Assembly (NCBI GenBank): GCA_000017645.1
Contig: CP000781.1
Location: 124,001 to 188,000, forward strand
Direction of reading: 5' to 3'
Length of the DNA: 64,000 nucleotides
From: Xanthobacter autotrophicus Py2
GTDB lineage: Bacteria > Pseudomonadota > Alphaproteobacteria > Rhizobiales > Xanthobacteraceae
The notes below the pieces were generated by a model. The model saw nothing but the letters and a program-made list of their open reading frames with translations. It was not told the DNA's origin and made no database searches. Made by a program: the position numbers and the translations under genes. Of the stretch, positions 1 through 64,000 are shown in pieces (within the stretch, counting starts at the first letter, position 1; every line of letters begins with the position of its first letter).

Positions 1-123
1 GAGCGCGTATTTGCGGGTGCGGGCCATGTGGCTTTGGAGGGAATTTCCACCCTCAACCTGCAGGTGTTCCAAGCGGCCCGGCTCTTGCTTTCAATGTGGC
101 GCCCCGAGGAAACGAGACCGGTC

Positions 124-987
124 ATGAGCGAATTGCAACAGCAGGGCCGAACGCGCGCGCGCCGCGCTTTCGCAACGATTCTGGGGACCAACGAGATCGC
201 CTCGGCGGTCGCCGTCGAGTTGCATCGGCGTGGCTATCATGTCGTGCTCTCCCATGATCCCATGCCGCCGGTCATTCGTCGCAAGATGGCGTTTCACGAC
301 GCCTTGTTCGAGGACGACGTGAGCGTGGACGGGGTGAAAGCGGAGCGCGCCGACACCGGCGTCCATATCCGCGCCGGCCTGGCGCGCAATGCCGTCCAGG
401 TCACCAGCCTCGGCCTGCTCGACCTCATCGTGCTCGGCACCATCGACCTTCTGGTCGACGCCCGTATGAACAAATACCAGGTGACCCCGGATCTGCGGCG
501 CCTCGCCAAGCTCACCATCGGCCTCGGGCCGGGGTTCAGCGGCGGAACCAATTGCGACCTCGCCATCGAGACGCGTCCCGGCAAGGAAGGCCAGATCATC
601 CAGCATGGCCCGACCGACGCACCGGACGGGATCGCCCGCCCCCTCGGAGGCGCAGCCGCCGACCGCTTCGTGCGCTCGAAAATGCCGGGCCGCTGGCACA
701 CTGCCATCGAGATCGGCGCCCGCGCCTTCAAGGATTTCCACATCGGCTATCTGGGCGGTGAATCCATCTGCGCGCCGTTCGACGGCATCGTGCGCGGCGT
801 GGTGCGGGACGGCACGGAAGTGCCCGCCGGCGTCAAGCTGCTGGAAATCGACCCCCGCGGCCGCGGCGCCGACTGGACCGGGCTCGATGCCCGGGCCCTG
901 GTCATCGCCCAGGCGGTGAGCCGTGCGCTGACCTTCCGCAATGCCCGGATCGCCGACGCGCCGTCCCATCCCTATCTGGTGAAATGA
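124..987 (+). CDS. YqeB/EF2563-like molybdenum-hydroxylase accessory protein
   Basis: 287 aa. The N-terminus (LGTNEIASAVAVELHRRGY) looks like the Rossmann-type XdhC/EF2563 fold, and GLGPGFSGGTNCDLAIET matches the glycine-rich GLGPGF motif of the YqeB/EF2563 family, which is tied to maturation of molybdenum hydroxylases. The C-terminal third (around residues 215-255, SICAPFDGIVRGVVRDG) resembles a biotinyl/lipoyl-like barrel often seen in these proteins. ATG 124 is preferred over the upstream GTG 28 because GAGGA precedes it and the family similarity begins there. The gene opens the nif accessory region, so a role in molybdenum handling for nitrogenase is plausible but inferred. Confidence 0.6.
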   Translation: MSELQQQGRTRARRAFATILGTNEIASAVAVELHRRGYHVVLSHDPMPPVIRRKMAFHDALFEDDVSVDGVKAERADTGVHIRAGLARNAVQVTSLGLLDLIVLGTIDLLVDARMNKYQVTPDLRRLAKLTIGLGPGFSGGTNCDLAIETRPGKEGQIIQHGPTDAPDGIARPLGGAAADRFVRSKMPGRWHTAIEIGARAFKDFHIGYLGGESICAPFDGIVRGVVRDGTEVPAGVKLLEIDPRGRGADWTGLDARALVIAQAVSRALTFRNARIADAPSHPYLVK

Positions 988-1029
988 CCCGTTGAAGGCC
1001 TTCACCAGCCCCATCGAAGGGCCGAAGTC

Positions 1030-1509
1030 ATGATCGACCTGCTGCCCAATACGGATGTCATCAATTTCGGCGAGGTGTCGGATGCGGTGAACGCGCTGCT
1101 CCAGCAGGGCGTCATCGCCTATCGCCGGGATCGCCAGCGCGCGGACGAACTGTTCCGCCAAGCGCTGGCGACGGCGCCGGCCGAGCTTCCGGTCTATTTC
1201 TGCCTCTACAAGATCCATACCTACCAGGGCAACCTGGATGAGGCGGAAGCTGCGGCCGAGAGCGGGCTGAAGGAGGCGGCGAGCCAGGCCGGGTGGGACC
1301 TGGATTGGCACAAGTGGGAGCCGCACGACATTCTACCCGAGGGGCCGGGACGATTTGCCCTCTACACACTCAAGGCCCTGGCCTTCATCCATTTGCGCCA
1401 GAGCCGGCCGGATGAGGCGGCAGAGAAGCTTGAGGCCCTCAAGGTCCTCGATCCGACCGGCGCCGTGGGGTGGCCCGTGGTCGCCGCCCTTGCGGAAGGC
1501 CTCGACTGA
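1030..1509 (+). CDS. Tetratricopeptide-repeat protein of the nif region
   Basis: 159 aa, soluble and helical. Two TPR-like helical pairs are visible around residues 18-70 (QQGVIAYRRDRQRADELF, then the YFCLYKIHTYQGNLDEAE stretch), and another near 115-145 (ALAFIHLRQSRPDEAAEKLE). It begins 42 nt after the preceding gene in the same direction and is followed by a MIP18-like gene, suggesting one operon. TPR domains mediate protein contacts; the partner cannot be told from the sequence, but a chaperone role in nitrogenase assembly would fit the context. Confidence 0.7.
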   Translation: MIDLLPNTDVINFGEVSDAVNALLQQGVIAYRRDRQRADELFRQALATAPAELPVYFCLYKIHTYQGNLDEAEAAAESGLKEAASQAGWDLDWHKWEPHDILPEGPGRFALYTLKALAFIHLRQSRPDEAAEKLEALKVLDPTGAVGWPVVAALAEGLD

Positions 1510-1611
1510 GGCCGGGTGTGGGCGGCCCGATCGCACCGTGGCAATGGGGGTGCCGTTGGCATTGCACTTGCTACTGAATGGTATGACGAGGGGGCAGGAG
1601 GCAATGGGCAA

Positions 1612-2007
1612 ATGACTCAGCCAAGTGATCACGGCATTGCCGCTCCGACCACGATGATCCTCCATGGTGAGGTGCGGAGCATTGACCAGTTCGCGGAAGA
1701 TGAAGCGGCATTGATGGAAGCCATCATCGCCGGCTTGCGCACGGTGACGGATCCTGAAATCCCGGTGAATATTTATGATCTCGGCCTGATCTATCGGATC
1801 GAGCTGAAGGACGATGGCGTGGTGGAGATCGACATGACACTCACTGCGCCGGGCTGCCCGGTCGCTGGGCAGATGCTCGGCTGGGTGCAGCAGGCGGTGG
1901 GCGTGGTTGAGGGGGTTTCGGACGTCAAGATGAAGCTTGTGTTCGATCCGCCGTGGGACAAGTCGCGCATGAGCGACGAGGTCCAGCTGGAACTGGGCCT
2001 GATCTGA
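1612..2007 (+). CDS. MIP18/PaaD-like (DUF59) Fe-S assembly protein, SufT type
   Basis: 131 aa. The stretch TVTDPEIPVNIYDLGLIYRI followed by LTAPGCPVAG is the hallmark of the DUF59/MIP18 family, including the conserved DPE and the single cysteine (in TAPGCP). Members help insert or mature Fe-S clusters (SufT, Cia2, PaaD). ATG 1612 is chosen over the GTG at 1516: AGGAGG lies at 1596-1601, ten bases upstream, and homology starts after it. Position in the nif region suggests a dedicated Fe-S maturation factor; that link is inferred. Confidence 0.8.
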   Translation: MTQPSDHGIAAPTTMILHGEVRSIDQFAEDEAALMEAIIAGLRTVTDPEIPVNIYDLGLIYRIELKDDGVVEIDMTLTAPGCPVAGQMLGWVQQAVGVVEGVSDVKMKLVFDPPWDKSRMSDEVQLELGLI

Positions 2008-2107
2008 TCAAATCCCGGTGTCTTGCTTTCGGAATGGCCGGCCATGCGCCGGCCATTCCCATTTCTGCGCCATTCCCGTGTCTTCACCCGGCGCCGCTCA
2101 GGGCAGC

Positions 2108-2392
2108 TCAGCCCAGGAACTGGGCGGCGAAGCGGGCGCGCTTCTCGTCGGTGTCGAGGCCCTTGGCGAGCGGCCATTTGTTCTCCGAGAACAAGGCCTT
2201 GACGCCGCGCGTCACCTCAGTGCCGCGGACATACCAGTGCTCCACGCCGTCGGGAGAGACGATGGCCGGGCCATCGGTACGGTGGACGCGGGCATCCTCC
2301 AGCCAGAGCTTGGTTTCCGAATAGAGGAAGATGCCTGCCTTGCGGGACATGTCGTCCCGGTTCTCTTCAGTCACCACGAACATGTCGGCCAT
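2108..2392 (-). CDS. Small nif-associated protein of unknown function
   Basis: 94 aa, no cysteines, no membrane segment. The sequence starts MADMFVVTEENRDDMSRKAG and contains an aromatic-rich middle (VEHWYVRGTEVTRG). I do not recognise a named family. ATG 2392 is chosen because GGAGA sits six bases upstream; a GTG at 2398 is the alternative. It lies 38 nt downstream of the GST gene on the same strand and is probably co-transcribed with it from the 3.1-3.2 kb intergenic region that holds a NifA site. Confidence 0.65.
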   Translation of the reverse strand: MADMFVVTEENRDDMSRKAGIFLYSETKLWLEDARVHRTDGPAIVSPDGVEHWYVRGTEVTRGVKALFSENKWPLAKGLDTDEKRARFAAQFLG

Positions 2393-2430
2393 GGGCACTC
2401 TCCTTCTTGGCTGTCGCTTGGCAAATCGTG

Positions 2431-3090
2431 TCAGTTCGGAAGGCTTTGCTTCACGCCCAGGAGGGCGAGATTGTAGCCTTCCTCACGCAGCACGCGCTGC
2501 ACCACCGGCCGCTCCAGCATGCGCCGGTAGTGGGCGGCGAGATTGGCCGGCAACTCCATGCCGGTCTTGTCCGCCCAGAATTCCACGTAGAACAGGATGG
2601 GATCGGCCGCCGAAAAGCTGCCCGCCACATAGTCGCGGCCCGCGAGCGCGGCATCGAGGATGGAAAAGCCCTGGCTGACGATATCGCGGCCGAGCGTTTC
2701 CACCTTGGGCCGGTCGGCGGGGCTGGCGGCGAAGGTCGGGGTGGAAAAGATGCGCGCGAAGCCCTGGCCATGCACCGTGCCCACCACATAGACCATGGCT
2801 TCGAGGGCGCGGGCCTCCGCATCCACGTCGGCTGGCCACAGCCGGCCGCGCCCCCGGCTGCGGGCCAGCCAATAGGCGATGGAGACCACTTCGGTCAGCG
2901 CGCTGCCGTCCGGCCGCACCAGGGCCGGGATGGTGGACTTGGGGTTCACCGCAACATAGTCCGGCTTGAAGTGGTCGCCCGCCGGGAGGTTCACGATGTG
3001 AGCCTCGAACACCTCTTCCAGCTCTTCCAGGATGATGTGGATGCCGGTGGAGCAGGAGCCGGGCGTCATGTAGAACTTCATCGCGGCCAT
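2431..3090 (-). CDS. Glutathione S-transferase family protein (nif-associated)
   Basis: 219 aa. The N-terminal thioredoxin-like domain (residues 1-80) carries MTPGSCSTGIHIILEEL and the cis-proline region NPKSTIPALV; the helical C-terminal domain follows. The SCSTG segment places a Ser/Cys at the usual catalytic position of beta-class-like GSTs. ATG 3090 has GAGGGAAG upstream and fits the family start better than 3153. GSTs of this type recur in nif clusters of alpha- and betaproteobacteria, possibly for redox or oxidative protection; substrate unknown. Confidence 0.82.
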   Translation of the reverse strand: MAAMKFYMTPGSCSTGIHIILEELEEVFEAHIVNLPAGDHFKPDYVAVNPKSTIPALVRPDGSALTEVVSIAYWLARSRGRGRLWPADVDAEARALEAMVYVVGTVHGQGFARIFSTPTFAASPADRPKVETLGRDIVSQGFSILDAALAGRDYVAGSFSAADPILFYVEFWADKTGMELPANLAAHYRRMLERPVVQRVLREEGYNLALLGVKQSLPN

Positions 3091-3172
3091 CAGGCGTCTT
3101 CCCTCGCGCGCGTCGTCGTGCGCCGTCCCGGCCGGGCAGGCGGCAATCGGCATGCTTCATGCAAATATCGGG

Positions 3173-3187
3173 GCAGTTCGGGCACCG
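3173..3187 (-). promoter_or_regulatory. Weak sigma-54-like -24/-12 element for the GST gene
   Basis: On the minus strand CGGTGCCCGAACTGC keeps the GG-N10-GC spacing of -24/-12 promoters but matches the full consensus (TGGCACG-N4-TTGC) only partly. It would start transcription near 3161, about 70 bp before the GST start, with the NifA site at 3219-3234 upstream. Spacing is correct, sequence match is poor. Confidence 0.3.
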
Positions 3188-3218
3188 GCCGCCGCCGCGG
3201 CTGGAAGTCCCGACAGTC

Positions 3219-3234
3219 TGTTTCATTTGCGACA
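3219..3234. promoter_or_regulatory. NifA upstream activator site (TGT-N10-ACA)
   Basis: TGTTTCATTTGCGACA is an exact TGT-N10-ACA match between the divergent GST and Rieske genes. The motif is palindromic, so it can serve either or both directions. A GG-N10-GC element (3254-3267) lies downstream on the plus strand, and a weaker one on the minus strand. Confidence 0.6.
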
Positions 3235-3252
3235 GGAGCCGGCATTTTTCGT

Positions 3253-3268
3253 CGGCACGGTTCAGGCA
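3253..3268 (+). promoter_or_regulatory. Candidate sigma-54 -24/-12 promoter of the Rieske operon
   Basis: CGGCACGGTTCAGGCA has the GG (3254-3255) and GC (3266-3267) separated by ten bases and a good -24 half (GGCACG); the -12 half is imperfect (AGGC for TTGC). Start would fall near 3279, leaving a very short leader before ATG 3288, and the NifA site is only about 20 bp upstream of the -24 element, closer than usual. Confidence 0.4.
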
Positions 3269-3287
3269 GGGCGGGAGCGGGACAGGG

Positions 3288-3737
3288 ATGTCTGCCGACG
3301 ATATCGATATTTATGCCATCTGCGAGATTGAAGAGATTGCCCCCGGCACCGCCAAGGCTTTCGACCTGTCCCGGGTCATGGAAGACGGCGAGGCGCGCCC
3401 GTTCCGAATCGTGGTGATCCGCACTGCGGTGCGTGAGTTCGCAGGCTACGTCAACGCCTGCCCCCACCAGGGGACGTGGCTGAATATCGGCGGCGGGCAA
3501 TTCTTCAACGCGGACCGCACGCGCCTGCGCTGCGGCCGCCATGGCTCCCTGTTCGACATCGAGAGCGGCGTCTGCGTGGAAGGCGCGTGCGAAGGCAAGC
3601 ACCTGGAGCCCATCGCTCTCGCCGTGGTGGGCCGCGACGTGTGCCTGTGCGGCGTCCGTCTGGTGGAGGAGGAGCATCGCCCCTTCCCGTATGATGATTT
3701 CGACGACACCATGGAGATCATGATCTCGCCCGACTGA
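3288..3737 (+). CDS. Rieske [2Fe-2S] ferredoxin-like protein
   Basis: 149 aa. Rieske box 1 reads CPHQGTW and box 2 CGRHGSLFDI, giving the two Cys and two His that bind a [2Fe-2S] cluster. The C-terminal half contains extra cysteines (GVCVEGACEGKH, CLCG), the first overlapping the usual end of the fold. No signal peptide or membrane anchor, so it is a soluble cytoplasmic ferredoxin, not a bc1 subunit. ATG 3288 follows GGGACAGGG; the long upstream extension to 3159 covers the promoter region and is rejected. It heads a nif-linked operon with a DUF6156-like protein and a truncated hemoglobin; electron donation in oxygen protection is an inference. Confidence 0.85.
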   Translation: MSADDIDIYAICEIEEIAPGTAKAFDLSRVMEDGEARPFRIVVIRTAVREFAGYVNACPHQGTWLNIGGGQFFNADRTRLRCGRHGSLFDIESGVCVEGACEGKHLEPIALAVVGRDVCLCGVRLVEEEHRPFPYDDFDDTMEIMISPD

Positions 3738-3782
3738 CGGGCCGGGATCGCGGTGCAGGACGATGTCCGGGGTGGAGGCGGG

Positions 3783-4106
3783 ATGACGGGTGATCTGGAG
3801 ACGGCGGGCGTGGAGGCGGGCGAATGCCGTTTCTTCACGACCTATACGGGCGTGAAACTGCCCTTCCGGCTGGTGGAAGCCATTCCGGAGGCGCAGCTGA
3901 CGCACCGCAACACTTTCATCCGCGCGTTTTTCGGCGCGGACGGGCTTTTGACCGGCTTCGACAAGATGGTCTATGGCGAGGTCGAGCTGGCGCACCGCTA
4001 TGAATATCACGGCAATGGCGCCTTGCGCCGGGCCGAGGTGACCATGGACGAGGAAACGGTGGTGCTGGCCTTCGATGAGGCGGGCGCTCCGCTGGGGCCG
4101 GGTTGA
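3783..4106 (+). CDS. DUF6156-like nif-associated protein
   Basis: 107 aa, soluble. The conserved-looking core is FFTTYTGVKLPFRLVEAI, then RAFFGADGLLTGFDKMVYGE and LAHRYEYHGNGALRRAEV, a pattern I associate with DUF6156 proteins found beside nif genes; the family assignment is from memory of the pattern. ATG 3783 has GGAGGCGGG directly upstream. It follows the Rieske gene by 45 nt in the same direction and precedes a 55-aa unknown and the truncated hemoglobin. Function unknown. Confidence 0.65.
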   Translation: MTGDLETAGVEAGECRFFTTYTGVKLPFRLVEAIPEAQLTHRNTFIRAFFGADGLLTGFDKMVYGEVELAHRYEYHGNGALRRAEVTMDEETVVLAFDEAGAPLGPG

Positions 4107-4158
4107 GCCGCGCCATGGCGGGATCGATGATATCCGGGATTACGGGCGAGGGACGGTC

Positions 4159-4326
4159 ATGACGGTGGCGCAACTCCTCGAGGCGCTCGGCAAGCTGCCT
4201 CCGGACGCGGTGGTGCTGATGGAAAGCGACGGCGGCCTCTCCCTCGTCTCGGCGCTCGATTTCGTCGAGGGCCAGGGCGCGGGTGCTCCGGCCGAGGTGA
4301 TCCTTCTGCCCAATATGGACGAATAG
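4159..4326 (+). CDS. 55-aa nif-associated unknown protein
   Basis: MTVAQLLEALGKLPPDAVVL continues to a C-terminus ending PAEVILLPNMDE. It is a small acidic protein with no cysteines. A GGGCGAGGGA ribosome-binding region lies 8-17 nt upstream of ATG 4159, and codon usage matches the neighbours. It sits between the DUF6156-like gene and the truncated hemoglobin gene. The N-terminal pattern (helix, then PPDAVVLMESDGG) resembles small proteins annotated as conserved hypothetical in nif clusters. Function unknown. Confidence 0.6.
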   Translation: MTVAQLLEALGKLPPDAVVLMESDGGLSLVSALDFVEGQGAGAPAEVILLPNMDE

Positions 4327-4387
4327 TCGGCGTCTCCGCGTTACCGGACGACGTGTCTGCTGCAAATTCTATGCGTGAGGTTGACCC

Positions 4388-4822
4388 ATGTCCGACACGG
4401 TCGAGGCGGTACCCATGTTCGAGCGCCTGGGTGGTGCGGTGGTCATCGACCGGCTGGTCGAGGCCTTCTACCGCCGCATGGATACGCTTGCGGAGGCCGA
4501 GGGCATCCGCGCCATGCATGCGGATGATCTTTCCCAGACCAAGCACGTCTTGAAGCGCTACCTCACCGAATGGACCGGCGGCCCCAAGCTCTATTCGGTG
4601 GAAAAGGGCCATCCGCGCCTGCGCCAGCGCCACATGGGCTTTGCCATCGGCAACGGCGAGCGCGACGCGTGGCTGCTGTGCATGCGCGGCGCGCTGGAGG
4701 AGACGGTGGCGGACGCGGCGGCGCGGGACGAGGTCTATGGCGCCATGGCGAAGCTCGCCGACTGGATGCGCAACACCGCCGGCAATCCCCACGATACCGC
4801 CGGCCACGCAGCCCGGCCCTGA
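4388..4822 (+). CDS. Group II truncated hemoglobin
   Basis: 144 aa, typical length for a 2/2 globin. The start MFERLGGAVVIDRLVEAFYRRM is the classic truncated-globin helix B/E region, HPRLRQRHMGFAIG carries the conserved HPxLRxRHxxFxI block with the proximal histidine, and DAWLLCM is the family's DxWLxCM signature with the distal-side Trp. Group II globins bind oxygen and NO tightly. GAGGT precedes ATG 4388. Location in the Rieske/DUF6156 operon of the nif island suggests oxygen or NO scavenging for nitrogenase. Confidence 0.93.
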   Translation: MSDTVEAVPMFERLGGAVVIDRLVEAFYRRMDTLAEAEGIRAMHADDLSQTKHVLKRYLTEWTGGPKLYSVEKGHPRLRQRHMGFAIGNGERDAWLLCMRGALEETVADAAARDEVYGAMAKLADWMRNTAGNPHDTAGHAARP

Positions 4823-4878
4823 ATGTCAGGCGCGGTCCTGACGAAAGGTGCGGTTATGCCGACTGCTCAGGTGCCGCG

Positions 4879-5118
4879 CTAAAGCGGGACACCGAAGAAA
4901 TCCTCGTCTGATCCTCCCCAGGCCTGGTGCAGGGCGAGGGCGTTGCGCCACTTCGCCAATTCCTCTTCGGAGGCGCTGCGGTGCGTGATCTTGCCCTCGG
5001 GGTTTTCGGCCAGAAGGTAGGATTTCGCGTTGCGCAGGAAGCGGTTGAGGTCCTTGGTATCGTTCGGGCGAACGATGCAGCGGGGGGCCTCATCGATGAG
5101 AATCGTCGTCGGGAGCAT
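4879..5118 (-). CDS. 79-aa nif-associated unknown protein
   Basis: Begins MLPTTILIDEAPRCIVRPND and ends SDEDFFGVPL; one cysteine. AAGGAG lies upstream of ATG 5118, so the longer reading frame to 5325 is not used. It follows the 81-aa gene (stop at 5246) on the same strand, 127 nt away, and is probably carried on the same NifA-driven transcript. It does not resemble a family I can name; the middle (RFLRNAKSYLLAENPEGKIT) looks like a compact alpha/beta domain. Confidence 0.6.
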   Translation of the reverse strand: MLPTTILIDEAPRCIVRPNDTKDLNRFLRNAKSYLLAENPEGKITHRSASEEELAKWRNALALHQAWGGSDEDFFGVPL

Positions 5119-5245
5119 CGCCGAGTCTCCTTGGTCAGGTGTCGCGTCGCCGGTGGGGTGCTGTGTGTCTCGCGCGCCGTACCGGGCGTGCGATGGTCTG
5201 TTGTCGCCATCGGCAAGGGGCGGGCATGGGTGCCCGCCCGCCTGC

Positions 5246-5491
5246 TCAGAAGCCGTCCTGCTTCGTGCCCCAGGGATGGGAGCCGGGCACGAGGGACGCC
5301 TTGATGCCGGCCTTCGCGATGGCATCGATGGTCTTGTAGTAGGTGCCTTCGTGCACCAGCGCTCCGGTCTTGGTGGTTATCGCCACGTATTTGGCGACCA
5401 TGTCCGTCTCACACAGATAGCCGCCGCCGGGATCGGAGACGCTGCGGGCGTTGCCGTCCCAGTCGATGAAAAACCCTTCACTCTCCGACAT
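5246..5491 (-). CDS. 81-aa protein of unknown function with strong NifA-type promoter
   Basis: Starts MSESEGFFIDWDGNARSVSD and contains YLCETDMVAKYVAITT and HEGTYYKTIDAIAKAG; one cysteine. The translation start (ATG 5491, GGAG upstream) lies 48 nt below the predicted start site of a one-mismatch -24/-12 promoter, which in turn has two NifA sites upstream. I do not recognise the family. The regulatory signals are among the best in the window, so the protein is probably made only under nitrogen-fixing conditions. Confidence 0.7.
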   Translation of the reverse strand: MSESEGFFIDWDGNARSVSDPGGGYLCETDMVAKYVAITTKTGALVHEGTYYKTIDAIAKAGIKASLVPGSHPWGTKQDGF

Positions 5492-5550
5492 GACTTGCTC
5501 CAGCAGATAAGGCGGAGCGCGCCCTCGAGGCCGCGCTCGCCAAGCGGCGA

Positions 5551-5565
5551 GCAAGGTTCTTGCCA
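5551..5565 (-). promoter_or_regulatory. Sigma-54 -24/-12 promoter of the 81-aa gene
   Basis: On the minus strand TGGCAAGAACCTTGC differs from TGGCACG-N4-TTGC at a single base, with exact GG-N10-GC spacing. Transcription should start near 5539. Two NifA sites lie 23-55 bp upstream of the -24 element. Confidence 0.75.
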
Positions 5566-5587
5566 GATGCGAAAGCACGGATTTGCG

Positions 5588-5603
5588 TGTCGCAGAGGCG
5601 ACA
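5588..5603. promoter_or_regulatory. NifA upstream activator site 1
   Basis: TGTCGCAGAGGCGACA is an exact TGT-N10-ACA. It is one of two sites placed 17 bp apart in the divergent region between the 81-aa gene and the GNAT-like gene. Confidence 0.7.
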
Positions 5604-5604
5604 G

Positions 5605-5620
5605 TGTCGCGCATCCAACA
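5605..5620. promoter_or_regulatory. NifA upstream activator site 2
   Basis: TGTCGCGCATCCAACA is a second exact TGT-N10-ACA, starting 17 bp after the first. The pair could act on the minus-strand promoter at 5551-5565 and possibly on the divergent plus-strand gene at 5749. Confidence 0.65.
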
Positions 5621-5748
5621 GCGGCGCTGCTGGCACGAGTGCTACGTGACGTGTCGAATAATCCAGAGATCACCTCCGCGAATATTGAAAATTCTGACGG
5701 ATGATCTAAGATCTGCAAGTTCTTTTTTGTCTTCTCTGGAGAAATGTT

Positions 5749-6234
5749 ATGGCCGAATTGACCCGACGCATCGCGTCGCTGAGCGACGTGCAGGGCATCT
5801 GGGGGCTGCTGCGCCAGGTGTCGTCCGATGTCCCCTTCAAGGTCGAGGACGAACGGGAGCAGGAAAGCCTGCTGTCCGAACTGGTGGCGTGCTGCACCTC
5901 CGGCCTGTCGCCGGTGCTGGTGGACAACGAGAAGGGCATCGTCGGCGCCCTTCTTGCCCGCCGCGACGATTTCGAATGGTGCTTCCGCAACAGCGATGCC
6001 ATCCATGTGGCTTATGCCGCCGTGGCGCCGGCGGTGCGTGAGGACAAGGTGCTGCCTGCCCTTCTCGGCGAGCTGCAGGGCAAGAAGGTGCCGCTTCTCG
6101 CCAGCGTGAAGAGTGGGGAGCAGCTTGGCTTTGCGGCTGCCCTCGGCGAGCTTGGCTTTACCCATGAGGTGAAGGCAGAGAGCGGCTGGGGCGACCTCTA
6201 TCAGTGGACGCCGCCGGCGTCGGTCCACAACTGA
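5749..6234 (+). CDS. GNAT-fold-like protein, nif-associated
   Basis: 161 aa. The order of elements (N-terminal LTRRIASLSDVQGIWGLLRQ, central IVGALLARRDDFEWC, then AIHVAYAAVAPAVREDKVLPALLGEL) resembles a GNAT acetyltransferase fold, but the acetyl-CoA loop (Q/RxxGxG/A) is not clear, so the catalytic assignment is uncertain. ATG 5749 follows TCTGGAGAA. It is transcribed divergently from the 81-aa gene across the twin NifA sites; a TGGCACG half-site at 5631-5637 lacks a properly spaced -12 element. Confidence 0.55.
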   Translation: MAELTRRIASLSDVQGIWGLLRQVSSDVPFKVEDEREQESLLSELVACCTSGLSPVLVDNEKGIVGALLARRDDFEWCFRNSDAIHVAYAAVAPAVREDKVLPALLGELQGKKVPLLASVKSGEQLGFAAALGELGFTHEVKAESGWGDLYQWTPPASVHN

Positions 6235-6508
6235 CGCAATCGCGCGGTCTGAACGGCCGAAAATCGACCGGCTCGCCATGGTGGTGTCGCCATGTGCGGG
6301 CCGGGCGGCTTATCACCAGCAGCTTGTACGCGGTCGCTTGGATCGACGCGCTTTGCGGTCGAAACACCAAAGCATTGTCGCTATTGAGTTTTTGGCCCGC
6401 TTGACCGTGCGGGCTCACCCGGCCGCGTGATCGGGGCGGAGCCGAATGGCGGCGAAGGCCTCGGGTGGCAGCGCCTCCTTTGGTCCGTCCCCAGCCTTCC
6501 ACAGCCTC

Positions 6509-6838
6509 TCAGACGCTGTCATCGCTCTCCGGGCGCGCCTGGATTTCGGACCAGGCCGCATCCACGGCAGCGCGACATGCCAGAAGGCGCTCATATTCAG
6601 CGGCGCTGATGATGACGGTGGGACCGGCGGCATCGCCCTCCGTGGGCGCACGACCCGCGAGGGCTGCTTCGAACAGGGTGCGTTCCAGCTGGAAGATGCG
6701 CTCGCTCGCCCGCTCCAGATACGGGAGGGGGTTCGCCCGGACATTCTGTTCGTGCAAGGCGTCGAGGCTGAGCAACTCCCGGAAGCGCTTTTCCTTGCGC
6801 CGTTTGCCCGCGCCGAAATCGTGCTCGATCACGCTCAT
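6509..6838 (-). CDS. 109-aa coiled-coil-like unknown protein
   Basis: Charged N-terminus (HDFGAGKRRKEKRFRELL) followed by long amphipathic helices (PLPYLERASERIFQLERTLF, ISAAEYERLLACRAAVDAAW) that suggest a coiled coil. AGGGA precedes ATG 6838; the upstream extension to 6994 has no such support. The gene is alone on the minus strand between the GNAT-like gene and the dienelactone-hydrolase-like gene. No named family recognised and no sigma-54 promoter found upstream. Confidence 0.6.
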   Translation of the reverse strand: MSVIEHDFGAGKRRKEKRFRELLSLDALHEQNVRANPLPYLERASERIFQLERTLFEAALAGRAPTEGDAAGPTVIISAAEYERLLACRAAVDAAWSEIQARPESDDSV

Positions 6839-7002
6839 GGTCGCGTCCCTGATGGCCTCCCGCGCTGGCGGTATCCGTTGAAACGTCCGTGAGATTGAAC
6901 CAAGTCGGCAAATATTGCCATCCCGAATCGACAGAAAATCCGGGATGGACAAAGTCTTCGTATGTTTTCGCGCGGAAGGCCCAGCGCGCGGCATTCAGGT
7001 GC

Positions 7003-7030
7003 GTGCATCCCGTGGGGGGGCGGGATGCAC
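7003..7030. repeat. Inverted repeat (10-bp stem)
   Basis: GTGCATCCCG and CGGGATGCAC flank an eight-base G-rich loop, between the dienelactone-hydrolase-like gene (stop 7123) and the 109-aa gene. No T-run on either side, so a simple intrinsic terminator is not supported. Confidence 0.4.
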
Positions 7031-7122
7031 GAACGCTACCTCAAGCCGAGCGCGCGCTCTACGCGCAAGCCTGAACAATTTCCGTGACCCGGCGGGGCGG
7101 AAAATGCTGTCGCAGGTTCGGC

Positions 7123-7881
7123 TCAGTCGGCAGGCGGACCCATGTCGTCGTCAGCCTTCTTCTTGCCCTTCTTTTCCGTTTTCGCCTGGGCATAGGCGCC
7201 GGCGTTCTTCAGCAGCACAGGACCTTGGCCCACCACATACTGGGAGATCCAGAACAGGGTGCGCTCCTGCGCCTTCTCGGCTGCTTCGGCGTTGTAGGCC
7301 GGGCCGGCGGAATAGCCGAAGCCGCGTGACGCGTTCGGATAGGAGAAGGCCGACACGTCCGGCCGGCGGGCGCGGAACTGGATCCGGTCCTCCTCGGGAA
7401 CCAGCGGATCCTGCTCGGCAAAATGGATGAGGGTCGGGATGCGCCGCTTTTCCATCACCCCTTCCAGCAGGCCGTCGGCGTGATAGCCGATGGCGCAGGC
7501 GAGGCCCTTCACCTTGTTGGCAGCGAGATAGGCGAGGTAGCCGCCCCAGGAATAGCCCACGAGGGCGACCTTGCCGGCGTCCTTCACCGTGTCCACGGTG
7601 GCCTGGATGGCTTCGATGGGCCATTCGGTGCCCAGCTCGGCGGTGAGGGAGCGGCCCTCGGCGTCGGCCGAAGCGTCCAGCTCGATGTTCGACTTCACCT
7701 TGTCGAACAGGGATGGCGCGACCGCGACATAACCGGCGGCGGCAAAGCCGTCCGCAATCTTGCGGATGTCGGCATTCACCCCGAACACGTCCTGCAGGAC
7801 CACGACAGCGCCCTTGGGCGCGCCTTCCGGATCCGCCCGATAGGCGGAGAATTTAACTTCATTCGCTGTGACTTCGATCAT
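7123..7881 (-). CDS. Dienelactone hydrolase family protein (nif-associated)
   Basis: 252 aa alpha/beta hydrolase. The oxyanion region is VVVLQDVFGVNADIRKIADG, as in dienelactone hydrolases, and the nucleophile elbow is VGYSWGGYLAY, with Ser at the position usually held by Cys in this family. The acid and base appear around EQDPLVP and the NASRGF region, where the usual catalytic His of the HGF motif is not evident. The C-terminus is a lysine-rich tail (KTEKKGKKKADDD). ATG 7881 is preferred to 7938. Members of this group recur in nif clusters; substrate unknown. Confidence 0.75.
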   Translation of the reverse strand: MIEVTANEVKFSAYRADPEGAPKGAVVVLQDVFGVNADIRKIADGFAAAGYVAVAPSLFDKVKSNIELDASADAEGRSLTAELGTEWPIEAIQATVDTVKDAGKVALVGYSWGGYLAYLAANKVKGLACAIGYHADGLLEGVMEKRRIPTLIHFAEQDPLVPEEDRIQFRARRPDVSAFSYPNASRGFGYSAGPAYNAEAAEKAQERTLFWISQYVVGQGPVLLKNAGAYAQAKTEKKGKKKADDDMGPPAD

Positions 7882-7957
7882 GGCATCCTCGGTTCTCGAG
7901 CGTCTTCTCGAACGGGGCAGTGGCGCTCGCTCTGCCATTCATCCACGGCCTTGCCAT

Positions 7958-7972
7958 GCAGTTAGGATGCCA
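7958..7972 (-). promoter_or_regulatory. Candidate sigma-54 promoter of the dienelactone hydrolase-like gene
   Basis: Minus-strand TGGCATCCTAACTGC keeps GG-N10-GC with a good TGGCA and CTGC. Start would be near 7946, 65 nt before ATG 7881. No TGT-N10-ACA site was found within 200 bp upstream. Confidence 0.45.
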
Positions 7973-8080
7973 GAATCAGTGTTGGCCGCCGTGTCTAGTC
8001 CGGAATATTACGGAGGAGGGGGTGCGACCTGCATTTGTGGGTGCATTCGATTGCGAATGCTTGGCGGTCGCGGCATGGGA

Positions 8081-8116
8081 TAAAAGAAAAGGTCGGCGAA
8101 CCGCTCCGCCGACTTT
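8081..8116 (-). terminator. Intrinsic terminator downstream of the repeat-protein gene
   Basis: GTCGGCG (8092-8098) pairs with CGCCGAC (8107-8113). On the minus strand the hairpin is followed by a T-rich tract (complement of 8081-8091). It lies 33 nt beyond the stop codon at 8149 and should end the fixABCX-distal transcript. Confidence 0.75.
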
Positions 8117-8148
8117 GTCTTGACCGTCCCCGTGGCGCGCGTGCCGCG

Positions 8149-8916
8149 TCAGGACGACGCCAGGCGCTGGCGGGCGACCTCGGCCACGGGTGGAACGCTG
8201 TCTTCCGTCAGCGGCGGCAGAAAACGCGGATCGATCCGCTCGGCGACGACGAAGCGGACGCGCATGTCGGGATCCGCCACGAGCGGCGCGAGGCGATCGG
8301 GATCGAGGTGCTCTGCCACCACTACCCGAACCAGGGGATCATCATCGCTGGTCATGCGCGCAAGTTGGGCCTGCGGCAGCCGTCTCGCCACCACGCGGCG
8401 AACGTCGGTTTCGGGATCGTGCATGAGATAGACCAGCGCATCGGGTGGCGCGCGGCGGGCCGCAGCGATGCGCACCTGGTAATCGCCATCGGCCAGCAGG
8501 GCCACGAGGTCGCTGCCCTCCAGCCGTTCGGCGACCGCAATGCGCACGCGCGGCTCGGTATCGAAGCGCATCTCCTTAACGCGCGCCACCGGCAGGCGCG
8601 CGGCGGCCACGACGCGCACGTCCGGCTCCGGATCGTCCTTGAGCGGCGTGAGCAGGAAGACGCTGGCATGCTTGGCAGCCAGCGCCCGCACTTCAAAATA
8701 GGGATGGTCGAGATAGCGGGCTGCCAGCGCTGCGTTCTGGGAAAAGAAGCGGTCGATGCGCTTACGCCGGCGGTCCGCGACGCAGACCTTGCCCAAGTCG
8801 CAGCGGCCTTCGGCGTGGATGTCCTCGTGCGGGCAGTCCTGGCAGCGCAGCGGGCGTCCCTGCCAGTCGAGGGCTTCGATAACGGTATCTGGCTCTTCGG
8901 CCATATGTGCGGACAT
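8149..8916 (-). CDS. 4Fe-4S-binding HEAT/leucine-rich-like repeat protein
   Basis: 255 aa. A cysteine-rich head (around residues 24-45: CQDCPHEDIHAEGRC then CV) is followed by six or more ~24-residue repeats of the form DPExxVRxxVAxRLP (for example PEPDVRVVAAARLP, PETDVRRVVARRLP), the layout of the nif-linked 4Fe4S-binding leucine-rich-repeat proteins. GGGAGGA lies upstream of ATG 8916; the frame extends to 9120 but without support. It follows fixX by 241 nt and ends at an intrinsic terminator. Role unknown; an Fe-S scaffold or regulatory protein in nitrogenase maturation is conceivable. Confidence 0.8.
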   Translation of the reverse strand: MSAHMAEEPDTVIEALDWQGRPLRCQDCPHEDIHAEGRCDLGKVCVADRRRKRIDRFFSQNAALAARYLDHPYFEVRALAAKHASVFLLTPLKDDPEPDVRVVAAARLPVARVKEMRFDTEPRVRIAVAERLEGSDLVALLADGDYQVRIAAARRAPPDALVYLMHDPETDVRRVVARRLPQAQLARMTSDDDPLVRVVVAEHLDPDRLAPLVADPDMRVRFVVAERIDPRFLPPLTEDSVPPVAEVARQRLASS

Positions 8917-8973
8917 GGATCGTCCTCCCGCCATTAATTTAGGAGGGAAGGCGAAGCTGTTCCAGTGGGTGTC

Positions 8974-8988
8974 GCACAGCAGGGGCCA
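8974..8988 (-). promoter_or_regulatory. Weak sigma-54-like element upstream of the repeat-protein gene
   Basis: Minus-strand TGGCCCCTGCTGTGC has GG-N10-GC spacing but three mismatches to TGGCACG-N4-TTGC. If used, transcription begins near 8962. No NifA site was found close by, and read-through from fixX is an alternative. Confidence 0.3.
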
Positions 8989-9014
8989 AGCCGGCTGGGG
9001 CGCCTGGAAATACC

Positions 9015-9050
9015 GCCTCCGGAGCAGACTGTGACGACCGCTCCGGAGGC
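9015..9050. repeat. Inverted repeat between fixX and the repeat-protein gene
   Basis: GCCTCCGGAGC (9015-9025) and GCTCCGGAGGC (9040-9050) form a perfect 11-bp stem with a 14-base loop. There is no T-run, so it is more likely an intercistronic stem or attenuator than a terminator. Confidence 0.45.
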
Positions 9051-9157
9051 GCTTCAACAATTTCAAGCGAAGCGGCAACCCGTTCGCAGCAGCGAAATCC
9101 GATGAAAAATGAGGGAGCACGTTCCTCTAAAAAATCGTCGGAACATGCCCCGCAAAG

Positions 9158-9457
9158 TCAGCCGAACTTGAACAGCACGCCGTAGCCACCGCGCGGATAG
9201 TTCCACTCGATGTCGCCGGAGGGCTCGCCGATGATGCGGCAGGTGCCGCACTCGACGCAGCCGTCAGCAGTGATTTCCACCTGGCCCTTGTCATTCATCT
9301 CGTAGCACTTGGCCGGGCAGGTGGTGAGCAGGGCCTTGAGGGCCGGGGAGGGGGTGGTGTGCGGGCGCACCTTGATATGGGCGCGGCCGGCATCCACGAG
9401 ATAGCGGTTCTGGAAGAGCTTGTCCTCGACGCGAACGGCGGTTTCGGTAGTGGCCAT
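9158..9457 (-). CDS. fixX: FixX ferredoxin-like protein
   Basis: 99 aa. Five cysteines: C47 and C51 (CPAKC) and C67/C70/C73 (CVECGTC), enough for one [4Fe-4S] cluster as in FixX. The C-terminus ([21 protein letters not shown]) is the typical FixX ending. FixX passes electrons from the FixABC flavoprotein complex at the membrane toward the quinone pool while FixAB bifurcates NADH electrons to ferredoxin or flavodoxin for nitrogenase. Last gene of fixABCX, 109 nt after fixC. Confidence 0.95.
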
Positions 9458-9566
9458 GGGAAGCTCCCGAAGGTTGGCGGCGGCGGATCACATCCGCCGC
9501 CTGGGTTCGAGCAATCTGATGTCGGACGCTTGGTCCGAGCTAAGGTTCGGCTGACCGAAAAGGACG

Positions 9567-10874
9567 TCAGCGCCAGGCGCGCGCGAGGCGGAAGGCGTCG
9601 CCGAACAGGCCCGCCCACGACCGCGCGGAAACGAAGGACTTCAAAGTCAGCTTCTGCTTCTCCTTCTTCGGCGTGCCATCGACACGCAGATAGTTCTCCA
9701 TGGCCTTGTTGACCAGCTGGGGATAGGTGAGGAAGAAGTTCTGCGACTGGATATGCAGAAGCTTCGGCATATCCTTGTACTTCTTAAGATCCTTCATAAT
9801 GAAGCTGTCGTCCAGCATCTTCTTGTAGAGCGACAGATTCTGGGCAGTCATGGGGTCCTTGCGGGACTTGATCTGGAAGATCGTCTCCGCAGCGATGCGC
9901 CCCGAGGTCATGGCGAGGTTGGAGCCCTCGCGATGGATGGCGTTGTTGAGCTGGGCCGCGTCGCCCACCACCACCCAGCCGTCGCCATAGAGCTGGGGGA
10001 TCGCCTTGTAGCCGCCCTCGGGAATGAGGTGGGCGGCATATTCCTTCACCTCGGAGCCTTCCAGCAGCGGTGCGACGGAGGGGTGGCTCTTGAACTTCTC
10101 GAGCAGTTGGTAGGGCGAGACGCCGCTCGCCTGGAAGTCCGACACCAGGCAGCCGAGCCCGATCGAGATGCACTCCCGGTTCGAGTAGATGAAGCCCATG
10201 CCGGTCATCCCCTTGGAGATGGTGCCGACGGCCTCGATCACGACGCCTTCATTGCCCTTGAGGTTGAAGCGCTGCTCGATCACCTCCTGCGGCAGGAAGT
10301 GCATTTCCTTGACCGCGAGGGCGACCTCGGTGGGCTTGGGAATCTTGCGCAAGCCGGCGCGGGTGCCGAGCAGGCCGGTGACGCCTTCCGCCAGCACCAC
10401 CACGTCCGCATGGATCTGGCCGCCGCCGCGATCGGTCTTCACGCCGATCACCTTGCCGTAGGCGTCCTGGACCAGCTCGGTCACCGTGGTCTCGCAGACC
10501 ACGAGGGCACCGGCCTCGCGCACCTTGCTGGAGAACCACTTGTCGAACTGCGCCCGGATGATGGTGTAGCGGTTCGGGCTTTCCTCGTTGAATTCGTCGG
10601 ACCGGTACTGCAGGCCGGTGTGCGAATTGTCCGTCATCATCCAGAAGCGCTGCTCGATCAGATGGCGCTCCAGCGGGGCGTCTTCCCGGAAATCGGGAAT
10701 GATCTTTTCCATCATGTCAGCGTAGAGGATGGCGCCCTGGACGTTCTTGGAGCCGGAATACTCGCCGCGCTCCAGCTGAAGCACCTTGAGGCCGCGCTTG
10801 GCCAGGGTGTAGGCCGCCGCATTGCCGGCCATGCCGGCGCCAACGACGATGGCATCGAATTTTTCGTCGATCAT
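9567..10874 (-). CDS. fixC: FixC flavoprotein, electron-transfer-flavoprotein:quinone oxidoreductase type
   Basis: 435 aa, normal FixC length. FAD-binding motif [19 protein letters not shown] near residues 10-28, a second dinucleotide-binding stretch [20 protein letters not shown] around residue 300, and the ETF-QO-like fold throughout. FixC is the quinone-reducing arm of FixABCX. It starts 12 nt after the fixB stop codon, consistent with translational coupling in the operon. Confidence 0.95.
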
Positions 10875-10886
10875 CGGAGCTATCCT

Positions 10887-11996
10887 TCAGCTGGCGAGCT
10901 TGTCGCGGGAATGTGCGGACAGGCGCTTGGAGAAAGCTTCCGTCAGCATGGGCAGGAAGCGCACCGCGTCGGTCACGATGCCCACATGGGCGAAGTCGAA
11001 GATGGGGGCGTTCTTGTCGGTGTTGATGGCGACGATGAGATCGGCGCCTTCCACACCCACGCGATGCTGGATCGCACCCGAAATGCCAGCGGCGATATAG
11101 AGCCGCGGGCGGATGGTCTTGCCGGTCTGGCCGATCTGCCGATCCGACGACACCCAGCCCTTCTGCACCAGCGGGCGGGAGCAGCCGAATTCAGCGCCCA
11201 TCGCAGCAGCAAGATTCTTCACCAGCTGGAAATTTTCCGGCGAGCCGAGGCCCATGCCGCCGGCGACCACCACATCCGCATAGGCGAGGTTCGCCTTGTT
11301 GGAATCGCGGTCGGGCAGGAAGCTCAGGATCTTGGTGATGATGTCGTCTTCCACAACGCTGAGCTTGTGCTCGACGACGCGGCCGATGGGCTTTTCCACC
11401 CGGATCGGCATGGACATCACGCGGGGGCGCACGGTGGCCATCTGCGGCCGGTAGTTGAGCGTGTAGATGGTGCAGAGCAGGGAACCGCCGAAGGTGGGGC
11501 GGGTCGCCGCCAGCGAGCCGTCGGTGTCCACGTCCAGCTCGGTGGAATCCGCGGTGAGGCCGGTGAGCAGCGTGGTCGCCACGGCGCCGGCGAGGTCGCG
11601 GCCCAGCGTCGTGGCGCCGAGCAGCAGGATTTCCGGCTTATAGGTATTCACGAGGTCCGTCATCGCGGCCGTGTAGGCCTCGTTGCGGTAGTCGGTGAGC
11701 ACCGGGTCGGCCACCACATAGGCGAGGTCGGCGCCATAGCAGAAGGCTTCCGCCACTGCCCCGCGCACCGTCTCGCCCTCAGCGCCGAGCACCACGGCGC
11801 CGAGTTCCACGCCCAGCTTGTCGGCGAGCTTGCGGCCTTCGCCCATCAGCTCCCAGGAGACGGGATGGACCTGGCCGCGCTCCTGCTCGATGAACACCCA
11901 GACGTGCTTGTACGCCTTGAAGTGTTCAGGCAGTTCCTTCTTGGTGGACGCGCGTCCACCGGCGGCGGGGGCTGGGGGTGTCTTCGGCTCGCTCAT
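10887..11996 (-). CDS. fixB: FixB, electron transfer flavoprotein alpha subunit
   Basis: 369 aa. N-terminal ETF alpha/beta domain ([20 protein letters not shown]) with a short Pro/Ala-rich leader, and a C-terminal FAD domain carrying [35 protein letters not shown] and [20 protein letters not shown], the diagnostic ETF-alpha motifs. Forms the bifurcating FixAB heterodimer. It lies 34 nt after fixA. Confidence 0.96.
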
Positions 11997-12030
11997 GATG
12001 GTCGGCTCTCTGTTCCTGGGTCGACGGCCG

Positions 12031-12879
12031 TCAGAACCCGCGCGCCAGCGCGGTCAGATCGGCTTCGAGATTGGGCTGGCGGGCGAACACTTCCGCGATC
12101 AGGGCCTCGGCGAGGTTCCCGCCCTCCGGTGCCTCGATGAACTTCGCCTTTTCGGCCCGCGCGCTCGGCGCGAACACGCGCTTCACGATGGTGGGCGAGC
12201 CCTTCAGGCCGCACTTGCTCATGTCCTGGACGCCGGCGTCCTTGGCGCTCCACTTCACGACCTCGGCCCGGGCGGCGCGCAGGGCGTTCTCCATGGAGCC
12301 GCGGCGGATCTCGTTGGTGGCTTCCAGCATGGCGACCAGGCAGGGCAGCTTGCTCTTGAGCACCTGCGTGCCGCCTTCGGCGCGGCGCTCCAGGGTGATG
12401 GTGCGCGCGGCGGGGTCGAACTCGGCGACCTTGGCCACATAGGTGATCTGCATCAGGCCGAGGCGCTTGGCGATGCCGGGACCCACCTGCGCGGTGTCGC
12501 CGTCGATGGTCTGCTTGCCGGTGAAGACGAGGTCCGGCACGCCATAGGTCTCGCCGATCTTGGTGATGGCGGTGGCGAGGGCGAAGCTGGTGGCCAGGGT
12601 GTCGGAGCCGGCGAAGAAGCGGTCAGTGAGCAGCACCGCGCGGTCGGCACCGTAGGTGAGGGCCTTGCGCAGGGAATCTTCCGCCGAAGGCGGGCCCATG
12701 GTGAGCACAGTGACTTCGCCGCCGAACTTGTCGCGCAGGCGCATGGCCTCTTCGAGCGCGAACAGGTCGTAGGGATTGATGATCGTCGGCACGCCCTGCC
12801 GCATGATCGTGTTCGTGACGGGGTGGACACGGATCTGCGCTGAGTCCGGGACCTGTTTGATGCAGACGACAATGTGCAT
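12031..12879 (-). CDS. fixA: FixA, electron transfer flavoprotein beta subunit
   Basis: 282 aa. Starts [20 protein letters not shown], the family's start, with the ETF-beta signature in the [20 protein letters not shown] stretch and an adenine-nucleotide-binding fold. First gene of fixABCX. A one-mismatch sigma-54 promoter lies 44-58 bp upstream and a NifA site about 107 bp above the -24 element, an arrangement typical of nif and fix operons. Confidence 0.96.
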
Positions 12880-12922
12880 GAATTCGCTCCGAGCCCTTCA
12901 CCACGGCTTCGGATAGTGACTA

Positions 12923-12937
12923 GCAAACGCCGTACCA
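12923..12937 (-). promoter_or_regulatory. Sigma-54 -24/-12 promoter of fixABCX
   Basis: Minus-strand TGGTACGGCGTTTGC differs from TGGCACG-N4-TTGC at one base and has exact GG-N10-GC spacing. Transcription start is predicted near 12911, a leader of about 32 nt to fixA. Confidence 0.8.
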
Positions 12938-13043
12938 AGCGCGTGTCATCTGTGAATCGTTCGCATTGGCAAGGACTTGTGAAGTATTGTCGCGAACCGG
13001 CGACAGTCGTGTGGCGCGAATCCAGGTGACAGATGCGAGATCT

Positions 13044-13059
13044 TGTCAGGAAGGCGACA
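13044..13059. promoter_or_regulatory. NifA upstream activator site of fixABCX
   Basis: TGTCAGGAAGGCGACA is an exact TGT-N10-ACA, about 107 bp upstream of the fixA -24 element, the usual distance for NifA action by DNA looping. Confidence 0.75.
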
Positions 13060-13303
13060 GCTGCGCGGGCGGGATGGTTCGTGTCGGCCCTTGCACCGGA
13101 ATTTTGCGAGCGCTTCGCGGTGGCGCGTCACAATTGCGACGGACGGGCGGTGGGGTGTCCGGATTTCTGTCGGGAGGCTGTCGCGTTCGTGTCGCGTCGC
13201 GACCCGTTGCGCGGAACGTCAGTGTCGAGTTGGGAGGGAAGCGGCCAGGCCGAAATGCGTACGGGGCACATCCGACGAACGGCTGGCAATGATGACGCCC
13301 AGC

Positions 13304-13333
13304 AAAAGGTCCCTCGCCCGAAGGCGAGGGACC
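13304..13333 (-). terminator. Intrinsic terminator of nifH
   Basis: An 11-bp perfect stem (13308-13318 with 13323-13333) closes a TTCG loop on the minus strand, C(UUCG)G in RNA, the very stable tetraloop. It is followed by TTTT (complement of 13304-13307). It lies 164 nt downstream of the nifH stop codon. Confidence 0.85.
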
Positions 13334-13455
13334 GGGACGTCTGAGAAGTCTTGCGCCTAAGCTGCATGAAAGGCGTATCAAAAAGGTCACGCGGAGCCTT
13401 CTGAAATATTCGTGGCAAGACCAGTGCGGCTTGCCTCGTGGCTCGGCGTCCGGGG

Positions 13456-13484
13456 CGATGGGCCGGCACGGGGCCGGCCCATCG
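13456..13484 (-). repeat. Strong hairpin immediately after nifH
   Basis: CGATGGGCCGGC and GCCGGCCCATCG form a perfect 12-bp stem with a five-base loop, starting 12 nt beyond the nifH stop codon. There is no T-run after it on the minus strand. Hairpins at this place are known to protect nifH mRNA in other diazotrophs; the same role here is inferred. Confidence 0.65.
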
Positions 13485-13496
13485 AAGTCGTCAGCC

Positions 13497-14441
<945 letters not shown>

Positions 14442-14549
14442 TCAGCAATATCGGTCGGAAACGCCCCGCGGGTTACGGGAAGGAGCGCTACGCTGGCAGG
14501 TGGCCTAGGCGTGCACTCAGCCCTCACTCGCTGTTGCGCCAAGGAAAGA

Positions 14550-14564
14550 GCAACCAGCGTGCCA
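14550..14564 (-). promoter_or_regulatory. Sigma-54 -24/-12 promoter of nifH
   Basis: Minus-strand TGGCACGCTGGTTGC is a perfect match to TGGCACG-N4-TTGC. Predicted start is near 14538, giving a leader of about 160 nt before nifH. Confidence 0.9.
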
Positions 14565-14633
14565 CTCGGCCCTGGCGCCCCCAAATCTTTGATTTGCATC
14601 AAAATCCGGGCGTCAGGGCGGGCTGGAACATGG

Positions 14634-14649
14634 TGTGTCGAACGCGACA
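14634..14649. promoter_or_regulatory. NifA upstream activator site, nifH-proximal
   Basis: TGTGTCGAACGCGACA is an exact TGT-N10-ACA about 70-85 bp upstream of the nifH -24 element. Confidence 0.8.
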
Positions 14650-14663
14650 GCCCCTTTTTGCTG

Positions 14664-14679
14664 TGTCGGGATTAAAACA
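14664..14679. promoter_or_regulatory. NifA upstream activator site, nifH-distal
   Basis: TGTCGGGATTAAAACA is an exact TGT-N10-ACA, 30 bp (about three helical turns) from the proximal site, so two NifA oligomers could sit on the same DNA face. Confidence 0.75.
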
Positions 14680-14685
14680 ACTGGT

Positions 14686-14735
14686 GCGCATGCGGACGCC
14701 CGCGTGTCTGAAAGCATTCGCGCGCATGCGGACGC
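14686..14735 (+). repeat. Direct repeat GCGCATGCGGACGC (two copies, 36 bp apart)
   Basis: Identical 14-mers start at 14686 and 14722 within the nifH/receiver control region. Looser relatives occur near 14763 (CGCATGTG) and 14902 (CGCATGCGGGCG). No known binding protein is suggested by the sequence. Confidence 0.4.
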
Positions 14736-14853
14736 GGGCTCGCGGGCGGTCGGGGGCGCTCGCGCATGTGAGCGCGCACTACGCGTGCGCGGGCGTTGAA
14801 ACACAGGGTGAACGGCGCCCGGCGCTGCGTCTGGCCGCCGTCTCCGCCGGCTC

Positions 14854-14869
14854 GGGAACGGAACTTGCT
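14854..14869 (+). promoter_or_regulatory. Sigma-54 -24/-12 promoter of the receiver-modD operon
   Basis: GGGAACGGAACTTGCT has GG (14855-14856) and GC (14867-14868) at the right spacing, a perfect TTGCT -12 half and two mismatches in the -24 half. Start would be near 14880, about 82 nt before ATG 14962. The NifA pair at 14634-14679 is about 180-220 bp upstream. Confidence 0.6.
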
Positions 14870-14961
14870 TGACGCGGAATTTGCGCGCCCGGCCCGCTTG
14901 TTCGCATGCGGGCGGGGGACGGGTGAAAGCCCCGGCGAGGGGAAGACGAGCGAGGGTTAAG

Positions 14962-15396
14962 ATGCAGATCGGCGTTGAGACTTCCAAGGCGGTGGACCAG
15001 CGGCGCGTCTTCGTGGTGGACGAGGACGAGATCACGCGCGCGGCGCTTCAGTTCATGCTGCACGACGAGATCGAGACCCACGAGCTCGCCACGCCGGAGG
15101 AAGCCTATGAGAAGGGAACGGGCTGGCTGGTGCCGCACGTCATCCTGCTCGGCGTGTCTCTGCTGAAGGCGCGCGGCGACGGCCTTATCGCCGAGATGAA
15201 GGCGAAATTCCCGGACGTGCGCATCCTGATCGTCACCGACAAGTCGGACGAGGCGGTTGCGGTGGGCGGCCTCAAGGCCGGCGCCCATGGCGCAGTGGTG
15301 AAGCCGCTGACGCTGGAAGCCGTGCGCAAGAAGGTGGACACCGTGCTCGGCCGTGGCGGCGCCGCCCCGCTGGTCCAGCTCACCGTGATGAAATAG
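14962..15396 (+). CDS. Degenerate response-regulator receiver protein (phospho-Asp missing)
   Basis: 144 aa, a single receiver-like domain without an output domain. The acidic pocket (VVDEDE, residues 18-23), the Thr of LIVTDKS (T92) and the Lys of VVKPL (K114) are kept, but the strand that should end in the phosphorylated Asp reads VILLGVSLL, with Gly64 in its place. It therefore cannot be phosphorylated in the usual way and is likely a protein-interaction module. GAGGG precedes ATG 14962; an in-frame start at 14869 would fall in the promoter. It leads an operon with a NifO-like protein, a double nitroreductase, a rhodanese and modD. Confidence 0.8.
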   Translation: MQIGVETSKAVDQRRVFVVDEDEITRAALQFMLHDEIETHELATPEEAYEKGTGWLVPHVILLGVSLLKARGDGLIAEMKAKFPDVRILIVTDKSDEAVAVGGLKAGAHGAVVKPLTLEAVRKKVDTVLGRGGAAPLVQLTVMK

Positions 15397-15402
15397 CCGC
15401 TC

Positions 15403-15834
15403 GTGGCCATTGTCACCTTCTACGAGAAGCCGGGCTGCGGCACCAATGCCCGGCAGAAGCTCGCCCTTGCCAATGCGGGTCACACGCTGGAGGTCCGCAG
15501 CCTGCTGACCGAGCCCTGGACCGCCGAGCGCCTGCGCGGCTTCTTCGGTGACACCCCGGTCGCCGCCTGGTTCAACCCGGCGGCGCCGAAGGTGAAATCC
15601 GGCGCGGTGGATCCCTCGGCCGTCGATGCGGAGGCCGCCATCGCGCTGATGCTGGCCGAGCCGCTGCTCATCCGCCGCCCGCTGGTGGAGACGGAGAACG
15701 GGCGCTGCGCCGGCTTCGACCGGGAGCCGGTCCTGTCCCTGCTGGGGCCGTCCGATCCGGGCGCGCGGCCTCTCGAAGGCTGCTCCAGCCCGCTCGCGCC
15801 GTGTCCGGACCCGGCCGAACGCAAGGCGTCCTGA
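15403..15834 (+). CDS. ArsC/Spx-family nitrogenase-associated protein, NifO-like
   Basis: 143 aa. The N-terminal FYEKPGCGTNARQKLALANAGH is the thioredoxin-fold ArsC/Spx start, with one cysteine (C12) but not the full arsenate-reductase residue set, as in nitrogenase-associated NifO/ArsC-like proteins. The start is GTG 15403, just six nt after the receiver stop codon, pointing to coupled translation. The C-terminal tail is Pro/Cys-containing (EGCSSPLAPCPDP). NifO has been connected to molybdenum use in Azotobacter; the same role here is inferred. Confidence 0.75.
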   Translation: MAIVTFYEKPGCGTNARQKLALANAGHTLEVRSLLTEPWTAERLRGFFGDTPVAAWFNPAAPKVKSGAVDPSAVDAEAAIALMLAEPLLIRRPLVETENGRCAGFDREPVLSLLGPSDPGARPLEGCSSPLAPCPDPAERKAS

Positions 15835-15837
15835 ACC

Positions 15838-17508
15838 ATGAATGCTGCCCCGCCCGTTGCCCGCCCGGCCGATACGGCGCTCGCCTATCACACGCGCACC
15901 AAGCACAGCCTCAAGGCCTATGCAGCGGGGCCGGAAACCCTGGACTGGGACGCCCAGCCCAATCCCTTCCGGGAGTTCGAGGGCTGCCCGCGCCTGGCCC
16001 TGCCGCTGGCGGCGGAAGGGCTGGCGGCCACCTATGGCGAGATGGTCACGCCAGGTGCGGTGCCACCGGCGCCATTGGACCTTGCCGGCGTCGCGCTGCT
16101 GCTGGAACTCTCCTTCGGCCTCGCCGGCTGGAAGCAGTATGGGCCGGACCGCTGGGCGGTGCGCTGCAATCCCTCCAGCGGCAATCTGCACCCCACCGAG
16201 GCCTATGTGCTGGCGTCCAACGTCGCCGGCCTGCCCGACGGGGTTCATCACTATGTCAGCCGCGACCATGTGCTGGAGCAGCGCTACGCCGCGCGGGCTT
16301 CGACCTCGGTCGCCTTTGCCAGCGCCTCGGGCTTCGCCATGCAGCGCAGCTTCGCGCGGTCCCCGGCTGGGCCGGCGCGGCTGCATCTGGCACTGTCCTC
16401 CGTCCATTGGCGCGAGGCGTGGAAATACGGCGAGCGGGCGTTCCGCTATTGCCAGCTCGATCTCGGCCACGCCCTTGCCGGCGTGCGCTATGCCGCCGCC
16501 TGCCTTGGCTGGAACGCAAGCATGGTGGAAGGCGTCAGCAGCGCGGAGATCGCGCGCCTGGGCGGCTTCGACCGTGAGGCGGACTTTGCCGGGGCCGAGC
16601 GGGAGGATCCCGACATCCTCATCCAGATCACACCGGGGCCTGCCCTCGCTGTCGCGCCGCCCGAGCCCGACACCCGGGGCTGGACCGGGACGGCCAACGT
16701 GCTGGACCGGCACAAGCTCTATCGCTGGCCGGTGATCGATGCGGTCAGCGCTGCCACCCATGGTGGCACGGGCGCGTCCGATCCGGCGGCGGCCGCTGCC
16801 CCAGAGCTGCCGCCGCGCGTGGTGACGAACGGGGCACAGGCGTCCGCCGTCATCCTCGGCCGCCGCAGCGCCCAGCGCTTTGAGGCCAAGAACAGCACCA
16901 TGCCGCAGGATGTCTTCTTCGGCATGCTGGATGCGCTCATGCCCCGGGATGCGGCGCCCTTCGATGCCTGGGGCTTCACCCCGCGCATCCACCCTCTTCT
17001 GTTCGTCCATCGGGTGGAGGGCCTTGCCCCCGGCCTTTACGCCCTGCCGCGGCGCGAGGGGATCACCGGCGCGCTGAAGGCAGCGCTCCGCAACGATTTC
17101 CAGTGGGTGAAGCCGGAGGCCTGCCCGGACCACCTGCCGCTGTATCGGCTGGTGGAGACTGACTGCCGCGGCATCGCCCGCACCATCAGCTGCCATCAGG
17201 CCATCGCCAGCGACAGCAGCTTCGCCCTGGCCATGCTCAGTGAGTTCGAAGCCACCGTGGCGGCGGACCCGTGGCGCTATCGCCAGCTGCATTGGGAAGC
17301 CGGGCTCGTTGGCCAGGTGCTCTATCTGGAAGCGGAGGCGGCCGGGTTCCGGGGCACCGGCATCGGCTGCTTCTTCGACGACGACCTGCACCGGCTGGTG
17401 GGGCTGGAAAGCCTCGAGTTCCAGTCCCTCTATCATTTCACGGTGGGGCGCCCCGCCATCGACACCCGCATTACCACCGAGCCGGCCTATCCGGGCCGCT
17501 CGGCCTGA
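15838..17508 (+). CDS. Tandem nitroreductase-fold protein, SagB/ThcOx family
   Basis: 556 aa with two nitroreductase-like halves. The first (about 10-260) has RTKHSLKAY and the FMN-site-like RCNPSSGNLHPTEAYVL; the second (about 325-556) has ILGRRSAQRFEAKNSTM and a family-like ending (GTGIGCFFDD, LYHFTVGRP). SagB/ThcOx enzymes are FMN-dependent dehydrogenases, many acting on azoline rings in peptides, but no azoline cyclodehydratase or precursor peptide is near. It begins 3 nt after the NifO-like gene. In this setting an FMN redox role supporting nitrogenase is more likely than peptide modification; unproven. Confidence 0.8.
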   Translation: MNAAPPVARPADTALAYHTRTKHSLKAYAAGPETLDWDAQPNPFREFEGCPRLALPLAAEGLAATYGEMVTPGAVPPAPLDLAGVALLLELSFGLAGWKQYGPDRWAVRCNPSSGNLHPTEAYVLASNVAGLPDGVHHYVSRDHVLEQRYAARASTSVAFASASGFAMQRSFARSPAGPARLHLALSSVHWREAWKYGERAFRYCQLDLGHALAGVRYAAACLGWNASMVEGVSSAEIARLGGFDREADFAGAEREDPDILIQITPGPALAVAPPEPDTRGWTGTANVLDRHKLYRWPVIDAVSAATHGGTGASDPAAAAAPELPPRVVTNGAQASAVILGRRSAQRFEAKNSTMPQDVFFGMLDALMPRDAAPFDAWGFTPRIHPLLFVHRVEGLAPGLYALPRREGITGALKAALRNDFQWVKPEACPDHLPLYRLVETDCRGIARTISCHQAIASDSSFALAMLSEFEATVAADPWRYRQLHWEAGLVGQVLYLEAEAAGFRGTGIGCFFDDDLHRLVGLESLEFQSLYHFTVGRPAIDTRITTEPAYPGRSA

Positions 17509-17528
17509 GGGACCTTCAGGAGCACGCC

Positions 17529-18320
17529 ATGAGAGAGCGCATTCCCTTCCGCTGCATCGGCGTTGAGGAGGCGGCATCCATCGTCGGCCAAGGCCGGGCC
17601 CTGCTGCTCGACGTGCGCGACGCCAATGCCTATGCCGCCGGCCATGTGGAGGGTGCGCGCAACCTTGCCTATTCCGCGCTCTCGGACGTGATCGGCACGA
17701 CCCCGAAGGCGCAGCCGGTGGTGATTTATTGCTACCACGGCAATGCCAGCCGCGAATATGCTCAGACCCTGTCGGACTTCGGCTTCGCTGCCGTGTTCAG
17801 CGTGGATGGTGGCTATGAGGCGTGGCGGGCCTTCGAAAGCGTGCCCGCGCCAACGGCGCCACTCGATGCGGCCCTGTCCAGCTGGCTGGTTGACCACGGA
17901 TTTCCCGCCGATGGCGTGAACGCGACGGCGGAAAATGGCATGACCCCGCTCATGAAGGCCTCCCAGGAGGGGCTCGCGGACGTGGTGGCGGCCCTCATTG
18001 CCGCCGGCGCGACGCTGGACGCCCGCAATGGGGATGGCAACACGGCCCTGTGGCTCGCCTGCGTCGGCAATCACCCGCACATCATCGACGCGCTGGTGGA
18101 TGCCGGCATCACCATCGACAGCCTCAACGACACCGGCGCCAGTTCGTTGATGTATGCCGCCTCCGCCGGCAAGGCCGAGGCGTTGGAAAAGCTGCTCGCC
18201 CGTGGCGCCGATCCGCGCCTGGAGACGCAGGACGGCTTCTGCGCGCTGGATCTTGCGGCCAATCTCGAATGCCTCAAGCTGCTGCGCGCCGCCACACGGC
18301 GCGAGGCCGCGCCGGCGTAA
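17529..18320 (+). CDS. Rhodanese-ankyrin repeat fusion protein
   Basis: 263 aa. Residues 1-110 are a rhodanese domain (LLLDVRDANAYAAGHVEGA; active loop YCYHGNAS with catalytic C68). Residues 130-255 hold about three and a half ankyrin repeats (NGMTPLMKASQEGLADVV, DGNTALWLACVGNHPHII, GASSLMYAASAGKAEAL). AGGAG precedes ATG 17529. It would transfer or carry persulfide sulfur to a partner held by the ankyrin repeats. Twenty nt separate it from the SagB/ThcOx gene, so it belongs to the same operon; sulfur supply to a nitrogenase metallocluster is a reasonable guess. Confidence 0.88.
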   Translation: MRERIPFRCIGVEEAASIVGQGRALLLDVRDANAYAAGHVEGARNLAYSALSDVIGTTPKAQPVVIYCYHGNASREYAQTLSDFGFAAVFSVDGGYEAWRAFESVPAPTAPLDAALSSWLVDHGFPADGVNATAENGMTPLMKASQEGLADVVAALIAAGATLDARNGDGNTALWLACVGNHPHIIDALVDAGITIDSLNDTGASSLMYAASAGKAEALEKLLARGADPRLETQDGFCALDLAANLECLKLLRAATRREAAPA

Positions 18321-18433
18321 GGGCTGCGGTGCTGCGGGTTTCCCGGCAAGCGCTTCTTTGTCCCGTAGACCATCCCGCCCGGGCGTTATAAGCCTGCCAG
18401 CTGTATCGGATCCGGCATAGGCGGGGGCGGCGC

Positions 18434-19276
18434 ATGACCTACAAATGGTGGACGCAGGCGAGCGTGGATGCCCTCCTCGCCGAGGACGCGCCCTATGGCG
18501 ACCTCACCACCGAATCCCTTGCCCTCACCGGACGCAAGGCCCGCCTCACCATGGCCATGCGGGCCGACGCCACCTTGTGCGGCGTCGAGCTGGCGCGGGA
18601 CCTGTTCCGGACCGCCGGGGCGGAGGCCGATGTGCTCGCCGCCACCGGCGCGCGGGCGCCGGCCGGCGAGACCATCCTGATGGCGCAGGGCACGGCCGGC
18701 CCCATCTTTCGCGCATGGAAGGTGGCGCAGACGCTGGTGGAATATCTCTCCGGCATCGCCACGCTTACCGCCGACATTGTGGCGACCGCCCGCGCCGTTT
18801 CGCCCGACATCGCGGTGGTGACAACGCGCAAGACCTTGCCCGGCGCCAAGGCACAGATGATCGCCGCCATCCGCGCCGGCGGGGCCTTTCCCCACCGGCT
18901 CGGATTGTCGGAAACGCTCCTGCTGTTTCCCGAGCACCAGGCCTTCCTCACCGACTCCGCCGTCGGCATTGCCGCCCTGCGCCGCGCCGCGCCGGAGAAG
19001 AAGGTGGTGGTGGAGGTGAAGACGCTGGACGAGGTGGACGCGGTGCTGCCAGCCCATCCCGACGTGCTCCAGTGCGAGAAGATGACCCCCAGCGACATCG
19101 CCGAGGTGGCCCGCCGGGTGGCGGCGCGCGCGCCGGAGACGAAAGTCGCGGCCGCCGGCGGCGTGAACCTCGCCAATGCCGCGACCTACGCCGCCGCGGG
19201 CGCCCATGTGCTGGTAACTTCCGCGCCCTATTGGGCCAGGCCGGCTGACGTGAAGGTGGTGATCTCGCCGGCCTGA
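18434..19276 (+). CDS. modD: ModD, nicotinate-nucleotide pyrophosphorylase-like molybdenum protein
   Basis: 280 aa, QPRTase fold. EDAPYGDLTTESLALTGRKA at the start, TTRKTLPGAKAQMIAAIRAGG with the family's TRKTxPG block and HRLGLSETLLLFPEH are typical of ModD, the NadC paralogue coded with molybdate transport genes in purple bacteria. It lies 113 nt after the rhodanese-ankyrin gene. No modABC transporter is present here. The enzymatic reaction of ModD is not settled; molybdenum delivery for FeMo-co is inferred from linkage. Confidence 0.85.
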   Translation: MTYKWWTQASVDALLAEDAPYGDLTTESLALTGRKARLTMAMRADATLCGVELARDLFRTAGAEADVLAATGARAPAGETILMAQGTAGPIFRAWKVAQTLVEYLSGIATLTADIVATARAVSPDIAVVTTRKTLPGAKAQMIAAIRAGGAFPHRLGLSETLLLFPEHQAFLTDSAVGIAALRRAAPEKKVVVEVKTLDEVDAVLPAHPDVLQCEKMTPSDIAEVARRVAARAPETKVAAAGGVNLANAATYAAAGAHVLVTSAPYWARPADVKVVISPA

Positions 19277-19464
19277 CCCGCGTTCGGGCAGGTGTCGTTG
19301 ATGTGCTGGAAACTTGTTTTCCACACCGGCTCCTGCGCCATTGTCCGCTCGAAAACGGTTGTTCAGCCAGGCGAACAAGAAAAACGCCGCAGCGGGCCGA
19401 CAATGACTACGTAGTTATACGGAGGTTTGCGCTCCGAAAGCGTGGGCCTTCTCTGTCATGAACC

Positions 19465-19480
19465 TGTCGAACCTCACACA
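19465..19480. promoter_or_regulatory. NifA upstream activator site, distal
   Basis: TGTCGAACCTCACACA is an exact TGT-N10-ACA, about 75-90 bp upstream of the -24 element at 19555. Confidence 0.75.
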
Positions 19481-19491
19481 AGGGATGGGGC

Positions 19492-19507
19492 TGTCGCATT
19501 CGCGACA
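19492..19507. promoter_or_regulatory. NifA upstream activator site, proximal
   Basis: TGTCGCATTCGCGACA is an exact and nearly perfectly palindromic TGT-N10-ACA, 48 bp from the -24 element. Confidence 0.75.
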
Positions 19508-19554
19508 TCCTCTCCGGTCCGTCTTTCCCATCTGTTTTCAATAGCTTGAACAGG

Positions 19555-19569
19555 TGGCACGAGCCTTGC
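19555..19569 (+). promoter_or_regulatory. Sigma-54 -24/-12 promoter of the nifV operon
   Basis: TGGCACGAGCCTTGC is a perfect TGGCACG-N4-TTGC match. Start is predicted near 19581, 33 nt before ATG 19614. Confidence 0.9.
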
Positions 19570-19613
19570 CAGTAACTTTGGCAGGGGGCGCTCAGGCGCA
19601 GGTGGACGGACCG

Positions 19614-19934
19614 ATGATCACGCTCACGACCAATGCTCTGTCGGCAATCAAGGCAGCCCTGTCGTGCTCCGCTCAGGCAGATGGTCTGCGCGTGGTGGCG
19701 AAGGCCGGGTCCGGCGACGGCGTGAACTACCTGATGCATCTCGACAGCCGCGCACGCGACGGTGACCTCATCCTCGAGCAGGGCGGCCTCAAGGTTTTCA
19801 TTGATGCACCATCCCGTTCGGTCGCGCGCGGCATCGTCATTGATTTCGTGGAGTCGGAGACGGTGCGCGGCTTCGTGTTCGAGGACGATCCGGCGGCGCT
19901 GATGATGATGGCAGGCGGCGGCTTGCGGAACTGA
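19614..19934 (+). CDS. HesB/IscA-like protein lacking the cluster-binding cysteines
   Basis: 106 aa. MITLTTNALSAIKAAL, then GLRVVAKAGSGDGVNYLMHL, LKVFIDAPS and GIVIDFVESETVRGFVFEDD follow the nif-type IscA pattern closely. The three conserved cysteines are absent: the first site reads AGSGDG, and the C-terminal CxC region is replaced by AALMMMAGGGLRN. The only cysteine is C18. It should not bind an Fe-S cluster in the A-type manner and may act as a scaffold partner or regulator. Start ATG 19614 has AGGTGGA upstream and lies just below a perfect sigma-54 promoter. First gene of the nifV operon. Confidence 0.85.
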   Translation: MITLTTNALSAIKAALSCSAQADGLRVVAKAGSGDGVNYLMHLDSRARDGDLILEQGGLKVFIDAPSRSVARGIVIDFVESETVRGFVFEDDPAALMMMAGGGLRN

Positions 19935-20009
19935 CGAGGGTCCGGGCCCAGCCCGGTGGAGTTCATTCATCCCTCGCCGGCGCGGCGGGGGGTAGATCGG
20001 AAGGGACCC

Positions 20010-21257
20010 ATGCTCGCGAAGTCACCATCGGCCATTCTGGCGCGCTCCAGCCGGGCATCCGTGGATGCCAGCGGCGCCGCCACCGGGACGGTGCCGGCCC
20101 GGACGGCTTTCCTGAACGACACCACCCTCCGGGATGGTGAGCAGGCGCCGGGCGTCGCTTTCACCCGCCGCGAGAAGATCGAGATCGCCGAGGCGCTGGC
20201 TGCGGCCGGCGTGCCCGAGATCGAGGCCGGCACTCCGGCCATGGGCGACGAGGAAATCGAGACCCTCCGCTCCATCGTCTCCCTCAAGCTGCCCCTGCGC
20301 GTCGCCGCCTGGTGCCGCATGAGCGAGGAAGATCTCTTCGCCGCGGTCTCCGCCGGCGTCACCTATGTGAACCTGTCTATCCCCACCTCCGACCGCCAGC
20401 TGAAGGGCAAGCTCAACCGCGACCGCGACTGGGCGCTGGGGGCCCTGCGGCATGTGGTGACGCTGGCGACGAAGCTCGGCTTCACCGCTGCCGTGGGCTG
20501 CGAGGATGCCTCCCGCGCCGATCCCGACTTCCTGTGCAAGGTGGCCGAGGTGGCGAAGGAGGCGGGCGCCTTCCGCCTGCGCCTCGCCGATACGCTGGGC
20601 GTGCTTGATCCCTTCTCCGCCTATGCGCTGGTGCGGCGCGTGGCCAATGCGACGGACCTCGAGATCGAGTTCCACGCCCACGACGACCTTGGCCTCGCCA
20701 CGGCCAACACGCTTGCCGCCGTCACCGGTGGGGCCCGACATGCCAGCGTGACGGTGGCCGGCCTTGGCGAACGGGCGGGCAACGCGGCGCTGGAGGAAGT
20801 GGCCATCGCCCTGCGCCAGACTGCGCGCTCGGAAACCGGCATCGACCCGCATGCCCTGCGGCCCTTGGCCCAGAAGGTGATGGAGGCGGCCGGCCGCCCC
20901 ATGCCCCGCACCAAGGCCATCGTGGGAGAAGACATCTTCACCCACGAATCCGGCATCCACGTCTCCGGCCTGCTGAAGGACCGCGGCACCTACGAGGCGC
21001 TCAGCCCCGAGATGCTGGGCCGCTCGCACCGGGTGGTGCTGGGCAAGCATTCTGGCCTCGCCGCCATCCTCAAGGCCCTGTCGGACCAGGGGCTTGCGGT
21101 GGACGAGGCACGCGGCCGCGCCATCCTTGCCCGGGTGCGCGACTTCGCCATCCGTTCGAAGAACTCGGTCTCCCCGGACGTGCTCAGGCGCTTCTACGAA
21201 GACAGCTTCACCGAAGAGGCGCTCAAGCGCCGCCACGCCGCAGTGATGGGAGCCTGA
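20010..21257 (+). CDS. nifV: Homocitrate synthase NifV
   Basis: 415 aa. FLNDTTLRDGEQAPGVAFTR is the metal/2-oxo-acid site of the isopropylmalate/homocitrate synthase family, FHAHDDLGLATANTLAAVTG supplies the metal-binding His-x-His, and HESGIHVSGLLKD is typical of NifV. It condenses acetyl-CoA and 2-oxoglutarate to homocitrate, the organic ligand of FeMo-co. ATG 20010 (GGAAGGGA upstream) is preferred to GTG 19956, which is close to the preceding stop codon. The N-terminal 30 residues are low in conservation. Confidence 0.95.
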   Translation: MLAKSPSAILARSSRASVDASGAATGTVPARTAFLNDTTLRDGEQAPGVAFTRREKIEIAEALAAAGVPEIEAGTPAMGDEEIETLRSIVSLKLPLRVAAWCRMSEEDLFAAVSAGVTYVNLSIPTSDRQLKGKLNRDRDWALGALRHVVTLATKLGFTAAVGCEDASRADPDFLCKVAEVAKEAGAFRLRLADTLGVLDPFSAYALVRRVANATDLEIEFHAHDDLGLATANTLAAVTGGARHASVTVAGLGERAGNAALEEVAIALRQTARSETGIDPHALRPLAQKVMEAAGRPMPRTKAIVGEDIFTHESGIHVSGLLKDRGTYEALSPEMLGRSHRVVLGKHSGLAAILKALSDQGLAVDEARGRAILARVRDFAIRSKNSVSPDVLRRFYEDSFTEEALKRRHAAVMGA

Positions 21258-21260
21258 CCC

Positions 21261-22037
21261 ATGATCATGGGAAGCCCGAAATGGCAGGGGACCGACGTTC
21301 CGCTCGCCGGCGCGGCGGAGGCTGAGAAGGCGTCCGCCCTCTCGGTGTGGCGCCTCATCCGCGAGGACGTGGACTGCGTGAAGTCGCGCGATCCGGCGGC
21401 CCGCAACACGGTCGAGATCGTGCTCACCTATCCCGGCGTGCATGCCGTGATCTGGCATCGGCTGGCGAGCCGGCTGTGGCGGCGCGGCATCAAGTTCCCG
21501 GCCCGCTTCCTGTCCTGGCTCGGTCGCTTCCTGACCAATGTGGACATCCATCCCGGCGCCACCATCGGCCGGCGCTTCTTCATCGATCACGGCGCGTGCG
21601 TGGTGATCGGCGAGACCGCCGAGGTGGGCGATGACGTGACGCTCTATCACGGGGTCACCCTGGGCGGCACCTCCTGGACCTCCGGCAAGCGCCATCCCAC
21701 CCTGCGCGACGGCGTGCTGGTGGGAGCGGGCGCCAAGATCCTCGGTCCCATCACGGTGGGGGCGGGTTGCCGCATCGGTGCCAATTCGGTGGTAATCGAG
21801 GACGTGCCCCCGGCCATGACGGTGGTGGGTATTCCCGGCCGGGTGGTGAAGCCCATGGCCGACCGCCGCCGCGTCGGCGACGGCCGCATCGACCTGGAGC
21901 ATCACCTGATGCCGGACCCGGTGGGCGAGGCCATCGTCTCGCTGCTCGACCGCATCGAATTCCTGGAGGCGCGCCTCGCGCACCTGCAAAGCGAACGTCC
22001 GCGCGGCCGCAGCGCCACTGCGGACGAGGCGGCGTAA
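21261..22037 (+). CDS. cysE: Serine O-acetyltransferase CysE
   Basis: 258 aa. Central left-handed beta-helix with hexapeptide repeats: [59 protein letters not shown]. The DIHPGA and GVTLGG motifs and the His of HPT are diagnostic of serine acetyltransferase. Makes O-acetylserine for cysteine synthesis. It starts 3 nt after nifV (an ATG at 21267 is the alternative) and precedes nifW, so it is a nif-dedicated copy that could raise cysteine supply for NifS and metallocluster assembly. Confidence 0.94.
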
Positions 22038-22078
22038 AGGTTGGCAGCTTCGGCAAGAATGACGAAAAGGAGGTCGCG

Positions 22079-22420
22079 ATGTCGGTTGTCGACAAGCTGA
22101 AGTCCCTGCACAGCGCGGAAGAGTTCTTCGAGCTGCTGCAGGTGGATTATCAGCCGGAAGTGCTGCAGGTTCTGCGCCTGCACATTCTGCGGCGCATGGG
22201 CCAGTACCTCGTCTCGGCCGAATTCGAAGGCAAGAGCGAGGATGAGATCTTCGTCGCCGCCCAGTCCATGCTGGCTCAGGCCTATGAAGATTTCATCAAG
22301 TCCAATCCCATGGCGGAGCGCGTGTTCAAGGTGCTGAAAGAGCACGATCCGAGCCGCCCGCCCGAGCCTGGCCCGAAGCCCGCCTTCGTGCCCCTGACCT
22401 CCCTGAAAACGGGAAGCTGA
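22079..22420 (+). CDS. nifW: Nitrogenase stabilizing/protective protein NifW
   Basis: 113 aa. LHSAEEFFELLQVDYQPEVL and VLRLHILRRMGQYL match the NifW core; length is normal. NifW associates with the MoFe protein and helps protect or mature it, particularly under oxygen. AAGGAGG lies at 22067-22073, six nt upstream of ATG 22079. Last gene of the nif island. Confidence 0.94.
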   Translation: MSVVDKLKSLHSAEEFFELLQVDYQPEVLQVLRLHILRRMGQYLVSAEFEGKSEDEIFVAAQSMLAQAYEDFIKSNPMAERVFKVLKEHDPSRPPEPGPKPAFVPLTSLKTGS

Positions 22421-24358
<1,938 letters not shown>

Positions 24359-24370
24359 TCTCGACAGTGA

Positions 24371-24396
24371 CGGCGCGCCGAAGGGTGCGCCGTTTT
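24371..24396 (+). terminator. Intrinsic terminator of mdh
   Basis: CGGCGCGCC pairs with GGTGCGCCG (one G-U pair) around a GAAG loop and is followed by TTTT at 24393-24396. It starts 13 nt after the mdh stop codon. The 200 nt from here to sucC carries a second GC-rich stretch and the sucC promoter. Confidence 0.75.
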
Positions 24397-24591
24397 CGTG
24401 CCGGCGGAACGACCGGTATGGTGAAGGAGACGAATGCTCCCCTTCCGGGGACCCCCACGGCAGCCTGAGGGCGGTCTCGGTAGGGTTCCTTCTGCGGTGG
24501 AAGCGGCGCGGACCATCTGGCCCCGCATTTTGCGGGGCGCGGTCCGTCCGGGGCGGGGGAGGGGCGTTTCGCAACCCTGAGGGACGCAGAG

Positions 24592-25794
24592 ATGAATATT
24601 CACGAGTACCAGGCCAAGGCGCTGCTGAAGAAGTACGGCGCGCCGGTCTCGCGCGGCGTGCCCGTGTTGAAGGTGGAAGATGCCGAGGCGGCGGCCAAGG
24701 AGCTCGGCGGTCCGCTCTGGGTGGTGAAGTCCCAGATCCATGCGGGCGGCCGTGGCAAGGGCAAGTTCAAGGAGCCCGAGGCCGGCGACAAGGGCGGCGT
24801 GCGCCTCGCCAAGTCCATCGACGAGGTGAAGACCTTCGTCTCGCAGATGCTGGGCAACACGCTCGTCACCATCCAGACCGGCCCCGCCGGCAAGCAGGTG
24901 AACCGCCTGTATCTGGAAGACGGCTCCGACATCGAGAAGGAGTTCTACATCTCCCTGCTCGTGGATCGCGCCACCTCCCACGTGGCCTTCGTGGTCTCCA
25001 CTGAAGGTGGCATGGACATCGAGGAAGTGGCCCACTCCCACCCGGAGAAGATCGTCACCTTCTCGGTGGATCCGGTTACCGGCGTGCAGGGCTTCCACGG
25101 CCGCAAGATCGCCAAGGCCCTGGGCCTCACGGGCGACCTGGCCAAGCAGGCGGGCAAGCTCGCCGAGGTGCTCTATACGGCCTTCGTCGATACCGACATG
25201 GCGATGCTCGAGATCAACCCGCTGATCATCACCAAGGATGCCCAGCTGCGCGTGCTCGACGCCAAGGTCACCTTCGATTCCAACGCCATGTTCCGCCATC
25301 CGGAGCTCGCCGAGCTGCGCGATCTGACGGAAGAGGACGCCAAGGAAATCGAGGCCTCCAAGTACGACCTCGCCTATATCGCGCTTGATGGCACCATCGG
25401 CTGCATGGTCAACGGCGCCGGCCTCGCCATGGCGACCCTCGACATCATCCAGCTCTACGGCGAAAGCCCGGCCAACTTCCTGGACGTGGGCGGTGGCGCC
25501 AATGAGGAGAAGGTGACGGCCGCCTTCAAGATCATCACTGCCGATCCGAACGTGAAGGGCATCCTCGTCAACATCTTCGGCGGCATCATGCAGTGCGACG
25601 TGATCGCGCGCGGCGTGCTGGCGGCGGTGAAGGCGGTGGGCCTTGAAGTTCCGCTGGTGGTGCGCCTCGAAGGCACCAACGTGGAAGAAGGCAAGAAGAT
25701 CATCCGTGAGAGTGGTCTGAACGTGATCCCGGCGGATGACCTCGATGACGCGGCGCAGAAGATTGTCGCGGCCGTGAAGAAGGAAGCTGCGTGA
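24592..25794 (+). CDS. sucC: Succinyl-CoA synthetase beta subunit
   Basis: 400 aa, ATP-grasp fold. [20 protein letters not shown] is the family start, [20 protein letters not shown] the nucleotide-binding block, and [31 protein letters not shown] are near-invariant. Couples succinyl-CoA hydrolysis to ATP or GTP formation. Its stop codon overlaps the sucD start (TGATG), indicating tight coupling. Confidence 0.98.
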
Positions 25795-26678
25795 TGTCCG
25801 TGCTTATCGACGCCAATACCCGTGTCATCACCCAGGGCTTCACCGGCAAGAACGGCACCTTCCACGCCCAGCAGGCCATTGCCTACGGCACCAAGATGGT
25901 CGGCGGCACCTCGCCGGGCAAGGGTGGCACCACCCACCTGAACCTGCCGGTGTTCGACACCGTGATCGAGGCGAAGGAAGCCACCGGCGCCGACGCCTCG
26001 GTGATCTACGTGCCGCCGCCCGGCGCCGCCGACGCGATCCTGGAGGCCATCGACGCCGAGATCCCGCTCATCGTCTGCATCACCGAGGGTATCCCGGTAC
26101 TGGACATGGTGAAGGTGAAGCGGGCGCTGTCGGGCTCCAAGTCGCGCCTGGTGGGCCCCAACTGCCCCGGCATCGTGACCGCCGGCCAGTCGAAGATCGG
26201 CATCATGCCGGCCAACATCTTCAAGACCGGCTCGGTGGGCGTGGTGTCGCGCTCCGGCACGCTGACCTATGAGGCGGTGTTCCAGACCTCGCAGGAGGGC
26301 CTGGGCCAGACCTCGGCGGTGGGCATCGGCGGCGACCCGGTGAAGGGCACCGAGTTCATCGACGTGCTTGAGATGTTCCTGGCTGACCCCAAGACCGAGT
26401 CGATCATCATGATCGGCGAGATCGGCGGCTCGGCGGAGGAAGAGGCGGCGCAGTTCATCGCCGACGAGGCGAAGAAGGGCCGCAAGAAGCCGATGGTCGG
26501 CTTCATCGCCGGCCGCACGGCGCCTCCCGGTCGTCGCATGGGCCATGCGGGCGCCATCATCTCCGGCGGCAAGGGCGGCGCCGAGGACAAGATCGCGGCC
26601 ATGGAGGCGGCGGGCATCCGCGTGTCGCCGTCCCCGGCCCGCCTCGGCAAGACCCTCGTCGAGGTGCTCAAGGGCTGA
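25794..26678 (+). CDS. sucD: Succinyl-CoA synthetase alpha subunit
   Basis: 294 aa. CoA-binding fold with [20 protein letters not shown], and the phosphohistidine loop [17 protein letters not shown]. The start is taken as ATG 25794 within TGATG rather than GTG 25791. Forms the alpha-beta enzyme with SucC in the TCA cycle. Confidence 0.98.
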
Positions 26679-27033
26679 GCGACCTCGGGTTGAGTATCTC
26701 CGGCTGAGCGATCGGGCGCTCCCTCCCGTAAATGGAGGGGGCAACCCGCCGTAAAGCCGGTTACGCCGCGCAATCGCCATGAAATTCGGCGACTGGCGAG
26801 CGCGGTTTTAGGGGATGCGCCGCGACGGTCTTACGGCCGGCCGCGGCGCATCCCATCTAAAGGTTGTCGAGCACCGCTGCTGAAGGCCGCCACGAGCCTC
26901 GCAGGGGTGAAAGGGCGCCCGGCGCAAGCCGGACGCCGGATTTGTGGCAGACGAGCGGTCTTTGGGGCTTCATTTTCAGTGCAAAATGCGCTGAAGGAAT
27001 GCGAGGCGCCATCGACCATCCGGGAACAAGCCC
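26679..27033. other. Intergenic region between sucD and sucA
   Basis: No gene supported. It contains a strong hairpin (26813-26853) and then a less GC-rich stretch (26955-27010) directly upstream of sucA that probably holds its promoter. Confidence 0.55.
26813..26853 (+). repeat. Hairpin downstream of sucCD
   Basis: GGATGCGCCGCG (26813-26824) pairs perfectly with CGCGGCGCATCC (26842-26853), 12 bp, around a 17-base loop that can pair internally. No T-run follows, so a Rho-dependent end or mRNA-stabilising stem is more likely than an intrinsic terminator. Confidence 0.5.
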
Positions 27034-29988
27034 ATGTCGCGCGCGGAACAGAACGACGTTTTCCTCTCCACCTCCTTCCTCGACGGCGCCAATGCCGCCT
27101 GGATCGAGGATCTCTACGCCCGCTACGAAGCCGACCCGAATTCGGTCAGCCCCGACTGGCAGAGCTTCTTCGCAGCGCTGAAGGATGATCCGAACGCGGT
27201 GGTCCAGAATGCGCGCGGCGCTTCCTGGAAGAAGCCGCACTGGCCGGTGCACGCCAATGGCGAGCTGGTCTCGGCCATGGATGGCCAGTGGATCGAGGTG
27301 GAAAAGGCCCTCTCGGACAAGGTGAAGGCCAAGGCGCAGAAGGCGGGCGTCGAATTCTCCGCCACCGAGGTGCAGCAGGCCACCCGCGACAGCGTCAAGG
27401 CGCTGATGATGATCCGCGCCTATCGCATGCGCGGCCACCTGCACGCCAATCTCGACCCGCTCGGCCTGACCCCGCCGCGCGAGGCACCGGAGCTTGATCC
27501 TGCCTCCTACGGCTTCTACGAGGCCGACCTCGACCGCAAGATCTTCATCGACCACGTGCTGGGCCTCGAGTTCGCCTCGGTCCGCCAGATGGTGGCGATC
27601 CTGCGCCGCACCTATTGCTCCAGCATCGGCGTCGAGTTCATGCACATCTCCTCGCCCGAGGAGAAGGCCTGGATCCAGGAGCGTATCGAGGGTCCCGACA
27701 AGGAGGTGACCTTCACCCGCGAGGGCAAGCGCGCCATCCTTAACAAGCTGGTGGAAGCCGAGGGCTTCGAGAAGTTCCTCGATGTGAAGTTCACCGGCAC
27801 CAAGCGCTTCGGCCTCGACGGCGGCGAGAGCCTGATCCCGGCGCTGGAACAGATCATTAAGCGCGGCGGCAACCTCGGCGTGAAGGACATCGTGTTCGGC
27901 ATGGCCCATCGCGGCCGCCTGAACGTGCTCACCCAGGTGATGGGCAAGCCCCACCGCGCCCTGTTCCACGAGTTCAAGGGCGGCTCCTGGGCCCCCGACG
28001 ACGTGGAAGGCTCGGGTGACGTGAAGTACCACCTGGGTGCCTCGTCCGACCGCGAGTTCGACAACAACAAGGTCCACCTGTCGCTGACCGCCAACCCGTC
28101 GCATCTCGAGATCGTGGATCCGGTGGTGCTGGGCAAGGCCCGCGCCAAGCAGGACCAGCTGGGCGACACCGAGCGGACCAAGGTGCTGCCGCTGCTGCTG
28201 CACGGCGACGCCGCCTTCGCCGGCCAGGGCGTGGTGGCCGAGTGCCTCGGCCTCTCCGGCCTGAAGGGCCACCGCACCGGCGGGTCGATCCACGTCATCA
28301 TCAACAACCAGATCGGCTTCACCACCAATCCGCGCTATTCGCGCTCCTCGCCTTATCCCTCTGACGTGGCGAAGATGATCGAGGCGCCGATCTTCCACTG
28401 CAACGGCGACGATCCGGAATCGGTGGTGTTCTGCGCCAAGGTGGCGACCGAGTTCCGCCAGCGCTTCCACAAGCCCGTCGTCATCGACATGTTCTGCTAC
28501 CGCCGCTTCGGCCACAACGAGGGCGACGAGCCGGCGTTCACCCAGCCGAAGATGTACAAGGTGATCCGCCAGCACCCGAGCGTGCTGGAGCTCTACACCA
28601 AGAAGCTCGAAGCCGAGGGCGTGGTTACCTCCGGCGAGGTCGACACCATGCGCGCGGCGTGGCGCGAGCGGCTGGAGGCCGAGCACGAGGCCGGACAGGC
28701 CTACAAGCCCAACAAGGCCGACTGGCTCGACGGCCGCTGGGCCGGCTTCAAGGCCACCCATGAGGACGACGATCCGCGGCGCGGCAACACCGGCGTGGCC
28801 GAGGACACGCTGAAGGCCATCGGCGAGAAGATTACCACCGTGCCGGAGGGCTTCCAGGTCCACCGCACCATCCAGCGCTTCCTCGACAACCGCCGCAAGT
28901 CCATCGAGGACGGCAAGGGCATCGACTGGGCGACGGGCGAGGCGCTGGCCTTCTCGTCCCTGCTGCTGGAAGGCAACCCGGTGCGCCTGTCCGGCCAGGA
29001 TGTGGAGCGCGGCACGTTCTCCCAGCGCCATTCGGTGCTGACCGACCAGGAGACGGAGGCCCGCTTCAAGCCCTTCAACCATCTCTCCGAGACCCAGGCC
29101 AAGTACGAGGTCATCAACTCGATGCTCTCGGAGGAGGCGGTGCTCGGCTTCGAGTATGGCTACACCCTGTCCGAGCCCAATACCCTGGTGCTCTGGGAGG
29201 CGCAGTTCGGCGACTTCGCCAACGGCGCGCAGGTGCTGTTCGACCAGTTCATCTCCTCGGGCGAGCGCAAGTGGCTGCGCATGTCCGGCCTCGTCTGCCT
29301 GCTGCCCCACGGCTATGAGGGCCAGGGGCCGGAGCATTCCTCCGCCCGCCTCGAGCGCTATCTGCAGCTCTGCGCCGAGGACAACATGCAGGTGGCCAAC
29401 GTCTCCACCCCGGCCAACTATTTCCACATCCTGCGCCGGCAGATGAAGCGGGAGTTCCGCAAGCCGCTGATCCTGATGACGCCGAAGTCGCTGCTGCGCC
29501 ACAAGCGGGCGGTGTCCTCGCTGAGCGACATGGTGACCGGCACTTCGTTCCACCGGGTGCTCTGGGACGATGCCCAGTCCCATCCGGAGGAAAACGCCAT
29601 CAAGCTGGTGCCGGACGACAAGATCCGTCGCGTCGTGCTGTGCACGGGCAAGGTCTATTACGACCTGCTCGAGGAGCGCGAGAAGCGCGGCGTGTCGGAC
29701 GTCTACCTGATGCGTGTGGAGCAGCTTTACCCGTTCCCGCTCAAGACCCTGGTGCAGGAACTCTCGCGCTTCAAGAACGCCGAGGTGTCCTGGTGCCAGG
29801 AAGAGCCCAAGAACCAGGGCTCCTGGGCGTTCGTGCAGCCCTATCTGGAATGGGTGCTGGAGCAGGTGGGCGGCGCCGCGAAGCGTCCGCGCTATGCCGG
29901 TCGTCCCGCCTCGGCGGCGACCGCCACCGGCCTCATGTCGAAGCACCTGGCCCAGCTCAAGGCCTTCCTCGACGAAGCCCTGGGCTGA
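27034..29988 (+). CDS. sucA: 2-oxoglutarate dehydrogenase E1 component
   Basis: 984 aa, full length. N-terminal FLDGANAAWIEDLYARYEAD, HRGRLNVLTQVMGKPHRALF, TPP-binding HGDAAFAGQGVVAECL and INNQIGFTTNPRYSRSS, and C-terminal EEPKNQGSWAFVQPY. It decarboxylates 2-oxoglutarate and transfers the succinyl group to the lipoyl domain of SucB. Translation continues within 9 nt into a YciI-type gene and then sucB. Confidence 0.98.
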   Translation: MSRAEQNDVFLSTSFLDGANAAWIEDLYARYEADPNSVSPDWQSFFAALKDDPNAVVQNARGASWKKPHWPVHANGELVSAMDGQWIEVEKALSDKVKAKAQKAGVEFSATEVQQATRDSVKALMMIRAYRMRGHLHANLDPLGLTPPREAPELDPASYGFYEADLDRKIFIDHVLGLEFASVRQMVAILRRTYCSSIGVEFMHISSPEEKAWIQERIEGPDKEVTFTREGKRAILNKLVEAEGFEKFLDVKFTGTKRFGLDGGESLIPALEQIIKRGGNLGVKDIVFGMAHRGRLNVLTQVMGKPHRALFHEFKGGSWAPDDVEGSGDVKYHLGASSDREFDNNKVHLSLTANPSHLEIVDPVVLGKARAKQDQLGDTERTKVLPLLLHGDAAFAGQGVVAECLGLSGLKGHRTGGSIHVIINNQIGFTTNPRYSRSSPYPSDVAKMIEAPIFHCNGDDPESVVFCAKVATEFRQRFHKPVVIDMFCYRRFGHNEGDEPAFTQPKMYKVIRQHPSVLELYTKKLEAEGVVTSGEVDTMRAAWRERLEAEHEAGQAYKPNKADWLDGRWAGFKATHEDDDPRRGNTGVAEDTLKAIGEKITTVPEGFQVHRTIQRFLDNRRKSIEDGKGIDWATGEALAFSSLLLEGNPVRLSGQDVERGTFSQRHSVLTDQETEARFKPFNHLSETQAKYEVINSMLSEEAVLGFEYGYTLSEPNTLVLWEAQFGDFANGAQVLFDQFISSGERKWLRMSGLVCLLPHGYEGQGPEHSSARLERYLQLCAEDNMQVANVSTPANYFHILRRQMKREFRKPLILMTPKSLLRHKRAVSSLSDMVTGTSFHRVLWDDAQSHPEENAIKLVPDDKIRRVVLCTGKVYYDLLEEREKRGVSDVYLMRVEQLYPFPLKTLVQELSRFKNAEVSWCQEEPKNQGSWAFVQPYLEWVLEQVGGAAKRPRYAGRPASAATATGLMSKHLAQLKAFLDEALG

Positions 29989-29997
29989 GCCGGCGCC

Positions 29998-30339
29998 ATG
30001 GCCCACTTCCTCCTGCGCCTCTCCCCGCCGCGTCCCGCCTTCCCGGCGGACGCGACCGTGGCGGAGATGGATGCCATGGCCGCCCACGGCGCCTTCTGGC
30101 AAAGCGAGGCCGATCGCGGCGTCGCTCTCGCCGTGGGACCGGTGGCGGACCCTTCCGGCATCTGGGGCATGGCGCTGGTGGAAGCTCACGATCAGGACGC
30201 GGCGGACGCTCTCGCCGCGCAGGACCCCGTCATCGTGGCAGGACTGGGCTTCGCCTATGAGGTGATGCCCATCCTGTCGCTCATTCAGCGCCGGGTGGCT
30301 GGCCCGGCGGCTGTTGCATCTTCACCTGCCGATAGTTGA
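29998..30339 (+). CDS. YciI-like protein inside the 2-oxoglutarate dehydrogenase operon
   Basis: 113 aa. Starts MAHFLLRLSPPRPAFPADAT, with FWQSEADRGVALAVGPVADP in the middle and AAQDPVIVAGLGFAYEVMPI, the layout of the YCII-related dimeric alpha/beta-barrel family (fold shared with muconolactone isomerase). It starts 9 nt after sucA and ends 27 nt before sucB. No catalytic function is established for most members; here it may simply ride on the operon. Confidence 0.75.
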   Translation: MAHFLLRLSPPRPAFPADATVAEMDAMAAHGAFWQSEADRGVALAVGPVADPSGIWGMALVEAHDQDAADALAAQDPVIVAGLGFAYEVMPILSLIQRRVAGPAAVASSPADS

Positions 30340-30366
30340 GGGAGGCCCCGCACAGGGGCGAACGCA

Positions 30367-31596
30367 ATGACCACCGAGATCCGCGTACCGACCCTGGGCG
30401 AGTCCGTTACCGAAGCGACCATCGGCAAGTGGTTCAAGAAGCCCGGCGATACCGTCAAGGCCGATGAGCCGCTGGTGGAACTGGAGACCGACAAGGTCAC
30501 CGTCGAGGTTCCCGCGCCGGCTGCCGGCGTGCTGGCCGAGATCGTCGCCAAGGACGGCGACACCGTGGGCGTCGGCGCCCTGCTCGGCTCCATCGGCGCC
30601 GGCTCCGGCGCTGCTGCCGCGGCTCCCGCTGCCGCGGCTCCCGCGCCCGCCGCTGCCGCCCCTGCGCCGGCCCCGGCTCCCGCCGCGGCGCCTGCCGCGT
30701 CCGGCTCAAGTGTCAATGGCCCGGCCGTGGGCCGCATCGCCGCCGAGAGCGGTGTTGATCCCTCGGGCGTTGCCGGTTCCGGCAAGGATGGCCGCGTCAC
30801 CAAGGGTGACATGCTGGCCGCCGTCGCCGCCGGCGCTGCTGCCGCTCCCGCTGCGGCCCCGATCGCGGTCCGTGCCCCCTCGGCACCCATCGATGCGGTG
30901 CGCGAGGAGCGGGTCAAGATGACCAAGCTGCGCCAGACCATCGCGCGGCGCCTGAAGGACGCCCAGAACACCGCGGCCATGCTCACCACGTTCAACGACG
31001 TGGACATGAGCGCGGTGATGAGCCTGCGCGCCCAGTTCAAGGATGCGTTCGAGAAGAAGCACGGCACCAAGCTCGGCTTCATGGGCTTCTTCACCAAGGC
31101 GGTCATCGCCGCCCTGAAGGACCTGCCGGCGGTGAACGCCGAGATCGACGGCCAGGACCTCGTCTACAAGAACTACTACAACATCGGTATCGCGGTGGGC
31201 ACCGAGAAGGGCCTGGTGGTTCCGGTGGTGCGCGACGCCGACCAGCTCTCCGTGGCGGAGATCGAGAAGGCCATCGCCGGCTTCGGCCGCAAGGCGCGTG
31301 ACGGCAAGCTCGGCATCGAGGACATGCAGGGCGGCACCTTCACCATCACCAACGGCGGCATCTACGGCTCGCTGATGTCCACCCCGATCCTGAACGCGCC
31401 GCAGTCGGGCATCCTCGGCATGCACCGCATCGAGGAGCGCCCGGTGGCCATCAAGGGCCAGGTGGTGATCCGCCCGATGATGTACCTCGCCCTCTCCTAC
31501 GACCACCGCATCGTCGATGGCCGCGAGGCCGTGACCTTCCTGGTGCGGGTGAAGGAGACCCTGGAAGATCCCGCGCGGCTCGTGCTGGATCTGTGA
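30367..31596 (+). CDS. sucB: Dihydrolipoyllysine succinyltransferase (E2)
   Basis: 409 aa. Lipoyl domain at residues 1-75 with the lipoyl lysine in [10 protein letters not shown], an Ala/Pro-rich linker (about 78-115), the E1/E3-binding domain ([20 protein letters not shown], then [11 protein letters not shown]), and the catalytic domain ending [14 protein letters not shown] with the active-site His and Asp. Core of the 2-oxoglutarate dehydrogenase complex. Its stop codon overlaps the start of the next, unrelated gene. Confidence 0.97.
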
Positions 31597-31913
31597 TGAG
31601 CGGCCGGGAGCTTGTCCGTGAATGGGCAGGCTCCCAGCCTCTCATTGCGGAAGTTTGGCTGTTCGGCAGTCGAGCGAAAGGCGCGGAGAGGGGCGATTCC
31701 GATATGGATCTCGCCATCGTTCTGGCCGCTGATACGGAAAATCTACGTCTCGCCTATTGGATCGAATGCGCAGATGCCTGGAAGCAGCAGCTTTCGGAAG
31801 TTCTGAGCGTGACAATAAGTATAAATCACCTCGACTGGAGCCGGTCGACCGGCATCGTGCTCGATGCGGTCCGGGATCATGGACAGCGGCTTTACTTGAG
31901 GTCTGGAGACTAA
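31596..31913 (+). CDS. Orphan minimal nucleotidyltransferase (MNT type)
   Basis: 105 aa. [20 protein letters not shown] has the pol-beta signature GSRxxG-x6-DxD with both metal-binding aspartates. Such proteins are usually the antitoxin-like half of HEPN-MNT pairs, but no HEPN partner is coded on either side. ATG 31596 overlaps the sucB stop codon (TGATG), and lpd begins 4 nt after its end. Codon use and base composition are visibly lower in GC than the neighbours (for example 31800-31835), suggesting recent acquisition into the operon without breaking it. Confidence 0.8.
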
Positions 31914-31917
31914 AGCG

Positions 31918-33321
31918 ATGTCCTACGATCTCACCATCATCGGTACCGGCCCCGGCGGCTATGTGTGTGCCATTCGCGCGGCCCAGCTCGGTCTCAAGGT
32001 GGCCGTGGTGGAGAAGCGCGGCACCCATGGCGGCACCTGCCTCAACGTGGGCTGCATCCCGTCCAAGGCGCTGCTCTACGCTTCCGAGCTGTTCGAGGAA
32101 GCCGGGCACAAGTTCGGCGAGATGGGCATCGGCGTGCCGGCCCCCAAGCTCGACCTGAAGGCGATGCTGGCCTTCAAGGACAAGGGCGTGGACGGCAACG
32201 TCAAGGGCGTCGAGTTCCTGCTCAAGAAGAACAAGGTCGACGTCTACATGGGCGCCGGCAAGATCCTCGGCACCGGCAAGGTCGAGGTGACGCTGAATGC
32301 CGATGGCAAGGTCGAGGTCCTGGAGACCAAGAACATCGTCATCGCCACCGGCTCGGACGTGGCACCCCTGCCGGGCGTGACCATCGACGAGCAGCGCATC
32401 GTCTCCTCCACCGGCGCGCTGTCGCTGCCGAAGGTGCCGGGCAAGCTGCTGGTGGTGGGTGCCGGCGTCATCGGCCTGGAGCTGGGCTCGGTGTGGCGCC
32501 GTCTCGGGGCGCAGGTGACCGTGGTGGAGTTCCTCGACCGCATCCTGCCCGGCATGGACAGCGACGTGGCCAAGAGCTTCCAGCGCATCCTCGACAAGCA
32601 GGGCTTTGCCTTCAAGCTCGGCACCAAGGTCACCGGGGTCGATACCTCGGGCAAGACCCTGAAGGTGTCGGTGGAGCCGGCGGCCGGCGGCGCGGCCGAG
32701 GTAATCGAGGCGGACGTGGTGCTGGTGGCCATCGGCCGCATTCCCTACACCGCGGGCCTCGGCCTCGACGAGGCGGGCGTTGCCAAGGACGGCCGCGGCC
32801 GCGTGGTCACCGACCACCACTTCGCCACCAACGTGCCGGGCATCTATGCCATCGGCGACGTGATCGTCGGCCCCATGCTCGCCCACAAGGCCGAGGATGA
32901 AGGCGTGGCGCTGGCGGAATTGCTGGCGGGCAAGGCCGGCCACGTGAACTATGACGTGATCCCCGGCGTCGTCTACACCTTCCCGGAAGTGGCCTCCGTC
33001 GGCAAGTCCGAGGACGACCTGAAGGCGGCGGGCGTGGCCTACAAGGTGGGCAAGTTCCCCTTCACCGCCAACGGCCGCACCAAGGTGAACAACACCACGG
33101 ACGGCTTCGTGAAGATCATCGCCGACGCCGCCACCGACAAGGTGCTGGGCGCCCACATCATCGGCCCCGAGGCCGGCGAGATGATCCACGAATGCGCGGT
33201 GCTGATGGAGTTCGGCGGCTCGTCGGAAGACCTCGCCCGCACCTGCCATGCTCACCCCACCCGCTCGGAAGCGGTGAAGGAAGCGGCGATGGCCGTGGAG
33301 AAGCGCGCCATTCACATGTGA
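31918..33321 (+). CDS. lpd: Dihydrolipoyl dehydrogenase (E3)
   Basis: 467 aa. FAD site [19 protein letters not shown], redox-active disulfide [19 protein letters not shown] site [19 protein letters not shown], and the C-terminal [15 protein letters not shown] with the catalytic His. Re-oxidises the lipoyl groups of SucB. The gene begins 4 nt after the MNT gene. GC-rich complementarity at 33323-33360 follows but is not a clear terminator. Confidence 0.97.
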
Positions 33322-33479
33322 TGGCCGGCGCGGGGCCGGCTGGCGGCCGCCCCGCGTCTCTTCATTTTGGAACGCGGCGCCATGCCGTCCGCAGCCTCGG
33401 CCGACATCTGTCGTCCGGGGCTTTTTCGTCCGGGCTCAGCCGCTATGTGGTCATGTATCCATTCGTGAGCGCGCACCCC

Positions 33480-33872
33480 TCAGGCCGGCTCCGGCTCCTC
33501 CTGCCGGTATCTGCGCCGCTGGCGTGGCCGGGGCGTGCCGACGCTTACCTTCAGTTCGTGCGCCATGTCCGCGCCCCATGCATAAAGGGCATCCAGCACC
33601 GGACGCAGGCTCTCCCCTCGTTCAGTGAGGAGATAGAGCTGGACCCCCGGCTGGCCGGGCGCCTGCGCCTTTGTAATAAGGCCCAGCATTTCCAGATCCT
33701 TCAACCGCTCGGTCAGGACCTTGTCTGAGATGTCGGGCAGGCGCGCGCGCAGCTCGTTGTAGCGGTGCGGTGCCTCCTTCAGCCAGGCGAGAATGACCGT
33801 CTTCCACTTGCCGCCGACGAAGTCGAGGGAGAGTTCGACCGGGCAGCCGTAGGTCTTGCGCAAGCGTTTCAT
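33480..33872 (-). CDS. HxlR-family transcriptional regulator
   Basis: 130 aa winged-helix protein. CPVELSLDFVGGKWKTVILA is the family signature start with a Cys at residue 10, followed by RYNELRARLPDISDKVLTER (recognition helix) and VQLYLLTERGESL (wing). HxlR proteins often respond to electrophiles through that cysteine. Transcribed divergently from the F420-reductase-like/monooxygenase gene, which it probably controls; a palindrome lies in the shared intergenic region. Confidence 0.9.
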   Translation of the reverse strand: MKRLRKTYGCPVELSLDFVGGKWKTVILAWLKEAPHRYNELRARLPDISDKVLTERLKDLEMLGLITKAQAPGQPGVQLYLLTERGESLRPVLDALYAWGADMAHELKVSVGTPRPRQRRRYRQEEPEPA

Positions 33873-33890
33873 CTGCGGGGACCCGGCGCG

Positions 33891-33906
33891 CGCACCATCT
33901 GGTGCG
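33891..33906. promoter_or_regulatory. Candidate HxlR operator palindrome
   Basis: CGCACCATCTGGTGCG is a perfect 7-bp inverted repeat around TC, 18 bp upstream of the hxlR-type start codon and 56 bp upstream of the divergent gene. Confidence 0.5.
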
Positions 33907-33962
33907 TTGAAGCGACATCGCTCCCAGAAGAGGCTAGCTCATTGCTTCACGAGGGAGAAGTC

Positions 33963-34913
33963 ATGAGAGTGGCGATCATCGGCGCCGGCAATGTGGGCGC
34001 ATCGCTTGGCAAGGGGTGGGCCCGCGCGGGCCATGCCATCACCTTCGGCGTCATCGACCCTGCCGATCCGCGTCTGGCGGCGCCGACCGCCGCCGCGGGC
34101 GGGGCTGAGCTCGCGCCCGTGGCGGAGGCGAAAGCGAATGCCGATGCCATCGTGCTCGCCGTGCCGTGGGATGCGGTCCCCGCCGCCATCGCCGCGCTGG
34201 GGGACCTGTCCGGCAGGCTCGTCATTGATGCCACCAATCCGCTGCGGATGGGCGCCTCAGGCCTGGAGCTGGCGTTGGGCTTTTCCACCTCGGGCGGGGA
34301 GGAGGTGGCCCGCCTCGCGCCGGGCGCGTCGGTGCTCAAGGCGATGAACCAGGTGGGTTTCGCGGTCATGTCCGACACCGCCGGCTATCCGGCCCGCCCG
34401 GTGATCTTCGTCGCCGGTGACGACGCGGCGCGCAAGCCGCAGGTGCTCGCACTGGTGGCGGACCTCGGTTTCGAGGTGGTCGATGCCGGGCCGCTCGACC
34501 GCGCGCGGCTGCTGGAACCCTACGCGATGCTCTGGATCGACCAGGCGCTGTCCCGCGGGGCACCTGCCGACAATGCGTTCGCCTTCATGCGCAAGCAGGC
34601 GGTGGCAGGCGCGATCGAATACATCCGCTACGCCCTCACCGTCCACGACGGAGCGGCCCTGACGTCGGCATACGTCCTCGCCGCGCCCCATCTTCAGGCC
34701 GCGCCTGAATGCCTCGGCTATGACCTTACGCAGTGCGACGAGGATCCGACCAGCTTCATCCTGCGCATCCAGTGGGTTTCGGCTCAGGCGCACATGGAAG
34801 GCTTCCGGCGTGGCCCCCACTTCCCGCCCTTTCTCGCCGCCATCCGCGACTTCATCCCCGAGATCGCGGAGATGCGCCATTACGCTCCGACGGCCATCGC
34901 CTGGCGCCGATGA
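33963..34913 (+). CDS. F420H2:NADP-oxidoreductase-like / antibiotic-biosynthesis-monooxygenase fusion
   Basis: 316 aa. Residues 1-205 form a dinucleotide-binding domain (VAIIGAGNVGASLGKGWARA; VIDATNPL; VLKAMNQVGF) of the F420-dependent NADP oxidoreductase-like family. Residues about 217-316 look like an ABM ferredoxin-like domain (IEYIRYALTVHD, CLGYDLTQCDEDPTSFILRI, HMEGFRRGPHFPPFLAAIRD, EMRHYAPT). The two are normally separate proteins. Start ATG 33963 has GAGGGAGAAG upstream. The combination suggests a reductase feeding a small cofactor-free or quinol monooxygenase; substrate unknown. Divergent from the HxlR regulator. Confidence 0.78.
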   Translation: MRVAIIGAGNVGASLGKGWARAGHAITFGVIDPADPRLAAPTAAAGGAELAPVAEAKANADAIVLAVPWDAVPAAIAALGDLSGRLVIDATNPLRMGASGLELALGFSTSGGEEVARLAPGASVLKAMNQVGFAVMSDTAGYPARPVIFVAGDDAARKPQVLALVADLGFEVVDAGPLDRARLLEPYAMLWIDQALSRGAPADNAFAFMRKQAVAGAIEYIRYALTVHDGAALTSAYVLAAPHLQAAPECLGYDLTQCDEDPTSFILRIQWVSAQAHMEGFRRGPHFPPFLAAIRDFIPEIAEMRHYAPTAIAWRR

Positions 34914-34925
34914 GCCGGGGGAGGG

Positions 34926-35375
34926 TCAGAGATAGGTGACGGCCTCGATCCGCCAGCCGTCGGGATCGGTCAGGAAGGCGGCGAAATAGCCGGCTCCGTA
35001 CTGCGGCCGCAGCCCCGGCGCACCGTGGTCGCCGCCGCCGGTCGCAAGCCCGGCGGCATGGAAGGCCTCCACGGCCGCCCGGTCCGGCGCGCAGAATGCG
35101 ATATGGGTGCCGGCCGGGGGATGGACGGGACCCGCGCGCAGTTGCACCCAGAACGGTGCCTCGCCCGGTCGGCCCTCCGGCGCCGGAAGTGTTCCCGGCG
35201 GTCCCCAGCAGGCGGACGCCCCTTCCGGCTCGTCATAATCGGCCACGCGCACAAGGCCCAGCGGCGCCAGCACCGCGTCATAGAAGCGGATGGCGCGGGG
35301 GAGGTCCACGGTGGTCACCGACAGGTGCTCGATGACGGGGCGTACGGGTGTCGGTGGCTTGGTGGCAGAGGTCAT
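34926..35375 (-). CDS. VOC (glyoxalase/bleomycin-resistance) family protein
   Basis: 149 aa. IEHLSVTTVDLPRAIRFYDA is the first beta-alpha-beta-beta module start, and THIAFCAPDRAAVEAFHAAG followed by YFAAFLTDPDGWRIEAV the second. Metal-ligand-like His (EHLSV), His (THIAF) and Glu (RIEAV) are present, so it may bind a divalent metal. Substrate unknown. Convergent with the preceding fusion gene (12 nt apart). Confidence 0.85.
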   Translation of the reverse strand: MTSATKPPTPVRPVIEHLSVTTVDLPRAIRFYDAVLAPLGLVRVADYDEPEGASACWGPPGTLPAPEGRPGEAPFWVQLRAGPVHPPAGTHIAFCAPDRAAVEAFHAAGLATGGGDHGAPGLRPQYGAGYFAAFLTDPDGWRIEAVTYL

Positions 35376-35439
35376 GGCAGGGCTCGCGCTCGGAGCGGAC
35401 TGGCGTGGGGAAATCCTTCCGGGTGGACAATGCCGGCCG

Positions 35440-36468
35440 TCACGTGGGCTCGGTTGATTCGCGGGCGACCGTGCAGGGCGATTCGAGCGCGCCGGAGCGC
35501 GGATGGGCCGAGCGCCAGGCGGCCATCAGGGCGGTGGCATCGACCTCGGTATAGATCTGCGTGGTGGAGAGCGAGGCGTGGCCCAATAGTTCCTGGATGG
35601 CGCGGATCTCGCCGCCGCGCGACAACAGGTGGGTCGCGAAGGCGTGGCGCAGGGCGTGGGGCGTGGCGCTCTGCGGCAGGCCGAGGGCGCCGCGCATGCG
35701 CTCCACCGCCAGTTGCACGATGCGCGGTGAGAGCGGACCGCCCCGCGTGCCGCGAAACAGGGGCCCCTCCGGCCCGAGGGCATGGGGGCAGATGGCCCGG
35801 TATTCGGCGATGGACCGGCGCACCGGCGCGATCAGCGGCACCATGCGCGTCTTGCGCCCCTTGCCGGTGACGGTGATGGATTCGGCATCCGCCGGCACGT
35901 CGCGGGGCGTGAGGCTGAGGGCTTCCGAGATGCGCAGCCCCGCCCCGTAGAGCAGGGCGATGACCGCCGCATCACGCGCCAGCACCCAATCCTCGCGATC
36001 CTCCCCGGCCCGGGTGGTGGGATCGGACAGGGCGCGGGCGGCGGCGATGGAAACCGGCTTCGGCAGGCTGCGCGGCACCTTGGGGGCGCGCACGGCGGTG
36101 AGCGCGCCGACCTTGCCCAGCCCCTCCCGCTCCAGATGCCGGCCAAAGGAGCGCGCGGCGGCGAGCAGGCGCACCAGCGTGCGCGGGGCAACCCCGTCGG
36201 CCCGGCGGGCGGCGAGCACCGCGCGCACGTCGGCGGTGGTGAGGCCGGCCAGATCGCCGAGGCCGGGGCAGGCACCGAGATGGTCGGTGAGGCGCAGCAG
36301 CACCACGGCCAGGTCGCGGGCATAAGCTTCCAGCGTCTTGGGTGACAGGCGCCGCTCGTGGGCGAGGCCGGCAAGCCAGCCCTCGATGGCCGCGCCCACC
36401 TCGGGCGTCACGGCGCTGAGCAGGCCGTGGGCGGCGCGGGCGGCTTTCTGCTCATCGCTCATGGCCAT
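35440..36468 (-). CDS. xerC: Tyrosine recombinase XerC
   Basis: 342 aa. N-terminal SAM-like core-binding domain (LAHERRLSPKTLEAYARDLA) and catalytic domain with YGAGLRISEALSL (first Arg), TGKGRKTRMVPL, TPHALRHAFATHLLSRGG (HxxR), LGHASLSTTQIYTEVD (His and the Tyr nucleophile). It resolves chromosome dimers at dif with XerD. No phage genes or att-like repeats nearby, so chromosomal XerC is preferred over an element integrase. Start 36468 (or 36462) rather than 36603, which would cover the divergent operator. Confidence 0.9.
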   Translation of the reverse strand: MAMSDEQKAARAAHGLLSAVTPEVGAAIEGWLAGLAHERRLSPKTLEAYARDLAVVLLRLTDHLGACPGLGDLAGLTTADVRAVLAARRADGVAPRTLVRLLAAARSFGRHLEREGLGKVGALTAVRAPKVPRSLPKPVSIAAARALSDPTTRAGEDREDWVLARDAAVIALLYGAGLRISEALSLTPRDVPADAESITVTGKGRKTRMVPLIAPVRRSIAEYRAICPHALGPEGPLFRGTRGGPLSPRIVQLAVERMRGALGLPQSATPHALRHAFATHLLSRGGEIRAIQELLGHASLSTTQIYTEVDATALMAAWRSAHPRSGALESPCTVARESTEPT

Positions 36469-36561
36469 GTGAGGACTCCGGATGACGGCGCCTCCCTTTA
36501 TGGACGCGTCCCTTTCAAAAAACCCTGAACGGGAACCGAGGCGGACACCTTGCATTTTAGA

Positions 36562-36577
36562 TATATCGAACGATATA
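36562..36577. promoter_or_regulatory. Palindromic operator candidate for the PadR regulator
   Basis: TATATCGAACGATATA is a perfect 7-bp inverted repeat about AA. A second related palindrome (TCGTACGA, 36593-36600) follows 16 bp later in the same AT-rich patch, just upstream of the PadR gene's ribosome-binding site. Such sites suit PadR autoregulation. Confidence 0.5.
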
Positions 36578-36620
36578 AACATCGTCGTTGTATCGTACGA
36601 CATATCTTAGGAGTCGAATA

Positions 36621-37286
36621 ATGTTTGGATGCAGACGTGACGGACACCATGGCGGCGAGCGCCACCGGGGTGACTGGGACGATATGCGCCATGCTGGCGG
36701 CCCCGATCGTGGCGACGAATTTGGTGGCCATCGGGGCGGCCATCGCGGTGGCGGGCGCGGCGGACGGGGCGGCGGCGACATGTTCCGCATCGGCCGGATG
36801 CTGGCGCAGGGCGACCTGAAGCTGCTGGCCCTGTCGCTCATCGCCGAGCAGCCGCGGCACGGCTACGAGATCATCAAGGTGATCGAGGAGAAGACCGCCG
36901 GCTGGTATTCGCCGAGCCCAGGCGTGGTCTATCCCACCCTCACCTTCCTCGAAGAGGCGGGCTATGTGACCTCCGAGCCCGATGGCGCGAAGAAGCGCTA
37001 TGCCATTACTGGGGAAGGCACCGCCTATCTCGCCGAGAACCGCGCCTTCGCTGACGCCATCATCGGGCGCCTGTCGGAGATCGGCCTCAAGATGGGACGG
37101 GTCCGCAAGTGGATGGGGTGGAGCGAGAACGGCCCGAGCCAGGGTGCGGAACTGCCTCGCCTGGTGGAAGCCGCCCTCGAGAACCTGCGGGACGTGGCCC
37201 AGCAGAAGCTGGACGCCAATCGCGGTGCCGAGACGCGGATTGTCGAGATCCTCGCCCGCGCGGCCAACGACATCCGCGAGGCGTGA
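36621..37286 (+). CDS. PadR-family regulator with a Gly/Arg/His-rich N-terminus
   Basis: 221 aa. Residues 52-130 are the PadR winged helix (DLKLLALSLIAEQPRHGYEI, SPGVVYPTLTFLEEAGYVTS); a helical dimerisation part follows. Residues 5-52 are low-complexity and rich in Gly, Arg, His and Asp (for example GGHRGGHRGGGRGGRGGG), which could bind metal or nucleic acid. AGGAG precedes ATG 36621. Palindromes lie upstream. Target genes are unknown; the flanking xerC is transcribed away from it. Confidence 0.88.
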   Translation: MFGCRRDGHHGGERHRGDWDDMRHAGGPDRGDEFGGHRGGHRGGGRGGRGGGDMFRIGRMLAQGDLKLLALSLIAEQPRHGYEIIKVIEEKTAGWYSPSPGVVYPTLTFLEEAGYVTSEPDGAKKRYAITGEGTAYLAENRAFADAIIGRLSEIGLKMGRVRKWMGWSENGPSQGAELPRLVEAALENLRDVAQQKLDANRGAETRIVEILARAANDIREA

Positions 37287-37398
37287 TGCCAACCCCTGCA
37301 TGGTCGCGGTTCCCTGAGCCGTGGCCATGCCCGCGCCATCCGGGCGGCGCCTCCTCTTGCCCGCTGCCGTATCCGCCCTATCGCGCAGCGGCTTCGAC

Positions 37399-37423
37399 TT
37401 TATGATGTCTCAGACATCATAAA
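37399..37423. promoter_or_regulatory. Perfect 25-bp palindrome upstream of the XRE-hyf-like operon
   Basis: TTTATGATGTC and GACATCATAAA are perfect 11-bp arms around TCA. It stands in an AT-rich island of an otherwise GC-rich region, 70-94 bp before the XRE gene start, at promoter position. The neat symmetry points to a dimeric repressor or activator, possibly the XRE protein itself. Confidence 0.65.
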
Positions 37424-37492
37424 TCATGCTTGAACAGTGAATAACAGAGGCGTAAGCAGGAGAAATCAGGCTCCACGCTTCCATTGGTCGTC

Positions 37493-37789
37493 ATGATCAC
37501 AGCCGCCCAGCTCCGCGCTGCCCGTGCCCTCCTCGGCCTCGACCAGCGCGCGCTCGCGGCCTTGAGCGGCCTTTCCCTGCCCACCATCCAGCGCATGGAA
37601 GCCAGCGACGGCGTCATCCGTGGCAATGTCGATTCGCTCATGAAGCTCGTGGGCGGGCTGGAGGCGGCGGGCATCGAACTCATCGCCGAAGGGGCCGTCA
37701 GCGACGCTGGCGGGCGGGGCGTGCGCCTGCGGGTGCAAATGCCTGCCCAATCGATCCTTGCCGCCCGGCGGCCGGCGGAGGAGGAGTAG
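37493..37789 (+). CDS. Small XRE-family helix-turn-helix regulator
   Basis: 98 aa. ITAAQLRAARALLGLDQRALAALSGLS is the HTH_XRE start, with LPTIQRMEASDG as recognition helix and turn; a short C-terminal beta segment follows (GIELIAEGAVSDAGGRGVRL). ATG 37493 is used instead of TTG 37484. Only 3 nt separate its stop codon from the hyfB-like start, so it is probably the first gene of that operon and its regulator. Confidence 0.82.
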   Translation: MITAAQLRAARALLGLDQRALAALSGLSLPTIQRMEASDGVIRGNVDSLMKLVGGLEAAGIELIAEGAVSDAGGRGVRLRVQMPAQSILAARRPAEEE

Positions 37790-37792
37790 GCC

Positions 37793-39838
37793 ATGCCCGA
37801 TGCCGCCTTCGCCGCACAGCTTCCCGTCAGCGGACAACTCCTCGTGGCCCTCGGCGCGGTGGCGGTGCTTCTGGCTCTCGCCGGGCTCGGTGTGGCGACG
37901 GCGCGGCGCCCCGCGGGCCGGCCGCTCGTCTATGGCGGCGCGCTGGCGGTGACACTTTTGGCCGGTCTCTCCGCCCTTACCGCCATCGCGGCGCCGGCGG
38001 CTGGGATCGTGCTGCCCCTTGGCATTCCCTGGATCGGCGCCCACCTGCGGCTCGATGCGTTGTCTGCGGTCTTCCTCGCGGTGATCAATCTCGGCGGCGC
38101 GGCGGCGAGCCTCTATGGCCTCGGCTACGGCCGGCACGATCATGCGCCGGAACGGGTGCTGCCCTTCTTCCCGGCCTTCCTCGCCGGCATGAACATGGTG
38201 CTGCTGGCGGACGACGCCTACAGTTTCCTCCTGTCGTGGGAATTCATGTCGCTGGCGTCCTGGGCGCTGGTGGTGGCCCACGACAAGGAGGCGGGCAATG
38301 TGCGCGCCGGCCTCGTCTACATCCTCATGGCCTCGTTCGGCACGCTGGCGCTGATGCTGGCCTTTGGCCTGCTCGCCGCCGGCTCCGGGGGCGGCTATGC
38401 CTTCGATGCCATGCGCGAGGCGCCGCCCGTGGGCGCCTTCGCCGCGCTGGTGCTGGCGCTTGCGCTGCTGGGGGCGGGGTCCAAGGCGGGTCTGATGCCG
38501 CTGCACGTCTGGCTGCCGCTGGCCCATCCCGCCGCGCCCAGCCACGTCTCCGCCCTCATGAGCGGGGTGATGACCAAGGTGGCGGTCTACGGCTTCATCC
38601 GCATCGTGTTTGATCTCTCCGGCCCGCCGGACTGGTGGTGGGGCATCCCGGTGCTGGGTGCCGGCGGCGTCGCGGCGGTCATCGGCGTGCTGCAGGCGCT
38701 GTTGCAGGGCGACACCAAGCGCGTGCTCGCCTATTCCACCATCGAGAATATCGGCCTCATTTTCATCGGCCTCGGGCTGGCGCTGGCCTTCTCGGCCAAC
38801 GGATTTCCCACCGCCGCCGCGCTGGCGCTCACGGCGGCGCTGTTCCATGTGCTCAACCATGCGGCCATGAAGAGCCTGCTGTTCTTCGGTGCCGGCGCTG
38901 TGCTGACCGCCACCGGCACCCGGCAGATGGAGGAACTGGGCGGCCTCATCCACCGCATGCCCACCACCAGCGTGGTGATGCTGATCGGCTGCGCCGCCAT
39001 CTCGGCCCTGCCGCCGCTCAATGGTTTTGCCTCCGAATGGCTGGTGTTTCAGGCGGTGCTGCTGAGCCCGGAGCTTCCGGTCTGGGGGCTGAAGCTGATG
39101 GTGCCGGCCGTGGGCGCGCTGATGGCGCTCGCCGCCGCGCTCGCCGCCGCCTGCTTCGTGCGGCTCTACGGCATCGCCTTCCTCGGCCGGCCGCGCAGCC
39201 CGAAGGCGAGCGAGGCCCACGAGGTGGACGCCTTCTCCCGTGCCGCCATGATCGCGCTTGCCGCCGTGTGCGTGGGCGCCGGCCTGCTGCCCGGCTTTGT
39301 CATCGATGTGCTGCAGCCGGCGGTGGGCGGCCTCGTGGGCCAGACCATGCCGGCGCAGGGCTCAGTGGCGTGGCTCTCCATCATCCCGGTGGCGGAGAGC
39401 CGCAGCTCCTACAACGGGCTGCTGGTCTTTGCCTTCACGGCACTGTCGGCGCTGCTGGCGGCCTTCGTCATCCACCGCTTCGCCTCGGGCGCGGTACGGC
39501 GGGCGCCGCCGTGGGATTGCGGCTTCCCCAATGCCAGCCCGCTGAGCCAGTATTCCGCCGCCTCCTTCGCCCAGCCCATCCGCCGGGTGTTCGCGCGCGG
39601 CCTGTTCGCGGCCCGCGAGAAGGTGGAGATGCCGCCCCCCGGCGCGCTCACTCCCGCCCGGTTCTCCTCCAGCGCGCGCGATCCCGCCTGGGCCTTCCTG
39701 TTCCTGCCCCTGACGGCGGCGGTGGACTATGTGGCCGAGCGGGCGAACCGGCTGCAATACCTCACCATCCGCCAGTATCTGGGCCTGGTTTTTTCGGCCC
39801 TGGTGCTGCTGCTTCTGGTGCTCGCCCTATGGACCTGA
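37793..39838 (+). CDS. HyfB-like proton-conducting membrane subunit
   Basis: 681 aa, about 16 membrane helices. The NuoL/M/N-type antiporter core is clear: LLSWEFMSLASWALV, GLMPLHVWLPLAHPAAPSHV (conserved Lys upstream and His/Pro helix break), GDTKRVLAYSTIENIGLIF, and AMKSLLFFGAGAV. HyfB/HycC-type subunits translocate protons. First of six subunits of an Ehr/group-4-hydrogenase-like complex; its stop overlaps the next gene. Confidence 0.88.
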   Translation: MPDAAFAAQLPVSGQLLVALGAVAVLLALAGLGVATARRPAGRPLVYGGALAVTLLAGLSALTAIAAPAAGIVLPLGIPWIGAHLRLDALSAVFLAVINLGGAAASLYGLGYGRHDHAPERVLPFFPAFLAGMNMVLLADDAYSFLLSWEFMSLASWALVVAHDKEAGNVRAGLVYILMASFGTLALMLAFGLLAAGSGGGYAFDAMREAPPVGAFAALVLALALLGAGSKAGLMPLHVWLPLAHPAAPSHVSALMSGVMTKVAVYGFIRIVFDLSGPPDWWWGIPVLGAGGVAAVIGVLQALLQGDTKRVLAYSTIENIGLIFIGLGLALAFSANGFPTAAALALTAALFHVLNHAAMKSLLFFGAGAVLTATGTRQMEELGGLIHRMPTTSVVMLIGCAAISALPPLNGFASEWLVFQAVLLSPELPVWGLKLMVPAVGALMALAAALAAACFVRLYGIAFLGRPRSPKASEAHEVDAFSRAAMIALAAVCVGAGLLPGFVIDVLQPAVGGLVGQTMPAQGSVAWLSIIPVAESRSSYNGLLVFAFTALSALLAAFVIHRFASGAVRRAPPWDCGFPNASPLSQYSAASFAQPIRRVFARGLFAAREKVEMPPPGALTPARFSSSARDPAWAFLFLPLTAAVDYVAERANRLQYLTIRQYLGLVFSALVLLLLVLALWT

Positions 39839-40782
39839 TGGCGCACATCCTGGTGCAGGGCACGCAGATGCTGCTCGTGCTCGCCCTCGCCCCGCTCCTC
39901 ACCGGGCTGGTGCGCAAGGTGAAGGCGCGCCTCCAGCGCCGGCGCGGCGCCTCCGTGTTCCAGCCCTACCGCGACCTCGCCCGGCTGCTGCGCAAGGAGG
40001 CGGTGCTGGCGCAGAACGCCTCCTGGCTGTTCCGCGTGGTGCCTTATCTCGTGTTCGCGGCCACCTGGGTGGCGGCGGCGCTGGTGCCGACCTTCGCCAC
40101 CGGACTGATCTTTTCCTGGTCGGCGGACCTCATCGCCATCACCGCCCTCATCGGCTCGGCGCGCTTCTTCCTGGCGTTGGCCGGCATGGATGTGGGCACC
40201 AGCTTCGGCGGCCTCGGATCGAGCCGGGAGGTGATGATCTCCTCGCTGGCCGAGCCGGCCATGATCATGATCGTGTTCTCCCTGGCCCTCGTCGCCCATT
40301 CCACCCAGCTCTCCACCATCGCCTCGGTGATGCTGGCCGGCGTGGGCCTCAGGGTGTCGCTGGCGTTGGCGCTGGTGGCGCTGCTGATGGTGGCAGTGGC
40401 CGAGAACGGCCGCATCCCGGTGGACAATCCCTCCACCCATCTGGAGCTCACCATGGTGCATGAAGCCATGGTGCTGGAATATTCCGGCCGCCACCTGGCG
40501 CTGATCGAGCTGGCCGCGCAGCTGAAGCTGCTGCTGTTCCTTTCGCTTGTGGCCTGCGTGTTCGTGCCGTGGGGCCTTGCCCCGGTGGGGGCGGGTGTCG
40601 CCGGAATGGTGCTGGGGATGGCGACCTATGCCGGCAAGCTCGCCGTGGGCGCGCTGCTCCTCGCCGTGTTCGAGACCTCCATCGCCAAGATGCGGGTGTT
40701 CCGCGTGCCGGACTTCCTCGGCGCGGCGCTCATGCTCGGGCTGTTGGGAACGCTGCTGCTGTTCGTGTCGGGGATCCTGTGA
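39829..40782 (+). CDS. HyfC-like membrane subunit (NuoH homologue)
   Basis: 317 aa, about eight membrane helices. RRRGASVFQPYRDLARLLRKE and ENGRIPVDNPSTHLELTMVHEAM are the conserved NuoH/HycD/HyfC blocks facing the quinone/Fe-S interface. ATG 39829 overlaps the hyfB-like stop by 10 nt; ATG 39838 (TGATG overlap) is an equally good start. It anchors the peripheral arm to the membrane. Confidence 0.88.
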   Translation: MDLMAHILVQGTQMLLVLALAPLLTGLVRKVKARLQRRRGASVFQPYRDLARLLRKEAVLAQNASWLFRVVPYLVFAATWVAAALVPTFATGLIFSWSADLIAITALIGSARFFLALAGMDVGTSFGGLGSSREVMISSLAEPAMIMIVFSLALVAHSTQLSTIASVMLAGVGLRVSLALALVALLMVAVAENGRIPVDNPSTHLELTMVHEAMVLEYSGRHLALIELAAQLKLLLFLSLVACVFVPWGLAPVGAGVAGMVLGMATYAGKLAVGALLLAVFETSIAKMRVFRVPDFLGAALMLGLLGTLLLFVSGIL

Positions 40783-41462
40783 TGATCGAGCACGCCATCA
40801 CCCCCAATCTCGTCTTCGACGTGTCCCACATGTTCGCGGGCGGGCTGGTGCTCATCTCCTTCCTGATGCTCTACCAGGACCGGCTTTACGCGCTGCTGAA
40901 CGTGTTCGCCCTGCAGGCGGTGGCTCTGGCGCTGGCGGTGGCGTGGCAGGCCTACGCCCAGGACGCGCCGCATCTCTACGTCACGGCAGGCATCGCCCTG
41001 GTGTTCAAGGCGCTGGTGATCCCGGTGGCGCTGCATCGCATGGTGGCGCGGCTCGGCATCCATCGGCAGGTGGAGACGGTGGTGTCCATCGGCCCCACCA
41101 TGCTGGCCGGCATCGCCCTCGTCGCCTTGTCCCTGGTGGTGATGCTGAAGGCTACCCCCGCCGCCGACGCGCTGGCGCGGGAAGACCTCGCCTTCGCACT
41201 CTCGGTGGTGCTGCTGGGCCTCTTGATGATGGTGACGCGGCGCAATGCCGTGAGCCAGGTGGTGGGCTTCATGTCGCTGGAGAACGGCCTGATCCTCGCC
41301 GCCACGGGGGCCAAGGGCATGCCGCTGGTGGTGGAGATCTCGGTGGCCTTCTCCGTGCTCATCGCCTTCATCGTCATCGGCATCTTCCTGTTCCGCATCC
41401 GCGAGCGGTTCGACACCGTGGATGTGGACGCCTTCGACCGCTTCCGGGGAGGGCGCGCATGA
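40782..41462 (+). CDS. HyfE-like membrane subunit (NuoK-like)
   Basis: 226 aa, about six or seven membrane helices. The C-terminal half has NAVSQVVGFMSLENGLILAA with the Glu-containing helix of NuoK/MrpC/HyfE-type subunits. Start ATG 40782 overlaps the hyfC-like stop codon (TGATG). Part of the membrane ion channel. Confidence 0.85.
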   Translation: MIEHAITPNLVFDVSHMFAGGLVLISFLMLYQDRLYALLNVFALQAVALALAVAWQAYAQDAPHLYVTAGIALVFKALVIPVALHRMVARLGIHRQVETVVSIGPTMLAGIALVALSLVVMLKATPAADALAREDLAFALSVVLLGLLMMVTRRNAVSQVVGFMSLENGLILAATGAKGMPLVVEISVAFSVLIAFIVIGIFLFRIRERFDTVDVDAFDRFRGGRA

Positions 41463-42919
41463 TCGCCTCCCTCGCCGCGCTGGCGTTCAATCCCGCGCCC
41501 GTCATCCTCACCATCCCGGCGGTGGCGGCGGTGCTGCTGGCGCTGGTTCCGTCCTATCGCGTCTCGGCAGCGCTCAATGTGAGCGCCTGCGCCCTGACGT
41601 TCCTCACCGCCCTGGCGCTGCTGGTGGCGCCGCGCATTGCCGGGCCGTTCCTCATCGTGGACGACCTCAACATCGTGTTCGTGGTGCTGAACACCTTCGT
41701 GGCCTTCACCACCAGCGTGTTCTCGGCGAGCTACATCGGCCACGAGCTGGAGACGGGGCGCCTGACGCCGCTGCACCTGCGCTTCTACCACGCCATGTAC
41801 CAGGTGCTGCTGGCGGCCATGAACCTGGCGCTCGTCTCCAACAATCTCGGCGTCATGTGGGTGGCCATCGAGGTGGCGACCCTCACCACCGTGCTGATGG
41901 TGGGGCTTTATCGCACCGAGGCGGCCATCGAGGCGGCATGGAAGTATTTCATGCTGGGCTCGGTGGGCATCGCGCTGGCCCTGTTCGGCACCATCCTCGT
42001 CTACATGGTGGCCCAGCCGGTGGTGGGCGAGGGACCGGATGGCATGATCTGGAGCGTGCTGATGAAGCGCGCACGGGATTTCGACCCGGCGCTGCTCAAC
42101 GTCGCCTTCGTGTTCCTGCTGCTCGGCTATGGCACCAAGGTGGGCCTTGCCCCGCTCCATGCCTGGCTGCCCGATGCCCATTCGGAAGGCCCAACCCCCA
42201 TCTCGGCGGTGCTGTCGGGGCTGCTGCTCAACGTGGCGCTCTATGCGGTGCTGCGCTTCAAGCTGCTGCTGGCGGCCCATCCCGGCACGCTGGCGCCGGG
42301 GCCGCTGATGATGGCCATGGGCCTCGCCTCGCTGCTGCTCGCCGGCTTCATGCTGTACCGGCGACGGGACATCAAGCGGCTGTTCGCCTATTCGTCCATC
42401 GAGCACATGGGCCTCATCGCCTTCGCCTTCGGGCTCGGCGGGCCGGTCGCCAATTTCGCCGGTCTGCTGCATATGACCATGCACAGCCTGACCAAGTCGG
42501 CCATCTTCTTCGCGGTGGGCCATGTGTGCCAGGTGAAGGGCACGCAGAAGCTTTCCGATATTCGCGGCCTCACCACCTCCCATCCGGCGCTGGGCTGGGG
42601 CCTCGTGGTGGCGGTGGCGGCTATTGCCGGCCTGCCGCCGGCCGGCGTGTTCATGAGCGAGTTCCTGCTGGTGACCTCCACCTTCGCGCACCGGCCGTGG
42701 CTCGCGCTGCCGCTGGTAGCGGGGCTGCTGCTGGCCTTCGGCGCACTGATGCTGAAGCTCTCCGGCATCGCCTTCGGCGCGCCCAGCCCGGGGAGCGACA
42801 AGGTGAAGGCGAGCCACCTGCCCATGACGGTGCATCTTGCCCTGGTGCTGGTGGCCGGGCTCTATCTGCCGCCGCCGCTGGTGGCGTGGTTCCGGCACGT
42901 GGCCGGGCTTCTGGGCTAG
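41459..42919 (+). CDS. HyfF-like proton-conducting membrane subunit
   Basis: 486 aa, about 14 membrane helices, a second NuoL/M/N-type antiporter. Motifs: NLGVMWVAIEVATLTTVLMV with the conserved Glu, GLAPLHAWLPDAHSEGPTPI, RDIKRLFAYSSIEHMGLIAF, HSLTKSAIFFAVGHV. Start overlaps hyfE-like stop (ATGA). With HyfB it gives the complex two antiporter modules. Confidence 0.9.
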   Translation: MIASLAALAFNPAPVILTIPAVAAVLLALVPSYRVSAALNVSACALTFLTALALLVAPRIAGPFLIVDDLNIVFVVLNTFVAFTTSVFSASYIGHELETGRLTPLHLRFYHAMYQVLLAAMNLALVSNNLGVMWVAIEVATLTTVLMVGLYRTEAAIEAAWKYFMLGSVGIALALFGTILVYMVAQPVVGEGPDGMIWSVLMKRARDFDPALLNVAFVFLLLGYGTKVGLAPLHAWLPDAHSEGPTPISAVLSGLLLNVALYAVLRFKLLLAAHPGTLAPGPLMMAMGLASLLLAGFMLYRRRDIKRLFAYSSIEHMGLIAFAFGLGGPVANFAGLLHMTMHSLTKSAIFFAVGHVCQVKGTQKLSDIRGLTTSHPALGWGLVVAVAAIAGLPPAGVFMSEFLLVTSTFAHRPWLALPLVAGLLLAFGALMLKLSGIAFGAPSPGSDKVKASHLPMTVHLALVLVAGLYLPPPLVAWFRHVAGLLG

Positions 42920-42928
42920 GGGCGCGCC

Positions 42929-44434
42929 ATGCAAGCCTTCGCACAGCTTCTGGAAAACGGCCGCGCCGGTCCCTGCCGGCCCTTTCCGCGCGCCGAGGTG
43001 AGTGCAGAGCAGTGGACCGCCCTCGCCGGGCATCTGGCGGCGGGCGAGCTGGTGCTCATGGGCCTATGGGGCGATGCGGGCGCCGTGCATATGGCGCTGC
43101 TGGACGAGGCATCCGGCCGGCTGGCCGTGGCGACCTTTGCCTGTGTTGGCGGCACCTTCCCCTCGGTGGCGCGCCATCACCCGCCGGCGGCGCGGCTGGA
43201 GCGCACCGTGCGCGACCTCTACGGCCTCGTGCCCGAGGGCGCACCCGACGAGCGCCCGTGGCTCGATCACGGCCGCTGGGGCACCCGCCAACCGCTGGGG
43301 GCGAACCTGCCGGCGGAGCCTGAGGGCGATGCCTATCTCTTCCTCGCGGCGGAAGGGGAGGGGCTGCACCAGATCCCGGTGGGGCCGGTGCATGCGGGCA
43401 TCATCGAGCCCGGCCATTTCCGCTTCTCCTGCTACGGCGAGACGGTGGTGCGGCTGGAAGCCCGCCTCGGCTATGTGCACAAGGGCATCGAGCGCCTCAT
43501 GGCCGGCGCGGACGTGGCGCAGGCGGCGCGGCTGGCCGGGCGCCAGTCCGGCGACAGCACGGTGGCCTATGCGCTCGCCTTCAGCCGCGCGGTGGAAGCC
43601 GCGCGTGGCGTTGGAGTGCCAGCGCGGGCTCATGCCCTGCGCGGCGTGATGGCGGAGCTGGAGCGCCTTGCCAACCATCTCGGCGACATCGGCGCCATCT
43701 GCAACGATGCCGCCTTCGCGCTGATGCTGGCCCATTGTGGCGTGCTGCGCGAGAAGGTGCTGCGGGTCTGCGCCCGCGCCTTCGGCCATCGGCTGATGAT
43801 GGATGGCGTCATCCCCGGCGGGGTGGCGGGGGATCTGGCGCGGGACGGTGTCTCGGCCATCCGCGTGCTGGTGTCCGAGGTGCGCGCCGCCTTCCCGGCG
43901 CTGGTGGAGCTTTACGACAACACCGCCTCGCTGCAGGACCGCACCGTGGGCACTGGCTTCACCCGGCCGGATTATGTCCGCCAGTTCGGCGCCGGCGGCT
44001 TCGTGGGCCGCGCCTCCGGCCGGCCCTTCGACGCACGGCGGGCGCTCGCCTATCCGCCGTATGATCGCCTGCCGTTCGAGGTGGTGGTGCGGTCCGAGGG
44101 TGACGTGAACGCGCGCATCTGGGTGCGCATCCGCGAGGTGGAGCAGAGCCTTGGCCTCATCGTGCGCCTGCTCGACACCCTGCCGGACGGTCCGGTCGCG
44201 GTGGAGGTTCCGGCGGGTCCCGGAGAGGGCCTCGCGGTGGTGGAAGGCTTCCGCGGCGACGTGCTGGCCTTCGTGGCGCTGGAGGCGGACGGGCGGGTGC
44301 GGCGTGCGCATCTGCGTGACCCGTCCTGGTTCCAGTGGCCGCTGCTGGAAACCGCCATCGAGGGCAACATCGTCGCCGACTTCCCGCTCTGCAACAAATC
44401 CTTCAACTGCTCCTATTCGGGCGTGGATCTTTAA
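42929..44434 (+). CDS. HyfG-like NuoC-NuoD fusion subunit without NiFe ligands
   Basis: 501 aa. Residues 1-140 resemble the NuoC/30-kDa part (RTVRDLYGLVPEGAPDERPW); residues 145-501 the NuoD/49-kDa or hydrogenase large subunit (GPVHAGIIEPGHFRFSCYGE, GYVHKGIERLM). The first NiFe motif, RxCGxC in hydrogenases, reads RLAGRQSGDS (201-210), and the C-terminal CxxC is replaced by a NKSFN-type end with C488 and C494 five residues apart. It therefore should not carry a NiFe centre. This is the pattern of Ehr (energy-converting-hydrogenase-related) complexes. The true electron or substrate partner is unknown. Confidence 0.88.
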   Translation: MQAFAQLLENGRAGPCRPFPRAEVSAEQWTALAGHLAAGELVLMGLWGDAGAVHMALLDEASGRLAVATFACVGGTFPSVARHHPPAARLERTVRDLYGLVPEGAPDERPWLDHGRWGTRQPLGANLPAEPEGDAYLFLAAEGEGLHQIPVGPVHAGIIEPGHFRFSCYGETVVRLEARLGYVHKGIERLMAGADVAQAARLAGRQSGDSTVAYALAFSRAVEAARGVGVPARAHALRGVMAELERLANHLGDIGAICNDAAFALMLAHCGVLREKVLRVCARAFGHRLMMDGVIPGGVAGDLARDGVSAIRVLVSEVRAAFPALVELYDNTASLQDRTVGTGFTRPDYVRQFGAGGFVGRASGRPFDARRALAYPPYDRLPFEVVVRSEGDVNARIWVRIREVEQSLGLIVRLLDTLPDGPVAVEVPAGPGEGLAVVEGFRGDVLAFVALEADGRVRRAHLRDPSWFQWPLLETAIEGNIVADFPLCNKSFNCSYSGVDL

Positions 44435-44443
44435 GGGGCGGCC

Positions 44444-44956
44444 ATGCGCAAGCTTCTCCTCCAAGGGCTTTTGAAAGCCCCGCTCACGGAGGCCGCCCCC
44501 GAGGACGCGGCGGTGGAAAAGCTCGCCGCCGAGCTGAAGGCGGCGGCGCGCGCGCGGCTCGGGCGCAGCCTGTCCATCCGCGAGGTGGATGCCGGCTCGT
44601 GCAACGGCTGCGAGCTGGAAATCCATGCGCTCGGCAATGCCTTCTACGACCTGGAGCGCTTCGGCCTGCATGTGGTCGCCTCGCCCCGCCATGCGGACGT
44701 GCTGCTGGTGACCGGGCCGGTGGCGAAGAACATGGCCGAGGCGCTGAAGCGCACCTATGACGCGACGCCGTCGCCGAAATGGGTGGTGGCGGCCGGCGAT
44801 TGCGCCATCAACGGCGGCATCTTCGCCGGCAGCTCTGCCTGCGCTGGCGGCGTGGAGGCCATCGTGCCGGTGGACCTGAGGATCCCCGGCTGCCCGCCGA
44901 CGCCGGTGGCGCTCCTGAGCGGCCTCCTCGCTTTGCTGCGGGCCGGCAAGGGCTGA
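44444..44956 (+). CDS. HyfI-like NuoB-type Fe-S subunit
   Basis: 170 aa. The four ligands of the N2-type [4Fe-4S] cluster are present: C53 and C56 (GSCNGCELE), C120 (AAGDCAINGG) and C150 (IPGCPPTP). So the cluster next to the altered active site of the HyfG-like subunit is kept even though the NiFe site is lost. Last gene of the operon; it ends 13 nt from the convergent GntR gene. No NuoI/HyfH-like 2x[4Fe-4S] subunit follows. Confidence 0.9.
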   Translation: MRKLLLQGLLKAPLTEAAPEDAAVEKLAAELKAAARARLGRSLSIREVDAGSCNGCELEIHALGNAFYDLERFGLHVVASPRHADVLLVTGPVAKNMAEALKRTYDATPSPKWVVAAGDCAINGGIFAGSSACAGGVEAIVPVDLRIPGCPPTPVALLSGLLALLRAGKG

Positions 44957-44969
44957 GGCCGAGCCGCGT

Positions 44970-45905
44970 TCAGCCGGCGCGCAGGCCGTCGTTGGCGTCG
45001 GCATCGGCGCCGGGCGGACGGGCGTCGATGGAGCGCAGCAGGGTGGCGCGCGCGGTGCGCAGATGGGCGCGGCAGCGCAGGTCGATGAGGCGCACGTCGC
45101 GGCTGCGCAACGCGGCGATATAGGCCAAATGCTCGTGGATGGCGGCGCTGTTGCGTTCCTTCTCATCCACCTTGTTCCACTGGTAGTGGTAGTGGAAGAT
45201 CATGGAAATCACGTCGTAGAAGTCGCGCATGAAGCGGTTGAGCGAGGCTTCGTGGATGAGCCGGTGCAGCCGCTCGTCGAGGCGTGAGAAGTCGCGGTAA
45301 CGGGTGTCGATCTCGGCCATGAGCGTGTGGTGTTCCCGCTCGATGGCGGCCAGCTCCTGCCACGCCGGCGCATCGTCCGGGAGGCTGGCGAAGCGGTGGG
45401 CGGACCGCAGCTCGAAGATCTCCCGGATCTCGTAGATCTCGGTGGCGAATGCTGCGGTGATGCCATTGAAGACCCACGCGCTGTTGGGGCGTCGCTCGAT
45501 CAGCCCGAAATGATTGAAGTGGGTCAAGTATTCGCGGATGGCGGTGGTTGATGTATTGAACTTGCGCGCCAGCTCCGCGCAATGGATGAGCTGGCCCGGC
45601 CGCAGGTCGCCATGCAGCACCCACTGCATGAACTGGCGCTCCACGCTGGCGCGGGCGGACTCGGTCTGCGGCTCGGGGAAGCGGTCGCCCGCCACCGGAT
45701 GGCGCGCCAGCCGTCGGCGCCCCTCCGACGCGGTGACGAGGCCGGTCTCGCTCATGAGGGCGAGCACTGCGCGCACCGTGGTGCGGCTCACCCCAAGGGT
45801 TTGCGCCAGCTGGGTCTCGGAGGTCATGGGCGCGCCCAGCGGCATCCCACCAATGAGGTCGAGGCTGCGGTTGTAGGTGCGCTTGAACAGGCTGTTGCCC
45901 CGCAT
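44970..45905 (-). CDS. GntR-family regulator with two N-terminal winged-helix domains
   Basis: 311 aa. A first HTH lies at about 20-70 (TSETQLAQTLGVSRTTVRAV), a second at about 85-145 (LIHCAELARKFNTSTTAIRE), then an FCD-like all-helical effector domain (IREIFELRSAHRFASL; HRLIHEASLNRFMRDF). Standard FadR/FCD regulators have one HTH. Transcribed divergently from the hexuronate-type operon, which it probably controls; the ligand is likely a sugar acid intermediate. Confidence 0.82.
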   Translation of the reverse strand: MRGNSLFKRTYNRSLDLIGGMPLGAPMTSETQLAQTLGVSRTTVRAVLALMSETGLVTASEGRRRLARHPVAGDRFPEPQTESARASVERQFMQWVLHGDLRPGQLIHCAELARKFNTSTTAIREYLTHFNHFGLIERRPNSAWVFNGITAAFATEIYEIREIFELRSAHRFASLPDDAPAWQELAAIEREHHTLMAEIDTRYRDFSRLDERLHRLIHEASLNRFMRDFYDVISMIFHYHYQWNKVDEKERNSAAIHEHLAYIAALRSRDVRLIDLRCRAHLRTARATLLRSIDARPPGADADANDGLRAG

Positions 45906-45951
45906 GGTTCGCCGTCTCCCACCCCGTCCTAGGTACGTTTCGCTGGGGTTG

Positions 45952-45969
45952 TATGTATTTTATTACATA
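45952..45969. promoter_or_regulatory. Operator-like inverted repeat between the GntR gene and the uronate operon
   Basis: TATGTA-N6-TACATA is a perfect 6-bp inverted repeat in an AT-rich patch, 47 bp upstream of the GntR start. The surrounding 45940-46020 is AT-rich enough to contain promoters for both directions. Confidence 0.5.
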
Positions 45970-46121
45970 AAAAACTGTTTGACTTCAGAAGCGCAGAATG
46001 GATTTTCATACGTAACTAGACAAGAGAAAAACGAGGGAGGAAGGCAGATGAGCCATGGTCGGCTGCCATGGCCGCGTGCTCTGCCGGAGCTTCCTCGCGC
46101 TGGATCTAAAAGGATTTACGC

Positions 46122-47273
46122 GTGAGCGGACGCATCATCCAGTTCGGCACCAGCCGGTTTCTCCAGGCCCATGTGGACCTGTTCGTCCATGAGGCGCGAC
46201 AGGCCGGTCAGGCGGTCGGCCCCATCTGCATCGTGCAGGCTTCCGGCGCGGCGGACCGGGCCGGCCGCGTCGCCGCCTTCGGTCGGCCCGGCGGCTATCC
46301 GGTGATCATCCGCGGCATCGAGAAGGGCGAGCGCATCGAGCGCCGCATCGATGTCACCAGCGTCGACCGCGGCCTTTCCGCCGCGCAGGACTGGCAGGCC
46401 CTGTCCGACCTGTTCGCGAAAGATGCGGACATCATCGTCTCCAACACCGCCGATGCGGGCTACGAGATCGCCGCCGCCGATCGCGGCCCGGCGCTGCTGG
46501 CCGGCGGTGTGCCCGTGTCGTTTCCCGGCAAGCTCACGGCGCTGCTCCATCGCCGCTGGCGCCAGTCCGGGCGCGGGCTCACCGTGCTGCCGTGCGAACT
46601 CATCAACCGCAACGGCCGGGTGCTCAGTGCCGCCGTCGCCGCCCTCGCCCCCGAGGCGGGGGCGCCGGAGGCTTTCCTCGCGTGGCTTGAGGCCGAGGTG
46701 ATCTTCGCCGACACGCTGGTGGACCGCATCGTCTCGCAGGCGCTCGAGCCCATCGGCGCCGTGGCCGAGCCCTACGCCCTTTGGGTGATCGAGCGCCGGC
46801 CGGGACTTGATCTGCCCTTCACCCATCCGAGCGTGGTGCTGGCGGACGACCTGGAGCCGTTCGAGCGGCTGAAGCTGCATATCCTCAACCTGGGCCACAC
46901 GGTGCTTGCCGACATCTGGCGCTCCGAGCGGCGGGATCCGGGCGAGACGGTGCGGGAGATCCTCGCCGATGCCGACGTGCGCGGCCGTCTCGACGACGTG
47001 TACCGCCATGAAGTGCTGCCGGGATTTGCCGCCCACGGCATGGGCGAGGAGGCGCAGCGCTATGTGGCCACCACGCTGGAGCGCTTCCTCAACCCGTTCC
47101 TCGACCACCGCATCGCCGACATCGCCCAGAACCACGCCACCAAGGTGGACCGGCGCATCACCGCCTTCCTGTCCTGGTGGGCGGAGGCTGGGGCCGTGGG
47201 TGCCACCCCGACCCTCGACGTGGTGATCGCACGGCGGCAGTTCCAGCCTCAGACCGAGCGGAGCGAGGCATGA
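46122..47273 (+). CDS. Tagaturonate reductase/mannitol dehydrogenase-like oxidoreductase
   Basis: 383 aa, polyol-specific long-chain dehydrogenase fold. N-terminal IIQFGTSRFLQAHVDLFVHE, then DIIVSNTADAGYEI, LPCELINRNGRVL, and LHILNLGHTVLADIW with the family's conserved active-site Lys/Asn-His region. It is about 100 residues shorter than classical UxaB. Start is GTG 46122. With altronate dehydratase in the same operon, reduction of tagaturonate to altronate is the best guess; fructuronate or another keto-acid sugar is possible. Confidence 0.75.
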   Translation: MSGRIIQFGTSRFLQAHVDLFVHEARQAGQAVGPICIVQASGAADRAGRVAAFGRPGGYPVIIRGIEKGERIERRIDVTSVDRGLSAAQDWQALSDLFAKDADIIVSNTADAGYEIAAADRGPALLAGGVPVSFPGKLTALLHRRWRQSGRGLTVLPCELINRNGRVLSAAVAALAPEAGAPEAFLAWLEAEVIFADTLVDRIVSQALEPIGAVAEPYALWVIERRPGLDLPFTHPSVVLADDLEPFERLKLHILNLGHTVLADIWRSERRDPGETVREILADADVRGRLDDVYRHEVLPGFAAHGMGEEAQRYVATTLERFLNPFLDHRIADIAQNHATKVDRRITAFLSWWAEAGAVGATPTLDVVIARRQFQPQTERSEA

Positions 47274-47953
47274 CCTACCAGTTCGATTTCGCGGCGCTCC
47301 TGCCCTACTGGCGCGAGTTCGCCATGGGGGTGTGGCTGACGCTGCAATTGTCCTTCGTCGCCACGGTGCTGGGCTTCGTGCTCGGCACCCTGTGCGCCAT
47401 CGGCCGTTCCGATGGGGCACCCTGGGTGAAGGCGCTGGTGGCCTGCTATGTGGAGGTGATCCGCAACACGCCGCTGCTGGTGCAGATCTTCATCATCTAT
47501 TTCGGCATCGCGACCCTCGGCCTCCATGTGGATGCCAATGTGGCGGCGGTGCTGGCGCTGGTGGTGAACGTGGGCGCCTATACCAGCGAGATCGTGCGCG
47601 CGGGCCTTGAATCCATCCACAAGTCGCAGCTGGAGGCGGCCGAATGCCTCGGCCTCAGCCGGCCGCAGACCTACTGGCACGTGATCGTGCGGCCGGCCAT
47701 TGAGCGGGTCTATCCCGCCCTCACCAGCCAGTATGTGCTCTTGATGCTGGCCTCCTCCATCACCTCGCAGATCTCGGCGGAAGAACTGACGGCGGTGGCC
47801 AACCGTATCCAGTCCGACACCTTCCGCAGCTTCGAGACCTACATCGTGGTGGGCGTGCTCTACCTCGCCTTATCGTTCGTGGTGCGCATCGCCTTCTGGC
47901 TGTTCGGCCTCGTGGTCTTCGTGCGCCGGCGCAAGCTCGGCACGGCGCTCTGA
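47270..47953 (+). CDS. ABC importer permease, polar-amino-acid type (first)
   Basis: 227 aa, about five membrane helices. EVIRNTPLLVQIFIIYFGIA and EAAECLGLSRPQTYWHVIVR (EAA loop) place it in the HisM/HisQ family. Start overlaps the preceding stop (ATGA). Forms a heterodimer with the next gene product. Although the family mostly carries polar amino acids, operon context suggests a sugar acid. Confidence 0.9.
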   Translation: MTYQFDFAALLPYWREFAMGVWLTLQLSFVATVLGFVLGTLCAIGRSDGAPWVKALVACYVEVIRNTPLLVQIFIIYFGIATLGLHVDANVAAVLALVVNVGAYTSEIVRAGLESIHKSQLEAAECLGLSRPQTYWHVIVRPAIERVYPALTSQYVLLMLASSITSQISAEELTAVANRIQSDTFRSFETYIVVGVLYLALSFVVRIAFWLFGLVVFVRRRKLGTAL

Positions 47954-47965
47954 GGGGGAACGAAA

Positions 47966-48619
47966 ATGCCAACTTTCACCCTCATCCACTTCCAGTTCCT
48001 GTGCTGGGCGGCACTGTGGACCGTCGGCCTGTCGGCCATCGCCTTCGTGGGCGGCGGGCTCGTGGGCTTCGGCGTCGCCCTCGCCCGCATCTCCTCCACG
48101 CGCTGGGTGCGCATCCTCGCCACCGCCTATATCCAGGTGGTACAGGGCACGCCGCTGCTCATCCTGCTCTTCTTGTTCTACTTCGGAATCGCCATCGCAG
48201 GCTTCAAGGAAGTGCCGGCCATCCTCGCCGCCGGCCTCGGCCTCACCATCTATTCATCAGGCTTTCTTGCCGAAATCTGGCGCGGTTGCATCGAGAGCGT
48301 GCCCAAGACCCAGTGGGAGGCGGCCGAATGCCTTTCGCTCAGCCGCTGGCAGCGCCTGACCCGCGTGATCTTGCCCCAGGCCATGCGCATCGCCACCGCG
48401 CCTACGGTCGGCTTCCTGGTGCAGATCGTGAAGAATACCTCGCTCGCCTCCGTGGTGGGCTTCGTGGAGCTGTCGCAGGCCGGCAAGCTCGTCAACAATT
48501 CCATCTTCGAGCCGTTCACCATCTTCATGGTGGTGGCCGCCATCTACTTCGTCCTCTGCTATCCGCTCTCGACCTGGAGCCGCAGTCTCGAAAGGAAGCT
48601 CAATGTCGGCCGTCGTTAG
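47966..48619 (+). CDS. ABC importer permease, polar-amino-acid type (second)
   Basis: 217 aa, about five membrane helices. QVVQGTPLLILLFLFYFGIA and EAAECLSLSRWQRLTRVILP (EAA loop) pair it with the preceding permease. Its last 17 nt overlap the ATPase gene, indicating coupled translation. Confidence 0.9.
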   Translation: MPTFTLIHFQFLCWAALWTVGLSAIAFVGGGLVGFGVALARISSTRWVRILATAYIQVVQGTPLLILLFLFYFGIAIAGFKEVPAILAAGLGLTIYSSGFLAEIWRGCIESVPKTQWEAAECLSLSRWQRLTRVILPQAMRIATAPTVGFLVQIVKNTSLASVVGFVELSQAGKLVNNSIFEPFTIFMVVAAIYFVLCYPLSTWSRSLERKLNVGRR

Positions 48620-49331
48620 TCTGACCAACGTGGAAAAGAGCTTCGGCGCGGTGAAGGTGCTGAATGGCGTCTCCTTCGAGGTGGCGCGCGGCGAGGTGGC
48701 GGCGGTCATCGGCCAGTCCGGCTCCGGCAAGTCCACGGCGCTGCGCTGCATCAACGCGCTCGAAACCATCGAGGGCGGCCAGATCATGGTGTGCGGCCAT
48801 GCCGTGCACGACCCCAAGCTCGACAAGAAGACCCTGCGCCGCGACGTGGGCATCGTGTTCCAGAGCTACAACCTGTTCCCGCACCTGACGGCCGAGCAGA
48901 ACATCATGCTCGCCCCCACCTGCGTGAAGGGCATCGGCAAGACCGCGGCGCGCGACCTTGCCCGCGAGGTGCTGGCCCGCGTCGGCCTTGAGGCCAAGGC
49001 GGACCATTATCCCGAGCAATTGTCCGGTGGCCAGCAGCAGCGGGTGGCCATCGCCCGCTCGCTGGCCATGCAGCCCAAGCTGATGCTGTTCGACGAGGTC
49101 ACCTCCGCCCTCGATCCCCAGCTCACCGGCGAGGTGCTGAAGGTGATGGAGGATCTCGCCCGCGGCGGCATGACCATGATCCTGGTGACCCACGAGATGG
49201 CCTTCGCCCGCAAGGTGGCCTCCAAGGTCATCTACATGCACCAGGGCACGGTCTGGGAAACCGGCCCCGGCGCCATGCTCGACGATCCGAAGACGCCGGA
49301 GCTGCGCGCTTTCGTCGGCAGCGGGCTCTGA
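48603..49331 (+). CDS. ABC importer ATP-binding protein
   Basis: 242 aa. Walker A GQSGSGKSTALR, Q-loop FQSYNLFPHLT, signature LSGGQQQRVAIARSLA, Walker B LMLFDEVTSALD, H-loop VTHEMAFA: a complete GlnQ/HisP-type ATPase. Powers the two permeases upstream. The gene for the binding protein follows after 57 nt. Confidence 0.95.
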   Translation: MSAVVSLTNVEKSFGAVKVLNGVSFEVARGEVAAVIGQSGSGKSTALRCINALETIEGGQIMVCGHAVHDPKLDKKTLRRDVGIVFQSYNLFPHLTAEQNIMLAPTCVKGIGKTAARDLAREVLARVGLEAKADHYPEQLSGGQQQRVAIARSLAMQPKLMLFDEVTSALDPQLTGEVLKVMEDLARGGMTMILVTHEMAFARKVASKVIYMHQGTVWETGPGAMLDDPKTPELRAFVGSGL

Positions 49332-49388
49332 TCCCCGCTGACTTCGCCAGACCACCAGAACACTGCAACACAAAGAAGGGTTGGAAAC

Positions 49389-50192
49389 ATGGAGCGTATG
49401 ACCATCAATCGCCGCGCCTTCCTCGTCGGCGCCACCGGGCTCGCGGTGGCGGGCAGCCTTGCCCTGCCGGCCTTCGCCGACACGCTGGAAGAGATCAAGA
49501 AGCGCAACAAGATCCTGATCGCCGTGGACCTCGGCTCCCCGCCCTTCGGCATGACCGACGGCAACATGCAGCCCACCGGATCGGACGTGGAGAGCGCGAA
49601 GCTGTTCGCCGCCGAGCTGGGCGTTCCGCTGGAGATCGTGCAGGTCACCAGCCCCAACCGCATTCCGTTCCTGCTCACCGGCAAGGCCGACATGGTGATG
49701 GCCTCCTTCAGCGTCACCGACGAGCGCAAGAAGGTGATCGATTTCTCCGATCCCTACGGCGTGATCCAGATCGTGGTGGCCGGGCCGAAGAACGTCGCCA
49801 TCAGGGACATCAAGGACCTGGTGGGCAAGCGCCTCGGCACCACCCGCGGCTCCTCCAACGACAAGGAAGCCACCACCCAGGCGCAGGGCGCCGAGATGGT
49901 GCGCTTCGACGATGATGCCACCCTCATCACCGCGCTGGTGTCGGGCCAGGTGAACCTCATGGCCTCCTCGCCGCAGGTGATGCAGGCGGTGAACGCCCGC
50001 CGCCCCAACGATCCGCTGGAAGTGAAGCTGGTGCTGAAGACCAACCCCTATGCGGTGGGTCTGCGCAAGGGCGACGACGCCCTGCGCGATGCGGTCAACA
50101 AGGTGATCGCCGCCAATCTCAAGAACGGCAAGCTGAACGAGATCTACACCCGCTATAACGGCACCTCGCTCCCCGAAGAAATGCTGAAGTGA
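49389..50192 (+). CDS. Periplasmic substrate-binding protein with Tat-type signal
   Basis: 267 aa, family-3 (polar amino acid type) binding protein. The N-terminus INRRAFLVGATGLAVAGS has a twin-arginine motif followed by a hydrophobic stretch and ALPAFA cleavage site, suggesting Tat export of a folded protein. Mature part: IAVDLGSPPFGMTDGN, DVESAKLFAAELGVP, LTGKADMVMASFSVTDERKK. An ATG at 49398 would keep the Tat motif. Substrate likely a uronate-type acid from context. Confidence 0.88.
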   Translation: MERMTINRRAFLVGATGLAVAGSLALPAFADTLEEIKKRNKILIAVDLGSPPFGMTDGNMQPTGSDVESAKLFAAELGVPLEIVQVTSPNRIPFLLTGKADMVMASFSVTDERKKVIDFSDPYGVIQIVVAGPKNVAIRDIKDLVGKRLGTTRGSSNDKEATTQAQGAEMVRFDDDATLITALVSGQVNLMASSPQVMQAVNARRPNDPLEVKLVLKTNPYAVGLRKGDDALRDAVNKVIAANLKNGKLNEIYTRYNGTSLPEEMLK

Positions 50193-50276
50193 GGCTTCTG
50201 GCGGCCCGGTTGATCCGGGCCGCTTCCTGCGGCTGGTCTTGAATGTCGGTCGCATATTTCAGGAAAGAATTGGACG

Positions 50277-51287
50277 ATGAAGGCATTACTCTGCGAAGAA
50301 CCGGGTCGCCTGTCGGTCATCAGCCGGCCCGTGCCGGTGCCTGCCGCCGGCGAGGTGCTCGTGCGCATCCGCCGCGTGGGCGTGTGCGGCACCGATTTCC
50401 ACATCTTCCAGGGCAAGCACCCCTTCCTCGAATATCCCCGCGTCATGGGCCACGAATTGTCGGGCACCGTCGAGGCGGCGCCCGAGGGCAGCCGCCTGAA
50501 GACCGGCGAGAACGTCTACATCGTGCCCTACCTCTCCTGCGGAAAGTGCGTGGCCTGCCGCAAGGGCGTGACCAATGCCTGCCAGAACATCGCCGTGCTG
50601 GGCGTCCACAAGGACGGCGGCATGGCGGAATTCCTCTGCGTGCCCGAGGGCAATGTGGTGCCCACCGGCACCGCCTCCCTCGACGACGCGGCCATGATCG
50701 AGTTCCTCGCCATCGGCGCCCATGGCGTTAAGCGCGGCCAGGTCACGGCTGAGGACAAGGTGCTGGTGGTGGGTTCCGGCCCCATCGGCATGTCCGCCAT
50801 CATCTTCGCCAAGGCGCGGGGCGCGCAGGTCTCGGTGATGGACATGCGGGAGGATCGCCTCGCCTTCACCAGGGACATGCTGGGCGCCGACCATCTGGTG
50901 ACGGCGGATGCCGGCGCCGAGGAAGCCGCCAAGCGCATCACCCAGGGCGATTTCTACGACGTGGTGATCGACGCCACCGGCAATGCGGGGGCCATGCAGC
51001 GGGGCTTCGGCTTCATCGCCCATGGCGGGCGCTATGTGCTGGTCAGCGTGGTGCGGCAGGACATCACCTTCTCCGATCCCGAGTTCCACAAGCGCGAGAC
51101 CACGCTCTACGCCAGCCGCAACGCCCAGCCCGATGATTTCGCGGAAGTGGTGCGCCAGATGGAGGCCGGCCGCGTGCCGACGCGCGCGCTCAACACCCAT
51201 CGCGGCGCCCTCGGCGATGCGCCCGGGCTGTTCCAGGACTGGCTGAAGCCCGAGGCCGGCGTCATCAAGGCGATTCTGGAGGTCTGA
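50277..51287 (+). CDS. Zinc-dependent alcohol/polyol dehydrogenase
   Basis: 336 aa, medium-chain dehydrogenase. Catalytic zinc VGVCGTDFHIFQGKHP and GHELSG, structural zinc cysteines CGKCVACRKGVTNAC, cofactor-binding VVGSGPIGMSAIIFAKARGA. Family members in uronate clusters include L-galactonate/L-gulonate 5-dehydrogenases; which sugar acid this one oxidises cannot be read from the sequence. It lies 6 nt before the altronate dehydratase gene. Confidence 0.85.
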   Translation: MKALLCEEPGRLSVISRPVPVPAAGEVLVRIRRVGVCGTDFHIFQGKHPFLEYPRVMGHELSGTVEAAPEGSRLKTGENVYIVPYLSCGKCVACRKGVTNACQNIAVLGVHKDGGMAEFLCVPEGNVVPTGTASLDDAAMIEFLAIGAHGVKRGQVTAEDKVLVVGSGPIGMSAIIFAKARGAQVSVMDMREDRLAFTRDMLGADHLVTADAGAEEAAKRITQGDFYDVVIDATGNAGAMQRGFGFIAHGGRYVLVSVVRQDITFSDPEFHKRETTLYASRNAQPDDFAEVVRQMEAGRVPTRALNTHRGALGDAPGLFQDWLKPEAGVIKAILEV

Positions 51288-51293
51288 CGCATC

Positions 51294-52817
51294 ATGGCCG
51301 ACCCGCGCACTCTGCGTCTCAACGCGGCGGACAATGTCCTCATCGCCATCGATACCGTCCCGCAGGGTGCGGCGCTGCCCGGAGGCCTCACCGCCACGCG
51401 CACCGTGCCGCGTGGCCACAAGATCGCCTGCGCGCCCATCCCCGCGGGGGCGCCGGTGCGCAAGTTCGGCCAGGTGATCGCCTTCGCCGGCGTGGACATC
51501 GCGCCCGGCGACTGGGTGCACGAGCACAATGTGATGCTCAAGGATTTCGAGCGCGACTATGCCTTCGCCTCCGAGGCGCGGCCGCTCGAAACCCTGTTGC
51601 CCGGCGAGACGCCCGCCACCTTCGAGGGCTTCCGCCGGCCCGACGGGCGGGCCGGCACGCGCAACTATATCGGCATCCTCAGCTCGGTGAACTGCTCGGC
51701 GACGGTGGCGGATTTCGTCGCCGACGAGGTGGCGCGCTCCGGCATCCTTGCGGACTATCCCAACATCGACGGGGTGGTGCCCTTCACCCACGGCACCGGC
51801 TGCGGCATGGGCTCGAAGGGCGAGGAATTCGACATCCTCGCCCGCACCCAATGGGGCTATGCCAGCCATCCCAATTTCGCCGCCGTGCTCGTCATCGGCC
51901 TCGGCTGCGAGGTGTTCCAGATCCCGCGCCTCAAGGAGGCCTACGGCATCACAGAGGGCGACCATTTCCAGAGCCTCGTGATCCAGGAGGCCGGCGGCAC
52001 CCGCAAGTCGGTGGCGCGGGGCGTGGACAAGATCAAGGACATGCTCGCCTTCGCCAACGCGTCGCGGCGCGAGACGGTGGCGGCGTCCGAGCTATCCCTC
52101 GCGCTTCAGTGCGGCGGGTCGGACGGTTATTCCGGCCTCACCGCCAACCCGGCGCTGGGGGCGGCGGTGGACATGCTGGTGCGCCAGGGCGGCACCGCCA
52201 TCCTCTCCGAAACCCCTGAAATCTATGGCGCCGAGCACCTCTTGACCCGCCGTGCCGAAAGCGAGGAAGTGGGCCGCAAGATCGTCGATCTCATCGACTG
52301 GTGGCGGGCCTATGCGGCGCAGGCCGGCGGCGAGCTGAACAACAATCCCTCCCCCGGCAACAAGGCGGGCGGCCTTACCACCATCCTTGAGAAGTCGCTG
52401 GGCGCGGTGGCCAAGGGCGGCACCTCCACCCTGCGCGGCGTCTATCGCTATGCCGAGCGCATCGACCGCAAGGGCTTCGTCTATATGGACACGCCCGGCT
52501 ACGATCCGGTGGCGGCCACGGGGCAGGTGGCGGGCGGGGCCAATGTCTTGTGCTTCACCACCGGGCGCGGCTCGGCCTACGGCTGCAAGCCCACGCCCTC
52601 CATCAAGCTGGCCACCAACACCGACCTCTATCGCCGGATGGAGGACGACATGGACATCAATTGCGGCGACGTGCTCGACGGCGTCAGCATCGAGGAGAAG
52701 GGCCGGGAGATCTTTTCCACCATCCTCGACGTGGCCTCGGGCACCAAGTCCAAGTCGGAGCTTCTGGGCTACGGCCGCAACGAGTTCGTGCCCTGGCAGA
52801 TCGGCGCCGTCATGTGA
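51294..52817 (+). CDS. uxaA: Altronate dehydratase
   Basis: 507 aa. An N-terminal SAF domain (about 1-95, DWVHEHNVMLKDF) is joined to the UxaA catalytic domain: TRNYIGILSSVNCSATVADF, FTHGTGCGMGSKGEEFDIL, GGSDGYSGLTANPALG, TTGRGSAYGCKPTPSIKLA. It dehydrates altronate to 2-keto-3-deoxygluconate. Length normal. It ends the operon begun by the tagaturonate reductase-like gene; no kdgK or eda gene is in the window. Confidence 0.92.
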   Translation: MADPRTLRLNAADNVLIAIDTVPQGAALPGGLTATRTVPRGHKIACAPIPAGAPVRKFGQVIAFAGVDIAPGDWVHEHNVMLKDFERDYAFASEARPLETLLPGETPATFEGFRRPDGRAGTRNYIGILSSVNCSATVADFVADEVARSGILADYPNIDGVVPFTHGTGCGMGSKGEEFDILARTQWGYASHPNFAAVLVIGLGCEVFQIPRLKEAYGITEGDHFQSLVIQEAGGTRKSVARGVDKIKDMLAFANASRRETVAASELSLALQCGGSDGYSGLTANPALGAAVDMLVRQGGTAILSETPEIYGAEHLLTRRAESEEVGRKIVDLIDWWRAYAAQAGGELNNNPSPGNKAGGLTTILEKSLGAVAKGGTSTLRGVYRYAERIDRKGFVYMDTPGYDPVAATGQVAGGANVLCFTTGRGSAYGCKPTPSIKLATNTDLYRRMEDDMDINCGDVLDGVSIEEKGREIFSTILDVASGTKSKSELLGYGRNEFVPWQIGAVM

Positions 52818-52948
52818 GGCGGGACGGGCCGGCGCCCCTCTGGTGGGGCCCCCACCCGCGGTCTTTCAAGGCCAGGTTGGCGCTTCCCTTGGTCTTCTCG
52901 TCGTGGTGTTCTCATCCCAGCCGGCGAAGACCGGCGCTGGGAGACGCC

Positions 52949-55444
52949 ATGAGATACGCCCTCGCCCTCGCGCTTGGCCTCGCGCTTTCTGCGCAGGCTC
53001 CTTCCGCCCAGGCCGCGCCGGAGCCGCTCAAGATCACGCCCACCTGCTCGCAGGAGCGGCTCTGCCACCTCAAGACCTTCTACACCATCGGCGACTTCAA
53101 GATCGGCGGCAGCTACGATCTCGCCGCCCCCGAGAAATGGGCCAATGGCGGGGAGGGCGGCACCACCCTCGAATCGCTGGGCGCGGGTCCGCTGAAGACC
53201 GCCTACATCGCGCTGGGCACCCCGATCCGCAATGCGGCTGGGGAGATCACCAATGCGGTGATCATCAATTCCTTCTATTCGGGCGACGCCACCGACATGT
53301 ACGCCCAGTGGGTGGAGGGCACGGCGCTGTCGGGCGGATCGGTGATCGGGCCGGGCCGGGCCATCGACACCAACCAGTATTATGTGGTGATCCTCGACGC
53401 GCTGGGCCTGTGGGGCACTTCCAAGCCCTCCGAGGGGCTGGGGCAGAAGTTTCCCCAATACAGCTACCAGGACATGGTGCAGGCCAACTACCGGATGCTG
53501 CGCGACCACCTGAAGGTCGCCCGTGCGGCGCTGGTCACCGGCGCCTCCATGGGGGCGACGCAGACCTATGTCTGGGGCGTCATGCACCCTGATTTCATGA
53601 ACGGCCTGATGCCCATCGGCGGCACCAGCCAGTCGGACGGCGCCGACCCGGTGGGCAACTGGACCTTCCAGCTCATGTCCGCCGCCATCGAGAGCGATCC
53701 GCAATGGCGGGCCACCGGTGGCAATTACTACAACCTGCCCAAGGATAAGCACCCCAACCAGGGGGTCGCCTTCGGCTGGTCGGTGCTGCTGCTCACCGGC
53801 TTCGACTTCCAGTTCCGCTCCCAGCAGGACTGGGCCAAGGTGCAGCCGGACGTGTTCTACTGGAACCCGCCCACGCCCCAGGCCGGCGCCAGCGTGACCA
53901 AGCGCGCCCTGCTGTTCGATGCGGTGGACCTGTTGTGGCGCAACCGCGCCGGCGAGACCTACAACATCAATGACCAGCTGAAGCGCATCAAAGCCCGCAC
54001 GCTGGTGATGCATATCGACAACGACCAGTGGCTCACCTTCGACCGGGCCAAGCGCACCGTGGACCTCGTGCCCGGCGCGGACTTCATCCATGAGAAGAGC
54101 CCGGTGGCGCACTACGGCGTGTTCTCCATCCTGAAGAACCGGCAGTTCGACCCCACGGTGGCCGGCTTCCTCTCCGACGTGTCGCGCCTGACCCGCGACC
54201 GCAACCTGGTGGCGAAGACCTACCGCACCCCCTCGGTGGCCGCCAACATCACGCCGGACAAGTCGTTCTGGAACACATTCGTCACCTATCCTTTCCCGGT
54301 GAAGAAGACCACGGCGAAGGACAGTCGCGGGATCGCGTGGGACATCGGCTATATGGATGAATATGCCGGCACGGCGCCCAATCCTGACGTGCTGGTGATC
54401 ATCCACGGCAAGGGCGCGTTCGGCGGCCACTACGGCAACATCATGCGCATCGCGCTGGAGCGCGGCCTTCGGGTGATCGCGGTGGACCTGCCGCACTACG
54501 GCATGTCCGGCCCCGGCAACCTCGACAAGAGCCCGGCCCGCACCATGCAGGAGATGCGGGAGGTGGTGCACGAGGTGGTGGTGAACCAGCTCAAGGTGCA
54601 AAAAGCCGCCTATCTCGGCCATTCCATGGGCGGGCAGATCGTGCTCGGCTATGCCCTCACCTGGCCCGACGCGGTGTCGAAGCTGATCCTGGAAGCCCCC
54701 GCCGGGCTTGAGGAATATCCCCGCGAGGTGACGGTGGCACCGGGCAAGAAGCTGGACCTGTTCGATCCCGCCTATGCCCACGACTTCGACGCCTGGAAGA
54801 AGACCTGGGACCAGACCGGCCTCAGGGACCGCGAGAAGAACCTCACCGCCCAGCAGATCGACGATTTCTTCCACTTCCGCAGCCGCGACCCGGTAACCGG
54901 GGCGGTGACGCCGCAGCGCTCGGGCTATTTCGTGCGCGACAGCGAATATGCCCGCCTGCACACCGCCCAGCGCATTGGCATGATCAAGGGCGATCCGCGC
55001 GAATTGCAGCAATGGGTGGATGTCTTCATCTTCGACATCTACGCCATGGTGGCGGAACTGCAGGAGAAGGACCCGGCGAGCCTGTATAAGAGGCTCACCG
55101 ACATCAAGATCCCCATCTTTCTTGCCTTCGGCGACAAGGAGCCGTTCATTCCCGGCTATGCCTTCAACGGGCTGAACGACCTGTCGCGCCAGCTCATCCT
55201 GCCGTTCATGCGGCGCATGGATGCGGCGGGCGGCGACGTGCGGGTGAAGGTCTATCCCGGCACCGCCCACTTCATCCACACCGACGAGCCGGTGGCGTTC
55301 GCCGAGGATGTGGTGGACTTCGTCGAGACCGGGCGGGTGCCCACGGCCTCGCCGGCCAGCGTCGACCGGCTGATCCATGGCGCGCCCTCGGAGGCGTCGC
55401 CGCAGGCTGCCGCCGCCGCCGCGCCCACCGGCCTCAATAAGTAG
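52949..55444 (+). CDS. Secreted double alpha/beta-hydrolase fusion
   Basis: 831 aa. Signal peptide MRYALALALGLALSAQAPSA with likely cleavage near AQA-A. Residues about 30-430 look like the homoserine-acetyltransferase subgroup, with the nucleophile elbow VTGASMGATQ (S200); residues about 440-800 are a second alpha/beta hydrolase with IIHGKGAFGGHYG as oxyanion region and LGHSMGGQIV (S559). Late His residues (AHYGVF, GTAHFIHT) complete both triads. The C-terminal tail is Ala-rich. Two active hydrolases on one exported chain is unusual. Preceded by a 131-nt gap without obvious signals. Confidence 0.82.
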   Translation: MRYALALALGLALSAQAPSAQAAPEPLKITPTCSQERLCHLKTFYTIGDFKIGGSYDLAAPEKWANGGEGGTTLESLGAGPLKTAYIALGTPIRNAAGEITNAVIINSFYSGDATDMYAQWVEGTALSGGSVIGPGRAIDTNQYYVVILDALGLWGTSKPSEGLGQKFPQYSYQDMVQANYRMLRDHLKVARAALVTGASMGATQTYVWGVMHPDFMNGLMPIGGTSQSDGADPVGNWTFQLMSAAIESDPQWRATGGNYYNLPKDKHPNQGVAFGWSVLLLTGFDFQFRSQQDWAKVQPDVFYWNPPTPQAGASVTKRALLFDAVDLLWRNRAGETYNINDQLKRIKARTLVMHIDNDQWLTFDRAKRTVDLVPGADFIHEKSPVAHYGVFSILKNRQFDPTVAGFLSDVSRLTRDRNLVAKTYRTPSVAANITPDKSFWNTFVTYPFPVKKTTAKDSRGIAWDIGYMDEYAGTAPNPDVLVIIHGKGAFGGHYGNIMRIALERGLRVIAVDLPHYGMSGPGNLDKSPARTMQEMREVVHEVVVNQLKVQKAAYLGHSMGGQIVLGYALTWPDAVSKLILEAPAGLEEYPREVTVAPGKKLDLFDPAYAHDFDAWKKTWDQTGLRDREKNLTAQQIDDFFHFRSRDPVTGAVTPQRSGYFVRDSEYARLHTAQRIGMIKGDPRELQQWVDVFIFDIYAMVAELQEKDPASLYKRLTDIKIPIFLAFGDKEPFIPGYAFNGLNDLSRQLILPFMRRMDAAGGDVRVKVYPGTAHFIHTDEPVAFAEDVVDFVETGRVPTASPASVDRLIHGAPSEASPQAAAAAAPTGLNK

Positions 55445-55452
55445 GACCCGCC

Positions 55453-56394
55453 ATGCCAGAGCTGAAAGCAGGCGAGGCGAGCCTCGGGGTTCAGGCCGGC
55501 GAAGTAAACCTCAAGGTTCAAGCGGGCGAGGTGAACCTCAGGGTTCAGGCGGGCGAGGTATCCCTCGCTTGGCGCCAATGGGGGGAGGGCGACACCATCG
55601 TCCTATTCATCCACGGCAACCTTGCCAGCAAGGACTGGATCGAACTGGCCGCGCCCCACTTCCCGCGGGGTGTGCGCACCATCGCCATCGACTGGAGGGG
55701 CTGCGGGGACAGCGACAAGCCGGCCGCGCTGCCCGATTTCTCCAATTATTCCATCGCCCAGCATGCCGACGACATGCTGGCGGCGCTGGACGCGCTCGAC
55801 ATCGGCTTCTGCCATCTTGCCACCCACTCCACGGGCGGCATCATCTCCACCCGGATGCTGCTGAAGCAGCCGGAACGCTTCGGCCGGGTGTTCTCGCTGT
55901 CGCCGGTGGGGCCGCAGGGCCTCGCCTTCACACAGGAGAACATCGCCCTGTTCGCCCGGATGAAGGCGAGCCGGGATTTCGCCCGCTATATCATGGCGCT
56001 CACCGCCCCCAGCCTGTTCGAGCCGGACAGCCTTGCCGCCGGCGCGCCCCGCTTCCGTTCGGACATCGGGGACCGTGCCGGCCTGTTCGACCATATCGTG
56101 GAGCAGGTGTGCGCCGTCTCCGACGGCATCTGGTTCGGCACCCCGGACACGCTGACCAAGGAAGCCGCGAGCGGCGCGTTGAAGGCGCTCATGGGCACCA
56201 TCACCCATCCGCACCTGGTGGTGTGGGGCATGAATGACGGGGTGATCCCCGAGGCCGACCTGAAGGAGATGGCCGCCCTCATGCCCCACTGCCGCTTTGT
56301 GGCGGTGCCGGGCATCGGCCATTGCCTGAACCTCGAGGCGCCGGAGATCTACGCCGGCTATTTCGGCGCCTGGTTCGGCGGGCTTTCGGGCTGA
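55453..56394 (+). CDS. Alpha/beta hydrolase with repeated N-terminus
   Basis: 313 aa. Residues 40-310 are an alpha/beta hydrolase (VLFIHGNLASKDWIELAAPH; nucleophile THSTGG; catalytic His in GIGHCLNLEAPE). The first 39 residues consist of a degenerate 9-residue repeat (AGEVNL-type) coded by 27-bp tandem repeats and are not part of the fold. It starts 8 nt after the double hydrolase and so is probably co-transcribed. Substrate unknown. Confidence 0.82.
   Translation: MPELKAGEASLGVQAGEVNLKVQAGEVNLRVQAGEVSLAWRQWGEGDTIVLFIHGNLASKDWIELAAPHFPRGVRTIAIDWRGCGDSDKPAALPDFSNYSIAQHADDMLAALDALDIGFCHLATHSTGGIISTRMLLKQPERFGRVFSLSPVGPQGLAFTQENIALFARMKASRDFARYIMALTAPSLFEPDSLAAGAPRFRSDIGDRAGLFDHIVEQVCAVSDGIWFGTPDTLTKEAASGALKALMGTITHPHLVVWGMNDGVIPEADLKEMAALMPHCRFVAVPGIGHCLNLEAPEIYAGYFGAWFGGLSG
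55489..55569 (+). repeat. 27-bp tandem repeats coding VQAGEV(N/S)L
   Basis: Three 27-bp units (55489-55515, 55516-55542, 55543-55569) and a weaker partial unit before them. The first two encode VQAGEVNLK and VQAGEVNLR, the third VQAGEVSLA. The period is a multiple of three, so copy-number change would keep the frame. Confidence 0.85.
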
Positions 56395-56434
56395 GGGACG
56401 ATCGGGACTGCGCCCCTCGCTGCTGCGTGTCCCG

Positions 56435-57454
56435 TCAGGTGAATTCAGCCGCCCGCCGGGCGAAGGCGGCGGCGAGGGCGCCGGTTTCCGCCGCGCCTTC
56501 CGCTGCCGCGTTGCCGGCCTTCGCCCGCGCCGCGATGCCCTCGAAGATCACTGCCCAGCGGAACAGGGCGAACGCCATGTGGAAGTTTGTGAGCGTGAGG
56601 CCATGGGTCGCCGCCGCCTCATATTGCGCCACGAAATCCGCGCGGGAGGGAATGCCGAGGGCGTCGAGATCCAGCCCGGCGATGCCACCGTACTCCTCCG
56701 GTCGCGACACCCACGCCATGGCGCAATGGGCAAGGTCCGCCAGCGGATGGCCGAGGGTGGACAATTCCCAGTCCAGCACCGCCACCACCTCGGGGCGGGT
56801 GGGGTGGAACATGAGATTGCCCATGCGGTAGTCGCCATGGGCGATGCGCGTGGTGTCGTCCGCCGGAACATGGGCCGGCAGCCAGGCCACCAGGCGGTCG
56901 ATGTTGGTGTCCTCGCGGGTTTTGGACAGCTCCCACTGGCGGGTCCAGCGGGTGATCTGGCGGCCGAAATAATTGCCCGGCCGGCCGAAATCGGCGAGGC
57001 CGGCGGCGGCGAAGTCCACGTTGTGGAGCGCGGCAAGCGTCTGCGCCATGGCGGCATACATGGCGCCGCGCTCGGCGGGCGAGACGCCGGGCAGGGTGCA
57101 GTCGTGGAACACGCGCCCCTCCACCTTGTCCATCACATAGAACAAGGTGCCGATGATGGACTTGTCCTCGCACAGCAGCAGCGCGGGGGGCACCGGCACC
57201 GGCGTGTCTGCCAGCGCGCGCATGATGCGGAATTCACGATCCACCGCATGGGCGGAGGGAAGCAACTCGCCGGGCGGCTGCTTGCGCAGCACCAGCGCGC
57301 GGTTGGCATAGGTGACGAAGAAGGTGGGGTTGGACTGGCCCCCGGAAATGGGCTGGAGCTGCGGCGCACCTTCGAGCCCGCCGATGTGCGCCTTCAGATG
57401 GGCGTCGAGGTCGCCAACGTCGAAGCCGTATGCGCTGAATTGGGACCCGCTCAT
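56435..57454 (-). CDS. Acyl-CoA-dehydrogenase-linked phosphotransferase-fold protein
   Basis: 339 aa, APH/choline-kinase fold. ISGGQSNPTFFVTYANRALV (glycine-rich loop), ALVLRKQP (ATP-site Lys), catalytic loop IAHGDYRMGNLMFHP, and VLDWELSTLGHPLADLAHC (metal Asp). It corresponds to the kinase part of ACAD10/ACAD11-type proteins, which in bacteria is a separate gene beside an acyl-CoA dehydrogenase, as here. Start ATG 57454 overlaps the dehydrogenase stop codon. Likely phosphorylates a 4-hydroxy-acyl-CoA or related substrate; inferred from the family. Confidence 0.85.
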   Translation of the reverse strand: MSGSQFSAYGFDVGDLDAHLKAHIGGLEGAPQLQPISGGQSNPTFFVTYANRALVLRKQPPGELLPSAHAVDREFRIMRALADTPVPVPPALLLCEDKSIIGTLFYVMDKVEGRVFHDCTLPGVSPAERGAMYAAMAQTLAALHNVDFAAAGLADFGRPGNYFGRQITRWTRQWELSKTREDTNIDRLVAWLPAHVPADDTTRIAHGDYRMGNLMFHPTRPEVVAVLDWELSTLGHPLADLAHCAMAWVSRPEEYGGIAGLDLDALGIPSRADFVAQYEAAATHGLTLTNFHMAFALFRWAVIFEGIAARAKAGNAAAEGAAETGALAAAFARRAAEFT

Positions 57455-58665
57455 GCGCCTTCTCCCACCGGCCAGTTCCAGAAGGCACCTTCTTCCTTCT
57501 CCAGGAAGCGGTTCAGCACCATCTCGTGCACCGCGTCCGCGCCGTCCACCAGACGGGCCTGGCGGGCGTAGCGATAGATCCACTCCAGCACCGTATCCTT
57601 GGAATAGCCGCGCGCCCCATTGATCTGGATGGCGCTGTCGGCGGCGAGGTGCAGGGTGTTGGCGGCCTTGATCTTGGCCATGGACACCTCCTTGCGGGCG
57701 AGCCCGCCGCGATCCAGCTCCCACGCCGCCTTCATGGTGAGGAGCCGGGAAATCTCGATGTCCATGGCGATGCGGCCCAGCAGGGTCTGCACGCTTTCAC
57801 GGTCGGCGAGGCGCACGCCGAAGCCGTAGCGCACGTCCGCATACGCCCGCGCGATCTCCACGCAGCGCATGGCAAGGCCCAGCCAGCGCATGCAATGGGT
57901 GAGGCGGGCAGGTCCCAGGCGGATCTGGGTCACCCGCAGGCCCTTGCCTTCGCCCAGAAGCACATCCTCGGGGGGGATTTCGAGGCCGTCGAACTCCAGC
58001 TCGCAATGCCCGCCATGTTCCTCCGGCCCCATGATGGGGATGCGGCGCACGATACGCCAGCCCGGCGCGTCGCGATGGAAGGCGAAGGCGGTGAGGCCGG
58101 TGCGCGGATCGTCCGAGGTGCGGGCGATGAGGATGAGGTGGGCGGCTTCCTCCGCGCCGGTGATGAACCATTTGCGGCCGTAGATGCGATAGCTGCCGTT
58201 CGGCTGCTTCTCGGCGCGGGTCAGCATCATGCCCGGGTCGGAGCCGCCGCCGGGATGGGGCTCGGTCATCACGAAGGCGGAGCGCACGGCGCCGGACGCG
58301 ATGGGCGCGAGCCATTTCGCCTTCTGCTCGGGCGTGCCCACCGCCTCCAGCACCATCATGTTGCCGTCGTCGGGAGCGGCGGAATTGAACACCACCGGAC
58401 CGAAAATGGAGCGGTTCATCTCAGTGTAGCAGACCGCCATGCCCACTCGGCCGACGCCGAGGCCGCCGCTCTCCGGCTTCAGCTGGAGGTTCCAGAGGCC
58501 CTCGGCCCTCGCCTTCTCCCGCAGCCGCGCCAGGGGGGCGGGCGCGATGTTCTCATGGGCGTCATAGGCGGCAGGGTCGGCTTCCAGCGGAATGATCTCG
58601 CGGTCCACGAACGCGCCGATGCGGCGCCGAAGGTCCTCAAGGGCGGGGGAGATGGTGAAGTCCAT
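57451..58665 (-). CDS. Acyl-CoA dehydrogenase
   Basis: 404 aa, standard length. Middle domain SAFVMTEPHPGGGSDPGMML (FAD/substrate), RIYGRKWFITGAEEAA, and C-terminal INGARGYSKDTVLEWIYRYA with the region of the catalytic base. The partner phosphotransferase gene overlaps its 3' end, so both probably act on the same acyl-CoA (hydroxylated acyl chains are a candidate). A TetR-type palindrome lies 33-46 bp upstream. Confidence 0.92.
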   Translation of the reverse strand: MDFTISPALEDLRRRIGAFVDREIIPLEADPAAYDAHENIAPAPLARLREKARAEGLWNLQLKPESGGLGVGRVGMAVCYTEMNRSIFGPVVFNSAAPDDGNMMVLEAVGTPEQKAKWLAPIASGAVRSAFVMTEPHPGGGSDPGMMLTRAEKQPNGSYRIYGRKWFITGAEEAAHLILIARTSDDPRTGLTAFAFHRDAPGWRIVRRIPIMGPEEHGGHCELEFDGLEIPPEDVLLGEGKGLRVTQIRLGPARLTHCMRWLGLAMRCVEIARAYADVRYGFGVRLADRESVQTLLGRIAMDIEISRLLTMKAAWELDRGGLARKEVSMAKIKAANTLHLAADSAIQINGARGYSKDTVLEWIYRYARQARLVDGADAVHEMVLNRFLEKEEGAFWNWPVGEGA

Positions 58666-58697
58666 GGTGACCTCGATAGCTGGGAAGCGATAAAAAG

Positions 58698-58711
58698 AGC
58701 GAGCGCTCGCT
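58698..58711. promoter_or_regulatory. TetR-type operator palindrome upstream of the acyl-CoA dehydrogenase
   Basis: AGCGAGCGCTCGCT is a perfect 14-bp palindrome flanked by AAAAAG on the left and TTTTT on the right, in a locally AT-rich promoter patch. This kind of site is common in front of acyl-CoA genes controlled by TetR/AcrR regulators; no such regulator is coded nearby. Confidence 0.55.
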
Positions 58712-58900
58712 TTTTATAATCGCGCTGATGAAAGCGCAAGGCGTCTCGTGACGGACGGCCGCAAAGGTGGGTCTGGCCGGTGCAGAGGTGTTCGCGGGCG
58801 GATCGTGCACCAGCGGCGTCCGCCGGCTCGTCGCATCCCATGGGGCACGCGGTCCCATGGGGGCAGGGCATTGCGGCGTCGGCTGATCGCCGTGTTTCGA

Positions 58901-58924
58901 CCCCGCCGGTGCGAGCCGGCGGGG
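58901..58924 (-). repeat. GC hairpin just beyond the membrane-protein gene stop
   Basis: CCCCGCCGG pairs with CCGGCGGGG around a six-base loop, 8 nt after the stop codon at 58932 on the minus strand. No T-run follows; a weak or factor-dependent terminator. Confidence 0.4.
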
Positions 58925-58931
58925 GAAGCAG

Positions 58932-60014
58932 TCATTCGGCGGCGGACTTCGCCGCAGATTTCGCCGCCGCCTTGGCCGCCGCCGCGCCGGCCTTGTGGGC
59001 AACAGCGCCGCTCCCGTCCGGCACCGCCGGCACCATGGGGGCGGCGGCAAGGCGCAGGCTCAGTTCGCGCGCCCCCAGCAGGGTGAGCGACAGGGTGAAG
59101 GGCACGATGTAGTAGAACAGGCGGAAGATCAGCAGCGCGGCCAAAAGCTCGCTCTTGTCGAACTGCGGCAGGGCGACCAGCAGCGCCGCGTCGAATACGC
59201 CGAGGCCGCCGGGGGCATGGCTGGCGAAGCCCAGCAGCGTGGCGGTGACGAAGATGACCGCCAGCGACACCGGGTCGATATAGGGCGTCGACGGCATCAG
59301 CATGTACATGGCGGCGGCGCACAGGGTGAGGTCGAGGATGCCGATGCCCACCTGCACCAGGGTGGTGCGCCCGCGCGGCAGGGTCACGAACCAGGACGAG
59401 CGTCCGATGGTGCGCGGCGCCAGCGACACCCAGGTGATGTAGCCCACCAGCACTGTCAGCGCGCCGAGGCCGATCAGCCGGTTGACGAAGGGCGGCAGCC
59501 GGTCCACCGCCGTGGCCGCCTCCGGATGGATGGTGATGCCGAGGCCCAGCACCGCGATGTTGCCGAGCCAGAAGGTGAGCCCCGCCACGAAACAGATCTT
59601 GGCGACATCGATGGCCCCGAGCCCCCAGGCGGAATAGATGCGGTAGCGCACCGAGCCGCCGGTGAAGACGGTGAAGCCCACGTTGTGGCCAATCGAATAG
59701 GAGCAGAAGCCCGCCAGCGCCGCGATGCGGTAGGGCACATGGTCCTTGCCGATGGTACGCAGGGCGAACCAGTCATAGAAGGTGAGGGTGAGATAGGCCC
59801 CCGCCACCAGCAGGAAGCCGATGACGACATTGCGCGGGTCCTTCGCCGCGAGAGCCTCCATCACGTCGGAGAGCTTCAAATTGTGAAGCATGCGGTAGAG
59901 CACGGTGGCCGCAAACGCGATCACCACCAGGCTCAGGATGAAGCCCAGCCCGTGCAGACCCACCCGATCTCGCAGGAAAACCCAGATTTTCGAAGCTACC
60001 GCCCGAACACCCAT
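58932..60014 (-). CDS. UPF0104/lysylphosphatidylglycerol-synthase-type membrane protein
   Basis: 360 aa, about eight membrane helices. FTVFTGGSVRYRIYSAWGLG and SHAPGGLGVFDAALLVALPQ are the typical conserved motifs of the LPG-synthase/UPF0104 transmembrane family (the flippase-like half without the aminoacyl-transferase domain). The C-terminus is a low-complexity Ala/Lys tail (KAGAAAAKAAAKSAAKSAAE), resembling histone-H1-like tails. ATG 60014 is preferred to 60059. Probably handles a lipid; exact role unknown. Confidence 0.8.
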   Translation of the reverse strand: MGVRAVASKIWVFLRDRVGLHGLGFILSLVVIAFAATVLYRMLHNLKLSDVMEALAAKDPRNVVIGFLLVAGAYLTLTFYDWFALRTIGKDHVPYRIAALAGFCSYSIGHNVGFTVFTGGSVRYRIYSAWGLGAIDVAKICFVAGLTFWLGNIAVLGLGITIHPEAATAVDRLPPFVNRLIGLGALTVLVGYITWVSLAPRTIGRSSWFVTLPRGRTTLVQVGIGILDLTLCAAAMYMLMPSTPYIDPVSLAVIFVTATLLGFASHAPGGLGVFDAALLVALPQFDKSELLAALLIFRLFYYIVPFTLSLTLLGARELSLRLAAAPMVPAVPDGSGAVAHKAGAAAAKAAAKSAAKSAAE

Positions 60015-60256
60015 TGCGTCACCGATATCCCCCGCCCGCAACGTCACCGGCCCGCCCACATCTGCACGCTTTCGCGCGAGTTTGAAGGGCCATTTTCACT
60101 CTTGTCGCATTGTGACGCCGCCGGCTCGCTCAGATTGCATTGCTCGTTGGCCGCACTCTATGGCCGGCGCAGCGATGGCCGCCGGTCCGTGGCGGCCTGC
60201 CGATTGGTCAATACTGCACCGCCCGTGACAACGCGGCGCCTGCCGGTGCATGCCCT

Positions 60257-62143
60257 TTAAAGCTTCACCGGGTAACCGATCTCCACCGTGCGGGCCCGCG
60301 GCAGGCCGAACCGGTCCACCGAGCGCTCCGCGTTGCGGGCGAGGAAGGCGAACACATGCGCCACCACGTCCTTGATCTTCGTCACCTCGTCGGGCGGGAT
60401 GATCCGTTCGTGGCCGATTACATAGATGGCCGCGTCCGGATCGATGCCGCGGGCGCTGAGCGCCGGGCCGAGCACGGAGGGAACGTCGATCTGCTGCATG
60501 TAGCCGAACCGCAGATCCACCCGCACGAAGCCCTCGTTGAGGGTCGTCACCTTCACCCGGTCCTCCACCGAGACCCGGGGCCGCGCGGCGATCCAGACTG
60601 AAACGATCACCGCCTTCTCGAACCGGACCTTCAGCAAGTCGGCCATGCGCGAGAGGGCGACCGGAGTCATGGCACCCGCACGAGACAGAAAGATGGCGGT
60701 GCGGGGGGCTTCCACGTCGTTCACCCGGTCCTTGCGGGCGACGAAGCTGTCGAGGGGCTCGGTGAAGCGGACCTGCTGGGCCACCACGCCCTCCAGCCCG
60801 CGCCGCCAGCTCACCATCACGAAGATGATGGCGGCGGCGATGCTCAGGGGCAGCCAGCCACCGTCATGGATCTTGGTCATGTTGGCCGAGGCGAAGGCGA
60901 AGTCGATGGTGAGGAGGCCCGTGGCCATGGCCCACACCGCCGGCGCCGGCCAGCCCCAGGAGCGGTGCACCTGGGCGATGAACAGGATGGAGGTGGTGAC
61001 CATGGCGAAGGCCACCGCGATACCGTAGGCCGAGGCCAACCGGTCGGAGGCCTCGAAGCCCAGCACCACCGCGATGCAGGCGATCATCAGCAGCCAGTTC
61101 AGCCGGCCCACATAGATGTGCTGCTCGTTGTGCTCGGAGGTGTAGCGGATGCGCATGGGCGGCAGGTAGCCCAGCTCGATGGCCTGCTTGGCCAGCGAGA
61201 ACACGCCGGTGATGATGGACTGGGAGGCGATCACCGTGGCCGCCGTGGCGAGGAATAGCAGCGGGATGTCGAACACGTCCGGGCACAGGTCATAGAACGG
61301 GTTGCGCACCGCGTTCGGATCCACCAGCAGGATCGCGCCCTGGCCGAAATAATTGAGCAGCAGCGCCGGCATGGCCACGAACAGCCAGGCCCGCGCGATG
61401 ACCGGGCGGCCGAAATGGCCAAGGTCCGCATAGAGCGCCTCGCCACCCGTCACCGCCAGGAAGCAGGCGCCGAGGATGACGCCGGCAAGCCCGGGATGGT
61501 TCACCATCAGCATGATGCCGTAGCGCGGGTCGAGCCCGGCGAGCACCTGGGGCGCCTGCAGGATGCCGTAGACGCCCAGCGCCCCCAGCGAGCCGAACCA
61601 CATCAGCATGATGGGGCCGAAGAAGGAGGCGATACGCTCGGTTCCCAGCCGCTGCGACAGGAAGACGGCGAGCAGCACCAGCACGGTGAGCGTCACCACC
61701 CAGTGCTCCAGCTCCGGCGATATGACCTGGAGACCCTCGATGGCCGAGAGTACCGACATGGCCGGGGTCAGCACGCCGTCACCGATGAGCATGGCGGCGC
61801 CCAGCAGGCCGGCGGCCAGCAGGTACCAGCGCATGCCGAGCGCGCTGCGGTGGAGGTCGAGCAGGGTGACGAGGGCCAGGATGCCGCCTTCGCCGTCGTT
61901 GTCCGCCCGCAGCACCAGCATCACGTATTTCACGGTGACGGAAAGAATGATGCTCCAGGTGATGAGCGAGAGCAGCCCCAGCACGTCGCCGCCGAGGAAA
62001 TTGGTGCCGCCCACTGCGAGCACGCCCTGCTTGAGGGCATAGAGCGGGCTGGTGCCGATATCGCCGAACACCACGCCGAGGGCGCCGATCTCGGCGGCGA
62101 ACGGCAGGGGGCGTGTGCGGTCGCGGGAAAAGCTGAGGGCCAT
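60257..62143 (-). CDS. kup: Potassium transporter Kup
   Basis: 628 aa with about 12 membrane helices and a cytoplasmic C-terminal domain. GALGVVFGDIGTSPLYALKQ is the Kup signature; YVMLVLRADNDGEGGILALV and ALYADLGHFGR are further family blocks. K+ uptake by proton symport. ATG 62143 gives the standard family start; the frame extends to 62233. It is separated from ahcY by a terminator and about 500 nt. Confidence 0.96.
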   Translation of the reverse strand: MALSFSRDRTRPLPFAAEIGALGVVFGDIGTSPLYALKQGVLAVGGTNFLGGDVLGLLSLITWSIILSVTVKYVMLVLRADNDGEGGILALVTLLDLHRSALGMRWYLLAAGLLGAAMLIGDGVLTPAMSVLSAIEGLQVISPELEHWVVTLTVLVLLAVFLSQRLGTERIASFFGPIMLMWFGSLGALGVYGILQAPQVLAGLDPRYGIMLMVNHPGLAGVILGACFLAVTGGEALYADLGHFGRPVIARAWLFVAMPALLLNYFGQGAILLVDPNAVRNPFYDLCPDVFDIPLLFLATAATVIASQSIITGVFSLAKQAIELGYLPPMRIRYTSEHNEQHIYVGRLNWLLMIACIAVVLGFEASDRLASAYGIAVAFAMVTTSILFIAQVHRSWGWPAPAVWAMATGLLTIDFAFASANMTKIHDGGWLPLSIAAAIIFVMVSWRRGLEGVVAQQVRFTEPLDSFVARKDRVNDVEAPRTAIFLSRAGAMTPVALSRMADLLKVRFEKAVIVSVWIAARPRVSVEDRVKVTTLNEGFVRVDLRFGYMQQIDVPSVLGPALSARGIDPDAAIYVIGHERIIPPDEVTKIKDVVAHVFAFLARNAERSVDRFGLPRARTVEIGYPVKL

Positions 62144-62745
62144 CGAGGGCGGTCGCCGCTCAGTGCCGCGCGTCGGGCAGGGGGGAGGGGCGGTGCCGGC
62201 CGGCGAGGCTCTCGTCTGTGCCGCGATGCACAAAGGCGCCGCACGGCTCGCGCATCTGGAACTCCAAACTGCACAGTTCCACCCCGCACAGTGTCCTGTC
62301 GCGCAGTGTCACGCCTCGCGACTGTCGCACGAAACCGTTCAAGGCAAGCCCCCGCGCGTTTCCCGTCCGTGGCACATGGGCAGAGATCCGGACCGTGCCA
62401 CGCCCGTCCCGGGCCGAGGCCAGGGACCGAAAAGACGCCGCTCCGGAACCGTCCGGCTCTGCCCGCATGGGGCGGGTGCACCCAACACCTAGCTCCGTTC
62501 GCGGGGGAAGACAATGCGCTGCCGCAAACCCTCCAATACCAACGGCTCCGGCCGATGACCGGGGCCGGGACGGCAGGCTCGTGCGCCGAACGGGCTTCAA
62601 CCGGCGATCCGGCAACCGGGCTGCGGGCGCAGGTCCAGATCGCGAGAAACAGGTCCAGATCGCCCTCAAAAACGAAGAACGCCGGCCCGAGGGCCGGCGT
62701 TCCGCTGGATCAGGGGTGGGGCGCGGAGGCGCCGCCGGATACTGT
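62144..62745. other. Intergenic region between kup and ahcY
   Basis: No gene supported. It contains the ahcY terminator (62668-62702), a 13-bp direct repeat CAGGTCCAGATCG at 62630 and 62650 (20-bp period), and a segment at 62265-62310 with repeated GCACAGT-like words. The kup promoter must be in the kup-proximal part but no clear -35/-10 pair was recognised. Confidence 0.55.
62668..62702 (-). terminator. Intrinsic terminator of ahcY
   Basis: GAACGCCGGCCC (62677-62688) and GGGCCGGCGTTC (62691-62702) form a 12-bp stem; on the minus strand a TTTTT run (complement of 62668-62672) follows shortly after. It lies 44 nt beyond the ahcY stop codon. Confidence 0.85.
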
Positions 62746-64000
62746 TCAGTAGCGGTAGTGCTCGCTCTTGAACGGGCCCTGCTGGGGCACGCCGATATAG
62801 GCCGACTGCTGGTCGGTGAGCTTGGTGAGCTTCACCCCGATCTTCTCGAGGTGGAGCGAGGCCACCTTCTCGTCGAGGTGCTTGGGCAGGGTGTAGACTT
62901 CCTTGGCGTACTGGCCGGGCTTGGTGAACAGCTCGATCTGCGCCAGCGTCTGGTTGGTGAACGACGCGCTCATCACGAAGCTCGGGTGGCCGGTGGCGTT
63001 GCCGAGGTTCACCAGGCGGCCTTCCGACAGCAGGATGATGCGCTTGCCGTCGGCGAACTCCACCTCGTCCACCTGCGGCTTCACATTGTGCCACTTCAGG
63101 TTCTTGAGGCCGGCCACCTGGATCTCGCTGTCGAAGTGGCCGATGTTGCAGACGATGGCGCGGTCCTTCATGGCCCGCATGTGATCCACCGTGATCACGT
63201 CCAGGTTACCGGTGGCGGTCACGAAGATGTCGGCGCGCTTGGCGGCGTCCTCCATGGTGGTGACCTCATAGCCTTCCATGGCGGCCTGGAGGGCGCAGAT
63301 GGGATCGACCTCCGACACCATCACCCGGCAGCCGGCATTGCGCAGGGAGGCGGCGGAGCCCTTGCCCACGTCGCCGAAGCCCGCGACCATGGCCACCTTG
63401 CCGGCCATCATCACGTCGGTGCCGCGGCGGATGCCGTCCACCAGCGACTCACGGCAGCCGTAGAGGTTGTCGAACTTGGACTTGGTGACGCTGTCGTTGA
63501 CGTTGATGGCGGGCCACAGCAGCGTGCCCTTCTTCTGCATCTCGTAGAGACGGTGCACGCCCGTGGTGGTCTCTTCGGTCACGCCGCGGATGGACTTGGC
63601 GAGCAGGGTGTACCAGCCGGGCTTGTGCTTCAGGCGGCGCTTGATGGCGGCGAAGAGGACTTCCTCCTCCTCGTTGGTGGCGCCGTCGAGGAAGGCGGTG
63701 TCGCCGTTCTCCGCGCGCAGGCCGAGGTGGACCAGCAGGGTGGCGTCGCCGCCGTCGTCCAGGATCATGTTCGGCGCGCCGCCGTCGGCCCACTCGAAGA
63801 TGCGGTGGGTGTATTCCCAGTATTCCTCCAGCGTCTCGCCCTTCACGGCGAAGACGGGGACGCCGGCGGCAGCGATGGCGGCCGCGGCATGGTCCTGGGT
63901 GGAGTAGATGTTGCAGGAGGCCCAGCGCACGTCGGCGCCCAGCGCCTTCAGCGTCTCGATGAGCACGCCGGTCTGGATGGTCATGTGCAGGGAGCCGGCG
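62746..64000 (-). CDS. ahcY: Adenosylhomocysteinase (5' end outside the window)
   Basis: The frame is open to the right edge: the last bases code [20 protein letters not shown], and the family has roughly 55 more residues upstream, so the gene is cut by the window rather than broken. [20 protein letters not shown] (NAD and substrate binding), [19 protein letters not shown] (Rossmann GxGxxG) and the terminal KSEHYRY are diagnostic. It hydrolyses S-adenosylhomocysteine to adenosine and homocysteine. Any SAH riboswitch would lie beyond 64000 and cannot be judged. Confidence 0.97.

What the first reader, a model, noticed from the sequence alone, without database searches (positions are those of the whole stretch)
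37793..44956. Ehr-type membrane complex without NiFe site and without ferredoxin arm
Six overlapping genes code two antiporter-type subunits, a NuoH-like, a NuoK-like, a NuoCD-like and a NuoB-like subunit. The large subunit has lost both NiFe cysteine motifs (RLAGRQSGDS at 201-210; C-terminal C488-x5-C494), yet the NuoB-type [4Fe-4S] ligands are kept. No NuoI/HyfH subunit is present. So an ion-pumping machine with one Fe-S cluster and unknown redox partner exists here next to a nitrogen-fixation island; it may couple an unidentified reaction to proton movement.
Basis: partly seen in the sequence, partly recalled or inferred. Interest (0 to 1): 0.7.

Follow-up and report, generated by a model that had tools for sequence, protein, structure and literature searches.

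The report
Hyq: nickel-free hydrogenase-like membrane pump
The six genes encode a known but unexplained bacterial membrane machine (Hyq) that is built like a small version of respiratory complex I and is reported to handle hydrogen gas, although the metal-binding site such hydrogenases need is missing from its sequence.

Summary
The operon is already known: it is hyqRBCEFGI ("endo-hydrogenase") of Azorhizobium caulinodans. The literature lists its copy in Xanthobacter autotrophicus Py2, which this window very probably is, and reported the loss of both NiFe CxxC motifs in 2012. It fits the wider class of "Ehr" complexes.

New here:
- The four NiFe-cysteine positions are replaced near-uniformly in 82 homologues.
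- Complex I's two quinone-binding residues are also absent.
- HypD, needed to make NiFe sites, was not found in 7 of 12 hyq-bearing genomes searched.
- Beside the operon only hyqR recurs widely; no redox partner does.
- A reduced anaerobe keeps hyq although complex I, Mo/W formate dehydrogenase, PFOR and oxidases were not found; it has FixABCX, NfnAB, MenA and fumarate reductase.

Best guess: a reversible ion pump passing electrons between a low-potential carrier (reduced ferredoxin or flavodoxin, as made by FixABCX) and the quinone pool. The rival, a true hydrogenase without NiFe, has in vivo genetic support and would be extraordinary.

The parts
37399..37423 (.). 25-bp perfect palindrome TTTATGATGTCTCAGACATCATAAA, likely operator (TGATGT-N5-ACATCA)
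   Evidence: at least 11 of 12 positions matched in 19 of 42 upstream regions (window plus 41 loci) against 7 of 840 control windows; the pattern was drawn from these same regions, so partly circular; function inferred
37493..37789 (+). hyqR, XRE-type HTH regulator (open frame from TTG 37484; in-frame ATG at 37493)
   Evidence: homologue found by BLAST at 41 of 90 loci
37793..39838 (+). hyqB, antiporter-like (NuoL/HyfB) subunit; E150, K231, H352, K360, E415 conserved in at least 95% of 68 rows
39829..40782 (+). hyqC, NuoH/HycD-like subunit (ATG at 39829)
40782..41462 (+). hyqE, HyfE (NuoK-like) subunit
   Evidence: no solved-structure match at E up to 1
41459..42919 (+). hyqF, antiporter-like (NuoM/N, HyfF) subunit; E138, K227, K346, E401 conserved in at least 95% of 82 rows
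42929..44434 (+). hyqG, fused NuoC-NuoD/HycE-like large subunit; NiFe cysteines replaced by S207, S210, S495, G498; ends right after the motif, whereas HycE runs on
44444..44956 (+). hyqI, NuoB/HycG-like subunit with four [4Fe-4S] cysteines C53, C56, C120, C150

Best explanation
Identity (about 97% sure): this is the hyqRBCEFGI operon, orthologous to the A. caulinodans Hyq 'endo-hydrogenase', an Ehr complex. Mechanism (inferred, about 40%): HyqGI carries one N2-like [4Fe-4S] cluster and no NiFe site. With no ferredoxin arm, a reduced soluble carrier (ferredoxin or flavodoxin) docks directly on HyqI, and electrons pass via the cluster to a quinone or another acceptor in the remodelled HyqG cavity. 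The energy drives ions through HyqC/E/B/F. The complex runs in reverse when the quinone pool is over-reduced and the proton-motive force is high. FixABCX, encoded 25-28 kb away here, would make the low-potential carrier from NADH, so FixABCX plus Hyq together would do the job of complex I (NADH to quinone, with pumping). Shown: genes, order, family, missing ligands, conserved cluster and channel residues. Inferred: carrier, quinone, pumping, reversibility.
For: Pump residues and the four cluster cysteines are conserved. The ex-NiFe motif is uniform rather than decayed, which suggests a used site. No dedicated partner gene recurs near the operon, as expected if the partner is a shared carrier. 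In genome G170 (0.9 Mb, 50 contigs, rated 100% complete) the Hyq genes are kept and single searches found no other NuoD-like protein, no antiporter-type protein beyond hyqB and hyqF, no molybdopterin oxidoreductase such as NuoG or FDH, no NuoF-type protein, no POR, no haem-copper or bd oxidase, no Fer2 ferredoxin and no HypD. It has fixABCX and a fused NfnAB-type protein, both low-potential-carrier enzymes, MenA, and a Wolinella-type FrdCAB. FixABCX is also in this window. A. caulinodans data require Hyq for normal diazotrophic growth, with an in vivo activity that reverses with O2 supply.
Against: The NuoD quinone ligands (His and Tyr; recalled) are replaced by I159 and G208. The reported A. 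caulinodans phenotypes concern H2 itself: in nodules, H2 escapes only if both hup and hyq are deleted, which a ferredoxin:quinone enzyme does not explain simply. fixABCX does not recur beside hyq in the 90 loci. Rhizobia listed as lacking hyq have fixABCX (recalled), so Fix does not need Hyq; whether hyq needs fix was not tested across genomes. A ferredoxin or flavodoxin of G170 was not identified. No biochemistry of the complex was found.
Confidence: 0.4

Rival explanations
1. Hyq is a true H2:quinone oxidoreductase with a non-NiFe active site, as its discoverers' genetics imply.
For: A. caulinodans: hyqRI deletion raises H2 evolution 15-fold at 20 uM O2; microaerobic H2 output of 61,000 (hup deletion) falls to 14,000 when hyq is deleted too, and a nifK hup strain still evolves 56,600. 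In nodules, H2 loss rises from about 0.3 to 27 only in the hup hyq double mutant; strains without the whole hup/hyp operon, and R. centenaria without hup/hyp, are said to recycle H2, the latter as data not presented. HypD was not found in 7 of 12 hyq-bearing genomes. G170, a fumarate-reducing chain with no complex I found, would suit an H2-fed pump.
Against: No NiFe ligands; a lone [4Fe-4S] cluster has no precedent for H2 activation (general knowledge). The authors state that no cell-free assay of H2 uptake is at hand and that an additional NifA-dependent H2 source exists. The deletions also remove the regulator hyqR. I saw no nifK hup hyq triple mutant in the tables read.
Confidence: 0.17
2. 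Hyq reduces or oxidises another small substrate at the cluster-facing cavity, as recalled for the sulfane-sulfur reductase MBS, which also lacks NiFe.
For: Conserved polar cavity motif and C-terminal tail; chains of 6u8y (recalled as MBS) are among the solved homologues.
Against: No substrate-linked gene recurs widely nearby; MBS keeps a ferredoxin-type arm (recalled), Hyq does not.
Confidence: 0.15
3. The partner is a formate dehydrogenase, giving a formate:quinone pump, as proposed for other Ehr complexes.
For: Ehr subunits of Geobacter rise on formate; fdhA co-occurs with Ehr in Riflemargulisbacteria and Saganbacteria. 18 of 19 hyq-bearing genomes have some molybdopterin oxidoreductase, NuoG included.
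Against: None was found in G170; G043 has two, whose sizes and positions suggest NuoG and a NarG-like protein; no fdh gene recurs near hyq.
Confidence: 0.08
4. An ion antiporter whose redox head is structural or regulatory only.
For: Two Mrp-like subunits; no partner gene found.
Against: Four cluster cysteines in 82 of 82 rows; redox phenotypes in A. caulinodans.
Confidence: 0.08

Closest known systems
Hyq endo-hydrogenase, hyqRBCEFGI of Azorhizobium caulinodans (PMC2650096, PMC2930871, PMC3357923)
   Same: Same seven genes in the same order; same loss of both CxxC motifs; the three conserved Cys reported there (258, 491, 497) correspond to C258, C488, C494 here; the X. autotrophicus Py2 copy is listed as XAUT0165-0171
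   Different: A. caulinodans has a NifA box and sigma-54 promoter; none was found here. C488/C494 are not invariant in a wider sample (17 of 19 and 15 of 19)
Ehr complexes (Geobacter, Nitrospira, Riflemargulisbacteria; A. ferrooxidans hyfBCEFGI)
   Same: Described as group-4-hydrogenase-related and lacking NiFe ligands or hydrogenase signatures
   Different: Sequences of those members were not compared here; the partner proposed for some (formate dehydrogenase) does not recur beside hyq
E. coli formate hydrogenlyase-1 (7z0s)
   Same: Best solved homologue of G, I, B and C by phmmer
   Different: NiFe cysteines, HycB/HycF ferredoxin arm, HycH and HycI, formate dehydrogenase (recalled)
Respiratory complex I
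   Same: Homologous NuoB, CD, H, K, L/M-type subunits; neither has NiFe
   Different: No NuoA, E, F, G or I in the operon; quinone ligands absent from HyqG; CxxC rather than the adjacent CC pair (recalled) in the small subunit

Membership tests
Hyq (hyqRBCEFGI) | R-B-C-E-F-G-I order in one transcription direction | tested here: met
   B-C-E-F-G-I order also in the relatives long enough to show it
Hyq (hyqRBCEFGI) | HyqG without both CxxC motifs; Cys258/491/497 (A. caulinodans numbering) present | tested here: met
   published criterion read
Hyq (hyqRBCEFGI) | NifA box plus sigma-54 promoter upstream (A. caulinodans) | tested here: not met
   none upstream of hyqR here; of 42 upstream regions 5 hold TGT-N10-ACA, 2 a strict sigma-54 match, 0 both. 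The loose sigma-54 scan is not discriminating (23 matches in the window, 31 expected)
Hyq (hyqRBCEFGI) | H2 uptake or evolution in vivo | not testable with these tools
   reported for A. caulinodans
Ehr complex | Group-4-hydrogenase-like complex with antiporter subunits and no NiFe-coordinating residues | tested here: met
   definition read
Group 4 [NiFe] hydrogenase | Four NiFe cysteines | tested here: not met
Group 4 [NiFe] hydrogenase | Dedicated maturation (HycH/HycI in operon, HypD in genome) | tested here: not met
   no hycH/hycI in the operon, unlike Rhodovastum; HypD present in this genome but not found in 7 of 12 hyq-bearing genomes searched, of 19 known
Formate hydrogenlyase / hydrogenase-4 | HyfA, HyfD and HyfH subunits | tested here: not met
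Complex I | NADH arm (NuoEFG) and NuoI | tested here: not met
   absent from the operon; separate complex I genes at about 5.1 Mb
Complex I | Quinone-ligand His and Tyr of NuoD | tested here: not met
   I159 and G208; ligand identity recalled
Complex I-like ion pump | Charged residues of the antiporter half-channels | tested here: met
   assignment rests on recalled NuoL/M residues and the alignments

The most novel reading that the evidence does not exclude
Hyq is a fourth kind of hydrogenase: it activates H2 in the remodelled cavity next to a single [4Fe-4S] cluster, with neither NiFe, FeFe nor the Fe-guanylylpyridinol cofactor, and couples this to ion pumping and the quinone pool.
Probability: 0.1. 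Interest if true: 0.97.

Novelty: already known. Interest (0 to 1): 0.45.

Why it matters
The operon is known and common in soil and plant-associated alphaproteobacteria, yet its chemistry is a contradiction: reported hydrogenase phenotypes, but no metal site to carry them. In the held library a search for 'endo-hydrogenase' listed six papers, three of them the Hyq papers of 2009-2012 and none later devoted to Hyq. The uniform replacement motif, the missing HypD genes and a reduced anaerobe that keeps Hyq together with FixABCX, NfnAB and fumarate reductase turn this into a sharp choice: either a non-NiFe hydrogenase, or one half of a split complex I (FixABCX plus Hyq). Either answer would change how energy conservation during nitrogen fixation is understood.

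Tried and rejected
Formate dehydrogenase as obligate partner: rejected for G170. Dedicated redox partner encoded next door: clustering of flanking ORFs (75 aa or more) from 90 loci (up to 10-14 kb flanks, many cut by contig ends) gave the HTH gene (35 loci), shadow ORFs opposite it (16 and 13 loci) and a generic ABC ATPase (12 loci); every other cluster has 7 loci or fewer, among them, judged by eye, a generic short-chain dehydrogenase in 5. NifA control of this copy: no box found. C488/C494 as residual NiFe ligands: rejected by alignment.

Dead ends: literature searches returned nothing; (hyfBCEFGI) gave A. ferrooxidans, where the cluster is called non-hydrogenase. Searches listed papers on a mycobacterial formate-hydrogenlyase-like locus; listings only, not used. 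One search found no paper that I could tie to G170; one search checked passages of one candidate and it does not fit. HyqE has no solved relative by sequence. One search read the minus-strand loci on the wrong strand; redone. Tree: the quick method put the long-branched rows L020 and L023 inside the window's line; I do not rely on that placement, nor on where the root lies.

Rows dropped: conservation used only rows over 85% of the length and over 40% identity, and left out the distant L036-L039. Columns 159-166 and 243-251 of HyqG were selected by the search patterns, so their conservation means little. HypD, UbiA, bd oxidase and POR were searched in 12 of the 19 hyq-bearing genomes; COX1, NuoF, Fer2 and HyqB in two or three genomes.
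Full report
WHERE IT IS. The window is bases 124,001-188,000 of a 5,308,934-bp contig in a 5,625,098-bp, two-contig genome. These sizes match my recollection of Xanthobacter autotrophicus Py2, and the literature places that strain's operon at XAUT0165-0171, which fits a position near 0.16 Mb.

THE GENES. Six genes, B-C-E-F-G-I, run from 37793 to 44956 on the + strand, and all match the expected families (HyqE only below the model's cut-off). Three of five junctions overlap. Directly upstream is a 98-aa XRE-type HTH protein (in-frame ATG at 37493). A homologue was found by BLAST at 41 of 90 loci of relatives, usually just before hyqB, so the unit here has seven genes.

THE ACTIVE SITE. Aligned to E. 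coli HycE/HyfG and Rhodovastum HyfG, the CGIC motif reads S207-G-D-S210 and DPCYSC reads N-C494-S495-Y-S-G498. Across 83 rows (82 homologues and the window): position 207 is S in 82 and C in 1; 210 is S, A or T in 75, 5 and 3; 495 is S in 81 and A in 2; 498 is G in 83. The site is remodelled in nearly the same way throughout, not decaying. Complex I's quinone-contacting His and Tyr (recalled as T. thermophilus His38 and Tyr87) fall on I159 and G208, so those are missing as well. C258, C488 and C494 are common (80, 82 and 80 of 83) but not invariant: in a wider alphaproteobacterial sample C488 is kept in 17 of 19 and C494 in 15 of 19 (my count). The small subunit keeps all four cluster cysteines (82 of 82 rows).

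THE PUMP. Charged residues at positions I would assign to the ion half-channels (HyqB E150, K231, H352, K360, E415; HyqF E138, K227, K346, E401) are at least 95% conserved, and both proteins align over most of their length with MBH, FHL or MBS antiporter subunits. Pumping itself is inferred.

DISTRIBUTION. In an even sample of 190 genomes of the class, HyqG relatives with over 380 bits occur in 19 genomes, this one included (my count); two of these carry a second copy. 246 plasmid records have some match, 112 with one place covering at least 80% of the query; many of the rest are NuoD. More distant lineages are in Paraburkholderia, Burkholderia and Methylocalor, and another in Mycobacterium branderi and Burkholderia cenocepacia. 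In a 40-row tree the window's line, NuoD and the FHL large subunits each fall on one side of a branch (SH-aLRT 99, 99 and 100), with long-branch warnings.

NO PARTNER NEXT DOOR. Clustering ORFs from the flanks of 90 loci gave one widely recurring family with a clear link, the HTH protein (35 loci); a generic ABC ATPase recurs in 12, and no redox enzyme in more than 5 (clusters judged by eye). Many contigs end early, so a rare partner could be missed.

REGULATION. A. caulinodans hyq needs NifA and has a NifA box and sigma-54 promoter. In this window no TGT-N10-ACA lies between 27,050 and 62,217 and no sigma-54-like match lies within 1.8 kb upstream of hyqR (that scan as a whole finds no more than chance, 23 against 31). 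NifA boxes are enriched in the window overall (11 against 4.2 expected; 0 of 100 shuffles as many), nine of the eleven before position 20,000. Of 42 upstream regions 5 hold a TGT-N10-ACA and none holds it together with a strict sigma-54 match. Instead a perfect 25-bp palindrome sits at 37399-37423. The pattern TGATGT-N5(or N3)-ACATCA reaches 11 or 12 of 12 positions in 19 of 42 upstream regions against 7 of 840 similar-GC control windows and 0 of 840 shuffles. The pattern was drawn from these regions and the loci are related, so the excess is somewhat inflated. I propose it as the HyqR operator.

NICKEL MATURATION. HypD, needed for NiFe sites (general knowledge), was found in 5 of 12 hyq-bearing genomes and not in 7 (12 of the 19 were searched). 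Unless the search missed it there, Hyq cannot be a NiFe enzyme in those seven, whatever its fold.

A NATURAL EXPERIMENT. G170 is a 0.9-Mb, 50-contig alphaproteobacterium rated 100% complete, with 32-36% GC in the stretches read. It keeps hyqB near the end of one contig and (C)EFGI at the end of another. Searches found no other NuoD-like protein, no further antiporter-type protein beyond hyqB and hyqF, no molybdopterin oxidoreductase, no HypD, no haem-copper or bd oxidase, no POR, no NuoF-type protein and no Fer2 protein. It has MenA (over the model cut-off) and a Wolinella-type fumarate reductase (A and B over their cut-offs, C just below), fixABCX (FixX recognised by eye; A, B and C by family matches below strict cut-offs), a second EtfBA pair beside frdCAB, and a 772-aa fused NfnA-NfnB-type protein. 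So Hyq is the only complex-I-like pump I could find in what looks like a menaquinone/fumarate respiratory chain whose low-potential electrons run through bifurcating flavoproteins. That is the basis for proposing FixABCX plus Hyq as a split complex I. FixABCX is also in this window (9158-12879, minus strand; again FixX by eye and the others below strict cut-offs). Absences rest on one search each in a draft genome.

LITERATURE. PMC2650096 (section 3, parts 1-3 of 5 read), PMC3357923 (parts 1-4 of 5 read) and PMC2930871 (passages) describe hyqRBCEFGI. Deletion slows diazotrophic growth by about 21%. H2 evolution at 20 uM O2 is 12 in the parent, 16 without hupSL, 175 without hyq and 540 without both; below 1 uM O2 it is 7,100, 61,000, 2,600 and 14,000; a nifK hupSL strain on nitrate gives 56,600 and a nifA strain 1,100. 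The authors read this as a bidirectional H2:quinone oxidoreductase. The 2009 and 2010 papers take HyqG to carry a NiFe centre; the 2012 paper notes that both CxxC motifs are absent, that a NiFe site is 'uncertain, if not unlikely', that no cell-free H2-uptake assay is at hand, and that another NifA-dependent H2 source exists. They describe hyq as co-selected with N2 fixation in microaerophiles and absent from non-diazotrophs generally; the present spread (plasmids, Methylovirgula, Roseomonas, Burkholderia, G170) makes that doubtful, but nif genes were not tested here. Ehr complexes without NiFe and of unproven function are described in PMC6349859, PMC7894505 and PMC10284858, and A. ferrooxidans hyfBCEFGI in PMC7735108 (passages). 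[quoted passage not shown]

VERDICT. The finding is real and already in print for this strain. The unexplained part, what a NiFe-less hydrogenase homologue does, remains open; I lean to a low-potential carrier:quinone pump (0.4) over a non-NiFe hydrogenase (0.17).

Noticed in passing
L205:1391-4906; L203:2137-4455; L171:1287-6528; L163:4260-5156 (genome G170): A 0.9-Mb alphaproteobacterium, apparently anaerobic, carries fixABCX, a fused NfnAB-type protein, a second EtfBA pair beside frdCAB, and MenA; no complex I subunit or oxidase was found.
   Followed up: partly
window 37399-37423 and upstream of other hyqR genes: Recurring palindrome TGATGT-N5-ACATCA, a candidate HyqR operator, not seen described in the parts of the hyq papers I read.
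   Followed up: partly
window 36621-37286: PadR-family regulator with a His/Gly-rich N-terminal tail, just upstream of the hyq unit; possibly a metal sensor.
   Followed up: no
G056 (C61, C13) and G087 (C155, C204): Two genomes carry two divergent hyqG copies each (about 66% and 59-60% identity to the window).
   Followed up: no
L034, L037, L039, L047 (within 1.5 kb) and L040 (9 kb away): A YoaK-family membrane protein gene lies near hyq in several Rhizobium/Mesorhizobium and Burkholderiaceae loci.
   Followed up: no
L210 and L038: A second NiFe-less lineage (Burkholderia cenocepacia, Mycobacterium branderi) with hyqB-like gene last and different replacement motifs (RVSGVDS, RVEGIAS).
   Followed up: no
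L032, L044, L048, L053, L056, L065: In five Bradyrhizobium loci and one other the hyqR-like gene is on the opposite strand, mostly downstream of the operon, rather than its first gene.
   Followed up: no
window 3219-19507: Nine TGT-N10-ACA NifA-box-like sites lie in the nif/fix part of the window (11 in all against 4.2 expected).
   Followed up: no
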